In this document: piece after piece, positions 1-43,189 of the stretch
Numbering within the stretch: the first letter of the stretch is position 1
Layout of the letters: every line of letters begins with the position of its first letter
IMG/VR virus record: IMGVR_UViG_3300035670_000447
Location: 1 to 43,189 of that record
Direction: 5' to 3' (one strand)
Length of the DNA stretch: 43,189 nucleotides
Source: a virus
The notes under the pieces: generated by a model
Told to the model about the DNA's origin: nothing
Database searches by the model: none
What the model saw: the letters and a program-made list of their open reading frames with translations, nothing else
Position numbers and translations under genes: made by a program

Positions 1-1578
1 ATACTTTAGGCTGAATGAATGCGATGATACATAGTTTACACCATCTATTTCACAATCCTCAGTAGGATTTGCATATACAGTTACCTTATATCCAAGCTTT
101 ACTAACTCACGAGACGCTCTTATTACTGCCTCTTCACTACCACCTATACCATCCTTTAATGAATTTCCATCCCACTCCTCATATGCAAAACCACAGAATA
201 TAGATATCTCATTATCATCATGAACTCTGGGTAATGTAATATCAGATATCATTGATCTAATAACTGGTTCACTCTTTAGATTCTTTGGGATAATAACAGG
301 TAGCTTAGCTAATAGTTTAGTCTCATTAATACTATCTAAATACCTTGCATATTTAACTAGATGTATTAAACCATCATTATTTATTTTAATAGACCTCATG
401 CTGTCAACTCTATTATTAATCATCTCATCGTTAGGGAACATCTCTTTTAACTTCATGACAACCTCATATGCGTCATCTATCTTATTTAGATTTACTGCAA
501 TATTAAATGCACACTCTAATCCTCTTACCTTTATATCTCTAGGACTAATAACTAAAGTCGTTAACGGCATTTCAACTGACTCTGAAAGTTTAAGATAGAA
601 TGATGCTGTTCTGAAATCTTTCTTGTAACAATACATTAATGCCAAATCTATATACGTCTGCGGGAACAAAGAGAACTCCTCTAGTGCTTTATATAATCTA
701 GAAATAGCTTTATCATAATCTTGATTCATTCTATAAATCTCTGATAAGTATTGATTAGCCTGACATCTCTCCTCATCCCATCCTGATTTACTATTCTTGT
801 CTGATCCATCTAAATAGTCATATATTAATCTCTCTGCCTTTGGCATATTCTCTTTTAATCTAGTATCGAAGTACGTCTTAGCTAAATAGAATATTGTTCT
901 TGGATCTCTATTATTACCCTGACTCTCTAACTCTTTTTCTAACGATACAATATTTCTATTCATTGATCTAATCATCTTCTCATCGTTTGTATATTGCAAC
1001 ACTTCACAATCTTTGCTTATCAATACTTTAGCATCACCTATTATAGTCTCATGAATAGAGCCAACCCATTTTGACCATCCAGTATTTTTTATTAATCTTT
1101 CTCTGAAATGTTCTATCAAGATTTGGTCTATAGAACCATCCTCTTTAAACGTTACATAATATAAGTAATTGAATAATACGGCATTCTTACCATGCTTATC
1201 AGCTAGCTCTATACATGCACCTATCTTATCTGGATTTAAAAATACATCGTCTGCGTCTATCCATAATATCCAATCATAATCAGAAGTAATCCTTGAGAAG
1301 TTGAAATTCCTAGCATCAGAAAAGTTTGTCGTCCATTTAAAAAATGATATCTCAATATCCACACCTTTGCGTGCCATCTCTGCAAACTCTTTTAATTCTT
1401 TCTCTCTTAATTTCGCCTCTTCACTTATCTCGTCTGTGGTGTATGTTATTGTTAAGAACAACTTATCAACATGATTTATTATAGATGCTATCGATCTTGT
1501 TACAAACTCTAGTGGCTCAAAATCACCAGATATCTGCGAGAATGCTAACTTATATGGTTTAACATTTGGTTCTTCCAT
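1..1578 (-). CDS. GT2-TPR-GT4 fusion glycosyltransferase, N-terminal part (continues at 43062-42199)
   Basis: These are the first 526 codons of an 813-residue protein interrupted only by the window edge. Residues 1-200 form a GT2 (GT-A) glycosyltransferase with the metal- and sugar-nucleotide-binding motif DADD at about 108-111, followed by the GWSKWVGSIHET stretch typical of GT2 enzymes carrying TPR repeats. Residues 230-400 look like alpha-helical TPR-type repeats. From about residue 454 a GT4-like (GT-B) domain begins (ISIFCGFAYEEWDG, then GIGGSEEAV). Start is the ATG at 1578; no strong Shine-Dalgarno. It is the last gene of the sugar island in transcription order and may add two sugars to one glycan. 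Family is clear; substrate unknown. Confidence 0.9.
   Translation of the reverse strand, partial: MEEPNVKPYKLAFSQISGDFEPLEFVTRSIASIINHVDKLFLTITYTTDEISEEAKLREKELKEFAEMARKGVDIEISFFKWTTNFSDARNFNFSRITSDYDWILWIDADDVFLNPDKIGACIELADKHGKNAVLFNYLYYVTFKEDGSIDQILIEHFRERLIKNTGWSKWVGSIHETIIGDAKVLISKDCEVLQYTNDEKMIRSMNRNIVSLEKELESQGNNRDPRTIFYLAKTYFDTRLKENMPKAERLIYDYLDGSDKNSKSGWDEERCQANQYLSEIYRMNQDYDKAISRLYKALEEFSLFPQTYIDLALMYCYKKDFRTASFYLKLSESVEMPLTTLVISPRDIKVRGLECAFNIAVNLNKIDDAYEVVMKLKEMFPNDEMINNRVDSMRSIKINNDGLIHLVKYARYLDSINETKLLAKLPVIIPKNLKSEPVIRSMISDITLPRVHDDNEISIFCGFAYEEWDGNSLKDGIGGSEEAVIRASRELVKLGYKVTVYANPTEDCEIDGVNYVSSHSFSLKY
4..127. repeat. Left copy of the terminal direct repeat
   Basis: This 124-base stretch is identical to the last 124 bases of the window. 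Bases 1-2 also agree with 43063-43064, and base 3 differs from 43065. The repeat lies inside a glycosyltransferase gene whose frame continues through the other copy, so it reads as overlap of a circular or circularly permuted genome rather than a functional terminal repeat. Confidence 0.95.
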
Positions 1579-1597
1579 TATTTAAAATATATCACAA

Positions 1598-1969
1598 TTA
1601 TATCTTTTGTGCTACCTTAAATTCTGGAAATCTCTTTGCAAAACTCCTAAAGAACCTTTTGTCCATCTTCAATTCATCACTGTTATACATTACTCTAATG
1701 AATCTTATTATCTGTTCTGGTATGTCTAGTAGATAACGTTGTGTCTTATCCTTTGTACTTGCTGTGTCGTTAGCCCTAGTCTTTCTTGTCTCTTGCATCT
1801 GGAATATAAAAGAATCATATTTGTCTGCATTTATTGTCTTCCAATAATCAATTATTATAGCAATTACATCAAATACACTCTTATCTTTTCTTGCCTGCAT
1901 AAGCTTATCTACAAGTAATAATGAAGTACTATCGGTTTCTTTTTTAGTTACGGGATCTATTATTCTCAT
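1598..1969 (-). CDS. Conserved-position phage protein, 123 aa, unknown function
   Basis: This soluble, charged, mostly helical protein has no recognised motif. It sits directly downstream of the major capsid gene, separated only by a GC-rich hairpin, and upstream of the glycosyltransferase island. Position alone suggests a small head or head-completion protein, but nothing in the sequence proves it. The start ATG follows an A-rich stretch with no Shine-Dalgarno sequence. Confidence 0.75.
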   Translation of the reverse strand: MRIIDPVTKKETDSTSLLLVDKLMQARKDKSVFDVIAIIIDYWKTINADKYDSFIFQMQETRKTRANDTASTKDKTQRYLLDIPEQIIRFIRVMYNSDELKMDKRFFRSFAKRFPEFKVAQKI

Positions 1970-1977
1970 TTTTTTTG

Positions 1978-2003
1978 GGGGCGACAGTGTTAACCATCGC
2001 CCC
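1978..2003 (-). terminator. GC-rich hairpin downstream of the major capsid gene
   Basis: GGGGCGA (1978-1984) pairs with TCGCCCC (1997-2003) around a 12-base loop. In the minus-strand transcript it is followed by an A-run, not a U-run, so it is not a canonical intrinsic terminator. It may stabilise the 3' end of capsid mRNA or lower expression of the next genes. It is one of very few GC-rich elements outside genes here. Confidence 0.5.
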
Positions 2004-2027
2004 AGTAAATAGTTTATTTATATAACA

Positions 2028-2936
2028 CTATCCATTTATTGCAAAACCGGTTTGCTTAAAGCTTGACCTTTGAGCTAAATACTCAAGTGTCATTTCGCCT
2101 ATAATCTCACCAGCTTTATAGTCACCATCTTTTGGCCTCTCTTCAGTAAATGGTTTTCTTAGGTATGCTACCTTCCATTTATCCTCTTTGATACCAATCA
2201 TGGTTACTGTACCAGCAGAATTTCTAATGTCTCTATGAGCCATAATTCTGTGTACTCCGAAATCAGATTCATATACCATTACTGGTCTGACTAATTTCTT
2301 GTCTGACGCATCGATATATCTTGTACTACCAGCTGTATATGTAGAGATTTTTCTTTTTAATCCACCAGGTACTAATACCATATCTGGAACAGAATCATCA
2401 CCTACATCATTCCATACAAACTGGAACGCATCATTAAACATGTCCTCAGATAATGATGTACCAGAAGCTCTAGCCGTAGCATGTGATGTAATAACTGCAT
2501 CCATACCAATCATGTATCGAGCTACTCCAGATGATCCAGACGCTGCTGTTGAGTTAATCAAAGCAAATTCTAAGTCCATCTTCCACTGGCTTAACGCCTT
2601 ACTCTTTTGATAAGTATAAGGGTCAGACATGCCTGCTACTGCTACTGAACTCTCAGTACCAGATACTCTAAACGATCTACTTATAATATGTGTGAAATTT
2701 CCACGTCTTGATGGTTGTGTTAAATCACTATATGTAGTAGTTCTACCTTCAACTGATGCTGTTATTGTTGTTGGTCTTGCGGTGTAATCCTCGGTCCACT
2801 CATGATAAGTACCTTTCGCAACTGCTGTTCCTAACATAGTTGTTAATGGTGTAGAATCAGGCGAAACATCGCTGATTATATCCAATAGGTCTTCTCTTCT
2901 TACAGCATCATCATATGTAATTAATCCAAATGCCAT
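2028..2936 (-). CDS. Major capsid protein, SU10/DUF5309 type
   Basis: This 302-residue protein forms the icosahedral head shell. It shows the SU10_MCP (DUF5309) pattern: an N-terminal RREDLLDIISDVSPDSTPL segment, a TYHEWTEDY strand near residue 50, an NFTHIISRSFRVSGTESSV segment near 80-100, and a C-terminal basic and acidic HK97-fold core (KWKVAYLRKPFTEERP). The length suits the family. It follows the scaffold gene and belongs to the terminase-portal-scaffold-capsid cluster. The leader is A/T rich with no Shine-Dalgarno, which is surprising for a highly expressed gene. A hairpin lies just downstream. Confidence 0.9.
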   Translation of the reverse strand: MAFGLITYDDAVRREDLLDIISDVSPDSTPLTTMLGTAVAKGTYHEWTEDYTARPTTITASVEGRTTTYSDLTQPSRRGNFTHIISRSFRVSGTESSVAVAGMSDPYTYQKSKALSQWKMDLEFALINSTAASGSSGVARYMIGMDAVITSHATARASGTSLSEDMFNDAFQFVWNDVGDDSVPDMVLVPGGLKRKISTYTAGSTRYIDASDKKLVRPVMVYESDFGVHRIMAHRDIRNSAGTVTMIGIKEDKWKVAYLRKPFTEERPKDGDYKAGEIIGEMTLEYLAQRSSFKQTGFAING

Positions 2937-2951
2937 ATTTATTTAATTGTA

Positions 2952-2978
2952 ATCACAACAAATTATTTTTATTGTGAT
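2952..2978 (-). other. Inverted repeat between scaffold and capsid genes
   Basis: ATCACAA (2952-2958) pairs with TTGTGAT (2972-2978) across a 13-base A/T-rich loop, in the 46-bp gap before the capsid ATG. It could be an mRNA processing or translation-control hairpin, or a weak operator. There is no U-run after it on the minus strand. Confidence 0.35.
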
Positions 2979-2982
2979 AAAA

Positions 2983-3756
2983 CTATAAATTACTATTGGA
3001 CAATCTTTTAGCTAACGCAACATATCCCTCACTACCACCATACCTAGACAATAACTTTAGTCTTTTTAATTCACTATCGTTTACTTCTCGTTTGGTTTGT
3101 GAGGCAGACCTACCTTGTAGTGTGCCTGCTTGTTCTTTTGCTGTTTCAGCACTATTAACATTACTCTGGTTAACACTTGGTCTAGCATATCTATCCCATT
3201 GTTTCTTAACCCTAGATGCAATTAGAGATGCGGAAGGTAACACTGCTTGCTTACCTGACATTACAGATTGAGCATATTTATCTAACTCTGATCTGTATAT
3301 ACCAGCAACCGCGGATTCAAATAACGGATTATAAGAATCAGTGGTTGAATCCAATTCTGGATACTTCTGTTGAGCCTTAAATTCATCTAACATTAAAGAT
3401 GTGTTCTCACTATCATTTAATATCGGATTTACTACATGACTTTTCTTAGCCGTGTTTAATTCAGAAGCCTTAAAGCTTTCATCGTCTATATTGCCATACT
3501 TAGTCTGATAGCTTTTAAGCTGTTGTTTAGCTCTTTCGTATTCTTCTCTTAACGCTCTCCAATTTTTATCTTTATCATTTGTAGTGTTAGTAGTCGATTG
3601 ACCATCATCTGAATCATCGTTAACAAGTGTTTTATCTGACTTCACTGTCGAGTCACTAACTGTATCATCAAACTGATTTGGTTCGAGATTTGGCGAATAA
3701 TCTCCGGTTGTATCTTCAACCTGTGTATTGTCTGCCATATTTGTATCTTCATCCAT
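2983..3756 (-). CDS. Putative capsid scaffolding protein
   Basis: The 257-residue protein is highly charged and low in hydrophobics. It has an acidic disordered N-terminal third (about 1-65, rich in D, N, T, S) followed by a helical part (WRALREEYERAKQQLKSYQ near 66-85). The C-terminal basic segment (ELKRLKLLSRYGG) resembles the shell-binding tail of scaffolds. Its place between portal and capsid genes fits scaffold. The first ATG (3756) has a weak AGGTAG-like site upstream; a second ATG at codon 7 is possible. Sequence similarity to a named scaffold family is not recognisable, so the call rests on composition and position. Confidence 0.7.
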   Translation of the reverse strand: MDEDTNMADNTQVEDTTGDYSPNLEPNQFDDTVSDSTVKSDKTLVNDDSDDGQSTTNTTNDKDKNWRALREEYERAKQQLKSYQTKYGNIDDESFKASELNTAKKSHVVNPILNDSENTSLMLDEFKAQQKYPELDSTTDSYNPLFESAVAGIYRSELDKYAQSVMSGKQAVLPSASLIASRVKKQWDRYARPSVNQSNVNSAETAKEQAGTLQGRSASQTKREVNDSELKRLKLLSRYGGSEGYVALAKRLSNSNL

Positions 3757-3797
3757 TTTATTACTACCTATACGCTGGCGAAACGCATGCTAATAAA

Positions 3798-4010
3798 TCA
3801 TATTACCTGTTTATTAGAATGAAAGAGTTTACCATCTCTGATAACATCATCCAATCCAATAAACCATCCTGCATTACATTTAATGCACTGTACCTCCCTA
3901 GCCGATCTATATGCTAATTTATGATCACACACACGATTATCTATTATATGTACGCTGTTTGTATATCCATCCCAATAATCATCATTTGTTGACGGTAGGT
4001 TTGGAATCAT
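3798..4010 (-). CDS. Small zinc-binding-like protein, 70 aa
   Basis: The protein has a CDHK...CIKC pattern in its middle (C29, H31, then CxxC near 42-45), which could hold one zinc ion, followed by a WFIGLDD stretch. Its ATG overlaps the stop of the preceding 52-codon gene (ATGA), which supports both genes and suggests coupled translation. Function unknown; it lies between portal and scaffold genes. Confidence 0.65.
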   Translation of the reverse strand: MIPNLPSTNDDYWDGYTNSVHIIDNRVCDHKLAYRSAREVQCIKCNAGWFIGLDDVIRDGKLFHSNKQVI

Positions 4011-4165
4011 ATCTTACCAGCAATCTTATATACAATATAATAACATACTCTCTCTATGTTAGTCTCTACAAAATATTTAAAAGTAAATATTAGATCTAGC
4101 AGTTTATTACCAGTAACAATCTTTTTTACTGCTGTCTTATAGACTAGTTTGCTTTTAGTAGCCAT
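4007..4165 (-). CDS. Small basic protein, 52 aa
   Basis: A short open frame starting MATKSKLVYKTAVKKIV and ending KIAGKI. It is lysine-rich at the N terminus and then amphipathic or hydrophobic (residues 22-50, rich in I, V, Y, F). Its stop overlaps the next gene's ATG by four bases (ATGA), and it begins 2 bases after the upstream gene ends, so it fills an otherwise empty gap exactly. Function unknown; it may be a small membrane-associated protein. Confidence 0.6.
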   Translation of the reverse strand: MATKSKLVYKTAVKKIVTGNKLLDLIFTFKYFVETNIERVCYYIVYKIAGKI

Positions 4166-4166
4166 A

Positions 4167-4532
4167 TTATTTAGATTTATTTATGCTAGTATTAAATGTT
4201 TTATTCAATACATTGCTCCAAATATCTTTAAACTTATCCGAGCTTTCGTTTAACTCGCCACGTTGTTTCTTTCTTAAGTATATCGCCTTGCTTATCATTG
4301 AGTCTATCTTATTCAATATCTCTCTTGATACTTCAGCACTATGATATAGATTTAACTCTGCCCACATCCATTCTTTCTGACTTAATCCCTTTGGATTTAT
4401 CCATGAATGAATCATTCTAGCTTCTAACCATTTCTTTATTATACTCCAGCCCTCACTAGTTATTAATTCTGCTAGTGCCTCACCATCTTTACAATCTTTT
4501 ATCTCTTCTTTTGTTAGTTCTTTAGATTGCAT
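4167..4532 (-). CDS. Hypothetical protein, 121 aa, between portal and scaffold
   Basis: A mainly helical, charged protein with a tryptophan-rich middle (WLEARMIHSWINPKG, then EWMWAELNLY) and a lysine-rich C terminus. It contains no recognised motif. It follows the portal gene by 12 bases in the same transcript and is likely a virion or assembly factor, judged only from position. Confidence 0.7.
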   Translation of the reverse strand: MQSKELTKEEIKDCKDGEALAELITSEGWSIIKKWLEARMIHSWINPKGLSQKEWMWAELNLYHSAEVSREILNKIDSMISKAIYLRKKQRGELNESSDKFKDIWSNVLNKTFNTSINKSK

Positions 4533-4544
4533 ATTCTCATTATA

Positions 4545-6479
4545 CTATATTATTGGCTCTTGTTGCATCCCGCCTTGATCGGGCTGTATTGGCTGTTGTC
4601 CTGGCATACCAGGCATCTGTTGTTCTGGCTGACCCATCATCATTTGTTGATCGTTCTTTGTGAAATATCTACCAGCTCCTTTTACTCCGTTTGCTTCAAA
4701 AGCGTCTATTAGCAATTCATACATATCTGGGATATATCCTTGAGTAGCTAACATCTGTGCAACTGCTGGCTCTTTTATATACTGCAACAATTCAAACTTA
4801 GCTTTCTTCTCGTCAACTAAATTCATTGCCCTCATAGAATCAACATCTAGTATAAAGTCATAACTTCCTATTAAATCATCTGGAACTACATTAAGTTCAG
4901 CTAACTCGCCAGTATCATCAAGTTTAAGCTTAGGTAATGTTTGGCCATCAATATTGACTGGATATCTTGGTACTTGCTGTATATCTAGCTCCTGACCTTC
5001 CATTACATTCATCTCTTGTATAGACATTTCCTCATCGCTCATATCTGGAATGTACTCGTCTAATCCCAGCTTCTTAAACTCATCAATTACATTCTTGTCT
5101 ACTATTCTTAACACTAGATTTTGTTTTCTAGGATCGCTAAATACGAACTGTTGATCCATCATTAACCATAACATGTATTGTTTCTGTATTGCCTCGCTTA
5201 AGAATATCTGATTAAAATTGTCTCTTATACTTCTTGTAGTCTCAAGTGTCTTTATCTCAGTAGCTGTCTTAGTTGTACCAAACGGATCTAATGATGAATA
5301 AGCAGCAGAAGCCTCACCCATTCCCTCTTTAAACATTGATATCAACACTGAATATACATTTGTAAACTGATTTGTAGATGATACAGAGTGTTCTAATGGA
5401 ACAACATTGTTTGGATCATCCATCTGCCACACTTTACCAGCACCCCATTCTAACGTATGCATTTGTACACCCGCTGTTCTTACCTTTAATATCCTGTATA
5501 GATCCATATTAATAGCATCTATATATTGTGATGTTAACGCATTCAACGCCTTCTGTACTTTCTCAATAGGCTCTATCTCGCTCATTCCATATATATCATC
5601 TTCGATTGGAATATATCTTAAATGTACTATTGGTATCTGACCGTGATTATAAGGATTTGTATCGTCTCTTAATAATATATTATATCTTGGAGCGAATACA
5701 ATGATCCTATCTTCCCTATATTCTGTTATTATCTCAATAGTCCTAAAGTCTGGTGTCTCATCATCACCAATGTAATCGTTTAGACTTCTCATATCTTTTA
5801 TCTTAGGAATATAATTAACATCCCTCCTATCACCTACTATCTTTCCTGATGAGTCGGCTGACATTACTGCCTCTTTTAATAAGTCTAGATTTTTATAAAT
5901 AGACTTACTACTGGATACATCATTAATATCCATTAAATCTTTAACAGTTACATAGTCTCTATATTGAAACCAATTCTTAATAGTTGAGTAAGCAGGATTA
6001 TATAAACAGTCTCTATTATTCAATACTCTAAACGCAGGAGCATCATATACTACCTTACCAGAAGAATCCTTTTTATATTGCCATGTAGCAAGACCAAACG
6101 AGGCTCCATACTTTCTAGTATTCAGATCCATCATAGCCCATTTATATGCCATTGATGTATTGTCTAAACGTATTGAGTCTTCCCATTGAAATTTTAATAA
6201 CTCTGAATATATCTTAGCTTTTATTACATCGCCACCTTCACGAGGTATTAATCTACCAATAGGCTTACCACCATTTAATCTGGCCATCTTCTCAAACAAA
6301 GCAGTAAATGTTTGTGGTACAAATATCTGTGCGGAGTATGGCCACTCTGTCTCTCTTATATGTGAATGGAACAATTCATCCTTAATATCGAATGACCTAT
6401 ACCTATTCTCAAGGTCCTCCTTAGACATATTATAATGTGACTGCACCTCTTTTAAAATGCTTTCTTCTTTTTTGTTCAT
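4545..6479 (-). CDS. Portal protein, P22-type
   Basis: This 644-residue protein is the dodecameric DNA-entry ring at one head vertex. Size and gene order (directly after the large terminase apart from one small gene) fit. The N-terminal third carries wing-like mixed sequence (WPYSAQIFVPQTFTALFEKM near 44-63), the middle a P22_portal-like segment (IPIVHLRYIPIEDDIYGMSEIEPI then QKALNALTSQ), and a long stem helix follows. The C-terminal 40 residues are low-complexity Q/M/P/G, a common disordered tail in such portals. The leader has no Shine-Dalgarno. Confidence in portal is high, in the exact subfamily moderate. Confidence 0.88.
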   Translation of the reverse strand: MNKKEESILKEVQSHYNMSKEDLENRYRSFDIKDELFHSHIRETEWPYSAQIFVPQTFTALFEKMARLNGGKPIGRLIPREGGDVIKAKIYSELLKFQWEDSIRLDNTSMAYKWAMMDLNTRKYGASFGLATWQYKKDSSGKVVYDAPAFRVLNNRDCLYNPAYSTIKNWFQYRDYVTVKDLMDINDVSSSKSIYKNLDLLKEAVMSADSSGKIVGDRRDVNYIPKIKDMRSLNDYIGDDETPDFRTIEIITEYREDRIIVFAPRYNILLRDDTNPYNHGQIPIVHLRYIPIEDDIYGMSEIEPIEKVQKALNALTSQYIDAINMDLYRILKVRTAGVQMHTLEWGAGKVWQMDDPNNVVPLEHSVSSTNQFTNVYSVLISMFKEGMGEASAAYSSLDPFGTTKTATEIKTLETTRSIRDNFNQIFLSEAIQKQYMLWLMMDQQFVFSDPRKQNLVLRIVDKNVIDEFKKLGLDEYIPDMSDEEMSIQEMNVMEGQELDIQQVPRYPVNIDGQTLPKLKLDDTGELAELNVVPDDLIGSYDFILDVDSMRAMNLVDEKKAKFELLQYIKEPAVAQMLATQGYIPDMYELLIDAFEANGVKGAGRYFTKNDQQMMMGQPEQQMPGMPGQQPIQPDQGGMQQEPII

Positions 6480-6503
6480 AGTTAAATTGTAATATTTTAG
6501 AGA

Positions 6504-6806
6504 CTAAACAACAATGTTTAATTCTAATAACTTATCTGTTATACCTTTACACTTAGTTATCTTATATTCTCTCACCTCAATTTCAACCTTACCCCATCCA
6601 CTACAATCATTTATTTGTTTTAATGCATCTATTATAGAACATATAACTTTTGGATTAATAGATGTTTGATCTAATTTATCTTTAATCTTGTGCAAATCAT
6701 CATCAAATTTTGACAACATATACATAAATATAGTTGTGTTAGATGCCTGAATATTTACTAATGATATATTGTTATTATGCTCGTCTGCAGTTTGTATCTT
6801 ACCCAT
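6504..6806 (-). CDS. Hypothetical protein, 100 aa, between large terminase and portal
   Basis: A small soluble protein with a central coiled-coil-like helix (LSKFDDDLHKIKDKLDQ) and a C-terminal beta or helix segment. No family recognised. It begins 2 bases after the terminase stop codon, so it belongs to the packaging operon. Confidence 0.65.
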   Translation of the reverse strand: MGKIQTADEHNNNISLVNIQASNTTIFMYMLSKFDDDLHKIKDKLDQTSINPKVICSIIDALKQINDCSGWGKVEIEVREYKITKCKGITDKLLELNIVV

Positions 6807-6808
6807 GA

Positions 6809-8137
6809 CTATATTTTACCAATTTTAAATGCGTCTTGTCCCCACTTATATTGATATCCTACATCACTAGACTTCTTATAGCTTACTACTATATATCTTA
6901 ATGCATCCATAGCATGGTCTAACGCCTTCTCTGGTTTATCTGGTTCGTTCAAATCCTGTGCTTTTGTTACAGATTTTTCCATCCATCTATAATTCTCGAA
7001 CTCCTTAATAGTGTTCTCACAATGTTTAAATATAAATAAACTAGGTAATCCACGTTCATGTACTGTATCGTTTGTCCAAAATAGTTTAGGCACAACATGT
7101 CCACTCTTCCTTTTCAATCTTTCGGATACCTTCTCTATTCCAAATCTTACCCAGTTTTCATTACTAGTACCAATCTCCTTATCAGCTGGCGTTATATATA
7201 TATTCCTTTGACTAAACTCTCTTATCCATTGTGCACCACTTGGATCGCCATACGTCTGTCTTACATTATTATATTTGCTTGAATTAATGATACCCGCATG
7301 ATAATCAATCGTCATACCAGTTTTATAATACTCATCTATGATAAACATATTATCATCATTATCCACTGTTACCCATAAACACACAGTAGGATTTGTACTT
7401 CCAAAATCTATACCTCTGTATATATACCAATTGCTAGGAATATCAAAAGGATCGCATACATGTATATCTCTCTCAAAGTCTTTATATACTAATCCAGTAA
7501 ACTTTCTAAAGTCTGCCATGTACTCTTGTGCAAAGGTATCTTCTGTTAACTCTTGTTTAGCATTCTCTATCTCAGACTCAGGTACATATGGATTATCATA
7601 ACTAGAGAACCTCCATGATTTATACAACTTATTATCTTTCTGACCAATATTATATAAATCAAAGAAATGATTATATCCCTTAGGAGTAGATATAAATACA
7701 ACAGGAGCTTCATAATCAGTCAATGTAGGCCTTAATACTTCTTGCCACAACCAATCCCAGTTTCTAATAGACGCTATCTCATCAATAACTAATCCGTTTA
7801 ACTTAACGCCTCTTAAACTATCTGGATTTTCTGCACCCTTTAACTCTATTATTGATCCATTATTTAACTCGAATGACAAATCAGTCTCGTTTATTTTAAC
7901 AACACTACCATCTGGCAATGTATATATTAGTTTCTTGAAGTCTGACCAATGAATACTTTTAGCCTGTCTGTATGTTGGATTGACTATCCAGTATTTTCCT
8001 ACACTTGTGATAGCCCAGTTTAGTGTAATTAATTGTGCTAGTGTGGATTTACCACTACGTCTACCTGCACAAACAACTTTGAATCTATGGTGATCATCCC
8101 ATACTTCTGTCTGCCATCTATTCAGTTTTATTTCCAT
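6809..8137 (-). CDS. terL: Terminase large subunit
   Basis: The 442-residue packaging motor has an N-terminal ATPase with Walker A GRRSGKST (residues 25-32), an adenine or Q-type site at RWQTEVW, Walker B LVID-E with acidic pair D119-E120, and coupling motif STPKG (150-154). The C-terminal RNase H-like nuclease shows D244 in RGIDFGST, D298 in TYGDPSG, and D407/D411 in ALDHAMDALRY, the metal-binding aspartates. It cuts concatemers and pumps DNA through the portal. Its start overlaps the small-subunit gene by 20 bases. Confidence 0.96.
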   Translation of the reverse strand: MEIKLNRWQTEVWDDHHRFKVVCAGRRSGKSTLAQLITLNWAITSVGKYWIVNPTYRQAKSIHWSDFKKLIYTLPDGSVVKINETDLSFELNNGSIIELKGAENPDSLRGVKLNGLVIDEIASIRNWDWLWQEVLRPTLTDYEAPVVFISTPKGYNHFFDLYNIGQKDNKLYKSWRFSSYDNPYVPESEIENAKQELTEDTFAQEYMADFRKFTGLVYKDFERDIHVCDPFDIPSNWYIYRGIDFGSTNPTVCLWVTVDNDDNMFIIDEYYKTGMTIDYHAGIINSSKYNNVRQTYGDPSGAQWIREFSQRNIYITPADKEIGTSNENWVRFGIEKVSERLKRKSGHVVPKLFWTNDTVHERGLPSLFIFKHCENTIKEFENYRWMEKSVTKAQDLNEPDKPEKALDHAMDALRYIVVSYKKSSDVGYQYKWGQDAFKIGKI

Positions 8138-8486
8138 AATCCTTTATTATTATTAATGGTTGATTATCAACACCAGTTATATTGGTGTTCTGTTGTGATC
8201 TACCCTCTGTCCTATCAGTTAACTCAACAAGATATTTAAGGTCTCTTCTAGCCTTTACTACTGCCATATATGCTAGCTCTTGTGCTGTTGTTCTCTTACC
8301 CTCTGGATTATCTTCTAACCATGTATTAAATTCATCAACACTCATCATTACGAATCTCTTATATTGGAATGATATTGAGTCTTCTGCTCTCCAGTACCCA
8401 TTCTTCCTATGTTCTGGATGATCTCTAAACCCTCCCCTACCAGTAGGATTTCTAATCATATTTGTGTAAACTCTCTTTGTAGACAT
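8118..8486 (-). CDS. terS: Putative terminase small subunit
   Basis: The 122-residue protein lies immediately upstream of, and overlaps, the large terminase gene, the usual place for the DNA-recognition subunit. It has a GRGGFRDHPEHRKNGYWR basic N-terminal motif seen in DUF5681-like proteins of phages, then helices (VDEFNTWLEDN, TAQELAYMAVVKARRDLKYL) that could oligomerise. A second ATG at codon 10 (MIRNPTGRGG) is also plausible. The function is inferred from position and size. Confidence 0.7.
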   Translation of the reverse strand: MSTKRVYTNMIRNPTGRGGFRDHPEHRKNGYWRAEDSISFQYKRFVMMSVDEFNTWLEDNPEGKRTTAQELAYMAVVKARRDLKYLVELTDRTEGRSQQNTNITGVDNQPLIIIKDYGNKTE

Positions 8487-8511
8487 TCGAAATATATATT
8501 ACAATCTTACG

Positions 8512-8682
8512 TTACTCACCTTCACTCACATTAACTTTCAATATAATATTCTGTGGCAATCTCAATAATTCTGATACATTTTTTGCCTGATATTCACCAA
8601 CACTAAACGTAATATTGTATGAACCATCAACTAATGGGCCACTTATCCTAACTTTATCTGCTAGGAAGTTTATGCTATCCAT
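8512..8682 (-). CDS. Small hypothetical protein, 56 aa
   Basis: An open frame beginning MDSINFLADKVRISG and ending VNVSEGE. The pattern of alternating hydrophobic residues suggests a small beta-sheet fold. It fills the gap between the 69-residue gene and the small terminase gene with the same orientation. Function unknown. Confidence 0.5.
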   Translation of the reverse strand: MDSINFLADKVRISGPLVDGSYNITFSVGEYQAKNVSELLRLPQNIILKVNVSEGE

Positions 8683-8713
8683 AATATGATGTTATCATTT
8701 TTATTAATATATC

Positions 8714-8923
8714 TCAAGCCTCCTCGAATACCTCTATACATAATACATTCTTATCATTAACCATTAACATACGTCCATCTTTTAATAGTAACTTTGTGAA
8801 TTGACCCTGTTTAATATATGTAGTATCAATACCATTAAACGTCTTCTTCTCGCCTCCTACAAAATGTATTATTTGTGTAACGTACTTGCCCTTCTTCTGA
8901 ATACTACTCTTTAGATCAATCAT
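8714..8923 (-). CDS. Small hypothetical protein, 69 aa
   Basis: A beta-rich small protein (IDLKSSIQKKGKYVTQIIHF, then KLLLKDGRMLMVNDKNVLC) that could adopt an SH3-like barrel. Its ATG overlaps the upstream stop by four bases (ATGA), indicating coupled translation. No family recognised. Confidence 0.6.
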   Translation of the reverse strand: MIDLKSSIQKKGKYVTQIIHFVGGEKKTFNGIDTTYIKQGQFTKLLLKDGRMLMVNDKNVLCIEVFEEA

Positions 8924-9144
8924 AGACCTAAAAGACTATTTATCTTATCAACTACTGAATCATGCATTAAATCAATATCTCTTAATTCAACATTATATAC
9001 TTGTGAACGGAGACATCCAAAACATTTAACACGAGCCTCGTATTCCTGACTAAACAATCCCTCTGGACTCATCCATGAACTCCTTACTAGATTAAAATTA
9101 ACAAGCATTTCCTTTGTTCCACATTTATCATTAAAACTACACAT
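8920..9144 (-). CDS. Small cysteine-containing protein, 74 aa
   Basis: Four cysteines, C2, C8 and a CFGC pair near residue 41-44, could form a zinc site. A MSPEGLFSQEYEARVKC stretch precedes the CxxC. It is one of several small putative zinc proteins in the early region. Function unknown. Confidence 0.6.
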   Translation of the reverse strand: MCSFNDKCGTKEMLVNFNLVRSSWMSPEGLFSQEYEARVKCFGCLRSQVYNVELRDIDLMHDSVVDKINSLLGL

Positions 9145-9145
9145 A

Positions 9146-9235
9146 CTATTTAAAACCCAAAAATGCGACTATTAAAACAAATGCATACAAGCACATAACT
9201 GTAATCATAAACATTCTTAATACTATGTCTTTCAT
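9146..9235 (-). CDS. Tiny single-span membrane protein, 29 aa
   Basis: The frame reads MKDIVLRMFMITVMCLY followed by AFVLIVAFLGFK, essentially one transmembrane helix with a basic N-terminal turn. It ends one base before the next gene's ATG and fits the gap between two genes. It follows two other small membrane proteins and a membrane-anchored transglycosylase, so it may belong to a lysis or exclusion set. Too short for certainty. Confidence 0.4.
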   Translation of the reverse strand: MKDIVLRMFMITVMCLYAFVLIVAFLGFK

Positions 9236-9251
9236 ACATGATTTAATAGTT

Positions 9252-9509
9252 TTATTTAAAACTAGGATACTTAAAATTCAATGTTGATGAATCTTGAATT
9301 TTATTATTAATAATATTATTATCCTGCATTGATGTCAATCCAGTATCAATATTGTTGGTATTATATTCAATAGTAACTCCAACATCTACTGGCTCTATGG
9401 TAGACCTAAAAAACACACTCTTAATGAATAAGAATGCATTAACAAAGAACAATATAACTCCTAATATTAACAATAAGTCTAGAAACTTATCTAATTTTGT
9501 TTTTTCCAT
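9252..9509 (-). CDS. Small membrane protein, 85 aa
   Basis: One N-terminal transmembrane helix (residues 8-30, LDLLLILGVILFFVNAFLFI) is followed by a polar asparagine-rich domain, predicted to lie outside the membrane. The topology resembles an inner-membrane spanin or antiholin, but nothing specific is recognised. It overlaps the upstream gene by 23 bases. Confidence 0.6.
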   Translation of the reverse strand: MEKTKLDKFLDLLLILGVILFFVNAFLFIKSVFFRSTIEPVDVGVTIEYNTNNIDTGLTSMQDNNIINNKIQDSSTLNFKYPSFK

Positions 9510-9678
9510 ATACTTCTATAAACATATCTAAGACTAACGAGAGTATTACTATAATACAATATATAAACTGCAGATAGTCTTCACAGAAAAATAAATAAAC
9601 TATAGTTGTAATAAACAAAAACAACTTAACCGTTTTATGTACCATATATACAATCAATTGCTTAATATATTCATCCAT
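9487..9678 (-). CDS. Small membrane protein with two spans, 63 aa
   Basis: Two hydrophobic segments (about residues 16-31 and 38-54) separated by a short acidic turn (CEDYL) make a holin-like hairpin. Its ATG overlaps the TAA of the transglycosylase gene (TAATG), so both are probably co-translated, which supports a holin or holin-like partner role by inference. Confidence 0.6.
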   Translation of the reverse strand: MDEYIKQLIVYMVHKTVKLFLFITTIVYLFFCEDYLQFIYCIIVILSLVLDMFIEVYGKNKIR

Positions 9679-10391
9679 TAATTAATACCAACTATCTTTT
9701 TACATACCCAAGGAGTCCATTTTTGAGATTTATACATATTGAAAGCTACATCAATATTATAATCAGCATTTAATAAATCCTTCGGGTTATGTTTATGAAT
9801 ACTATTAATCTGAAATAATCCATAATCCCATGACCCATTCTTATTAGCAGTATTAATAGCAGTGGGATTGAAATTACTCTCACACTTAGCAATAGCCAAT
9901 GCCTCCTTTGCTACCTTTATACTAATAACTGAAAACTTATCAAATATCTTGCCCTGCACATTCTTATCACCAGTCTTGTAATAACTAATAGCCCTTTCTT
10001 TTACTTCTATCTTCTTAGAGTCAGTATCTATTATATTTACATTGTTTGAGTCAAGATCTACTGCATATATAGTAATACCAAAGAATAAACTCACAATCCA
10101 TACTCCTGCGAATATAGACATACATAATATATATGCTGGTATTCTATTCCATATACTAGACTTCTCTACTCTATTAATCCTATTGTATCCAACATCCTTA
10201 GACACAAGTTTAGCTAACTTGTATCCCTCATAGTTCTTAGAGTACACTGTCCTAATCCTTCTAGCATGTACTGTCTTGTCCTCAGCTCGTATGAATATTT
10301 CATACCCTAAAGACTTTAAACTATCTATTTCATTACCGGTAACATTATTGGCCTTACCGATATACTTGTAGCCATTTTGTTTTTTTGTCAT
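9678..10391 (-). CDS. Membrane-anchored lytic transglycosylase (SLT domain)
   Basis: The 237-residue protein has a basic cytoplasmic N-terminal domain of about 80 residues, one transmembrane helix (84-111), and a C-terminal lysozyme-like transglycosylase domain. The catalytic glutamate is E171 in AKCESNFNP, followed by GSWDYGLFQIN (187-196), the family's substrate-groove motif. It cleaves the glycan backbone of peptidoglycan from the outer side of the membrane. It is located among early genes, far from the M23/holin cassette, and is followed by small membrane proteins. It could serve lysis, entry or wall remodelling. Confidence 0.85.
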   Translation of the reverse strand: MTKKQNGYKYIGKANNVTGNEIDSLKSLGYEIFIRAEDKTVHARRIRTVYSKNYEGYKLAKLVSKDVGYNRINRVEKSSIWNRIPAYILCMSIFAGVWIVSLFFGITIYAVDLDSNNVNIIDTDSKKIEVKERAISYYKTGDKNVQGKIFDKFSVISIKVAKEALAIAKCESNFNPTAINTANKNGSWDYGLFQINSIHKHNPKDLLNADYNIDVAFNMYKSQKWTPWVCKKIVGIN

Positions 10392-10433
10392 ATCTCTATA
10401 TTATCATAAACAATATCACTTGTCAAGAGAATA

Positions 10434-10712
10434 CTATAGTTTACTTAATAACATCTTAATACATGCTCTAGTCAACTTAAATAATGCATGTACCTCTGCA
10501 TCACTTAGTGATTGTGTAGACACCTTATTGTTCATGTCAATGGATATCTCTCTAAACGATTTACCTTTTAATCTTTCACCTAATAACTTTTTCTGTGCCT
10601 CAGATAAACCCCACTCCTCATAATTCATATCTAATTTAGAAGATATAATTCTATTAAATAATTCTTGTAAATTATCACTTAATTCTCTTGTAAGATTTGA
10701 TCTATTATTCAT
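10434..10712 (-). CDS. Putative HTH regulator (sigma region 4/ArpU-like), 92 aa
   Basis: Residues 38-60 (GLSEAQKKLLGERLKGKSF then REISIDMN) match the helix-turn-helix style of sigma region 4 and LuxR-type proteins. The rest is helical. The gene lies between the recombination genes and the packaging genes, where phages often keep a late-transcription activator. The assignment is from pattern and place only. Confidence 0.5.
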   Translation of the reverse strand: MNNRSNLTRELSDNLQELFNRIISSKLDMNYEEWGLSEAQKKLLGERLKGKSFREISIDMNNKVSTQSLSDAEVHALFKLTRACIKMLLSKL

Positions 10713-10716
10713 ATTG

Positions 10717-10950
10717 TTAAACTAAACTATTCACATATTCCAGAAGGTCTTGTTTAGTATAAACAAACTCTTCTGATACATGATTATTATTTATCAAATA
10801 TTGTATCATACGCAAATTTATATTCTCACCATCATCACTATTGAATATTCTTACGTTCATGTCAATACTCTTAATGATCCCAACACTTATTGTGTTGTTA
10901 AATATATAATACACTCTATCGCCTATATTATATTTAGTTTTAATATCCAT
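10717..10950 (-). CDS. Small protein with MDIKTKYNIGD N terminus, 77 aa
   Basis: This is a paralogue of the neighbouring 144-residue protein: both begin with the same 11 residues and keep similar DNA around the start codon. The fold looks like a short beta barrel (KYNIGDRVYYIF, VGIIKSIDMNVRIF) of the kind seen in KOW or SH3 modules. It lacks the zinc ribbon of its paralogue. Function unknown. Confidence 0.6.
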   Translation of the reverse strand: MDIKTKYNIGDRVYYIFNNTISVGIIKSIDMNVRIFNSDDGENINLRMIQYLINNNHVSEEFVYTKQDLLEYVNSLV

Positions 10951-10959
10951 ATTAAAAAA

Positions 10960-11394
10960 TTAACTAAATCTCTTAGCGTTAGCACAAACAGTACACATGT
11001 TTCCGTGTATGCTAGGCAATCCATGTGAGTCACATTCTGGACAGTGGAACCAAGATAATCCATCAAAGAAAACATCCTTACCTTGTTTTTCAGTACACAC
11101 TTTACACTTTATTGGATTCTTTGCTCTAGTCTTAAGCTCTTTTTGTAACAAGTATTCCTCTTCACTATAGTTTTCTACACACAAATTCCATAAACTTGTC
11201 ATGTTAAGTGCTTTTTTTATAGATCCATTTTCTCCATCAACAAAGTAAAACATCTTAATATTATCACCGATGACAGATGCCTTAATTAAATTAATTATGC
11301 TCTTATTAGTTTTAGTTATGTATACACCTCTATCCATAATTTCGAATAAAAAATAAGCTGTATCTCCAATGTTATATTTTGTTTTAATATCCAT
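10960..11394 (-). CDS. Beta-barrel plus zinc-ribbon protein, 144 aa
   Basis: The N terminus (MDIKTKYNIGD) is shared with the downstream 77-residue protein, showing a tandem duplication. The C-terminal 50 residues hold three CxxC pairs (CKVC, CPEC, CTVC), a zinc-ribbon-like array that may bind nucleic acid or protein. It is one base upstream of the annealing-protein gene's stop and belongs to the same early transcript. Function unknown. Confidence 0.65.
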   Translation of the reverse strand: MDIKTKYNIGDTAYFLFEIMDRGVYITKTNKSIINLIKASVIGDNIKMFYFVDGENGSIKKALNMTSLWNLCVENYSEEEYLLQKELKTRAKNPIKCKVCTEKQGKDVFFDGLSWFHCPECDSHGLPSIHGNMCTVCANAKRFS

Positions 11395-11395
11395 A

Positions 11396-11944
11396 TTATT
11401 TACGTAACAAAAGGTTTAACTGATATGTAGTAAGATCAGTTAAACTAGTCACATTAAACTTTTCATATACTTGTTCTTTAGTAATACCTTTATTCTTCAT
11501 TACAACAAACAACAATTTCAACTGTGCCTCATTTAACTTCTTATCAGAATAATAGTTGTTATCAGTAGTACCGTTGTTAACAACAGGTGCTGGCTTATTA
11601 ACAATAGGTGCTGGATCTGATGACTTATACTGCATCTCATCGTATGACGCAATATCATCACTAGACAGAAATCCCGCAAACGCTAATGCACGACCTACAG
11701 CCGAAGTTTCACTAACCTCATATGGGTTTAGTTTCTCTATTAACTTAGCTGGATTAGCAGCACTTGTACCAGTAAACACTTTTGTAACATCACCACTCTT
11801 TATCTCTATTGTAGCCTTACACACTACCATATCACTAATAGGTAAGAACTCAGTCTTAACAGATAACAAATTACCGTCTTCGTGTGCCTTATTTATTCTA
11901 TCGGCAACCGTATAATATTTTTTCCCTTTTATATCTATTGACAT
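11396..11944 (-). CDS. Putative single-strand annealing/ssDNA-binding protein (ERF/Rad52-like)
   Basis: The 182-residue protein carries VSETSAVGRALAFAGF (about 77-92), a signature of phage ERF-like and related annealing or ssDNA-binding proteins. The N-terminal beta-alpha-beta pattern also suits these proteins. A linker rich in P, A, N and S (about 105-130) leads to a small C-terminal helical domain (LNEAQLKLLFVVMKNKG). It would pair complementary strands in recombination and replication of phage DNA. I chose the internal ATG at 11944: the earlier start at 11986 overlaps the upstream gene and adds non-conserved-looking residues. Confidence 0.65.
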   Translation of the reverse strand: MSIDIKGKKYYTVADRINKAHEDGNLLSVKTEFLPISDMVVCKATIEIKSGDVTKVFTGTSAANPAKLIEKLNPYEVSETSAVGRALAFAGFLSSDDIASYDEMQYKSSDPAPIVNKPAPVVNNGTTDNNYYSDKKLNEAQLKLLFVVMKNKGITKEQVYEKFNVTSLTDLTTYQLNLLLRK

Positions 11945-11958
11945 ATTTTTTAAATAAA

Positions 11959-12249
11959 CTATATACTGCACCCAACACTCTGGCAACTCATGCCAATAAG
12001 TTGTGGTTCTTCATCATCATCCAATCTATACTCAGCCTCTAACAACTTACCACATCCTAAACAATATGGCTCGTCATTCTCTATAAACCTTCTAACTACA
12101 TCTACATACCTAACACCATCTATTAACGGATTAAGCAGGAACTTTAAGTCCAGTCTTATAAACTCCTTGTGGGTTATTAGCCCTTTTAGATGTGCCGTGT
12201 AAATGTATCTATAAAATTTTCTATAGATTTTATTTTTCTCTTTTTCCAT
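11959..12249 (-). CDS. Zinc-finger-like protein, 96 aa
   Basis: The basic helical N terminus (KIYRKFYRYIYTAHLKGL) is followed by a CLGCGKLL knuckle (about 63-70) and a C-terminal C-S-C-Q..GC group that could complete a zinc site. No family recognised. Located at the head of the recombination genes, preceded by the A/T-rich leader AGTTTATATAG shared by nearby genes. Confidence 0.6.
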   Translation of the reverse strand: MEKEKNKIYRKFYRYIYTAHLKGLITHKEFIRLDLKFLLNPLIDGVRYVDVVRRFIENDEPYCLGCGKLLEAEYRLDDDEEPQLIGMSCQSVGCSI

Positions 12250-12276
12250 ATGAATTTTATAAACTATATAAACTAT

Positions 12277-12441
12277 TTAAGCACGACTCTTATATTTATA
12301 TTTACCCCTCACACAAAATATCCTTTCTTCTCTTCTCATACTACGAAAAGGAATGTTAGGACCAATCATACAGGGCGTCATATCATCAAAATTACCATCA
12401 ACATCATTACACAACTCTGCTTTAGTTTTTATTTGTTTCAT
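12277..12441 (-). CDS. Miniature paralogue (54 aa) of the neighbouring 200-aa protein
   Basis: The intact frame begins MKQIKTKAELC and ends RGKYKYKSRA. Its last 20 residues match the neighbour's RREERIFCVRGKYKYKSR segment, and about 60 bp of DNA there are nearly identical. The start regions and leaders (AGTAGTTTATATAACA) also match, so the gene looks like a recent duplicate with the middle 140 residues lost or replaced. Being open and having its own leader, it is probably expressed; function unknown. Confidence 0.55.
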   Translation of the reverse strand: MKQIKTKAELCNDVDGNFDDMTPCMIGPNIPFRSMRREERIFCVRGKYKYKSRA

Positions 12442-12454
12442 TTTGTTATATAAA

Positions 12455-13057
12455 CTACTTAAACGGTTTAAACACTACCTTACCATTCTCAACACCTAAT
12501 CTTCCAACACGACTTTTATACTTATATTTACCCCTCACACAAAATATCCTTTCTTCTCTTCTCGCACTATTACAAATACGATCTTTAATATATGTCTCTT
12601 CATCCTCATCAATACTACCATCAGCATCATAGCAATATGTATTTATACAGCAAGTAGTATCATCAGCAATAGCACCAAGTGTAATATAACTAACTGAACC
12701 ATGGCCCATCCAACAGTATTTCAAACCAATACTCGCCTTAAATATCTTTAGTTTGCGTGATTCAGCTTTAAGAGGCAAAGAAAATTGCATCGGAAATTTT
12801 TTAATAACTGATTTATTCGCTAAAGTAAATTTAACAAAGAAATCTACATACTCTCCGACCTCTTTATATTTGGCGTAATCTATTGTTCCGTTACCTAATT
12901 CAAAGTTAAATTTTATACTATCAGAATAATCCTCCCAATAATCCTCCCAAGCATCAGTTTCTTTAAATTGACTTAAATATTCCTTAAAATCCTTAGTCCA
13001 CAAAGATGGAATATAAATATCACTACACAACCTTTTTTTAGTTCTTATTTGTTTCAT
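12455..13057 (-). CDS. Unknown protein, 200 aa, full-length partner of the mini paralogue
   Basis: An acidic middle (TDAWEDYWEDYSDSIKF near 30-46) and a cysteine-bearing C-terminal half (KYCWMG, TCCINTYC, RICNS) lead to a basic tail. No family recognised. I chose the ATG at 13057 (MKQIRTKK) instead of the longer frame to 13198. It matches the mini paralogue's start, follows a shared leader, and the extra N-terminal residues would cross the promoter and the HNH gene. Confidence 0.65.
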   Translation of the reverse strand: MKQIRTKKRLCSDIYIPSLWTKDFKEYLSQFKETDAWEDYWEDYSDSIKFNFELGNGTIDYAKYKEVGEYVDFFVKFTLANKSVIKKFPMQFSLPLKAESRKLKIFKASIGLKYCWMGHGSVSYITLGAIADDTTCCINTYCYDADGSIDEDEETYIKDRICNSARREERIFCVRGKYKYKSRVGRLGVENGKVVFKPFK

Positions 13058-13085
13058 TCTGTTATATAAACTACTTACTAATACT

Positions 13086-13150
13086 ACTTTATCATACTTA
13101 ATATTACTTGTCAATATATATTTGACAGTATACATTATTCTGATAATATA
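13086..13150. promoter_or_regulatory. Divergent promoter with palindromic operator
   Basis: TGTCAA (13109-13114) and TTGACA (13122-13127) form a 6-7-6 inverted repeat, each arm being a perfect -35 box for one strand. Minus strand: TTGACA, 17-bp spacer, TAAAGT (13091-13086), giving a start near 13079 for the 200-residue gene. Plus strand: TTGACA, then TAATAT (13144-13149) after 16 bp, giving a start at or next to the HNH ATG. A repressor on the palindrome would switch both genes off together. Confidence 0.6.
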
Positions 13151-13155
13151 TATGT

Positions 13156-13530
13156 ATGAACAAAAAAGAAATAAAGAAACTCGATGATTTATGGTCAAGA
13201 CTTGTTAAGCTATCCGCAAACAATAAATGCGAATACTGTGGTAAAACAAACAACTTAAACTCACATCATGTTTATAGCCGATCTAACAGGACTATGAGAT
13301 GGTTAGTTGATAACGGAATCTGTCTTTGTGTAGCACACCACACTTTATCTAACTTTTCAGCACATAAATCGCCAATAGATTTTATTGAATACATGAAGAC
13401 ACTACGAGGTGAAACATGGTATAATGAACTAAAAGTTAAAGCAAAAGGTCAGGTAATCAAACAACAATTCTCTGAAATAGAAAGCTACTTAAAAAACTTG
13501 GAAGAGACTCTCATAAAAATACTGGGTTGA
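13156..13530 (+). CDS. HNH-type endonuclease-like protein (NinG-like zinc nuclease)
   Basis: The only plus-strand gene. Its 124 residues show a CEYCGKTNN knuckle (C25, C28), the LNSHHVYSRSN motif with H37-H38, then DNGICLCVAHH (C58, H61, H62). These are the zinc and active-site elements of HNH/NinG-type proteins. A SAHKSPIDFIEYM helix and a lysine-rich coiled C terminus follow. It would nick or cut DNA during recombination or packaging. It is divergent from the early gene cluster and convergent with the replication gene. The mRNA appears leaderless. Confidence 0.7.
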   Translation: MNKKEIKKLDDLWSRLVKLSANNKCEYCGKTNNLNSHHVYSRSNRTMRWLVDNGICLCVAHHTLSNFSAHKSPIDFIEYMKTLRGETWYNELKVKAKGQVIKQQFSEIESYLKNLEETLIKILG

Positions 13531-13702
13531 AACTCTAACCACAATACCCCTATTTAAACGCCTAGTCAATCCTAACGCATTTTTATGCAATTTTAGTACC
13601 ATACTACTACAACGATAAAATGATGTTTCTAAATTGACGTGAGAGCCAGTCTTTTAAGACAAAATTGGAGATTAATCTACACAGATAACGTTAAGTGTTC
13701 GA
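13531..13702. other. 172-bp gap between convergent genes
   Basis: No gene seen. It holds small symmetric elements: GCAT/ATGC around TTTT with a following TTTTAG (weak plus-strand terminator candidate near 13580-13600), GTCTT/AAGAC (13649-13660) and the 10-bp palindrome AGATTAATCT (13669-13678). None is a strong terminator; transcription from both sides could collide here. Confidence 0.4.
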
Positions 13703-14776
13703 TTATATATTCTTCAAAATGGACTTATAATTTCGAAGTATCTCTACTCCTCGTTTGATATCGTAGTCGCTTTTGTTTGATTGAGCCTCTATTTCTTTAA
13801 AGACCTTGCTTTCGAGTTGAAGATGCAAAGACGCACTCGATGGGTTTGCTAATCGGTCTCGTAAGTTTAGAAATTGGCCTATTCTGTCTTCATGGGTTCT
13901 GAACAACATATCAGGATTCAACTTGTCCTTGTAAAATGAATGCCCTTTAGCCCTCCTCATGGCTTCTAAGATTTGATCGTATGTGTATTCTCTTAACCAC
14001 GTATTGAAGTTCTTTTCCCATGATTTACTTGAAGTGTACCGTGTACCCCACTCTTTGTTGAATTCCTCTAAGAAGTTTTTTATCCTCGCGCGTGCGCGTA
14101 TGTTATATATTTCTTTTTCTTTTTCTTTTTCTTTTTCTTTGTTACTTTCTTTTTCTTTTTCTTTTTCTTTTTCTTTAAAACGTATTATATTTTTACTATT
14201 GTTTTTGTCGTTCAGGCATTTTTCTAAATCAGTAGCTCGTTTTGTGTTCACTTGTATGTTCACTTCGTGTTCACTTGTATGTTCATTCGGGTGTTCATTC
14301 GGGTGTTCACTTTGAAAATGATGGCCATTGTTGTCCTTGTCTCCCAAGTCTTTTTCGATAGTGTTTGTATGTTCACTCGTATGTTCATTCGGGTGTTCAT
14401 TCGGGTGTTCACTTCGTGTTCGTTCGGGTGTTCGTTTCGTGTTCACTTTCTCCTCTAAACCAGATTCAGAATTAATATCATAAATTGTTGTATCTATAAT
14501 CTTAGCAATAGTTCCCTTGGAGTTTGTCCTAAATGTAGCAAAATTATATCTCTTTAAGAATAATTTATCTCTTCTGTATACTTGGACTGTTACGCCATAT
14601 GATCTAAAATCACCTATTATACACTCTCCAATATCCATATCTATTGGACCGTCTATGTTTGTTCTCTTAGCTCGTACAGCAATAATAGTTAATAGAAGAA
14701 ATGCAGTAGGTCTCTTGCTTAAAATATTATTTAAGCTAGGAGAGTTTCTTAATAATTTTATAAATGAATTTCCCAT
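13703..14776 (-). CDS. Replication initiation protein (DnaD-like), with origin repeats inside the gene
   Basis: The 357-residue protein has an N-terminal part (1-105) consistent with a winged-helix replisome organiser and a C-terminal DnaD-like region (about 250-340). The latter contains SSKSWEKNFNTWLREYTYDQI then LEAMRRAKGHSFYKDKLNP, as seen in phage helicase loaders. Between them lies a low-complexity linker: EHPN/EHTS repeats at about 123-180 and KEKEKE at about 200-225. The linker DNA carries iterons and an A/T-rich tract, as in lambda O. It would bind the origin and recruit host helicase. A 120-base leader with an attenuator-like hairpin precedes it. Confidence 0.8.
   Translation of the reverse strand: MGNSFIKLLRNSPSLNNILSKRPTAFLLLTIIAVRAKRTNIDGPIDMDIGECIIGDFRSYGVTVQVYRRDKLFLKRYNFATFRTNSKGTIAKIIDTTIYDINSESGLEEKVNTKRTPERTRSEHPNEHPNEHTSEHTNTIEKDLGDKDNNGHHFQSEHPNEHPNEHTSEHEVNIQVNTKRATDLEKCLNDKNNSKNIIRFKEKEKEKEKESNKEKEKEKEKEIYNIRARARIKNFLEEFNKEWGTRYTSSKSWEKNFNTWLREYTYDQILEAMRRAKGHSFYKDKLNPDMLFRTHEDRIGQFLNLRDRLANPSSASLHLQLESKVFKEIEAQSNKSDYDIKRGVEILRNYKSILKNI
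14087..14100. other. Alternating purine-pyrimidine tract (Z-DNA-prone)
   Basis: CGCGCGTGCGCGTA is the most G+C-rich run in the region and strictly alternates purine and pyrimidine. It encodes IRARARI in the replication protein. It lies 10 bases from the polypyrimidine tract, so negative supercoiling could favour Z-DNA here next to an unwinding site. Confidence 0.5.
14111..14176. repeat. Polypyrimidine/polypurine hexamer tract inside the replication gene
   Basis: Two blocks of TTTTTC hexamers, about five copies each (14111-14140 and 14146-14176), are separated by GTTAC. The coding strand is all purine (AAAGAG/GAAAAA) and specifies KEKEKE. Mirror-symmetric polypurine DNA can form triplex or melt easily, which suits a DNA-unwinding element beside the iterons. 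Confidence 0.75.
14246..14445. repeat. Iteron clusters, candidate replication origin
   Basis: GTTCA (or GTTCG) cores begin at 14246, 14258, 14269, 14281, 14293 and 14305, then at 14371, 14383, 14395, 14407, 14418, 14430 and 14441. Steps are 12 bp with three of 11 bp. The common unit is TGTTCAyTyGG. Because of the 11-bp steps the same DNA word is read in different codon frames (SEH in one, VNI/VNT in another). That argues that the DNA, not the peptide, is conserved. Position inside an initiator gene beside an easily melted tract mirrors the lambda origin. Confidence 0.75.
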
Positions 14777-14792
14777 ATTATTCTTTCAATAC

Positions 14793-14886
14793 AAAAATCC
14801 CCTTACAAGGAATGAAGTTACAAGACAACGGCCTGTGTAAGGGGGTTCCTGTATTTAAATTTTAGTTAAACTATGTTGTCTTGTAA
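14793..14886 (-). promoter_or_regulatory. Leader RNA with competing hairpins (attenuator or pseudoknot)
   Basis: In the minus-strand leader of the replication gene, four segments occur in order. Segment 1 is UUACAAGACAAC (14886-14875) and segment 2 is CCCCUUACACAGG (14844-14832). Segment 3 is GUUGUCUUGUAA (14829-14818) and segment 4 is CCUUGUAAGGGG (14810-14799), followed by AUUUUUG. Segment 2 pairs with 4 (9 bp, one bulge, 3 bp) to make an intrinsic-terminator-like hairpin. Segment 1 pairs perfectly with 3 (12 bp), which would compete with it or interleave as a pseudoknot. CUUGUAA occurs in both 3 and 4. Confidence 0.65.
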
Positions 14887-14901
14887 TAACCATAATGCAA
14901 T

Positions 14902-14928
14902 ATTATACACGAACAAGATTAATGTCAA
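14902..14928 (-). promoter_or_regulatory. Promoter of the replication gene
   Basis: TTGACA (14928-14923) and TATAAT (14907-14902) are both perfect sigma-70 boxes, with a rather short 15-bp spacer. Transcription would begin near 14895, about 9 bases before the first segment of the structured leader and 120 bases before the replication gene ATG. Confidence 0.65.
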
Positions 14929-14989
14929 TGATATTTAAAACAGAACTCATTATGGGATTATATAAACACAAATTTATAATTATATGGTA

Positions 14990-15019
14990 TTGACTTTTAG
15001 TAAGAAATAATTATATTAT
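14990..15019 (+). promoter_or_regulatory. Possible plus-strand promoter
   Basis: TTGACT (14990-14995), an 18-bp spacer and TATTAT (15014-15019) point toward the hairpin at 15032-15085. No plus-strand gene lies downstream, so its product would be a short untranslated RNA starting near 15026. Confidence 0.4.
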
Positions 15020-15025
15020 TATGTG

Positions 15026-15092
15026 GGCAGAAAACGGGGTCTTAAAGTGTTTTTCATTACATATCACCTTTAGATGACCCCGTTTATAATTT
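15026..15092 (+). ncRNA. Candidate small hairpin RNA, or bidirectional terminator
   Basis: A 10-bp perfect stem, AAACGGGGTC (15032-15041) with GACCCCGTTT (15076-15085), is topped by an inner TAAAG/CTTTA helix (15043-15047 with 15068-15072). Flanking bases give GUUUAUAAUUUC on the plus strand and GUUUUCU on the minus strand, so it can end transcription both ways. It most simply terminates the minus-strand tail and lysis transcript. With the plus-strand promoter upstream it may also be a small RNA. Confidence 0.45.
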
Positions 15093-15176
15093 CTACTACT
15101 CATTTGTATACACATTGAACATTAGCAACCTACGTTAACGAGTGATAATATATTGGATACAATGATTACTCTTATA
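15086..15176. other. A/T-rich gap between late-operon end and hairpin
   Basis: I see no gene or clear promoter in this part of the 400-bp non-coding control region. It contains GTTAAC-type short palindromes and an A/T-rich run, perhaps unstructured 3' untranslated RNA of the lysis transcript. Confidence 0.35.
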
Positions 15177-15377
15177 TTACTTAAACAGTCCTGTTATATA
15201 GTCTAACACATCAAAATTGAAGAATACAAAAGATATCCAGAATAGGATTACAACAAGTATAGCACAACAAACTAGCTTATTTTTAATTATCTCCCACAGT
15301 GAGATTACAACAACTCCAAATATTAGATAGAACCAAATATTGTATTGATTAAAATTAAAATAGTCAAACGGATTCAT
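15177..15377 (-). CDS. Small membrane protein, 66 aa
   Basis: Two hydrophobic segments, about residues 14-31 and 36-58, flank a short basic turn (EIIKNKL), a holin-like hairpin. I chose the ATG at 15377 (MNPFDYFNF), which shares bases with the TAA of the preceding 27-codon gene (TAATG), with a GGAAAT site upstream. The alternative start at 15404 would overlap that gene. Last gene of the lysis cassette; possibly a second holin or antiholin. Confidence 0.6.
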   Translation of the reverse strand: MNPFDYFNFNQYNIWFYLIFGVVVISLWEIIKNKLVCCAILVVILFWISFVFFNFDVLDYITGLFK

Positions 15378-15460
15378 TATGATACATTTCCACAATCTGA
15401 ACATATTGCTTTCTTTACTGAATAATCGTATGTATCAGCTCCACAATATGGACATTTCAT
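15377..15460 (-). CDS. 27-aa zinc-ribbon microprotein
   Basis: The frame begins MKCPYCGADTYDY and ends CSDCGNVS: two CxxCG knuckles 14 residues apart, a minimal zinc ribbon with almost nothing else. It is coupled to the next gene through TAATG. The regular knuckles and exact fit make it a likely real gene despite its size. Function unknown; it could be a regulator or a metal-binding accessory of lysis. Confidence 0.6.
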   Translation of the reverse strand: MKCPYCGADTYDYSVKKAICSDCGNVS

Positions 15461-15491
15461 GAATAAAAATCTATATAATTTTATAAAGAAC

Positions 15492-15758
15492 TTATTTGTC
15501 ATTGCCAGAAATAACTTTTATGCTACGGTATACACCAGCAGCGGTTAAACCATACATAAGACCGATTATACCATTTTTAACAGAAAAACCATATAATAAC
15601 AAGGCTAATGAGATACCAGAGATTATGTTTACATATGGTAAGAATTTATTTTTTAACATTACGTTAGTCTTAAAGAATTGTGTAATAGCCATAATGATTG
15701 GAATAATAATAGCATTATCTTTATTGTATATTAGGTCTAATATGTTTACGTCTATCAT
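15492..15758 (-). CDS. Holin-like protein, three spans
   Basis: The 88-residue protein has three hydrophobic segments (about 16-30, 41-60, 64-82) and a charged C terminus, the class I holin layout. Its ATG overlaps the stop of the M23 endopeptidase gene (ATGA), the usual holin/endolysin pairing. It would form membrane lesions that time release of the muralytic enzyme. Confidence 0.75.
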   Translation of the reverse strand: MIDVNILDLIYNKDNAIIIPIIMAITQFFKTNVMLKNKFLPYVNIISGISLALLLYGFSVKNGIIGLMYGLTAAGVYRSIKVISGNDK

Positions 15759-16555
15759 TTTCTTCTTGTAAAAAATAATTTTAATAACTCAAATATATTC
15801 ATATTCTCAAATCTACAATCACGTTGTTTCTGTAATTCTAATATAAGATTCTTGTCTTTTAAATAATCTTCTTTTAGAAATGCTAACTCTTTATTGATTG
15901 CATTTAAGCTGTTCTCTAAGAATGTTATACGTTTATCACGCTCAACTAATGTAGCTGAATTATGTGCATTAACACTTTGAAGTTCAGATATCTTCGAATT
16001 TAGTGCCTCTATCTGTTTAACATATTCTTCTATTGCTTTTGCTTCCATCTCGTACATTTGATATTCCTCCTTTATGAAATAATATGGATCGTAGAAATAA
16101 GTACTCACTTTATCCTTTGTCCATCCCTTAGGATAAAAGTTATAATTATTGTCGATTATAGAATTAGATATTGAGAAGTGTAAATGAGAACTCATGTTAT
16201 CCCAACCTGTATTACCACACTCTGCTATCTTCTGACCACACATTACAATATCGTTCTCTTTTACTATAATTGATCCCTTCTTTAAATGTGCATAGTGTAA
16301 GTAAACAACGCCATCTGATGAATTACATTTAATATATAAATGTTCACCATAACCTGGATAATTAGAACCAATGTAGATTATCTCACCATCACTGCATGCT
16401 ACTACTGGTTCACCATTATCTGCCATGCCAGATCCATAATTTATATCCCAGCCCTCATGGAAATATCCTAGATTACTCCATTGAAGAAATACATATCCTG
16501 CTTGTGTTGTAGGATACGATCCACTAAATCTCATAGGATAAACCCATTTATTCAT
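15755..16555 (-). CDS. M23 (LytM) peptidoglycan endopeptidase with coiled-coil tail
   Basis: Residues 20-135 are a LytM domain with zinc ligands H33 and D37 (HEGWD) and H126 of HLHFS, plus catalytic H87/H90 in YLHYAH. It cuts peptide cross-bridges of peptidoglycan. Residues 165-240 form a long coiled coil (KQIEALNSKISELQS, then ERDKRITFLENSL), and the C terminus is a basic amphipathic helix that could touch the membrane. No signal peptide is seen, so export needs a holin. Catalytic domain first and coiled coil last is unlike many endolysins. Confidence 0.88.
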   Translation of the reverse strand: MNKWVYPMRFSGSYPTTQAGYVFLQWSNLGYFHEGWDINYGSGMADNGEPVVACSDGEIIYIGSNYPGYGEHLYIKCNSSDGVVYLHYAHLKKGSIIVKENDIVMCGQKIAECGNTGWDNMSSHLHFSISNSIIDNNYNFYPKGWTKDKVSTYFYDPYYFIKEEYQMYEMEAKAIEEYVKQIEALNSKISELQSVNAHNSATLVERDKRITFLENSLNAINKELAFLKEDYLKDKNLILELQKQRDCRFENMNIFELLKLFFTRRK

Positions 16556-16559
16556 ATGA

Positions 16560-16781
16560 TTACTTTAACACAAAGCTCTTGACAATTTCAACCAAGATTA
16601 CCAATGTTGATGTCATTCCAGCTATCTTAAATGTTAAACCTCCAAGTTTTTCGTTTGTATCTTTAAGCCCAGCTTTTAATTCTAAATGACCATCCATTAA
16701 ATATTTGATGTCTTTAGCCAGTAACTCTATTTCATTTTCGAGTCTTAATGCTTTTAGATCGTCAAGGTTTTGTTTTGCCAT
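16560..16781 (-). CDS. XhlA-like protein, coiled coil plus one membrane span
   Basis: The 73-residue protein has a charged helix (NEIELLAKDIKYLMDGHLEL) and a C-terminal transmembrane segment (residues 50-69), the plan of hemolysin XhlA cell-lysis accessory proteins. It stands just upstream of the endopeptidase gene in the same transcript, as XhlA stands before lysin genes in Bacillus phages. It is likely a lysis partner. Confidence 0.65.
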   Translation of the reverse strand: MAKQNLDDLKALRLENEIELLAKDIKYLMDGHLELKAGLKDTNEKLGGLTFKIAGMTSTLVILVEIVKSFVLK

Positions 16782-16782
16782 A

Positions 16783-19700
16783 TTATTTTGCTATAACTAA
16801 TTTATATACTTCCTTAGTAAGAATACCCTTAGCTTTCATATCCCTTAGAAGATTTATTTTTTCTTCCTTTGTCTCTAATTCCGACAGTTTTTGTCGTAAA
16901 TATTTTGATCTTGTATCTACATTACTAGACTTTAGGACCCTGTCTGTATACGAAGTTAACAACGTATTCTTAATAAATTTATCATACACACTCTTAGTTA
17001 ACAACCCAGATTGTTTTTGTTTAGATAAAAAGTTACGTTTTTCTTCTGGTGTTTTTAATTTAGAATATTCCTCATACATCAATTTAGATAGTTTTGTCTC
17101 ATCGAGTATACTCTTTAATGCCTCCCTGGGTATCTTACCGCTCCTAACCTTATCTGATATAGCAGACCTTACATTATTAGCAGTAAGTGCCGATTTTAAT
17201 TCTCTCTCCGCTTTTAATTTCATTGTTGCGTCTTGTTGTTGTATATTATATATCTCATCTTGTGCTTTCCTCTCGCTTTCATTGCCATATGCACCATAGA
17301 ATTTATTTTTTGTTTGTGAGAATATCTTTGTGGGATTCATTGCCTGTTCGCCTACTGATCCAAAATAACCCTTAACTAACGCATCAGTGCGTAACGGAGA
17401 TGTATTTAATACACGTCCTGCTAACTTTGATATACTAGATGTTCTATCATCGTATTGTTCAGAAGGATCAACTCCCTCAAGTTTTGTTGGTACTATCTTG
17501 CGCCCAGTATACAGATTCTGATTTATTGCCTGTTCTAGTGCGGGTTTAATTACCTGTGGTGTTAACCCACCTACAAATTGTCTAAAGTTATCTTTACCAC
17601 CTAATGGCGATCCTATTGGTGATAGCGTATTAATAGTATCGAATGCTATGTTTACCAATGATTTACTGTCCTGTTTGTCAATGTTCTTTAATGTTTCTTC
17701 TGTCCAGTTTGTTACTACTTTCATATAGTGTCCCTTAGGTATCTTTATTGCATTTATCTTGTCATTATTAGTTATTTCATCAGCAGTTCTATCTCTTAAC
17801 ATTATAATAAAATAATTTTGCTTCTCTGATTCCGATACGTCTTTATAGTCTTCATAGTTCCTATTGTGCATATACAACATTGTTGTAGGTACTGCACCAA
17901 AAGACAACGCAGATATAGTTGCTTTCTTTGGATTCTCTTTTATCATATTGTATAGGTTAGCTGTACCCTGAACTGCGGGGTTTAGGAAAGGTATCACACT
18001 ATTTAATGTCTTCATTACATTTCCCATCTTATTAAAGTCTATGGTTATATTTCTAGCTCCATATGCTGCATCTAATTCTGATTCTCCAGTATCTTTACCA
18101 AGTTTATATCTCGCTGTTCTAGTTGTTTCTTCCATTATCCTGTTAAACTCATCTATCAATCCTACTGAGGAATTAACTACATGCTTAACATTCTCTACTA
18201 CTCCCTTAGGCTTTTTCTTAATTCCAGCTAGTTTCTCAACTGTTAACTCTGGTCTTTGTATTATAGCTGACAATCTAGTACCACCAAGCCCACCTGCTCG
18301 TTTTAACGCCTTATATTCATCGCCTTTATTAATAACCTGCATGAACGCTTGAGGGTATGAACTCCAGAACTTAACTAATGATGGTAAATCCTTCTTGGAT
18401 AATACATTTAATGAAGCATCTAACGTATCTTTTATTACATTTGTTATAGGAAATACTATGTTTTTAGTTACTACTCCGGCCTTATATAAATTATTAACTA
18501 CTCTTAATGCCCCAGTAAATGAATTTACTTGTTCAGAATTTAGATTCTTAACCGCAACTTCAATGTCTTTTGGAACCAGGTATGATACTGCCTTACCATT
18601 AACATATGAACGTATTAGACCATAGCCCTTAGGTGTCTCATTATCTTTAAACGTATTCTTTACTTTCTTAAGTATAGTATTATCTTCATCGTATCGTTCA
18701 AGATTTAAGAATGAATTGATTGTATTAATCTTTTCTCTGTATTTTATTAGTTTTATTGCCTTCTTTAATGAAGCATTTAATGTGTTACCAGTCTCTAATC
18801 CGCTACCAGTAACCTCATCATATGTTTCTACTCTTACCTTCTTTCCATTCTTTTCTATATATGATACATCCACATTCGTCTTGTACTTCTTGAACCCCTT
18901 AATTGGAGACTGACCACCTGCATCCAATGAACCACCAAAATTCTTTATATTGCCATTATCATCAATATCATCTGTTATATGTTTTAATACCTCAAAAGTG
19001 CTATATGTTTTGTTGCCACCAATTATCTTATCGATTGTCTTCTTATCAAATCTAGTTCCTTCTAATCCCTTTAGTAATCCGTTCATTGAATCACTTAATT
19101 GTTGGGATACTTGATTAAGCTGTGCAAATTTATCTGGACCCAGTCTGTTTGCTAGAGATTGTATACCACTCTCTACTTCATCCTTATTTAATTCTGTCCT
19201 TACATTTCTAGATATTAATTCTTTCATTCTGTTCAATCTCATTACCACATCCAGGTCATCAAGATTATCTGATACGGATCTCAACGGAGCCTTAAATATA
19301 TCTTCTATCTCTTGTTCTGACTTTGCGTCTATACCGTTATACATCTGGAATATTGTTCTTGGGTCTCCGATAGAGGATAGCTCTGTCTTAGTTAGTTTGC
19401 TATTGGGTTTGTTTAATAGAAATTCCGTTGATTTATTTATTGGCGAGTATTGATCTAATATATTATTATTCACCCAGTCTTTCATCATTGACCAAGATTC
19501 CTTTTTCAATGGTGAAAATCCCTCTTTCTTTAACTTATCCTCTCGCATCTGGATTCCTTTAACTGATGATTCTTTTAATCTTTTAACTATCTCATCTCCA
19601 GACGGTACGGGCTTAGTAACATTATCTTTAACATCTAATGTGTTAGTATTAGTTTGTTTAACGTTATTACCAACTAATCCAAGTGAATAGTTGTTTACGT

Positions 19701-20910
19701 TATTAGCAGTGTTATTCAATACGGGGTTTAGATAATCACTAGACCCAGCATCTTTATATTTCTGTTGTAACCTCCTACCTAATGCTTTTATCACAGCCTC
19801 GTCGCTAGATTTATAATTAGTCTTCTTGGATATTGATTGTATTACTTTATCTCTCTCTGCCTCTGTAAGATAGTTATCTGATAATAATTGTATCTGTTTT
19901 AATGCCTCTTGTTTCTTGAGATTAACATTACGACCTTTGTATACATCCTTTGCATACTGTTTTTTATCGTATAAAACATCTATTGCCTGATCTAATACTG
20001 AAACATCGTCTGGATGTATACTTTGTGACTTAGCCAATTTATTTACTGATACATTATCACCCTTCTGTAATGCACCCATTGCAGATCTTATCGGATTAAA
20101 CTTTAATGATATACCGTTAGTCTGAGGATCTTGTTGCACCTCTATACCAGCCATAAGTGATTTTAATGCTTCTTTGCCTAGTCCCTTAATCTTCCCCTTA
20201 TATCCGCTTGCATCTAAGGCTTTTATCATACCGCCTGTAGTGCCTCCTGTTATAGTATCAAACAATACATCGTTAGCTAACGATTCGCCAACATTACCTC
20301 CTTTTACTAACGTTTCTACTCCAGACGTTAGTGTCATCGGTAAACCTCTTACTGCTGAAGATATACCAGTAGACGCAATCTTTCCTATAGCATTCCTAGA
20401 CGTAGCAAGTTTATTGATTGGGCCTAATCCTTTTGCTGATATTGATGATGGATCAAGACCCATACCAGTAGCAAATTGCATAGCCATAGGTAATAATGAG
20501 CCACCAGTTCTTGAGATTTTCTCTGTATTGGTTATAGGAGTATTAGCCATTATGTTCCTATATAATAATGACATCGGTGACGCAGACCTGTATCCTTCTA
20601 ATATCTGAGGGGCTACCTTACCATATGTTCCAGCTTTTAATTGATTACTAAACTGTTCGTTACCAGTCTGGAATTGGCTTGAGGTAGGTACAAACGTTTC
20701 TAACAAAGCATTCTTTGTTGCGTTTACTGCACGTTGTGGATTCTGTGCTATCTTTTTTGCTGTAGGTATTAACAATTTACTAGCTAATACTGTCGGACTC
20801 AAAGAGGCAGACGCTATATCTGCACCAGTACCAATAGTCTTGGCATTATTTTTAATAAAGCTAGAAGCAACATTTAATGCGCTCCTAGCCTTCTCTAATA
20901 AGTTCGCCAT
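16783..20910 (-). CDS. Large internal virion/ejection protein with LPD38-like region, 1375 aa
   Basis: This very large protein follows the nozzle and tail genes. The central region (about 790-1040) matches the LPD38 polyvalent-protein pattern: NIVFPITNVIKDTLDA, a helix block, then YGARNITIDFNKMG and VIPFLNPAVQGTANLY. The N-terminal 150 residues have Gly/Ala-rich hydrophobic helices, and the C-terminal 300 are lysine-rich helices. Such proteins sit in the head or are injected with DNA, and may form a channel through the cell envelope. No transglycosylase motif seen. The role is from family and place. Confidence 0.72.
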   Translation of the reverse strand: MANLLEKARSALNVASSFIKNNAKTIGTGADIASASLSPTVLASKLLIPTAKKIAQNPQRAVNATKNALLETFVPTSSQFQTGNEQFSNQLKAGTYGKVAPQILEGYRSASPMSLLYRNIMANTPITNTEKISRTGGSLLPMAMQFATGMGLDPSSISAKGLGPINKLATSRNAIGKIASTGISSAVRGLPMTLTSGVETLVKGGNVGESLANDVLFDTITGGTTGGMIKALDASGYKGKIKGLGKEALKSLMAGIEVQQDPQTNGISLKFNPIRSAMGALQKGDNVSVNKLAKSQSIHPDDVSVLDQAIDVLYDKKQYAKDVYKGRNVNLKKQEALKQIQLLSDNYLTEAERDKVIQSISKKTNYKSSDEAVIKALGRRLQQKYKDAGSSDYLNPVLNNTANNVNNYSLGLVGNNVKQTNTNTLDVKDNVTKPVPSGDEIVKRLKESSVKGIQMREDKLKKEGFSPLKKESWSMMKDWVNNNILDQYSPINKSTEFLLNKPNSKLTKTELSSIGDPRTIFQMYNGIDAKSEQEIEDIFKAPLRSVSDNLDDLDVVMRLNRMKELISRNVRTELNKDEVESGIQSLANRLGPDKFAQLNQVSQQLSDSMNGLLKGLEGTRFDKKTIDKIIGGNKTYSTFEVLKHITDDIDDNGNIKNFGGSLDAGGQSPIKGFKKYKTNVDVSYIEKNGKKVRVETYDEVTGSGLETGNTLNASLKKAIKLIKYREKINTINSFLNLERYDEDNTILKKVKNTFKDNETPKGYGLIRSYVNGKAVSYLVPKDIEVAVKNLNSEQVNSFTGALRVVNNLYKAGVVTKNIVFPITNVIKDTLDASLNVLSKKDLPSLVKFWSSYPQAFMQVINKGDEYKALKRAGGLGGTRLSAIIQRPELTVEKLAGIKKKPKGVVENVKHVVNSSVGLIDEFNRIMEETTRTARYKLGKDTGESELDAAYGARNITIDFNKMGNVMKTLNSVIPFLNPAVQGTANLYNMIKENPKKATISALSFGAVPTTMLYMHNRNYEDYKDVSESEKQNYFIIMLRDRTADEITNNDKINAIKIPKGHYMKVVTNWTEETLKNIDKQDSKSLVNIAFDTINTLSPIGSPLGGKDNFRQFVGGLTPQVIKPALEQAINQNLYTGRKIVPTKLEGVDPSEQYDDRTSSISKLAGRVLNTSPLRTDALVKGYFGSVGEQAMNPTKIFSQTKNKFYGAYGNESERKAQDEIYNIQQQDATMKLKAERELKSALTANNVRSAISDKVRSGKIPREALKSILDETKLSKLMYEEYSKLKTPEEKRNFLSKQKQSGLLTKSVYDKFIKNTLLTSYTDRVLKSSNVDTRSKYLRQKLSELETKEEKINLLRDMKAKGILTKEVYKLVIAK

Positions 20911-20920
20911 AATCTTTTAA

Positions 20921-21961
20921 TTAAAATGATTCAAAGTCTGGTAACGATTCCTCTTGATTATTCTTAGACTTAGTAGACAGATAACCAGATAAACCTTGTA
21001 TGTCACCAGATAACAATGGTTCAATTCCTGCACCCTCGTTTATCTGTAAGTTTGTCTTTTGTAATATTGAGGCTAATTCACCAGCCCTCTTTACTGCAAA
21101 ATCATTTAATGCTTCTTGTGAGGTTTGAGTCGCTTTTCTTATACTAGCCACTTGATTCTGAAATTGAGCCAAGGCCTTCGAGTTCTCCATTGCCATCTGT
21201 CTTTGTGCCTCTGCCTGGCTCAATCCTAATTTACTCATATTGTTTCTAATTGCTGATAACTTTTCCCTGAACTCTGCCTGTACCTGTTTAAGTGATAGAT
21301 TCTTCTGGTTCTCCAGGTCTATTAATTTCTGATTATAGAAATCATTAACCCTACCCATCTCTGATCTTATATTTTGTACATTACCTGCTAACGCATTCTT
21401 AGCGTTACCCATCTGTTCAGCTGTAGTCCTACCTAGTAATTCACCATACGCATCACCCGCAGAACTCCCAGAGAATTGTTGACCTCTCGTACTTAACTCA
21501 TTAAACAACCTCCTTGCTTGGTTTAATGCACCAGTCGTATCTCGTCTGGCTGTTTCTTCTTGTCCTCTTAATTGAGATAAACTTGATTCTCTCTGTTGGT
21601 TTAACATTGGGACCGCAGATCCATATTGATTTAATATCTCTTGTTCTGCTACATTCTGCAATGGACCTAGTTGTTCTTGTTGAGCCTTAAGTTCATCCTG
21701 TTGTTGTTTATACGCGTCATTTACACCAGCATATTCGTTTGATATTTGTTGCAATAATAGATTCTTCGCATTTGTAGCTGACGTTATATCATCATTATAT
21801 CCACCAGCACCACCACTGTTTGTGGTACTAGCTCCTAATACCGTGCCTGATTGTGCTAACGGAATCTTTTTACTATAATCACCCGCCTGTAGATTTTGTG
21901 ATACAACAGGATTATATACTGGTAACATTGGACCAATCATTTGTCTCATTAGATTTGCCAT
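20921..21961 (-). CDS. Coiled-coil internal virion or tail protein, 346 aa
   Basis: Glutamine- and alanine-rich, with long predicted coiled coils (DAYKQQQDELKAQQEQL; LSLKQVQAEFREKLSAI) and a Gly/Ser-rich N terminus. Composition and position, next to the giant internal protein, fit a P22 gp7/gp16-like ejection protein or tail needle component. No named family recognised. Its 5' end overlaps the 49-codon gene in another frame. Confidence 0.6.
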   Translation of the reverse strand: MANLMRQMIGPMLPVYNPVVSQNLQAGDYSKKIPLAQSGTVLGASTTNSGGAGGYNDDITSATNAKNLLLQQISNEYAGVNDAYKQQQDELKAQQEQLGPLQNVAEQEILNQYGSAVPMLNQQRESSLSQLRGQEETARRDTTGALNQARRLFNELSTRGQQFSGSSAGDAYGELLGRTTAEQMGNAKNALAGNVQNIRSEMGRVNDFYNQKLIDLENQKNLSLKQVQAEFREKLSAIRNNMSKLGLSQAEAQRQMAMENSKALAQFQNQVASIRKATQTSQEALNDFAVKRAGELASILQKTNLQINEGAGIEPLLSGDIQGLSGYLSTKSKNNQEESLPDFESF

Positions 21962-22061
21962 ATCTCTTGTTTGTTAGTCGGCTTATACCAACCCCTATAA
22001 GAGATATTGATATTAGCAGTACTATATCTATATAATATGTAAGATAATTATTGTTCGTCAT
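21912..22061 (-). CDS. Small membrane protein, 49 aa, overlapping the next gene
   Basis: The frame begins MTNNNYLTYY and has one hydrophobic helix (IDIVLLISISLIGVGI) and a polar C terminus. It starts 4 bases after the upstream stop codon and overlaps the following gene by 50 bases in a different frame. It accounts for an otherwise empty 100-bp gap in a crowded operon, but translation is unproven. Confidence 0.4.
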   Translation of the reverse strand: MTNNNYLTYYIDIVLLISISLIGVGISRLTNKRYGKSNETNDWSNVTSI

Positions 22062-22065
22062 ATAT

Positions 22066-22980
22066 CTAGTCATTTGCTGGTTCTAGCCATCCCCTCACAG
22101 ATATTCTATAATGAGCTGTACCAGTATTTGTATAATAAATAATATTCTTGTTTGCATCTAACTCTTGAAAGCCACATGTTGACTCCCATTCATTCGCACT
22201 AGTAGTATTTATTTCTATATATGTCTGTCCTTGATTTGCTAAGGCAGGAATTGTTATTGCAAACTGACCACCACTACTACTGCCAGTATAATATCTCATA
22301 AACAATTCAGCAGACGTAGCAGTTGTCGATACAATACTAGCAAGACTCAATGTTACCCATGAGAGTAATGTAGCATTGTCTGATGAGAAATCCCAGATTG
22401 TTAGATCTGATAAATTCCTTCTAACATGATTGTTTAAACTCTTATTACTAACACCAAAAGAACTAGCTTTTAGATGACTTTTAGTTATTATGTCACCACT
22501 TGTTATTGTGCCAACACTTAACGTGTTAGATACACTCAATCCATACAATGACAATGTTGATAGCGAAAGTCCTACTACACTAGCACCACTAATATTTAAC
22601 ATACTTGTTATTGTTGCTGTTGATGCCTTAATAGACGTACCTGTTATATCATTGTTTAACACTGTGGTTAACGCACCTAACATATCATTCCAGTACTCAA
22701 CAGTAAATGTCGCTTCTACTATTGCTCCAGAGGAATGTGACTTTCCGTTTGATCTATCACATCCTGTTAAATCGTTACCTGATATTCCAGTATATGATAT
22801 AACCTCTCTGTCTGTAGGTGTTGAAGTACCACCACTATCAACCCTGTCAATTACTATCAATGATGGATATTGCAATCCTGATGTACTTGTTAACGTTATT
22901 GTTGTTTGACTGGCATCTATGTCGCCATTTAACGTTGTTGCTACAAAATTACTTGTAGGTGCCTTGTAGAAATTTGCCAT
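22066..22980 (-). CDS. Tail appendage or fibre-like protein, 304 aa
   Basis: The N terminus (residues 15-95) is a beta-sandwich-like virion-attachment segment. It includes TITLTSTSGLQYPSLIVIDR, then DREVISYTGISGNDLTGCDR, a pattern frequent at fibre N termini of short-tailed phages. Serine/threonine-rich beta repeats and a C-terminal lectin-like beta domain (YRISVRGWLEPAND) follow. Possibly a second receptor-binding protein. Family level only. Confidence 0.65.
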   Translation of the reverse strand: MANFYKAPTSNFVATTLNGDIDASQTTITLTSTSGLQYPSLIVIDRVDSGGTSTPTDREVISYTGISGNDLTGCDRSNGKSHSSGAIVEATFTVEYWNDMLGALTTVLNNDITGTSIKASTATITSMLNISGASVVGLSLSTLSLYGLSVSNTLSVGTITSGDIITKSHLKASSFGVSNKSLNNHVRRNLSDLTIWDFSSDNATLLSWVTLSLASIVSTTATSAELFMRYYTGSSSGGQFAITIPALANQGQTYIEINTTSANEWESTCGFQELDANKNIIYYTNTGTAHYRISVRGWLEPAND

Positions 22981-22981
22981 A

Positions 22982-24925
22982 TTATTTTATCCAAGTATAA
23001 GGTACATCGCTTAGCTCCATCGGTGTATATGTCGAGGATATACCTAATAACTCATAACTATCATTTGTTCCAGATGTAATTATTACAAACTGTATTGTTC
23101 TAGCAATCTTATCTAGATATAATAATATAATATTCTCGTTAGTGTTAGAAGCTGTTACATATCCATTACTATCTGCAAACTGTACGCCACCAAATACATT
23201 AGGACCCCATCCAGCACTTGTACTCCCAGACTCCTGACTTACTGCTATCAACCTAGACGTATTGTTTACACCACTCCTATCTTCGTTTAATATCTTTATT
23301 ACCACGTCGCCAGACACATTCTTAATATTTATAAACGACTCGTAGAAGTTCTTGAATAAATGCCAATTTTTTACATCTATCTTTTTTGTCTTTAAAGATG
23401 TTGAGAAACCTACACCAATATCATCCTTGTATTGAGCCTTAAATTCTATTACTCTTGGGCTGTCCTTAGCACCACATAACCACGTCTCTGTACCAGTACT
23501 ATCATAATATACCAGGAATCCATTTATACTATAATCATGTATCCATGGGCCTAGCCATGCTAATCTCTCTCTATCATATACCAGTGTCTGTTTAGTGTCT
23601 GGAAAAGTAATAATATACTTCTTGTCTATATAAGCTGAGCTTGCATCCCTTAATTGCGATGTAGACTTGGATATATAAAATGATCTAACTCTTGCACTTA
23701 ACTCGTTGGTACGCAACACATTTAATATATTTGGCTCATATCCGAGTACATAAACACCATCCCTAGACAAATAGAATACATCATTCTCTACGGCTATTAT
23801 TGATTTACTCGATACTGCACCATGCGAATTGGTTATTAACTGAGCTATTGGCACTGCCACCGCATAGTTGCCAAAATTCTCTATGGTGATTGACACACTC
23901 CATATACTCTTCTCCTTAAATACTATGATCTTATTCTCTACTACTTGTAGTCCTGTTATCATGTCACCGCTATCCTTGTCTATGTCGATATACCCACCAC
24001 CTTTTGACCAGTGGAAATTCTCTGCGTTAGACGATTTACCACTAAACATTAATCTTGATGGATTGCCTTTTATACCCGCTAATAATAATCTACTATCATA
24101 TCTCTGAATGTATTTTGCAATGTGACCACCAGTAGTATCACTAGTTGGAGTTTCGGCTAACAAGGCAGGTTCATTATTCTCATTATCTATAAAGGTCAAT
24201 GAGTTAGACGGATTCCTAGCAATGAATGTCTCATTACCTGATTCTCTTCCATATATAACATAACCCTTAACTGCACTCGCAGGGCTTGATCCAGACCAAG
24301 TTATCTTAACTGAAGTTTCAGAAAGGTCACGTGGGAGATTACTCAATGTTACCGCAGTACTCGCTAACGTTTCGCCAACCTCGCTTTCAGCTGATATTCT
24401 CCATGAGTAGGTGTATGTACCAGATACACCAGACATATTTGTAGCTAATACACTATATGGAACAGTCAATGTTGCATACGATAGTATTGTAGCTCCATTG
24501 TACTTTCTAAATGAATCGTAACCGTTAACAATGTACACATTGTCATTGAGTTGTGTCATTTGTGCATCATAACCAGACGCCCAACTTGCTCCTGAGATTA
24601 TAGAATATGATGATCCAGACTTCTTAACAAGATATCCACTATCTGTTAGTGCTAATAATTCATTATTATTATCTACATCATAGTATCCGAATAGTCCTCT
24701 TACTGAACCAGTAGCACCAGCAGTATTGTATAAACTACTACCCCATCTCTTAGTAGGCACTCCAGCACCAATTAACATTATGTTCTTTGCTTCAACTAAT
24801 TCATCATCGCGTATCTCATTTTCATTTAATAATGTATTAAGTCCACGTCTAAATGTGTTTAATTGTATAACCTTCTTGTTATTAACAATGGGCTTGTCTT
24901 GATTGTCATATAGTATGCTAGACAT
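22982..24925 (-). CDS. Tail nozzle / DNA stabilisation protein (beta-propeller, P22 gp10-like)
   Basis: The 647-residue protein opens with the diagnostic NTFRRGLNTLLNENEIRDDELVEAKNI (two conserved blocks, at 24-34 and 38-48). It continues with repeated four-stranded blade-like segments (LNDNVYIVNGYDSFRKYNG; YISKSTSQLRDASSAYID). A fibronectin type III-like insert appears around 170-260 (TYTYSWRISAESEVGET). P22 gp10 and SU10 nozzle proteins close the tail and hold DNA in the head. A GGAGG site lies 7 bases before its ATG, one of the few good Shine-Dalgarno sequences here. Confidence 0.8.
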   Translation of the reverse strand: MSSILYDNQDKPIVNNKKVIQLNTFRRGLNTLLNENEIRDDELVEAKNIMLIGAGVPTKRWGSSLYNTAGATGSVRGLFGYYDVDNNNELLALTDSGYLVKKSGSSYSIISGASWASGYDAQMTQLNDNVYIVNGYDSFRKYNGATILSYATLTVPYSVLATNMSGVSGTYTYSWRISAESEVGETLASTAVTLSNLPRDLSETSVKITWSGSSPASAVKGYVIYGRESGNETFIARNPSNSLTFIDNENNEPALLAETPTSDTTGGHIAKYIQRYDSRLLLAGIKGNPSRLMFSGKSSNAENFHWSKGGGYIDIDKDSGDMITGLQVVENKIIVFKEKSIWSVSITIENFGNYAVAVPIAQLITNSHGAVSSKSIIAVENDVFYLSRDGVYVLGYEPNILNVLRTNELSARVRSFYISKSTSQLRDASSAYIDKKYIITFPDTKQTLVYDRERLAWLGPWIHDYSINGFLVYYDSTGTETWLCGAKDSPRVIEFKAQYKDDIGVGFSTSLKTKKIDVKNWHLFKNFYESFINIKNVSGDVVIKILNEDRSGVNNTSRLIAVSQESGSTSAGWGPNVFGGVQFADSNGYVTASNTNENIILLYLDKIARTIQFVIITSGTNDSYELLGISSTYTPMELSDVPYTWIK

Positions 24926-25573
24926 TTAGTCCCTCCCTATGACAAATCCATTATTGTTTTCTGTGGTGGTAACGTTATGTCTATATGAGTTCCCTCTTGA
25001 TTCCTCATATTCTATCATACCAGACAATAGTCTTGACGCATCTCTTCTGTATATCAATGCCTTAGTGTTGTCTACAGATTCTAGATAATACGACAAGGAT
25101 TTGTTTATTAAATAATCTGGATTTGGACACATAGAAATATCGGTAGTCGTTGCTAATGAGGCAGGTCTTGACCAGTAATTATACGCAATGGATACACCAG
25201 ACGATATGTTATTTGTATTTAATACTAGACTATATCCATCACTATAATTACCAAGCTCATAGAAGTACCTATCACTTGTTGAGTATAGTATCTTCTCTAC
25301 TGGTAATATTTGAAAATAATTAAATCCAGATATATTAACATAACCGTCTACTTTACGATAGTCAGTTGGCATCGATACAGTTGAGTTGCCAACAAAACTA
25401 GTGCTTGCCTCCTTATACAATACACCCCACTTGTAGGCTTCGGCCCACTCGCTTTGTGCCCAGTTTAAACATTCAAGTCGTCTATTCCATTCTAAACCTC
25501 CAGTAGTAGGAACAACTACTTGTTTATCTAAGACTAAGGCAAGTCTTGTTTGCAACTCATTAACTGTCTTCAT
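24926..25573 (-). CDS. Tail adaptor (head-to-tail connector, P22 gp4/SU10 type)
   Basis: The 215-residue protein has a helical N terminus (NELQTRLALVLDKQVV), the conserved LECLNWAQSEWAEAY segment, and beta strands with SMPTDYRKVDGYV. That is the usual pattern of phage adaptor proteins, in which helices dock on the portal and the rest binds the nozzle. It directly precedes the nozzle gene. Confidence 0.75.
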   Translation of the reverse strand: MKTVNELQTRLALVLDKQVVVPTTGGLEWNRRLECLNWAQSEWAEAYKWGVLYKEASTSFVGNSTVSMPTDYRKVDGYVNISGFNYFQILPVEKILYSTSDRYFYELGNYSDGYSLVLNTNNISSGVSIAYNYWSRPASLATTTDISMCPNPDYLINKSLSYYLESVDNTKALIYRRDASRLLSGMIEYEESRGNSYRHNVTTTENNNGFVIGRD

Positions 25574-25574
25574 A

Positions 25575-26186
25575 TTAGCTTATTGCCGAATATACAGGGA
25601 TCCATCCATGTACACCTAGACCATCATGCTTTACTCTAATTGCGAATGCTAAGTTTGCACTTGCGTTTGCTATTGATGCTGTTGATACTGCACCTCCACC
25701 GTTAAAATGGAATAGTGCTGCACTGGCTGATGATCCGTATGAAATAAATCCACTTATTGTTGAATTTGAGTATGCCTTAAATCCTTCTGCATCATTGTCT
25801 AATACTGTGGCTACAGTATCGTAATTGGTAATTGAGTTCTTCCATTCATCCTTTACTGCATGAGTAATGTATCTGTATTGATTGCCCATTACCAACAAAT
25901 TAACAATCGATGCATTACTGCTTGGTGATGATCTCCAATTAATGTTCAAGTAACTTGTATACTCAAAGTCTAATCCGTCACCAGTAGTCTTAAATCTATA
26001 CATCTTAGTATCCGATGTATTAGAAAATGTTACTTGTCCACCGACTAAATTCATTGGCTCACCAGCACCAGAATTAAGTTTTAATGCTAATCCACTAGCT
26101 GTATTTGTCAATGCTAACGTAGGACTTACATCATCACTTATTATATCTCGTCCTGATTCTGCTCTTAGATTTACTAAATCTGACAT
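25575..26186 (-). CDS. Minor virion protein, 203 aa
   Basis: The protein is rich in Ser, Asn, Thr and Ala with beta-strand patterning, similar in composition to the fibre proteins. DVSPTLALTNTASGLALKLNSG resembles modules in phage tail-fibre segments. It starts the tail transcript after a 150-bp gap and lies just before the adaptor. It may be a head fibre or decoration. Confidence 0.6.
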   Translation of the reverse strand: MSDLVNLRAESGRDIISDDVSPTLALTNTASGLALKLNSGAGEPMNLVGGQVTFSNTSDTKMYRFKTTGDGLDFEYTSYLNINWRSSPSSNASIVNLLVMGNQYRYITHAVKDEWKNSITNYDTVATVLDNDAEGFKAYSNSTISGFISYGSSASAALFHFNGGGAVSTASIANASANLAFAIRVKHDGLGVHGWIPVYSAIS

Positions 26187-26204
26187 ATTTTGTATTGCTT
26201 AAAC

Positions 26205-26219
26205 ATACACATTGTGTAT
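26205..26219. promoter_or_regulatory. 15-bp palindrome, operator candidate
   Basis: ATACACA-T-TGTGTAT is a perfect inverted repeat around one central base. It lies in the 5' untranslated region of the tail transcript, 19 bases before the ATG of the 203-residue gene, and could bind a dimeric regulator or form a short RNA hairpin. Confidence 0.5.
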
Positions 26220-26273
26220 AATATATATATTTAAAAAAATGAAATACTTTATATGAGGTCTTCTCTTATAGAT

Positions 26274-26302
26274 AATATACTATTTTAACGATAAATAATC
26301 AA
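26274..26302 (-). promoter_or_regulatory. Promoter for the tail genes
   Basis: On the minus strand TTGATT (26302-26297), a 17-bp spacer and TATATT (26279-26274) make a good sigma-70-type promoter. The start would be near 26267, about 80 bases before the 203-residue gene. Confidence 0.5.
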
Positions 26303-26337
26303 TTACATTTAATGATATTCTTAGTGTGTTGCACATT

Positions 26338-29300
26338 TTATCTTTCCCACCAGTATCCTGAAAATAATATTGCACCAATAGCACCAGACGACGGTATAGC
26401 GGCATAGTATCCTGCTTGGGCAGGATGGACTGAGGCGATCATTTGCCCCCCGCAAATCCTTCTTGAATACAAAAACACGTCCCCGTTACCGGTACCGTTA
26501 TAAGAAAACCAGACCCCAGTCGGAACATCGGTGGTCGCATCGTTATAAGCAAATAATAGAACCTTCCTAGCAAACGGCGGTACCAGTGACGCCATCGAGA
26601 AGTACGTAAATGTTGTACTGTTAGTAGTAGCCGGATTTGTTACCAGGATGTTTGGTGCTACGGCTAAATCGGTGTGTTGAAAAAATGCCTCGGAGGTATC
26701 GACGTGCATGTTGAATTGTGTAACATTTCCCGATCCAGTTGCATTGAGTCGTATGGCTCCAAGACACCTATACCAAGTCCCCGAGAAGTCTCTATATCTA
26801 TATTTTTGTCCATTCCCTCTAACGCACGTTAGATAATCGTTATCGGCTCCGTCTAATCCATTGACTTGAACTATCATTGGAGTCGAACCGGTAAAGGTAG
26901 CGTCGACCGTATATGCACCCCGCAGTTGGGCTTGTGTGTACGAATTACCACTCCAAATCCTTACCTCATCACCAACTTCTAGCGTACCACTGGAACCGTC
27001 ATAGGCTATCGAGGTGGCACTAGCTGAGGGATTTCCATTTACTTGTGCATTCCACTGGAAAACCGCTGAGCAAGTCGGATACAACGGAGGGTCTTCATGG
27101 AAGTCAATATTTGTTCCGTCAGTGTATACGTATAGATATTTCGAGGTGCCACGCAATGAACTACCACCAATGTAGTCACCAGCTACTGAGACGTCGAGAG
27201 TGGTTCTTGATAAAGTATATATAGTGCCATTTATTTCTACCTTTCCCTGCAAAACAGCAATCTTGGTTGTGGATAACCACACAAGTCCCAATCCCTCTAT
27301 AGCATGTAGTATTGTCCTACCAGTCCCTCCATTTCCAACTGGAAGTGTACCTGTTACTTCGGCAGTAAGGCTGACGCCTCCATCTTTTATGGTGACCGCT
27401 CCAGATGAAACTGCAAAGTTATCAGTAGAGAATGAGGCAATACCCTTATTAGTAGTGGTAGCGTCTTCACAATCTATAGTTACGGTCGAATTAGCACCAC
27501 CATCTGTTATATCAATTCCCTCACCAGCAGTTAATACCCGTTCTCCTGTAAGATAACTGTCTAATGATAATGTTACATATGGAAGTGTATATAAATATTC
27601 AGCTGATTCACCTATTCCACCTGACGGAGCCTTCCATATGGCGTTACCAGTAGTTGTGTCTTTAGTTAGTACATATTCATTAGTTGCACCGATCACCTGA
27701 GTTAATGCATTGATTGCATTTTGAGCTGTTAACTGACCAGTACCCCCATTTGGTATAGATAAAGTCCCAGTAATATTGCTAGTTAAATTAATCTTATTAA
27801 GTGTTATTTGTTGTCCTGTTAGTGACAAGTAATTATCACCAGTAAGCGTAATTGGAGCATGTGCACTACTGGCTATACTTGTAAGTTGTGCGTCAGAGAA
27901 TATAGATGATACCAATATTGTACCGTTACTTTTAACCAAATATCCACTAACCAGTGAACCCATACTATGGTCTAAATAAGAGTCTAGGTTATGTATTTTT
28001 AGGTGAGAATTACTTGTTAAGCCAACTAGTTCAATATCTGAAAATGTAGACGTAACCAATATAGTACCATTACTCTTAATTAGATATCCACTACCAAGTG
28101 ATCCCATAGCATGATCTAGATAAGAGTCCATGTTATGTATTCTTAAGTGGCTCATGCTGACCGCACTAGTCACGCTTAATATAGACATCCCACTGTCTTT
28201 TATAATCTTACCAGTGGTCCCATCATACGAGGCAAGGTTATCATTTGTCGAGCTAGCAGGACCTGAGACTGCACCTATTATATTCTTCTCAATTATATTC
28301 CAGTAACTACCAACTGTTGCCTGATCGCCACTGACTGTACTATCTGTATTACAAATCAACATATCACCCACATCCACCACTATTCCAGATACACCACCTA
28401 TCCTGCCTGCCACTGAGACTATATACATCTCTCCAGCATTCGCAGTAGGATAATCTGGATTAGCAGAACAGTCGATAGTACCCTTATATATTAGAGCGTT
28501 TGCATTTCCAAGTAAGTTATCAACATATGTCTTGACTGCGTTTTGCGATGGTATCTTATCGTCTGACGTACCAAGTGTAACTGTAGTGTCTAGGTCTGCA
28601 CCATCCAATTTATCAGCATTCAAATTAGTAACCAAAGTGGTCGATGCTATTGTCATTGGAGCTGTACCAGTTGACACGTCACTCTCTAGTGTCTGTGCTC
28701 TTATCTCGTAATTACCAGCGTCCCAATCTGCTGTCAATGGTCTTGAGCCGTCAACAGGTAGGTACTGAGTATGGTCGTCATCAGCTAAACCCGTAAGGCT
28801 TCCATGATCCATCGAGATACCAGAAGTACCGCCAATCGCAGGTGAGAATATCGCAACAGGAGCTTGCGCCAGTCTACACTTTCCAAGTGTTGCATATCCG
28901 GCGTTAGTACCCCATGTAAATTGATAAACTGCTATATATTCATCAATACATATTCCTGTTTTTACTAGGCTTCTAAATGTCTCGGCATTTGCCGACGCTA
29001 GATTTGCAAACTCAGATTGTCCGTGAATGAAAGTAAACCTAGAATCGCCAGACTGGTTACTCAAAAGTAGATAAGTATTGTAGAACTTAGACGCTTGACC
29101 TTGTGTCATTGTCCCACCGTTATCATATTGTATATACCCTCCAGCAGTGTACCTATACGGCATGATTGATTTGACCCAATCCCAAGTACTAGCTCCAGTT
29201 CTATACTGTATAAAGTAGTTTGCGTTCACACCATCGCCGTCACTAAGCGCGGATAGTATATGTTTTAGGTCTTCATCTGCAATCGCCCCAACACTGACGG

Positions 29301-32300
29301 CAAAAGTATTGTCAGTATTTGTTGGCACTGCAGGTGTTACGGTATATCCGCTTATCGTTGGAATTGTAATTGGTTCTGTACCATCCGCAAAGTGATGCTC
29401 CCAGTGATAACGTCTGTCTATAGCGCAGGTATGGCGTTCGTCTGCAAGTATGTATTTTGGAGTCAATGCATTATCCCAACATAGCGTAGCAACTGGAACC
29501 TTTGTATCTTCTAGTGTCCAGCTAACTGTGCTTGCTGTCAGTGTGCCGTCTGTTGCATCTATGAATATATAGTAGTGTCCTTTACTCGCAGGTGGGGTTC
29601 CTGAAAGCGTAACAGTCTTGCTTCCAGTAATTGTATGTCTTACTCCATTTCTGTAGTAACTCCATATTGTACTAGTAGGAGCTAGTGTAAAGGTGTTTGT
29701 ACCGTCAAACGATATTGTAGTCTGTTGTGTACCATCATAATTAGTAACAAAACCAAACATATACTGATCTACTAAATGAGTCTTGTGGAGACCTAGTTCC
29801 TGTAAGGCTGTCTCAACCTCAGTACCAGTAATATATCCACCAGCATCTTCAATTGGAACATCCACTGCACTAACTTGATTTGCACTAGTACCCCAGTCTA
29901 TGTGGGTATCGTTTATACTATCAGTTCTCACATCAGCAGATAAAGAATCTCCTGTTAACGTTAAGTCTATTGTTGATGTATCTACAACAGTTGCAATAGA
30001 ATTCATACTTTGAATCTTGTCATAAATAGCATTCTTAGTTGGAACCTCATTAGAAGCATCCCACGCTACGCCATAATCTTCATTAGCTACAACAACATCG
30101 CCAGTTAAGGTTAATGTATTAGTAGTCTTATTATATGTCATTCCTGCATCGGCTCCAGTTGAACCAGCATCATTAAATAATACCTCTGTGTCATTTCCAG
30201 TAACTCCCTGTCCGTAAGTATATTCTTTTAATTGGACTACTACCTGTCTAAATTGAGGATCAACTACACCATTCCCATCTTTACCAACAAGTCTAATCCA
30301 AACATCATCCCTTGCACCACTAACTAAAGTTGCCCATGCACTAACTTTCACTCCGGTACCAGTTCCTACATCCAGCTCTCCTGCCCCAGCAGTATCAGCA
30401 CTTTGCCATGTAGTTCCATTTGTTGAATATTGTAAATTTATATCAGCACCAGCATATCCCGCCACTGCTTGATTTACAACTAATCTGTAATGGGTTACAT
30501 TATGTAAGTCTACCTTTTGTCTGTTGTAGGCATTACCAATAAATTCTGTAGTAGCTAGAGGCATATTTGTCCATGTTAACGATGAGTTTGGATGTGAATG
30601 TATAGTTATCTCTCGATGCACCGTATCAGAAGACGAAAAATCTACTATTGTTGAATTATATCTAAACTGTAAGTCTATTTGTCTAAATTGAGGATCGACT
30701 ATACCATCTCCAGATAATGCATACAACTGTAACCATACCTCTGTTTTTGCACCACTTACAATATTAGTCCATGAACCAGCCTTTATTCCAGTACCACTTC
30801 CAACATCAAGGTCACCACTATTATCAGAATCCATATCGTAATATGTCGATCCATTAGTTGAGTATCTTAGTCTTAACTTAGATCCAGCATATCCAGCTAT
30901 TGCCTGAGTAACTACAATCCTAAATTGAGTGGCTCCTGTTAAGTTAACCCTCTTTGTAAGGTAAGTACCACCAGCTGTTAAAGCTACTGGCAGATTAGTC
31001 CAAGTGTATGAAGATGATGGATGATGATGTAACGGCTCAGTTGTATATACATAATCTGGCGTACCAGAGAGTGATGATGATATCTCTATTGATCCTGTTG
31101 CATTCGCGATTGCTACATTGCTACCTGCAATTAATGTTTTATATTCTTGTGCTGTACCAGTCTGGTTCATTCCTAATAATTGACTAATAGTTCCATTTCC
31201 AACAGATAGCCTTAAACCACTAGCCGATTTTGATAAAGTATTACCATCTAATTCTAAAGAGAACTCGTTTAATGAGAGTTCAATGCCTTCACCATCAGCT
31301 GTATAAGTCTCACTTGCCGAAAATTGAACCCATGCACTGCCATTCCACACCCATCCATTATTGTCATCAAGAGTGATTACTGCATCACCATCTGTAGCAT
31401 CAGTAAATTCCCAGTGATCTGTTACATATTCTGCTATGTCGTTATCATGACCTGCCCAATCACCAGTACCAGTAGCCATTACAATATACCTGTCACCATC
31501 ATTAGGAGAGACAGGTGGAGTGGATAAGTCTTTGTCTAAAACTGGAACTTTCCATGACAAACCCATTGCATATGAATCTACGTACGCCTTATTTGCTACT
31601 TGATAATCTGCGGTGGGTAGTGATGATGGAGTAAGCGGAAATGATGTAAATGTTTTTATCCCGCCTATACTCTCATCTCCTGTAGTATGTACTAGATTTG
31701 TAGCATTAGAATGTGCGATCCCATCAATATCAATATGTGAGTCTATGCTTGCATGAGAATATGTACCTATATCATCTAACCAAGTGTGAGAATATGTATT
31801 ACTAATAAATTTATCACCGTCTGCCTGGAATAAATAATGATCTGTATATGTCAATGAATCATCTACATCACTTAATGCTGGTAGACTAGAGATACTCGCC
31901 GATCCTCCAGCTCCAAGTTCAACCTCAGTGCCATCACTATCTAGCGTATGTAGTCTAGTAATTCCACCAACATCTTTTGCATAAAGTTTTATCTCATCTA
32001 CATCTGGATTTGATGGCGTATTAATCTCTCCAAATGAAATCGTATTATTTGTAGTATCAGATATATTAATATTAGCACCTAATATTGTAGCACCGCTTAG
32101 ATTTAATAGACTATTAATGTAAACGTTATTTGTATTTATACCATTATCTATATAATTAATTGCACCAGTTACATTCGAGATAAACGTATTACTACCGTAT
32201 TTATTCACTATACCATTAGAATATATATTTCCTACTATCTTATTATTTGAGAATGTATTATTGTCACATAAACTACACTCAGAGAATATATACCCAAATT

Positions 32301-34500
32301 GAGGAACACTTGCATTCGGGAAAGACTTAAATACATTGTCTATTATCATATTATCTATAGCTGTCTCGTTTGGATTAATGTCCTGAATGTCTATAAAATT
32401 ATAATATCCATTAGTTGCAGTACTTGAGAGACCACCAACAAATGCCCCTCCTACAAATGAATTACCCATTATTAGATGATTATTAAATCGCCCGAATCCT
32501 ACTATTGCAGGGCCGTTACTTTCTTCGAATATATTATTTACAAACATATTTGAGTTGCACCAATCAAACCTTGCGTTAACCTGACTATTCCATATGTGAT
32601 TATTTGTTGCTTGGAATCCCCAGCCAGGAACAAATAGGTTACATGAATATTCATTCGTAATAGTTGCTCCATTCGAACCAACAAAAGAATTAGTCATAAA
32701 CGAATCAGTCTCACATCTAACACCATATATACAATTATTAGTAACAGTTAAATTATCGAATCTATGGTTAGCCCCATATACATTAATACCATGTGTGAAT
32801 CCATCTATCTTGCTATCCTTAATCTTAATCCAAGAGGTACTCTGATCATTAAATACTCCATCACCACAACTAGGGCTACTAGCCCTGTTGTTATACATAT
32901 TAACATTATCAATAATGGCACTATATCCTATGTTAATCATGTGTGTAGTTACACCTGATGTAAAATTTAGATTTGAACCTTGTTGATCTGTTCCTTGTCC
33001 CACCAGTTGTGTATATTGCGTAAGGCTCACTACGCTAGACAGATAATAATTCCCAGCAAGTAGATTAACTCTACCAAACCAGGATACAGCATTAATAGCA
33101 TTATTAATCTCTACTTGGTCGTCAATCCCATCACAGATATAGTGAGCTGAAGATTTGTTTTTAGAATCAGACGCAGCTACTGTTACATAGTTGTCCTTAT
33201 TACCAAGTTCAACCTCAGTACCATTGCTATCAATTGAGAAAAATCTATCTTGATTAAGTTCATTAGTCTTAGCAAAGAGCTTTAACATATTAGGCAATGC
33301 GATTGTTGGAGTTGATGACACATTTAGAGATAAATTCTGATCCAAGAAATGTTCTGATTGAGTGTTGCCTATGATATTACCAAGTGAACACAATGACGTA
33401 TTTATCATTGCAAGAGACTGATTAACTCCAACAAATGAATTACCAGTTATAGTATAGTTAAGAACACCAGACATCTCTATCATGTGTTTACCACTAAAAT
33501 TATTATCAGTTCGTGTAAAACAATTACCAACTATATCTATATTCTTAACCATCAAAGATGGACTTGTTGCCTCAATATAAATACCAGAGTAAGTATCAGC
33601 TAATTCTCTACTAAAATTTCTTATAATATTATCATTCACCTGTAGACTAGTATATATAGTTGATGCGTTTGATCCACCCTTATAATAGAAAGCGTGTTTA
33701 CCAGCATCCTCTAATATATTATTTGCAACTAATAAATGCTCAAATGTGCCATTGGTTAAGTCTATATTGTATTCAGACTCACCATTTAAATGATTATCTA
33801 ATATCCTGAGTGTACTCCCACCATTCTCAGCCTTAATATTCGCATATGTAGACCCTATATTGTTCTTAGTAATCCACCAATCTGTATTATTATTACTAAA
33901 ATAGATACCATAATCACACCCACTGTTTATAAAGTTATTATGGATTATATTCACATATGATGTTGTGCCAGCTATTGATGGATTACCTACATATATTCCC
34001 TTGCCACTAACTCCAACTATTAAGTTATGACTAATATTTAGCGTAGATCCATGTACGTCAATGCCATTACCTCCTGTTGCTTGATTATCCATATTACCGT
34101 CTATGCACAGGTTCTCTATAGTCATATTATCATGATGTGCATTAGATTGTATTACATTTATATCAGTACTTGGATTTGCCTTTAATACAGACCCCCATCC
34201 CTCACCCTTAAGTGTTACATAACTCCTATCTAATACTATTGGTGATGACAGATTGTAATTACCAGCCCTTATATAAACTTCACCGCCATGCGTTAAATCA
34301 CTTATAGCGTTATTAATCTCAATCTGATCGTCTATACCATCGCATACATAATGTGCATTAGATTTATCTAGTGTATCACTTGCGGACACTATCCTAGAGG
34401 CAGTGTATTTATCAGACGTTGTAGAAACAGACAATAAACTTAAATATCTATTGTCTAAATATGATAACGGTAACCCGTATAAATCTCCTCGTGTTGGCAT
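26338..34500 (-). CDS. Giant tail fibre/spike protein with two beta-helix domains, 2720 aa
   Basis: At 2720 residues this is the largest gene. Residues 46-430 and about 450-860 are two pectate-lyase-like beta-helices, each opening with HYVCDGIDDQIEINNAI or HYICDGIDDQVEINNAI and a coil of GN-rich turns. A DUF2793-like module lies at about 980-1065 (GDRYIVMATGTGDWAG). Two copies of a 130-residue beta-sandwich (PQFRQIDLQF; PQFRQVVVQL endings) span about 1165-1430. A duplicated 40-residue SxLxIHNxDSYLDHxMGSL segment follows at 2120-2205. The C-terminal 300 residues are more G+C rich. It likely forms receptor-binding trimers, perhaps with depolymerase activity; catalytic residues cannot be assigned. 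Confidence 0.82.
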   Translation of the reverse strand: MPTRGDLYGLPLSYLDNRYLSLLSVSTTSDKYTASRIVSASDTLDKSNAHYVCDGIDDQIEINNAISDLTHGGEVYIRAGNYNLSSPIVLDRSYVTLKGEGWGSVLKANPSTDINVIQSNAHHDNMTIENLCIDGNMDNQATGGNGIDVHGSTLNISHNLIVGVSGKGIYVGNPSIAGTTSYVNIIHNNFINSGCDYGIYFSNNNTDWWITKNNIGSTYANIKAENGGSTLRILDNHLNGESEYNIDLTNGTFEHLLVANNILEDAGKHAFYYKGGSNASTIYTSLQVNDNIIRNFSRELADTYSGIYIEATSPSLMVKNIDIVGNCFTRTDNNFSGKHMIEMSGVLNYTITGNSFVGVNQSLAMINTSLCSLGNIIGNTQSEHFLDQNLSLNVSSTPTIALPNMLKLFAKTNELNQDRFFSIDSNGTEVELGNKDNYVTVAASDSKNKSSAHYICDGIDDQVEINNAINAVSWFGRVNLLAGNYYLSSVVSLTQYTQLVGQGTDQQGSNLNFTSGVTTHMINIGYSAIIDNVNMYNNRASSPSCGDGVFNDQSTSWIKIKDSKIDGFTHGINVYGANHRFDNLTVTNNCIYGVRCETDSFMTNSFVGSNGATITNEYSCNLFVPGWGFQATNNHIWNSQVNARFDWCNSNMFVNNIFEESNGPAIVGFGRFNNHLIMGNSFVGGAFVGGLSSTATNGYYNFIDIQDINPNETAIDNMIIDNVFKSFPNASVPQFGYIFSECSLCDNNTFSNNKIVGNIYSNGIVNKYGSNTFISNVTGAINYIDNGINTNNVYINSLLNLSGATILGANINISDTTNNTISFGEINTPSNPDVDEIKLYAKDVGGITRLHTLDSDGTEVELGAGGSASISSLPALSDVDDSLTYTDHYLFQADGDKFISNTYSHTWLDDIGTYSHASIDSHIDIDGIAHSNATNLVHTTGDESIGGIKTFTSFPLTPSSLPTADYQVANKAYVDSYAMGLSWKVPVLDKDLSTPPVSPNDGDRYIVMATGTGDWAGHDNDIAEYVTDHWEFTDATDGDAVITLDDNNGWVWNGSAWVQFSASETYTADGEGIELSLNEFSLELDGNTLSKSASGLRLSVGNGTISQLLGMNQTGTAQEYKTLIAGSNVAIANATGSIEISSSLSGTPDYVYTTEPLHHHPSSSYTWTNLPVALTAGGTYLTKRVNLTGATQFRIVVTQAIAGYAGSKLRLRYSTNGSTYYDMDSDNSGDLDVGSGTGIKAGSWTNIVSGAKTEVWLQLYALSGDGIVDPQFRQIDLQFRYNSTIVDFSSSDTVHREITIHSHPNSSLTWTNMPLATTEFIGNAYNRQKVDLHNVTHYRLVVNQAVAGYAGADINLQYSTNGTTWQSADTAGAGELDVGTGTGVKVSAWATLVSGARDDVWIRLVGKDGNGVVDPQFRQVVVQLKEYTYGQGVTGNDTEVLFNDAGSTGADAGMTYNKTTNTLTLTGDVVVANEDYGVAWDASNEVPTKNAIYDKIQSMNSIATVVDTSTIDLTLTGDSLSADVRTDSINDTHIDWGTSANQVSAVDVPIEDAGGYITGTEVETALQELGLHKTHLVDQYMFGFVTNYDGTQQTTISFDGTNTFTLAPTSTIWSYYRNGVRHTITGSKTVTLSGTPPASKGHYYIFIDATDGTLTASTVSWTLEDTKVPVATLCWDNALTPKYILADERHTCAIDRRYHWEHHFADGTEPITIPTISGYTVTPAVPTNTDNTFAVSVGAIADEDLKHILSALSDGDGVNANYFIQYRTGASTWDWVKSIMPYRYTAGGYIQYDNGGTMTQGQASKFYNTYLLLSNQSGDSRFTFIHGQSEFANLASANAETFRSLVKTGICIDEYIAVYQFTWGTNAGYATLGKCRLAQAPVAIFSPAIGGTSGISMDHGSLTGLADDDHTQYLPVDGSRPLTADWDAGNYEIRAQTLESDVSTGTAPMTIASTTLVTNLNADKLDGADLDTTVTLGTSDDKIPSQNAVKTYVDNLLGNANALIYKGTIDCSANPDYPTANAGEMYIVSVAGRIGGVSGIVVDVGDMLICNTDSTVSGDQATVGSYWNIIEKNIIGAVSGPASSTNDNLASYDGTTGKIIKDSGMSILSVTSAVSMSHLRIHNMDSYLDHAMGSLGSGYLIKSNGTILVTSTFSDIELVGLTSNSHLKIHNLDSYLDHSMGSLVSGYLVKSNGTILVSSIFSDAQLTSIASSAHAPITLTGDNYLSLTGQQITLNKINLTSNITGTLSIPNGGTGQLTAQNAINALTQVIGATNEYVLTKDTTTGNAIWKAPSGGIGESAEYLYTLPYVTLSLDSYLTGERVLTAGEGIDITDGGANSTVTIDCEDATTTNKGIASFSTDNFAVSSGAVTIKDGGVSLTAEVTGTLPVGNGGTGRTILHAIEGLGLVWLSTTKIAVLQGKVEINGTIYTLSRTTLDVSVAGDYIGGSSLRGTSKYLYVYTDGTNIDFHEDPPLYPTCSAVFQWNAQVNGNPSASATSIAYDGSSGTLEVGDEVRIWSGNSYTQAQLRGAYTVDATFTGSTPMIVQVNGLDGADNDYLTCVRGNGQKYRYRDFSGTWYRCLGAIRLNATGSGNVTQFNMHVDTSEAFFQHTDLAVAPNILVTNPATTNSTTFTYFSMASLVPPFARKVLLFAYNDATTDVPTGVWFSYNGTGNGDVFLYSRRICGGQMIASVHPAQAGYYAAIPSSGAIGAILFSGYWWER
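27880..28160 (-). repeat. Tandem duplication in the fibre gene
   Basis: Two consecutive copies of about 40 codons encode SHLRIHNMDSYLDHAMGSL and SHLKIHNLDSYLDHSMGSL, each followed by SGYLIKSNGTILVTS-type text. The DNA copies are clearly alike, marking recent repeat growth in the fibre stalk. Confidence 0.75.
30220..31050 (-). repeat. Duplicated 130-codon beta-sandwich module in the fibre gene
   Basis: Both copies share HP-SS--TWTN-P, a VVTQAIAGYAG or VVNQAVAGYAG core, LRYSTNGS or LQYSTNGT, DVGSGTG or DVGTGTG, and PQFRQ near the end. Amino-acid similarity is high but the DNA differs more than in the 28-kb repeat, so this is an older duplication. Confidence 0.75.
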
Positions 34501-34869
34501 TTATTTAAACTCTAAAATATGTAACGTTATATTATCGTTGCTACCTCTAGCAAACAAATCCTTCTGTACGTCTAACATTATCTTCTCGTCTGGATACAAC
34601 TTTATTCCGTTGCTAGAACTAACAGTATTATCACCAATCCATACTGAATTTAACGTATCACTATTATATATAATAACAGACCTTCGTTGATCCAATTCAG
34701 TATCTGGCAGTCTATACGATATCGATGCACTTGATAATAATACAGTTGAAGATATTGGGCTTATCATACCGCGTATTACTACACGTTTTCCCGCCTGTAC
34801 ACCATTTTCATGATCATGTTCCTCATAGTCCATCTGGGGTTGCATGTTCCCCGTGTGAAGTGATCCCAT
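34501..34869 (-). CDS. Small virion-associated protein, 122 aa
   Basis: A beta-rich protein (VIRGMISPISSTVLLSSAS; SVIIYNSDTLNSVWIGDN) that precedes the fibre gene. It resembles a compact beta-sandwich adaptor or head fibre. The start is uncertain: ATG at 34869, at codon 9 or at codon 13. The last overlaps the upstream gene by only 11 bases. Function unknown; position suggests fibre attachment. Confidence 0.6.
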   Translation of the reverse strand: MGSLHTGNMQPQMDYEEHDHENGVQAGKRVVIRGMISPISSTVLLSSASISYRLPDTELDQRRSVIIYNSDTLNSVWIGDNTVSSSNGIKLYPDEKIMLDVQKDLFARGSNDNITLHILEFK

Positions 34870-35200
34870 AACTTTTTAATAACGACTTCTCTTGCTCAAT
34901 CTTTTGAGAATCAAGTGTCAGTCGTATATACATATATATTTTCTTTAATGCTGTTTCACCTACTTCTTGCATACCTAACTCTCTTCTTATATCTCGTATC
35001 TTTAATAAGGCATCTACTATATCACCATTATTACCCTTAGCCCAATTCATTACAAATCCTAATTTCTCAGTATTATTATCTATTAACTTTGGGTCTGTAA
35101 TCCCAATATAATCACACATTCTATGATAATCAGGATCATACTTAACTACATCCGTGCTATCATTAAATGAAATATTATTCACACTGGGATTATCATCCAT
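34823..35200 (-). CDS. Hypothetical helical protein, 125 aa
   Basis: Charged helices (NNTEKLGFVMNWAKGN; DALLKIRDIRRELGMQEVGE) with no recognised family. It is the first gene after the DNA methyltransferase cassette, and its C terminus (TSHGEHATPDGL) overlaps the next gene. It may be a small virion protein; only position supports this. Confidence 0.6.
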   Translation of the reverse strand: MDDNPSVNNISFNDSTDVVKYDPDYHRMCDYIGITDPKLIDNNTEKLGFVMNWAKGNNGDIVDALLKIRDIRRELGMQEVGETALKKIYMYIRLTLDSQKIEQEKSLLKSYGITSHGEHATPDGL

Positions 35201-35228
35201 ATATTTATTGTATCAAAAATATTTATAC

Positions 35229-35247
35229 ATAACCAAGTTTATAATTA
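35229..35247. repeat. 19-bp direct repeat, copy downstream of the DNA methyltransferase
   Basis: ATAACCAAGTTTATAATTA is identical to 36633-36651. On the minus strand this copy still reads NYKLGYV-stop, an orphaned duplicate of the last codons of the glycosyltransferase gene that precedes the methyltransferase. Confidence 0.85.
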
Positions 35248-36630
35248 CTACCTCTTAAGAAATGCTGTTTTAAAATATCTAAGGTTTGCAGGTATGCCTT
35301 GTACATTAGAATATCCTTCAATTACTTTTTTTATTCTTGGATAACATACTTCTTCAGCAATACCATTTTCATTGTTTGTACAAAGAATAAACTTTCTATT
35401 ACCACCATCTTCTTTGTTTAGTTCAAGTACGGCGTGTCCTGTTGTTCCTGAACCTGCAAAAAAGTCAATGACTCTGCCATCCTTTTTCGCTTTGATGCCA
35501 GCAATTTCCAAGCACCTATTGAGAAACCTAAGGGGTTTTTTCCCATTCCTAAATTCGACCCCACCTTCATAACCAACATTATTAAATTCATTTACAAAGT
35601 CAAAATAATTAGGGTAGGGTACACTTTTTGTAGCTTTTCTATTTTGTGGTACTCCTTGAAAATAATCACCGTTAAGCCTTTTATCTGTCTCTGGAATTAG
35701 AAAATATCTAAAACCTAATGAATCATTACCCATATTATCAACTTTATATAAGTATCCCTTGTTAATGCCAATAAATTGATTTAAGTGTTTCATAAAAAAT
35801 CTGCCACTACTGTTCCCATCTTTAATCGTACCTCGAATGCTTATTTTTTTTAAATTGGTTACTGATGGCTCAATTCTTAATATTTCATATTCATTAGGCT
35901 TAAAAATTGATACCTTTTTTCCTCCCATTGTCAACTTTTCGGGAATAGCATTTTTCTCTATCACCTGATAAAGATATTCCTTGTTTGAAAGATTATCTTG
36001 ATTTCGTTTTATTGTCTTAAATGCTCGACTTCTCCTATACATTAGGAGATACTCTACAACTTCGTGAAAGTCCTTGTCGCCCTTAAGTATCCTGTCTTCG
36101 TGTCTTACTTTAATAGTAAAGGTGGTTAAGTAATTGTTATTTTCAAAAACCTCGTCACACAAGACTTTAAGTTGTGCAAATTCATTTTCATTTATCGACA
36201 AAAGAATTACTCCGTCTTCTTTCAGTAAAGACTTTGCGAGTAATAATCTACTATTCATAAAACTAAGCCACTTGCTGTGTTTATATAGATCATCTTTTTC
36301 TACGTATGAGTCATTATACTTAAAATCTTTGTTTCCTGTGTTATATGGAGGGTCAATATAAATAACATCTATCTTACCTGCGTGAGTATAGTTTAATACG
36401 GATAAAGCGTGGTAATTGTCACCTTCAATAAGTAAATTTACTGGTAGATTTTCATCAGAAATAATTGCTCTATCCTTAACCTCTTCGAGTACTGGCAATT
36501 CCTTTTTACATCTTTCAACAACATCTTCTGGTTTATCTTCCCACACTAGCCCAAACTTTTTTCTTGCCTTGAGCTGTTTTACCATCTCAATTAGTTGTTC
36601 TTTCGATAATTCGTTTAATTTCATATTCAT
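35248..36630 (-). CDS. Adenine-specific DNA methyltransferase, type III Mod-like (beta class)
   Basis: The 460-residue enzyme places the catalytic motif DPPYNTGN (D93-Y96) before the SAM-binding motif DFFAGSGTTG (389-398), the beta-class order typical of type III Mod subunits. It transfers a methyl group from SAM to adenine N6. The middle 200 residues are the target-recognition region. No Res helicase/nuclease gene is present, so it probably protects phage DNA from host restriction. The start overlaps the upstream stop codon. The gene is bounded by 19-bp direct repeats and appears inserted. Confidence 0.9.
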   Translation of the reverse strand: MNMKLNELSKEQLIEMVKQLKARKKFGLVWEDKPEDVVERCKKELPVLEEVKDRAIISDENLPVNLLIEGDNYHALSVLNYTHAGKIDVIYIDPPYNTGNKDFKYNDSYVEKDDLYKHSKWLSFMNSRLLLAKSLLKEDGVILLSINENEFAQLKVLCDEVFENNNYLTTFTIKVRHEDRILKGDKDFHEVVEYLLMYRRSRAFKTIKRNQDNLSNKEYLYQVIEKNAIPEKLTMGGKKVSIFKPNEYEILRIEPSVTNLKKISIRGTIKDGNSSGRFFMKHLNQFIGINKGYLYKVDNMGNDSLGFRYFLIPETDKRLNGDYFQGVPQNRKATKSVPYPNYFDFVNEFNNVGYEGGVEFRNGKKPLRFLNRCLEIAGIKAKKDGRVIDFFAGSGTTGHAVLELNKEDGGNRKFILCTNNENGIAEEVCYPRIKKVIEGYSNVQGIPANLRYFKTAFLKR

Positions 36631-37313
36631 ATATAACCAAGTTTATAATTAATATCATAACGCTTGCAATAATCTGTATATATATACAGGGCATTATTCG
36701 ACTCCCAATTATCATAGCGTCCATGTTCTATTGAGTATGATATGTTAGACATATCTAATAAGAATTTATATTTACCTGTTAGACTTATCCTGTGTAGAAC
36801 AGAGAACCAATCCATGCCTGCATATTTATCTAAACCCTCATCAAACCCACCAACTTCATATATAGCACTCTTGGGTACACTACAGAAGTTGCCCTCAATA
36901 ACACTAAAATCACATACAGATATAGAAGCTTTATCATCAATTCTTGGATCTTTCCACACTGAACTTACAAACTTCTTATCAGAATACTTATTGCCAACAC
37001 CACTTACTATATAATCTTTATAATACCAGAACTTTGATAACGCATCTGGATTTATACTTGTATAATCTTGTATTGATACTATTAATTCACCAGACGACTC
37101 TTTAATCAACATATTATATAATTTATTCAATACCCAATAATCACCATCGCTTTTAGGAGGGTCTTGTATCCACTTGAAATTTATATCTAATTCTGGCTTA
37201 TGTGGTGAACCTATTATCCACTCGAAGTCTGTATGCGTCTGTCTTCTTAACGCCTTCTCTATTATCTTAAGACCATCTAAATCTCTATTAGACGGAGTTA
37301 TAACAGAAATCAT
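36627..37313 (-). CDS. GT2-like glycosyltransferase, 228 aa
   Basis: The N-terminal MISVITPSNRDLDGLKIIEKAL is the nucleotide-binding start of a GT-A fold. The middle carries the QDYTSINPDAL region in place of a classical DxD, and the later VGGFDEGLDKYAGMDWF resembles the catalytic-base loop of GT2 proteins. It would transfer a sugar from a nucleotide donor. Its start overlaps the methyltransferase gene upstream (ATGA). The last codons are duplicated beyond the DNA methyltransferase gene. Confidence 0.75.
   Translation of the reverse strand: MISVITPSNRDLDGLKIIEKALRRQTHTDFEWIIGSPHKPELDINFKWIQDPPKSDGDYWVLNKLYNMLIKESSGELIVSIQDYTSINPDALSKFWYYKDYIVSGVGNKYSDKKFVSSVWKDPRIDDKASISVCDFSVIEGNFCSVPKSAIYEVGGFDEGLDKYAGMDWFSVLHRISLTGKYKFLLDMSNISYSIEHGRYDNWESNNALYIYTDYCKRYDINYKLGYI
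36633..36651. repeat. 19-bp direct repeat, copy at the end of the glycosyltransferase gene
   Basis: Identical to 35229-35247. It encodes NYKLGYI, the last residues of the 228-residue glycosyltransferase, just before the methyltransferase start. Confidence 0.85.
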
Positions 37314-38086
37314 ACCCTATATGTTATAAAGTAACTAGGTATTTCATCATGTATATAATCACAATCAGAACCTTCCTCGTATATTATTTCGTACTCAAAC
37401 TCTTTCTTCTTACCAAATAACTTTCTCATGGTATCATCATTGTAACTTCTTAAATGTTCCTTAACATGATCTGGTGAAACTCTACCATCTAACTTTTCAT
37501 CATACTTAGGTAAGTTTATAAATACATATCCACCATCCTTAACCGAGTTCTCTACACTCTGTAATATAATTCTATCATCAAATACATGTTCAACTACATC
37601 AAACATTATGGCTCCATCGAACTTCTTTGGATACTTCTCGCCAACCTTAGTTGCCTCTAATACCTCATATGTAGCCCTGGTACCAGTCGCTGATAATGTA
37701 GCACACCTCATAGTGTATGGATCGATATCTATTCCGTGTACCTTATATCCCCATAAAGACAGATTCCTACCTACCCATCCACTAAAACATCCAACATCTA
37801 TTAGACTTCTAACTGTACCTATACTGTTAAGTTTATCTTTTAAACGCACATAACAAGTCTTAGAATGTACATCAGGCGGGTCTGAAAATCCACTGTTAAG
37901 TCTTCCATTCGTTTGAAAATAGCTTATCTTATCCAGTCTCTCATTTATCCTATCCAAGAGTTGATTAATCTTCTCGGACTCATGTATTATCAATGGTCTA
38001 GACTCTAATAATTGACGTGCCTTTAGTATCTCGCCATGCTCAAATGCAAACATAGCCACCTCATATAAATAATCATCAAGTTTCAT
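37310..38086 (-). CDS. SAM-dependent class I methyltransferase (sugar- or small-molecule-type)
   Basis: After 90 N-terminal helical residues, motif I is LIDVGCFSGWVG (95-106), with the ribose-binding acid in HGIDIDPYTM (118-126) and motif IV/post-motif KFDGAIMFDVVEHVFD. This is the Methyltransf_23 plan. Lying among glycosyltransferases, it probably methylates a sugar, for example as a glycan cap. Its stop overlaps the next ATG (ATGA). Confidence 0.8.
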   Translation of the reverse strand: MKLDDYLYEVAMFAFEHGEILKARQLLESRPLIIHESEKINQLLDRINERLDKISYFQTNGRLNSGFSDPPDVHSKTCYVRLKDKLNSIGTVRSLIDVGCFSGWVGRNLSLWGYKVHGIDIDPYTMRCATLSATGTRATYEVLEATKVGEKYPKKFDGAIMFDVVEHVFDDRIILQSVENSVKDGGYVFINLPKYDEKLDGRVSPDHVKEHLRSYNDDTMRKLFGKKKEFEYEIIYEEGSDCDYIHDEIPSYFITYRV

Positions 38087-38780
38087 AGAAATACCTCCTT
38101 ATTTCTTCTGGTGCTTTTAACCATTGCATTCCTGGTTTAAACACATCAGTAACTCTAACCCCCTCAATACTAGCAGACTTTCCATCTAACCAATCTTGGG
38201 TTATGTTAGGCTTCCAAGACCTTAGATGGTGCATCATAACGTTTCCTTTGTATATGTATCTAGGTGCTGGATATTTAAACATATTTCCAAACCGATACTT
38301 AGTAGAGACTATTAAGGGATCAGTCTCAATCTGATTCATTAATCCATGATCAAAATCATAATAATAATTTATAGATTGTTTAGAGAAATCTAATGCTATA
38401 TTATTTAAGTCTGTACTTCTAGCAAAGTTTAATAACCTTGATAGATCAGATTGTGTAAAGAACATATCTGGATCAAATCTTGTCACCAGATCATAATCAG
38501 TTAGACTATCTATTCCTACATTGTAACCTGCTATCCCAGACGATCCAAACAATTCATCAGTAGGAGTATAATATACAACTTCAAGCCCTTCACTACGTGC
38601 TATATTCTCACTATTGTCAGGTGTAGTACTGGCTCCTTGGCTCTTAATAAACTCTTGCTGTGGCCTTGTAATCTGAACTAACAACATCTTATCCACTAGC
38701 GGTCTTAACATTCTTATATGTGCCTTTATAAACTTCTCTGAATTCCAACTGTAGATTATAGATGCGATTGTTCTTTTCAT
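38076..38780 (-). CDS. GT-A glycosyltransferase, 234 aa
   Basis: The protein starts MKRTIASIIYSWNSEKF, a typical GT2 nucleotide-binding strand, and has the metal motif DPD (103-105) in VTRFDPDMFF. The C-terminal half is less typical of GT2. I chose the ATG at 38780, which overlaps the preceding stop in ATGA; the frame open to 38792 adds four residues. Substrate unknown. Confidence 0.75.
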   Translation of the reverse strand: MKRTIASIIYSWNSEKFIKAHIRMLRPLVDKMLLVQITRPQQEFIKSQGASTTPDNSENIARSEGLEVVYYTPTDELFGSSGIAGYNVGIDSLTDYDLVTRFDPDMFFTQSDLSRLLNFARSTDLNNIALDFSKQSINYYYDFDHGLMNQIETDPLIVSTKYRFGNMFKYPAPRYIYKGNVMMHHLRSWKPNITQDWLDGKSASIEGVRVTDVFKPGMQWLKAPEEIRRYFYET

Positions 38781-39046
38781 ATCACACTCCAATAACTACC
38801 TGCACAATCATACTTGATATATTCGTCTTTTGCTGGTATTGCTGGGAAATCACCTATAAAAGTTGATCTGCCACTAGATGTGCTACCCACTTCCACAACA
38901 TTCTTATATTTATTCTTTCTTATTAATGACCATAAAAATATACTCTCTATATGACCAAAGTTAGAGTATGGGGCATTCTTCCATACTAACTCCTCAAAGT
39001 TGTTTCCATATTTTTCTATGATTTTGTATACGTTTAATGTGTCCAT
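38777..39046 (-). CDS. Short protein with a SAM-binding-like motif, 89 aa
   Basis: The segment NVVEVGSTSSGRSTF (about 48-62) resembles motif I of class I methyltransferases, but the rest of such a fold (100-150 residues) is missing. The protein may be a truncated methyltransferase or another small Rossmann-like protein. It is still in frame and overlaps both neighbours, so it is likely expressed. The ATG at 39046 is preferred over an upstream TTG. Confidence 0.5.
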   Translation of the reverse strand: MDTLNVYKIIEKYGNNFEELVWKNAPYSNFGHIESIFLWSLIRKNKYKNVVEVGSTSSGRSTFIGDFPAIPAKDEYIKYDCAGSYWSVI

Positions 39047-39711
39047 TTCCAATTAATGCCAAACGATAAAAACTCTGTTTCCATATGTGTAGCCAATGAT
39101 GGTATTGGGCTATACAATTTATAATCTTTAGTAAGATCACACCACATAGGATGATCAGACCATCCATACTCTTTCATGCGTTTCTTCTCACATCTTATTA
39201 TACTCGAGTGTGTTCCAAAAGTTAAGCATGTAGATATTACAGTCTGCCAGTGACGCCCATTCTCAAATATAACATCTCGTTTATAATTATGCGTTTCTTC
39301 TGTGTAATATCCAGGATGGTCGTATGGTGTTAAGAAATCACAATTATCAAGCATATCATGTATAATCGGGCCTGCCTTAGGTAATATATAATAATCATCT
39401 TCCAGGAAGAATACCTTATCTAAACATTTCTCTGCTATATCCAACTGTTTATGGAATGTTTGTTTATTAGCCTCTGACCAATCGGGTATGTTACTAGTGC
39501 TTATTTTATAGTCACGATCACATGTGTTAACTAAGTCTATAAGCTCTGTATTGGGTTTATCTAATAGGAAGGTAAACTTACAGTCTACTTTCCTAAACGC
39601 ACGCATTACACTTATAAAACAATATCTAACTAAATCCATCTTTGTCCTTCCAAGCGGTCTGTTCTTTGCTGGATTACCTTCTGGACATAGTCTATATATT
39701 ATGTCTATCAT
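39034..39711 (-). CDS. Putative glycosyltransferase (GT-A-like), 225 aa
   Basis: Has an acidic motif LEDDYY (103-108) after beta strands (CKFTFLLDKPN; KVFFLEDD), as in GT-A enzymes that bind metal and nucleotide sugar. A later SDHPMWCDLTKDYKLYSP block and SLATHMETEF near the end look conserved but are not tied by me to a named family. The ATG overlaps the stop of the next-upstream gene (ATGA). Confidence 0.65.
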   Translation of the reverse strand: MIDIIYRLCPEGNPAKNRPLGRTKMDLVRYCFISVMRAFRKVDCKFTFLLDKPNTELIDLVNTCDRDYKISTSNIPDWSEANKQTFHKQLDIAEKCLDKVFFLEDDYYILPKAGPIIHDMLDNCDFLTPYDHPGYYTEETHNYKRDVIFENGRHWQTVISTCLTFGTHSSIIRCEKKRMKEYGWSDHPMWCDLTKDYKLYSPIPSLATHMETEFLSFGINWKWTH

Positions 39712-40574
39712 AGATTATTAATAAAATCTTTCCACTTCTTACGTTGACTATTATACAATTTAAAATAAGGATCAGACTCATTACCACTCCAATAATCCTC
39801 GTTTAACATTAATCCCTTAGACTCTTTTATCAGATTTGCAAATACATTGCTAGCCTTATTATGTATTACCTTACTGTATCCACTTACTACAGCCCAACCA
39901 TTATCATCTATTGCACGTTTTACATTAATACCTAACCATATATCTGCAAACCTATCTAATCCAACCCTATGTCCCATCGGAGCAAAATACATATAAGGTA
40001 ACAGTTTCTTCTTAAACATCAAGTTCATACCACACATCTGAAAATAAACACCCTTAGGAATAGGGCCATTATAGAACTCTAATTGCTTATTTCCGTTTAC
40101 TAGTTGTGTAGGGGCATCAAAGTCCATAATCCCATTCCATACTCCATGACTCAATACAACTTCTGACTCCTCTCTTAATCTATATGGAAATCCGCGTGTA
40201 TAATCTGACGCTATATTAAACCATGATGTAGGTACTCTTTTATTTAAAGCATTGAAATGATTCTTTATTGTATCTCCATAAGGCAATACGTCATCATCCA
40301 GTGTCATGTAATACTCTATATCTGGGAAATGTTTAGCTACGCATGCAAATCCAAGATTACGCACTCCATCATTCTTGTTATATATCAGATCAGACTTATC
40401 ACCCATTATATCCTTTACCGAAAAATTCCTCTTCTTGTAAAAGACTCTTGGGTCTCTGCCATCTTTAACTACCACTAATAGAACGTCATTCTTTGCAAAC
40501 AAATCAATCCATCCATCTATGAATTGTTTTATGCATTCATCTCTACATGTTGGAACTATACAAGCTATCTTCAT
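39708..40574 (-). CDS. Reversibly glycosylated polypeptide / UDP-arabinopyranose mutase-like protein (GT75)
   Basis: The 288-residue protein matches the GT75 (RGP/UAM) family at several blocks. These are DDDV (93-96) for the plant DDDC motif, NDGVRNLGF, then GFPYRLREESEVVLSHGVW, DFDAPTQLV, PKGVYFQMCGMNLMF, and HNKASNVFANLIKESKG. Plant enzymes interconvert UDP-arabinopyranose and UDP-arabinofuranose. The phage enzyme may supply an unusual furanose or act as a transferase. Start chosen at the ATG at 40574, past the TTG of the longer frame. It follows two GT2 genes. Confidence 0.8.
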   Translation of the reverse strand: MKIACIVPTCRDECIKQFIDGWIDLFAKNDVLLVVVKDGRDPRVFYKKRNFSVKDIMGDKSDLIYNKNDGVRNLGFACVAKHFPDIEYYMTLDDDVLPYGDTIKNHFNALNKRVPTSWFNIASDYTRGFPYRLREESEVVLSHGVWNGIMDFDAPTQLVNGNKQLEFYNGPIPKGVYFQMCGMNLMFKKKLLPYMYFAPMGHRVGLDRFADIWLGINVKRAIDDNGWAVVSGYSKVIHNKASNVFANLIKESKGLMLNEDYWSGNESDPYFKLYNSQRKKWKDFINNL

Positions 40575-40575
40575 A

Positions 40576-41268
40576 CTAATAATAATATTCTCCAAATAAA
40601 ATATACTTATACTTCCCCCAGTACTTCCACCATCTTAATAGTGCGTCACGTTGTTGGTCAACACTTGGTTGTACTAACTTTGATGTCGTACCACCTAAAT
40701 GTGTCAACTGTACTTTCTCAAATATTGTCCTAGTAGTATACCCATTCTTCTTTATTCCTACTCCCAAATCTACATCATCCATTCCTACCATTAATCCCCA
40801 GTCATCGATTGGCCTATATGCCTTTCTTTGGAATGCTACTGCATATCCTGCAAACCAATCACACCTTAAGTATGGATCGGTTACCCATGGATTCATTGTC
40901 TTAGTCTTAAACGGACGCCCGACACGTCTGCCGTCAATACCAGTTATCCCAACGTGAGCCTTAAGATTATTAAGGAATGGGATATACCATCCACTATCCA
41001 CCATCGTATCATTATCTAACCAAAACACAATATCACTCTTCGCAAACTCCATACTCTTATTCCTTGTAGCTGGACATCCAATATTCTTATCCTCTCTTAT
41101 TAATATTGCGTTAGGATATATCTCTCTTACCAAGTCACTTATTGGCTCCACTGATCCATTGTCAGTAAATATTAACTCATGTTCTATATCAGTGTATCTC
41201 TTTAGTCTTTCCAAAAATTCTTTTGTTATATTGTATTGGTTCCAAGCCAAAGATATTATAGTTATCAT
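40576..41268 (-). CDS. GT2 glycosyltransferase (tandem duplicate 2)
   Basis: The 230-residue enzyme shows the full GT2 set: ISLAWNQYNITKEFLERL start, FTDNGS, NIGCPATRNKSME, DxD motif DND (85-87), and MDDVDLGVGIKKNG with the acidic catalytic loop. It closely matches its neighbour along its whole length, so one arose from the other. Differences cluster around 115-130, where the acceptor loop usually is. Confidence 0.88.
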   Translation of the reverse strand: MITIISLAWNQYNITKEFLERLKRYTDIEHELIFTDNGSVEPISDLVREIYPNAILIREDKNIGCPATRNKSMEFAKSDIVFWLDNDTMVDSGWYIPFLNNLKAHVGITGIDGRRVGRPFKTKTMNPWVTDPYLRCDWFAGYAVAFQRKAYRPIDDWGLMVGMDDVDLGVGIKKNGYTTRTIFEKVQLTHLGGTTSKLVQPSVDQQRDALLRWWKYWGKYKYILFGEYYY

Positions 41269-41301
41269 CTTGATATGTTCTTTAATCTGTATTACTACAC
41301 A

Positions 41302-41988
41302 CTACCAGTATTTATATTTTTCAAAATACTTCTTATGGCGTATCCAGTATCTCCACCATCTTACTAACACCTCATACTGTTTCTCACTATTCGGTTGCAC
41401 TGACTTAGCAGATACGCTAGTCAGATGAACTAATGGTACTTCCTCTCTAATCTTCTTCGCTCTATAACCATTACGTTTTATACCAACACCTAAATCTACA
41501 TCGTCCATGTTAACCATCAGTCCCCAATCATTAATAGGTTTATATGCTTCCTTCTTAAACGCTACTGCGTATCCAACAAACCAGTCACAGTCTACATCAA
41601 AATTACTATCCCACGGGAACATCGCATTGAATGGATTGCCTACACACCTACCATCAATACCAGTTATACCTACAGACCCTTTAAGATTATTTAAGAATGG
41701 AATATACCATCCATTATCTACCATCGTATCGTTGTCTAACCAGAATACAATGTTATTATTTGCAAGTTTCATGCTCTTATTTCGTGTAGCTGGACATCCA
41801 ATGTTTTTATCTTCTCTCACTAATATTGCATCGGGGTATATCTCTTTTACTAATTCGCTTATTGGTTCTTCTGATCCATTATCAGTAAATATCAATTCGT
41901 GGTCTATATCAGTATATTTCTTTAATCTCTCTAGAAATTCTTTTGTTGTTTTATATTGGTTCCAAGCCAAAGATATTATGGTTATCAT
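41302..41988 (-). CDS. GT2 glycosyltransferase (tandem duplicate 1)
   Basis: 228 residues with the same motif series as the adjacent paralogue (ISLAWNQYKTTKEFLERL, NIGCPATRNKSM, DND, MDDVDLGVGIKRNG). The two proteins differ at residues around 112-128 and at the C termini. Such a pair often adds the same sugar class to two different acceptors. Confidence 0.88.
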   Translation of the reverse strand: MITIISLAWNQYKTTKEFLERLKKYTDIDHELIFTDNGSEEPISELVKEIYPDAILVREDKNIGCPATRNKSMKLANNNIVFWLDNDTMVDNGWYIPFLNNLKGSVGITGIDGRCVGNPFNAMFPWDSNFDVDCDWFVGYAVAFKKEAYKPINDWGLMVNMDDVDLGVGIKRNGYRAKKIREEVPLVHLTSVSAKSVQPNSEKQYEVLVRWWRYWIRHKKYFEKYKYW

Positions 41989-41989
41989 T

Positions 41990-42199
41990 TTAGAATACCT
42001 TTACATCTTTATTACTCATACGTCTATACGATTCACTTGAAGAAAATCGTACATCTCGATATTCGTTATTTTTTTCACATTGTCTAGAACAAAACTGTTT
42101 TGTCTTCTTACTATACCTGTATATCTCTTTGCCACATTCTAAACAATATTCTTTGAACATCTTCCATGTGTTTACTGTGTTGTTATCGTCTGTATCCAT
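41990..42199 (-). CDS. Small zinc-finger protein, 69 aa
   Basis: CLECGKEIYRYSK then KQFCSRQCEKN gives a CxxC-x13-CxxxC pattern, a compact zinc finger. The start at 42199 shares a base with the stop codon of the fusion glycosyltransferase (TAATG); the longer frame to 42223 would overlap that gene. It lies at the head of the island's GT2 pair; its role is unknown. Confidence 0.65.
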   Translation of the reverse strand: MDTDDNNTVNTWKMFKEYCLECGKEIYRYSKKTKQFCSRQCEKNNEYRDVRFSSSESYRRMSNKDVKVF

Positions 42200-43189
42200 T
42201 ATTTTTTGAACTCCTTGTCCCACTCTTTAACTATCTTACGCCAACTATATTCATCTCTTGCCCACTTCATCATCTCTGTTCTATCAACTCCACAATTAGT
42301 CTTAGTATCTTTTAATAATTCTATCAACTTAGATTTATATTCATCTTTTATCTCTGGTTCATATATATCTAATTCATCCACATTAATTTTTATTCCGTAT
42401 CTAGAAGTCTGTTTTAAAGCAGCGTAATCACAAACTACAGGTATTGCACCCATTGCTTGACACTTAATAGCAGTTATACAGTTTATCTCATAAAAATGTG
42501 TTGGATATGCCCATATCCCAGACGACAGAGTTTCTTCTATTATCTTATCTTGGCCTATCCTCCCTAAATGAACTATACCGTCTTGATTCATTAAACCATT
42601 TATATGCTCTTTCCATGCCTGTCTTTCTGGATTATTATTAAACATCTTATCAAACGTATTCCATCCATAACAGATATACAACATAGCCTCTGGTACTTCT
42701 TTCTTTATATCACTCCACATCTCAAGTAGATGTTGTAAACCTCTATCATATGAACTTGTATATATTATTTTATGTGGATTTCTTTTTATCTTTTTAGACT
42801 TCTCCGTCTCTTCAATCTCTTCTACATCTATACCATTACTAGTTACCAATATCTTATCTTTAAGATAACTACTATTCTTTTCATTTACAAAAGTCTCAAC
42901 ATGTGCGTCAGATAAGCATAATATCTTATCAATCTTATTAACTCTTTCTTCAGTATAATCTAATGGCGATTGAACATCATGTAGCCATAATATCTTCTTC
43001 TTCGCCTTGAGATTATAATCGAACAAATTTACACTCCTCCATACTATTAATATATTAAACTCATCCTTTAGGCTGAATGAATGCGATGATACATAGTTTA
43101 CACCATCTATTTCACAATCCTCAGTAGGATTTGCATATACAGTTACCTTATATCCAAGCTTTACTAACTCACGAGACGCTCTTATTACT
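42199..43189 (-). CDS. GT2-TPR-GT4 fusion glycosyltransferase, C-terminal part (5' part at 1-1578)
   Basis: This holds the GT-B (GT4) half of the 813-residue fusion. Reading runs in from the window end without a stop. It includes ILWLHDVQSPLDYTEERV, a VTSNGIDVEEIEE loop, and THFYEINCITAIKCQAMGAI, the E-x7-E-like nucleotide-sugar site of GT4 enzymes. The GT2 and TPR parts lie upstream across the joint, giving one protein with two catalytic domains. Confidence 0.9.
   Translation of the reverse strand, partial: VIRASRELVKLGYKVTVYANPTEDCEIDGVNYVSSHSFSLKDEFNILIVWRSVNLFDYNLKAKKKILWLHDVQSPLDYTEERVNKIDKILCLSDAHVETFVNEKNSSYLKDKILVTSNGIDVEEIEETEKSKKIKRNPHKIIYTSSYDRGLQHLLEMWSDIKKEVPEAMLYICYGWNTFDKMFNNNPERQAWKEHINGLMNQDGIVHLGRIGQDKIIEETLSSGIWAYPTHFYEINCITAIKCQAMGAIPVVCDYAALKQTSRYGIKINVDELDIYEPEIKDEYKSKLIELLKDTKTNCGVDRTEMMKWARDEYSWRKIVKEWDKEFKK
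43066..43189. repeat. Right copy of the terminal direct repeat
   Basis: Identical to bases 4-127. Joining the copies gives a circle of about 43,062 bp and restores one uninterrupted 813-codon gene across the joint. A 127-base overlap is what an assembler using k=127 would leave, but the single mismatch near its edge is unexplained. Confidence 0.95.

Follow-up and report, generated by a model that had tools for sequence, protein, structure and literature searches.

Probable insertion of a solitary Mod-like DNA methyltransferase gene behind a phage glycosyltransferase gene, with duplication of about 29 bp of the target

How restriction and modification genes come to move when no transposase is involved is a long-standing question that arose with the Helicobacter genomes. 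Passages of two articles (PMC3031569, PMC1643837) describe restriction-modification genes of all types of systems as inserting with "long and variable target duplications", and quote the description of insertion with long target duplication in Helicobacter pylori by Kobayashi and colleagues (Nobusato, Uchiyama, Ohashi, Kobayashi, Gene 2000). Here we describe a similar arrangement in a metagenomic virus record of 43,189 bp (IMG/VR record IMGVR_UViG_3300035670_000447), the whole of which was analysed and is referred to below as the window. As in the described cases, a methyltransferase gene is bracketed by a direct duplication of its target that is far longer than the usual insertion-sequence duplications, the insert carries no transposase and, at the level of gene order, a related genome is without it. 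The locus differs from them in lying in a phage rather than in a bacterial chromosome, in consisting of a single solitary methyltransferase ORF with no Res gene, in the length of the duplication (only about 29 bp), and in that its empty site is known at the gene level only; within these limits it probably adds a phage case to the group.

The phage is podovirus-like, and its contig is probably circular because the two ends of the record (1-127 and 43063-43189) share 127 bp with one mismatch, at position 3. None of the ORFs scanned was recognised as a replication gene. The region of interest is transcribed on the minus strand, where the order is glycosyltransferase, methyltransferase, an orphan copy of the glycosyltransferase tail, a 125-residue gene, a 122-residue gene and a 2720-residue fibre or spike gene. 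The features are as follows.

36627-37313, minus strand: glycosyltransferase-like gene, 228 aa, GT-A-like; the upstream neighbour with the duplicated 3' end (ORF; relatives in L060 at 40% identity and in L061-L065, and gtA of MW202524)
36623-36651, minus strand: repeat copy 1, comprising the glycosyltransferase coding tail and stop codon together with the methyltransferase start codon; 19 bp exact at 36633-36651
35248-36630, minus strand: solitary type III Mod-like beta-class DNA methyltransferase, 460 aa (PF01555 at 1.4e-29; MTase_III at 5.6e-80; PDB 7dsu, 6k0w and 4zcf; alignment)
35219-35247, minus strand: repeat copy 2, the orphan glycosyltransferase tail NYKLGYV-TAA, directly after the methyltransferase stop codon
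34823-35200, minus strand: 125-residue gene, the probable ancestral downstream neighbour of the glycosyltransferase (homologue at the same position in L060)
34501-34869, minus strand: 122-residue gene, next in the conserved order and before the large fibre or spike gene (same place and size in L060, weak similarity)

The methyltransferase gene is bracketed by an exact 19 bp direct repeat (35229-35247 and 36633-36651), as the first-pass annotation had reported, and these are the only two copies in the 43 kb record when up to 3 mismatches are allowed. The ungapped core of the pair has 27 of 29 bases identical, and a repeat finder widens it to 32 nt at 91% identity (35219-35250 and 36623-36654). 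Compared flank against flank, the ungapped match scores 23; the highest scores reached in 300 dinucleotide shuffles and in 360 pairs of real stretches from the same genome are 14 and 20, respectively. Read on the minus strand, copy 1, at the glycosyltransferase end and methyltransferase start, is TAATTATAAACTTGGTTAT-ATATGAATAT, and copy 2, behind the methyltransferase, is TAATTATAAACTTGGTTAT-GTATAAATAT. The upstream copy is indeed the coding end of the glycosyltransferase (NYKLGYI-stop in the earlier description), the gene ending in DINYKLGYI-TGA, and the downstream copy still spells NYKLGYV-TAA, again as described; it lies behind the methyltransferase stop codon and out of the methyltransferase frame, and is therefore untranslated. 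The glycosyltransferase had been held to be intact with its end rebuilt by the insertion; it is intact, and from the sequence either of the two copies could be the rebuilt one.

Both junctions are tight. The methyltransferase ATG at 36630 lies within the extended copy 1 and overlaps the glycosyltransferase stop codon as ATGA, and the methyltransferase stop codon (TAG, 35248-35250) abuts copy 2 with a gap of 0 bp. The repeat period, which is also the net insert, is 1404 bp, and if about 29 bp of this are duplication, some 1375 bp are foreign, equal to the methyltransferase coding sequence minus its start, so that the foreign portion coincides almost exactly with the ORF. There are no terminal inverted repeats at the ends of the gene, and the cassette is the methyltransferase ORF alone, with no transposase. 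Pfam scans of 29 window ORFs recognised no integrase or transposase, several others being covered by PHROGs only and the small ORFs lying outside the Pfam scans. The methyltransferase region is devoid of terminator-like sites, and its promoter-like sites of the sigma-70 type are no more frequent than in shuffled sequence (15 observed and 15.0 expected). Like a phage moron, the methyltransferase is an extra gene between two conserved phage genes; it differs in having neither a terminator of its own nor a promoter signal above background, in overlapping the upstream stop codon, and in being flanked by a target duplication. The name of moron, which the first-pass annotation had applied, is for these reasons not retained.

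Comparison with relatives points to the methyltransferase as the newcomer. In the viral contig L060, the glycosyltransferase homologue (40% identity) ends VLGYL-stop and is followed after 87 bp by a gene whose product is homologous to the 125-residue protein (E 5e-8 in a single-pair BLASTP comparison; 21% identity), then by a 121-residue gene that occupies the position of the 122-residue gene and is weakly similar to it (E 0.038), and then by a fibre gene. No methyltransferase lies between the glycosyltransferase and the 125-residue homologue, and the window methyltransferase has no match in the 74 kb record of L060, although this search was run without a positive control and is weak. The empty order that had been predicted for relatives is thus found at the gene level, in a distant relative. 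A methyltransferase adjoins the glycosyltransferase in 0 of 7 glycosyltransferase relatives, those beyond L060 being L013 and L061-L065, and the layout of the window is therefore not one that all relatives share. The glycosyltransferase relatives end in LGYI or LGYL (NLGYI-stop in L061), which indicates that the LGYI tail is native to the glycosyltransferase. Searches of viral contigs with the glycosyltransferase, the 125-residue protein or the portal gave no close relatives; the glycosyltransferase alignment used for further relatives added only L060, phage GenBank searches with the 125-residue protein and with its homologue from L060 gave no match, and none of the relatives searched offered a nucleotide-level empty site.

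Codon usage, the other comparison that had been proposed for the cassette, also sets the gene apart. Over the whole gene it departs from that of the phage (z -3.55), and the isoleucine codons ATA and ATT are used 9 and 21 times in the methyltransferase as against 545 and 254 times in the other genes (Fisher p 3e-5). G+C content fails to distinguish the cassette (0.325 vs 0.345).

The methyltransferase most resembles the Mod subunit of type III systems. Its best Pfam match is N6_N4_Mtase, its best PADLOC match is the type III methyltransferase model, and its PDB matches are solved Mod proteins (Mbo45V, 7dsu; Mod, 6k0w; EcoP15I Mod, 4zcf), all consistent with a beta-class N6/N4 methyltransferase fold. 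The motifs DPPY and DFFAGSG are both present, and in the alignment they follow the beta-class order of DPPY and then FxGxG, with a central target-recognition region. Among the proteins found, bacterial Mod subunits of Bacteroidota, Fibrobacter and Clostridia come closest, at about 58% identity, and several of them have a Res gene next to them; phage relatives are 36-62% identical in their best segments. The phage protein differs from type III Mod in having no Res partner, its neighbours being the glycosyltransferase and the 125-residue gene, and in lacking, by alignment, a C-terminal domain of roughly 110 residues that full-length bacterial Mod proteins carry. Truncation by the insertion was considered as a cause of this shortening and dropped, since other short methyltransferases (L020, L022, L033 and L070) stop near the same domain boundary. 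Judged from its motifs and matches, the protein is probably an active solitary modification enzyme that probably methylates adenine in the phage DNA, and this methylation may guard against host restriction.

The reading that we favour, with a probability of roughly 0.7, is that a solitary Mod-type methyltransferase ORF was inserted between the glycosyltransferase and the 125-residue gene, duplicating about 29 bp of the target. From the observed duplication, abutment, empty gene order and foreign codon usage we infer that insertion and duplication were a single event, and that the recombination proceeded by a mechanism with no element-borne recombinase. The first-pass annotation had proposed that the insertion duplicated the glycosyltransferase 3' end; the gene-level empty site, the deviant codons and the abutment agree with an inserted cassette, and the insertion itself would then have made the duplication. 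One event of staggered or illegitimate double-ended joining could have produced the structure, or the capture of a donor segment that already carried the tail, in either case without a recombinase encoded by the element. The glycosyltransferase retains its full C-terminus and the 125-residue gene its leader and, because the duplicated host DNA supplies the ATGA overlap, the newcomer is probably expressed by translational coupling to the glycosyltransferase. The junctions in this way show a route by which an incoming gene can spare the genes on either side and still be expressed at once. If insertion with duplication is correct, the empty site should consist of a single glycosyltransferase tail followed directly by AATATTTTTGATACAATAAATATATGGATG and the 125-residue gene. 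Against this stand the distance of L060, the sole clear empty-site relative, the shortness of the repeat, with 19 exact bp and 93% identity over 29 bp, relative to the other phage cases described below, the presence of other local partial duplications in the phage, such that the tail duplication could predate the insertion, and the contrast in the survey below, borderline for viral ORFs and absent in bacterial loci.

Similar footprints are seen around other phage methyltransferases. In a small survey made after the first case and excluding the window, 39 related viral methyltransferase ORFs were searched for direct repeats within 250 bp, and long direct repeats bracket 3 of the 39 compared with 0 of 62 other ORFs of the same contigs (Fisher p 0.055, borderline). 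The repeats measure 65/66 bp in L043 and 92/93 bp in L044, whose methyltransferase is flanked by terminase-side genes on one side and a P22-like portal gene on the other. In L056 they measure 64/64 bp and lie at the rusA start, which the duplicated DNA restores while also providing the stop codon of the methyltransferase. The L044 and L056 methyltransferases are 60% identical, yet their targets and their duplications are unrelated. A search for more members of this clade gave only those two contigs, no empty site for L044 was found in phage records, and a search with the L056 RusA protein gave distant relatives only. In the 298 kb contig L032 a type III Mod-Res pair (2883-7038) has 77 bp direct repeats (71/77) touching the ends of the operon, and in the phage contig L042 (1525-4874) a tyrosine integrase and a 716-residue methyltransferase lie together between exact 49 bp direct repeats (49/49), the second copy of which holds the methyltransferase end and the start of the next gene; this is a candidate two-gene integrative element. 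Bacterial loci show no excess (0 of 68 methyltransferase ORFs and 3 of 130 others), the 3 kb flanks used being short for units that would often be Mod plus Res.

One further locus, in the 180 kb contig L017, was excluded as a case of target duplication, since what is repeated in tandem there is the Mod gene and not a target. Full-length Mod genes of 586 and 593 aa follow one another (1109-4665) ahead of an apparent Res gene, and the 478 bp stretch that was compared is 90% identical between them.

Together with the window, the five other phage contigs extend the pattern of insertion with target duplication to phages, in the form of single methyltransferases, a Mod-Res pair and an integrase-linked methyltransferase. 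A broader generalisation, which we offer as speculative and on present evidence rather doubtful, is that phage solitary methyltransferases are a class of minimal mobile cassettes consisting of little beyond the ORF, which enter gene borders with target duplications of 30-93 bp and borrow a start codon, stop codon or ribosome site from the target, thereby being expressed immediately and leaving the host gene whole while carrying no recombinase. If this were general, phages would be both a natural vehicle and a laboratory for the process.

The main rival, given L042, is site-specific integration, with the repeats serving as attachment cores of a tyrosine recombinase that acted in trans or has since been lost. 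Elements of this kind typically integrate in the 3' end of a gene and restore that end, and the window shares with them a direct repeat at both ends, one copy of which preserves the end of the host gene; a repeat of 19-29 bp in this position would suit an attachment core, and in L042 a tyrosine integrase is paired with a methyltransferase between exact repeats. However, no recombinase gene is present in the cassette or was recognised in the window ORFs scanned, no inverted core-type sites are evident, and the repeats of the six phage contigs differ in both sequence and length and occur at gene starts as well as gene ends. We regard site-specific integration as unlikely on this evidence. Less probable again is a history in which slippage during replication, or an unequal exchange, gave a tandem copy of the glycosyltransferase tail before the methyltransferase entered between the copies. 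The phage does contain tandem family 2 glycosyltransferase paralogues (40576-41988), small neighbouring genes that have an N-terminus in common and a pair of genes sharing both ends (12282-13077), but this order requires two events, the second of which would have to fall within one copy and at a distance of 0 bp from the other, and similar brackets are known around other phage methyltransferases; it is the less economical account when compared with a single insertion event.

An ancestral methyltransferase, with the repeat arising by chance or having a function of its own, for example in coupling or regulation, would be helped by the AT-rich genome and by the fact that only 19 bp are exact, but the flank score well above the shuffle maximum, the lack of a third repeat copy, and L060 and the other glycosyltransferase relatives without the gene make it very improbable. 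Least probable is an assembly chimera joined at shared bases, conceivable in a metagenomic record, which would require two independent junctions, at a match exact over only 19 bp and so below the usual assembler words, both falling in coding register and with a stop/start overlap.

Among other features of the record, we note that the glycosyltransferase island grows by tandem duplication, two family 2 glycosyltransferase paralogues lying in tandem on the minus strand (40576-41268 and 41302-41988) with 79% identity over 300 nt. At 10717-11394 (minus strand) two adjacent small genes have a common N-terminus, MDIKTKYNIGD, and common start-region DNA (68 nt, 78%), with unrelated C-terminal parts. 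At 12282-13198 (minus strand) the DNA of a large ORF (MKQIRTKKRLCSD...ARREERIFCVRGKYKYKSR...) is 86-94% identical at both ends to that of the small gene just downstream (MKQIKTKAELCND...SMRREERIFCVRGKYKYKSRA), and a middle of about 150 residues is not common to both, as if a duplicate had gained or lost it. Finally, a 357-residue ORF at 13703-14776 (minus strand) carries repeated EHPNEHTSEH and KEKEKE tracts and 12 bp DNA repeats, and has a strongly deviant codon usage (z -6.4).

Follow-up and report, generated by a model that had tools for sequence, protein, structure and literature searches.

A GT75 homolog in the glycan gene island of an SU10-type phage: a likely nucleotide-sugar mutase with a probable part in virion glycosylation

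Introduction

Among glycosyltransferase families only GT75 is known to contract sugar rings, and by 2023 no more than two of its bacterial members had been characterized (PMC9937993). What such an enzyme might do in a virus is the question raised by IMG/VR record IMGVR_UViG_3300035670_000447, the whole of which (43,189 bases; hereafter the window) was analyzed here. An initial annotation, made from the DNA letters alone, described one of its genes as a phage-encoded homolog of the plant-type RGP/UDP-arabinopyranose mutases, which would make or use an arabinofuranose-like sugar for a surface glycan. According to a statement in PMC12016548 that cites Xu et al. 2024, phage-encoded GT75 had been identified earlier in soil microbiomes, so that on this account its occurrence in phages is by itself no novelty; our literature search found no study of phage GT75 that addressed its function or its genomics. 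In its chemistry the window GT75 belongs to a known family, and its interest lies in the large all-phage branch of which it is part and in the prediction that phage particles bear furanose sugars.

Family membership and predicted fold

The ORF runs on the minus strand in an unbroken frame from an ATG at 40574 to a stop at 39708, and its translation contains all the family blocks on which the initial annotation was based (LREE...LSHGVW, DFDAPTQLV, CGMNLMF and HNKASNVFANLIKESKG), as well as DDDV. The 288-aa product matches the Pfam RGP profile (PF03214) with 110 bits (E=1.9e-31), as against a curated cut-off of 23.8 bits, and a six-frame search of the record, run independently, gave 107.6 bits; the match is far above chance level. 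Searches with phmmer recovered OsUAM2 (8cid; E=1.3e-11) and MtdL (E=9e-6), and no PHROG family matched the protein. An AlphaFold2 model built on an alignment of 45 homologs (window, viral and cellular) has a mean pLDDT of 96.7 and a pTM of 0.93. Its first seven Foldseek matches in the PDB are all GT75 structures of OsUAM2 or MtdL (E 1e-15 to 2e-13, TMq 0.78-0.80), and these two proteins are its only full-fold matches; the next are generic GT-A enzymes, the first of them at E=3e-5 with a TMq of 0.40, and TMq does not exceed 0.48 among the matches listed. As modeled, the protein has the whole-fold signature of GT75, unlike generic GT-A enzymes. The membership features found in it are a profile score above the cut-off, a GT-A N-terminal part with the GT75 core fold, the DDD motif with a metal-binding His, and the conserved (auto)glycosylated Arg with nearby Asp residues (R127, D151 and D211). 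The proposed GT75 homology is thus borne out by profile, by sequence matches to 8cid and MtdL and by predicted fold, all of which place the protein inside the family. That a phage encodes it is equally well founded, the record being that of a virus with terminase, SU10-type portal, major capsid, adaptor and tail genes.

Placement among GT75 proteins

A tree of 99 sequences places the window GT75 inside an all-phage clade of 34 rows (SH-aLRT 100) and, within it, a sub-clade of 22 rows (95), pairs OsUAM2 with a Nanohalarchaeota protein (99) and puts MtdL on a very long branch; the tree was made by a quick method with no bootstrap, and the rows of MtdL and of OsUAM2, its sole plant sequence, are partial and long, which makes their exact places unsure. 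The label "plant-type" finds no support in this comparison: the clade is all-phage, the plant sequence goes with an archaeal one, and the family blocks quoted in the initial annotation are common to bacterial and phage GT75s generally.

The nearest known systems are MtdL of Marinactinospora, a GDP-L-Gal/L-Fuc pyranose-furanose mutase (PDB 7xpr-7xpv, 7yua), and Hyg20. The window GT75 resembles MtdL in its fold (TMq 0.78-0.80), in the DDD plus His metal site, in having equivalents of Arg159, Asp195, Arg257 and Asp260, and in the Asp at position 87; it differs in being only ~19% identical over the fold alignment, in having Pro for Thr13 and a shorter C-terminal region, and in being a phage gene. 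With the plant UDP-arabinopyranose mutases/RGPs (OsUAM1, AtRGP1-3 and OsUAM2 8cid) it shares the GT75 fold, the RG[FY]P Arg block, Pro13 and Gly228, whereas it lies outside the plant/archaeal branch and has Asp69 for the plant Ser and Asn68 for the plant Asp; identity to OsUAM2 is 18% over the fold alignment. Bacterial GT75s (Planctomycetota, Chloroflexota, Acidobacteriota, Nitrospirota and CPR) have the same catalytic set and are 31-42% identical to it, but are mostly longer (~320-370 aa), show RRTDC.RS.G in place of its N.NDGVRNLG, and come from genome bins. A plant origin of the gene was considered and rejected on the tree placement together with residues 68-69.

Active site and predicted reaction

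Residues were mapped by alignment to MtdL, whose active site is known from crystallography and mutation (PMC9937993), and the mapping was checked over 96 homologs, 72 from phages and 24 cellular (Table 1). None of them shows a substitution at R127, D95, D151, D153, M183, D211 or H238; R208 occurs in every phage-clade and cellular row and is replaced by Gln in seven remote phage rows. The plant self-glycosylation arginine, which the initial annotation had proposed to look for, is therefore present as R127 and is invariant in 72/72 phage homologs. Since these homologs are only ~30-60% identical to the window GT75 and have still kept the catalytic set, it seems that selection acts on catalysis in the phages. 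The plant OsUAM2, reported to be inactive (PMC9937993), has no equivalents of H238 and R208 in 8cid, which is consistent with that report. At MtdL Ser228-Gln229 the window GT75 has Gly182-Met183, and Gly at position 228 is the plant state, corresponding to G216 of AtRGP2 (PMC9937993). The suggestion that DDDV in place of DDDC may alter activity loses its ground, because the fourth position is Asn in MtdL and is occupied by V, T, E, C, L or M across the phage clade, V being the commonest and V, T or E accounting for most phage homologs; from this pattern the change is not meaningful and is harmless. A mapping by eye of the hydrophobic MtdL dimer residues L295, L298 and V302 shows the first two kept, as F245 and L248, and a polar S252 at the third. 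The stretch following the metal His has 50 residues as against 89 in MtdL, and with so short a region the oligomer state, which affects the activity of MtdL, may differ.

Table 1. Features of the window discussed in the text, with the basis on which each was called
Feature	Coordinates	Strand	Basis
GT75 / RGP NDP-pyranose mutase homolog	39708..40574	(-)	288 aa; Pfam RGP, PDB sequence matches, AlphaFold + Foldseek
N68-D69 = MtdL S86-D87, positions reading base + sugar	40368..40373	(-)	alignment; mutational roles PMC9937993
DDD motif D93-D94-D95 = MtdL D109-D111; metal, ribose, sugar contacts	40290..40298	(-)	MtdL alignment; roles PMC9937993
R127 = MtdL R159, plant self-glycosylated Arg, proposed nucleophile	40194..40196	(-)	invariant 72/72 phage, 24/24 cellular
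D151 = MtdL D195	40122..40124	(-)	invariant in 96/96 homologs
R208 + D211 = MtdL R257 (phosphate/sugar binding) + D260 (proposed general base)	39942..39953	(-)	alignment
H238 = MtdL H287, metal ligand	39861..39863	(-)	invariant in 96/96; Arg in OsUAM2 8cid
GT2 + TPR N-terminal part of 813-aa fusion	1..1578	(-)	Pfam Glycos_transf_2 E=3e-8, weak TPR
GT1 C-terminal part of 813-aa GT2-TPR-GT1 fusion	42199..43188	(-)	Pfam Glycos_transf_1
GT2 glycosyltransferase, 70% identical tandem paralog of the 40576..41268 gene	41302..41988	(-)	Pfam E=1.3e-13; alignment
GT2 glycosyltransferase, 1 bp upstream of GT75	40576..41268	(-)	Pfam Glycos_transf_2 E=2e-14; spacing
GT-A-fold protein, start overlaps GT75 stop by 4 bp	39034..39711	(-)	AlphaFold pLDDT 79; Foldseek matches mostly GT-A glycosyltransferases
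Cassette ORF	38076..38792	(-)	no Pfam or PHROG match
SAM-dependent methyltransferase	37310..38086	(-)	Pfam Methyltransf_23 E=4e-12
GT2-like protein, sub-threshold	36627..37313	(-)	Pfam Glyco_tranf_2_2 E=0.02 only; clusters with relatives' glycosyltransferase proteins
SU10-type major capsid protein, head-side island marker	2028..2936	(-)	Pfam SU10_MCP E=1.3e-68
SU10-type adaptor, tail-side marker	24926..25573	(-)	Pfam SU10_adaptor E=1.1e-9

By analogy with MtdL, we consider it very likely that the window GT75 is an NDP-pyranose/furanose mutase working through the arginine-adduct cycle put forward for that enzyme, a cycle which is itself proposed and not fully proven even for MtdL. A metal at D95 and H238 would grip the diphosphate and R127 would attack C1 to give a sugar-arginine adduct; D211 would then shuttle a proton during ring opening and closure through O4, with release of the NDP-furanose as the last step. 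The predicted activity is of the same pyranose-to-furanose reaction type as that of the FAD-dependent UDP-galactopyranose mutase (Glf), an enzyme that is flavin-dependent and unrelated to GT75 (PMC9937993); scans of the window found no Glf-type gene.

As to which sugar is used, MtdL positions 13, 86 and 87 control base and sugar; they are Thr/Ser/Asp in MtdL, which acts on GDP-L-fucose and GDP-L-galactose, and Pro/Asp/Ser in the active plant enzymes, and a swap at position 87 kills furanose formation in both directions (D87S in MtdL, S91D in AtRGP2; PMC9937993). The window GT75 has Pro/Asn/Asp (P8, N68, D69) and its close phage relatives Pro/Ser/Asp. It thus matches the active plant states at one of three positions, the Pro, with P8 plant-like and N68-D69 MtdL-like, and such mixed states do not allow UDP-arabinose or GDP-fucose to be assigned to it. 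The claim of a furanose for a surface glycan stands in part: the role in a glycan is supported by the glycosyltransferase neighbors and by the island described below; arabinose is not indicated, position 69 being Asp, as in MtdL, where the active plant enzymes have Ser. Within the phage clade position 69 is Asp in 19 rows, Ala in 12, Gly in 1 and Pro in 1, and this sequence variation suggests that sugar choice has diversified among the phages. Genes for the biosynthesis of nucleotide sugars were not found in the window, and an NDP-sugar from the host must hence be assumed.

A glycan island between head and tail genes

A 127-bp direct terminal repeat (1-127 and 43063-43189; 126/127 identical) closes the record, and the GT2-TPR-GT1 fusion, which is split by the record ends, has a continuous frame once the repeat is removed. 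Given the repeat and the 813-aa frame reading through the joined ends, the genome is probably complete, circularly assembled and 43,062 bp long. Intact homologs of the fusion (836-852 aa) are encoded by three other loci (L004, L007 and L013). Among annotated phages, those closest in capsid sequence are uncultured spring-water podoviruses, at 39% identity. Elsewhere in the window (16783-20910) a 1375-aa protein has the large polyvalent protein domain LPD38.

In SU10-type relatives the genes follow the order capsid, small gene, GT2/TPR(/GT1), variable glycan genes including GT75, and tail. A capsid-based scan yielded 80 contigs, and counts were made on the 45 that extend 7 kb or more downstream: the GT2-TPR gene adjoins the capsid gene in 42 of the 45, and GT75 is present in 7 of these 42 and in 0 of the other 3, some contigs (L122, L128) being near duplicates, so that the counts are not of independent events. 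At loci with both ends measurable, 4.2-9.4 kb separate capsid from tail when the island is present and 1.0-1.8 kb when it is absent, and the isolated phages Bjorn and HTVC106P have no glycan gene annotated at the capsid-tail site. The glycosyltransferase genes are thus inserted between structural genes at a site that is empty in some relatives, a feature of a virion glycosylation cassette. Comparable islands of SU10-type podoviruses (e.g., MW202524 and ctKR88) also run from capsid through small gene and glycosyltransferase to further glycan genes and the tail side; in that of MW202524, a spring-water phage, GT75 was not detected.

The tandem GT2 pair of the window cassette is represented by a single copy in each of the relatives with this cluster. 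The GT-A-fold protein whose gene overlaps that of GT75 has no family match in Pfam or PHROG and, on its predicted structure, is a candidate for a new glycosyltransferase family, with six viral loci found in this analysis. Four of these are GT75 phages; the other two (L117 and L119) have no GT75 in the available DNA, for which reason the gene was rejected as an obligate GT75 partner. Three further observations concern the cassette: a 91-aa ORF (38777-39052), read by eye, looks like an N-terminal methyltransferase stump (VVEVGSTSSGRST); a 77-aa protein (41990-42223) has a Cys-rich, zinc-ribbon-like stretch; and an N6/N4 DNA methylase (35248-36630; Pfam E=1.4e-29) stands at its tail-side end. A hydropathy scan, a crude test, found no membrane span in the window cassette proteins, and among 319 neighboring proteins of the relatives 13 have a marginal span and only one has two. 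The lack of spans in the cassette is as expected for cytoplasmic glycosylation of a soluble protein.

Destination of the sugar

We regard it as probable that the gene specifies a metal-dependent, flavin-free NDP-pyranose/furanose mutase that feeds phage glycosyltransferases decorating a virion protein. For the last part, the addition of the furanose to a virion protein, a likely case is made by the insertion of the island between structural genes and by the lack of membrane-spanning proteins in the window cassette, the latter arguing against lipid-linked export to the surface of the host. The adjoining glycosyltransferases (two GT2s, the GT-A protein and the GT2-TPR-GT1 fusion) would build a furanose-containing glycan, and the acceptor would most likely be a protein of the head or head-tail region, a location that we infer from gene position. 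Phages also modify the O-antigen of their hosts, and the same mutase could instead serve a host surface glycan, e.g., for a superinfection block or a receptor change; GT2 and GT1 enzymes and methyltransferases occur in such pathways too. This is unlikely, however: the island is inserted between structural genes, the window cassette is without a membrane-spanning protein, and the Pfam families most often seen in the 225 neighboring proteins of relatives include neither a flippase nor a polyprenyl-phosphate transferase. Glycosylated DNA is likewise known in phages, arabinosylated hydroxymethylcytosine of RB69-like phages being one case, and the DNA methylase adjoins the cassette, but a sugar destined for modified bases is very improbable here, as Pfam scans of the larger ORFs of the window recovered no base hydroxymethylase or thymidylate-synthase-like gene.

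Two other readings concern the enzyme itself. Plant GT75s self-glycosylate at the equivalent of R127, and AtRGP2 with UDP-Glc shows only transferase activity (PMC9937993), so the protein might be an autoglycosylating primer or plain glycosyltransferase, in which the sugar is carried on R127 and no furanose is released. With the mutase residues of MtdL either kept or replaced by states common in other GT75s, we think this distinctly unlikely. Inactive plant members (OsUAM2, AtRGP5; PMC9937993) offer a precedent for a decayed or non-catalytic GT75 kept by chance, a prospect rendered nearly negligible by the intact frame, the catalytic residues invariant across a divergent phage clade, and a G+C of 0.341 in the gene vs 0.345 in the rest of the genome. 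The preferred reading, a mutase supplying virion glycosylation, would have company in the mycobacteriophages Che8 and Rita, for which virion glycosylation is reported in work cited in PMC11256854; according to the same citing text, mycobacteriophage virion glycans alter antibody recognition.

GT75 proteins in other phages and in cells

At least 82 IMG/VR contigs encode a GT75 relative, as does, at E 1e-5, one of 50,697 annotated phage records, that of an uncultured 595-kb phage; phage GT75s are not rare, and the window gene is no lone oddity. In other phages of the all-phage clade the gene lies upstream of the terminase gene, away from the capsid gene, which counts against placing the acceptor by gene position. 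A dTDP-glucose 4,6-dehydratase-like gene stands directly upstream of it in five loci (L031, L033, L035, L036 and L038), nearby in L034 and downstream in L023, with the motif TDEVYG, TDEAYG or TDEVF, the tested matches being below the curated cut-off; such neighbors hint at 6-deoxy sugars or 6-deoxy-furanoses in those phages, and no gene of this kind was found in the window. One SU10-type locus (L131, identical to L057) has at the same island position a cell-like GT75 that falls outside the all-phage clade and seems to have been acquired independently.

Somewhat more tentatively, and short of an even chance in our view, phages may own a distinct GT75 subfamily with sugar specificities of its own, supplying NDP-furanoses for virion glycans, such that this flavin-free route was evolved or retained in viruses and the SU10-type island also took up a second, cell-like GT75. 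The phage clade, with its full catalytic set and differing specificity positions, offers compact enzymes (~280-295 aa) for rare NDP-furanoses and for tests of substrate choice.

A pattern-limited search found cellular relatives at no fewer than 25 loci, in Planctomycetota, Chloroflexota, Acidobacteriota, Nitrospirota, candidate phyla, one nanohaloarchaeon and others, and the plasmid matches are mostly haloarchaeal proteins named 'alpha-1 4-glucan-protein synthase'. Two of the cellular loci (L097 and L098) are the same contig (contig_64798) in genomes filed as Phycisphaerae and KSB1, one of which is a binning error.
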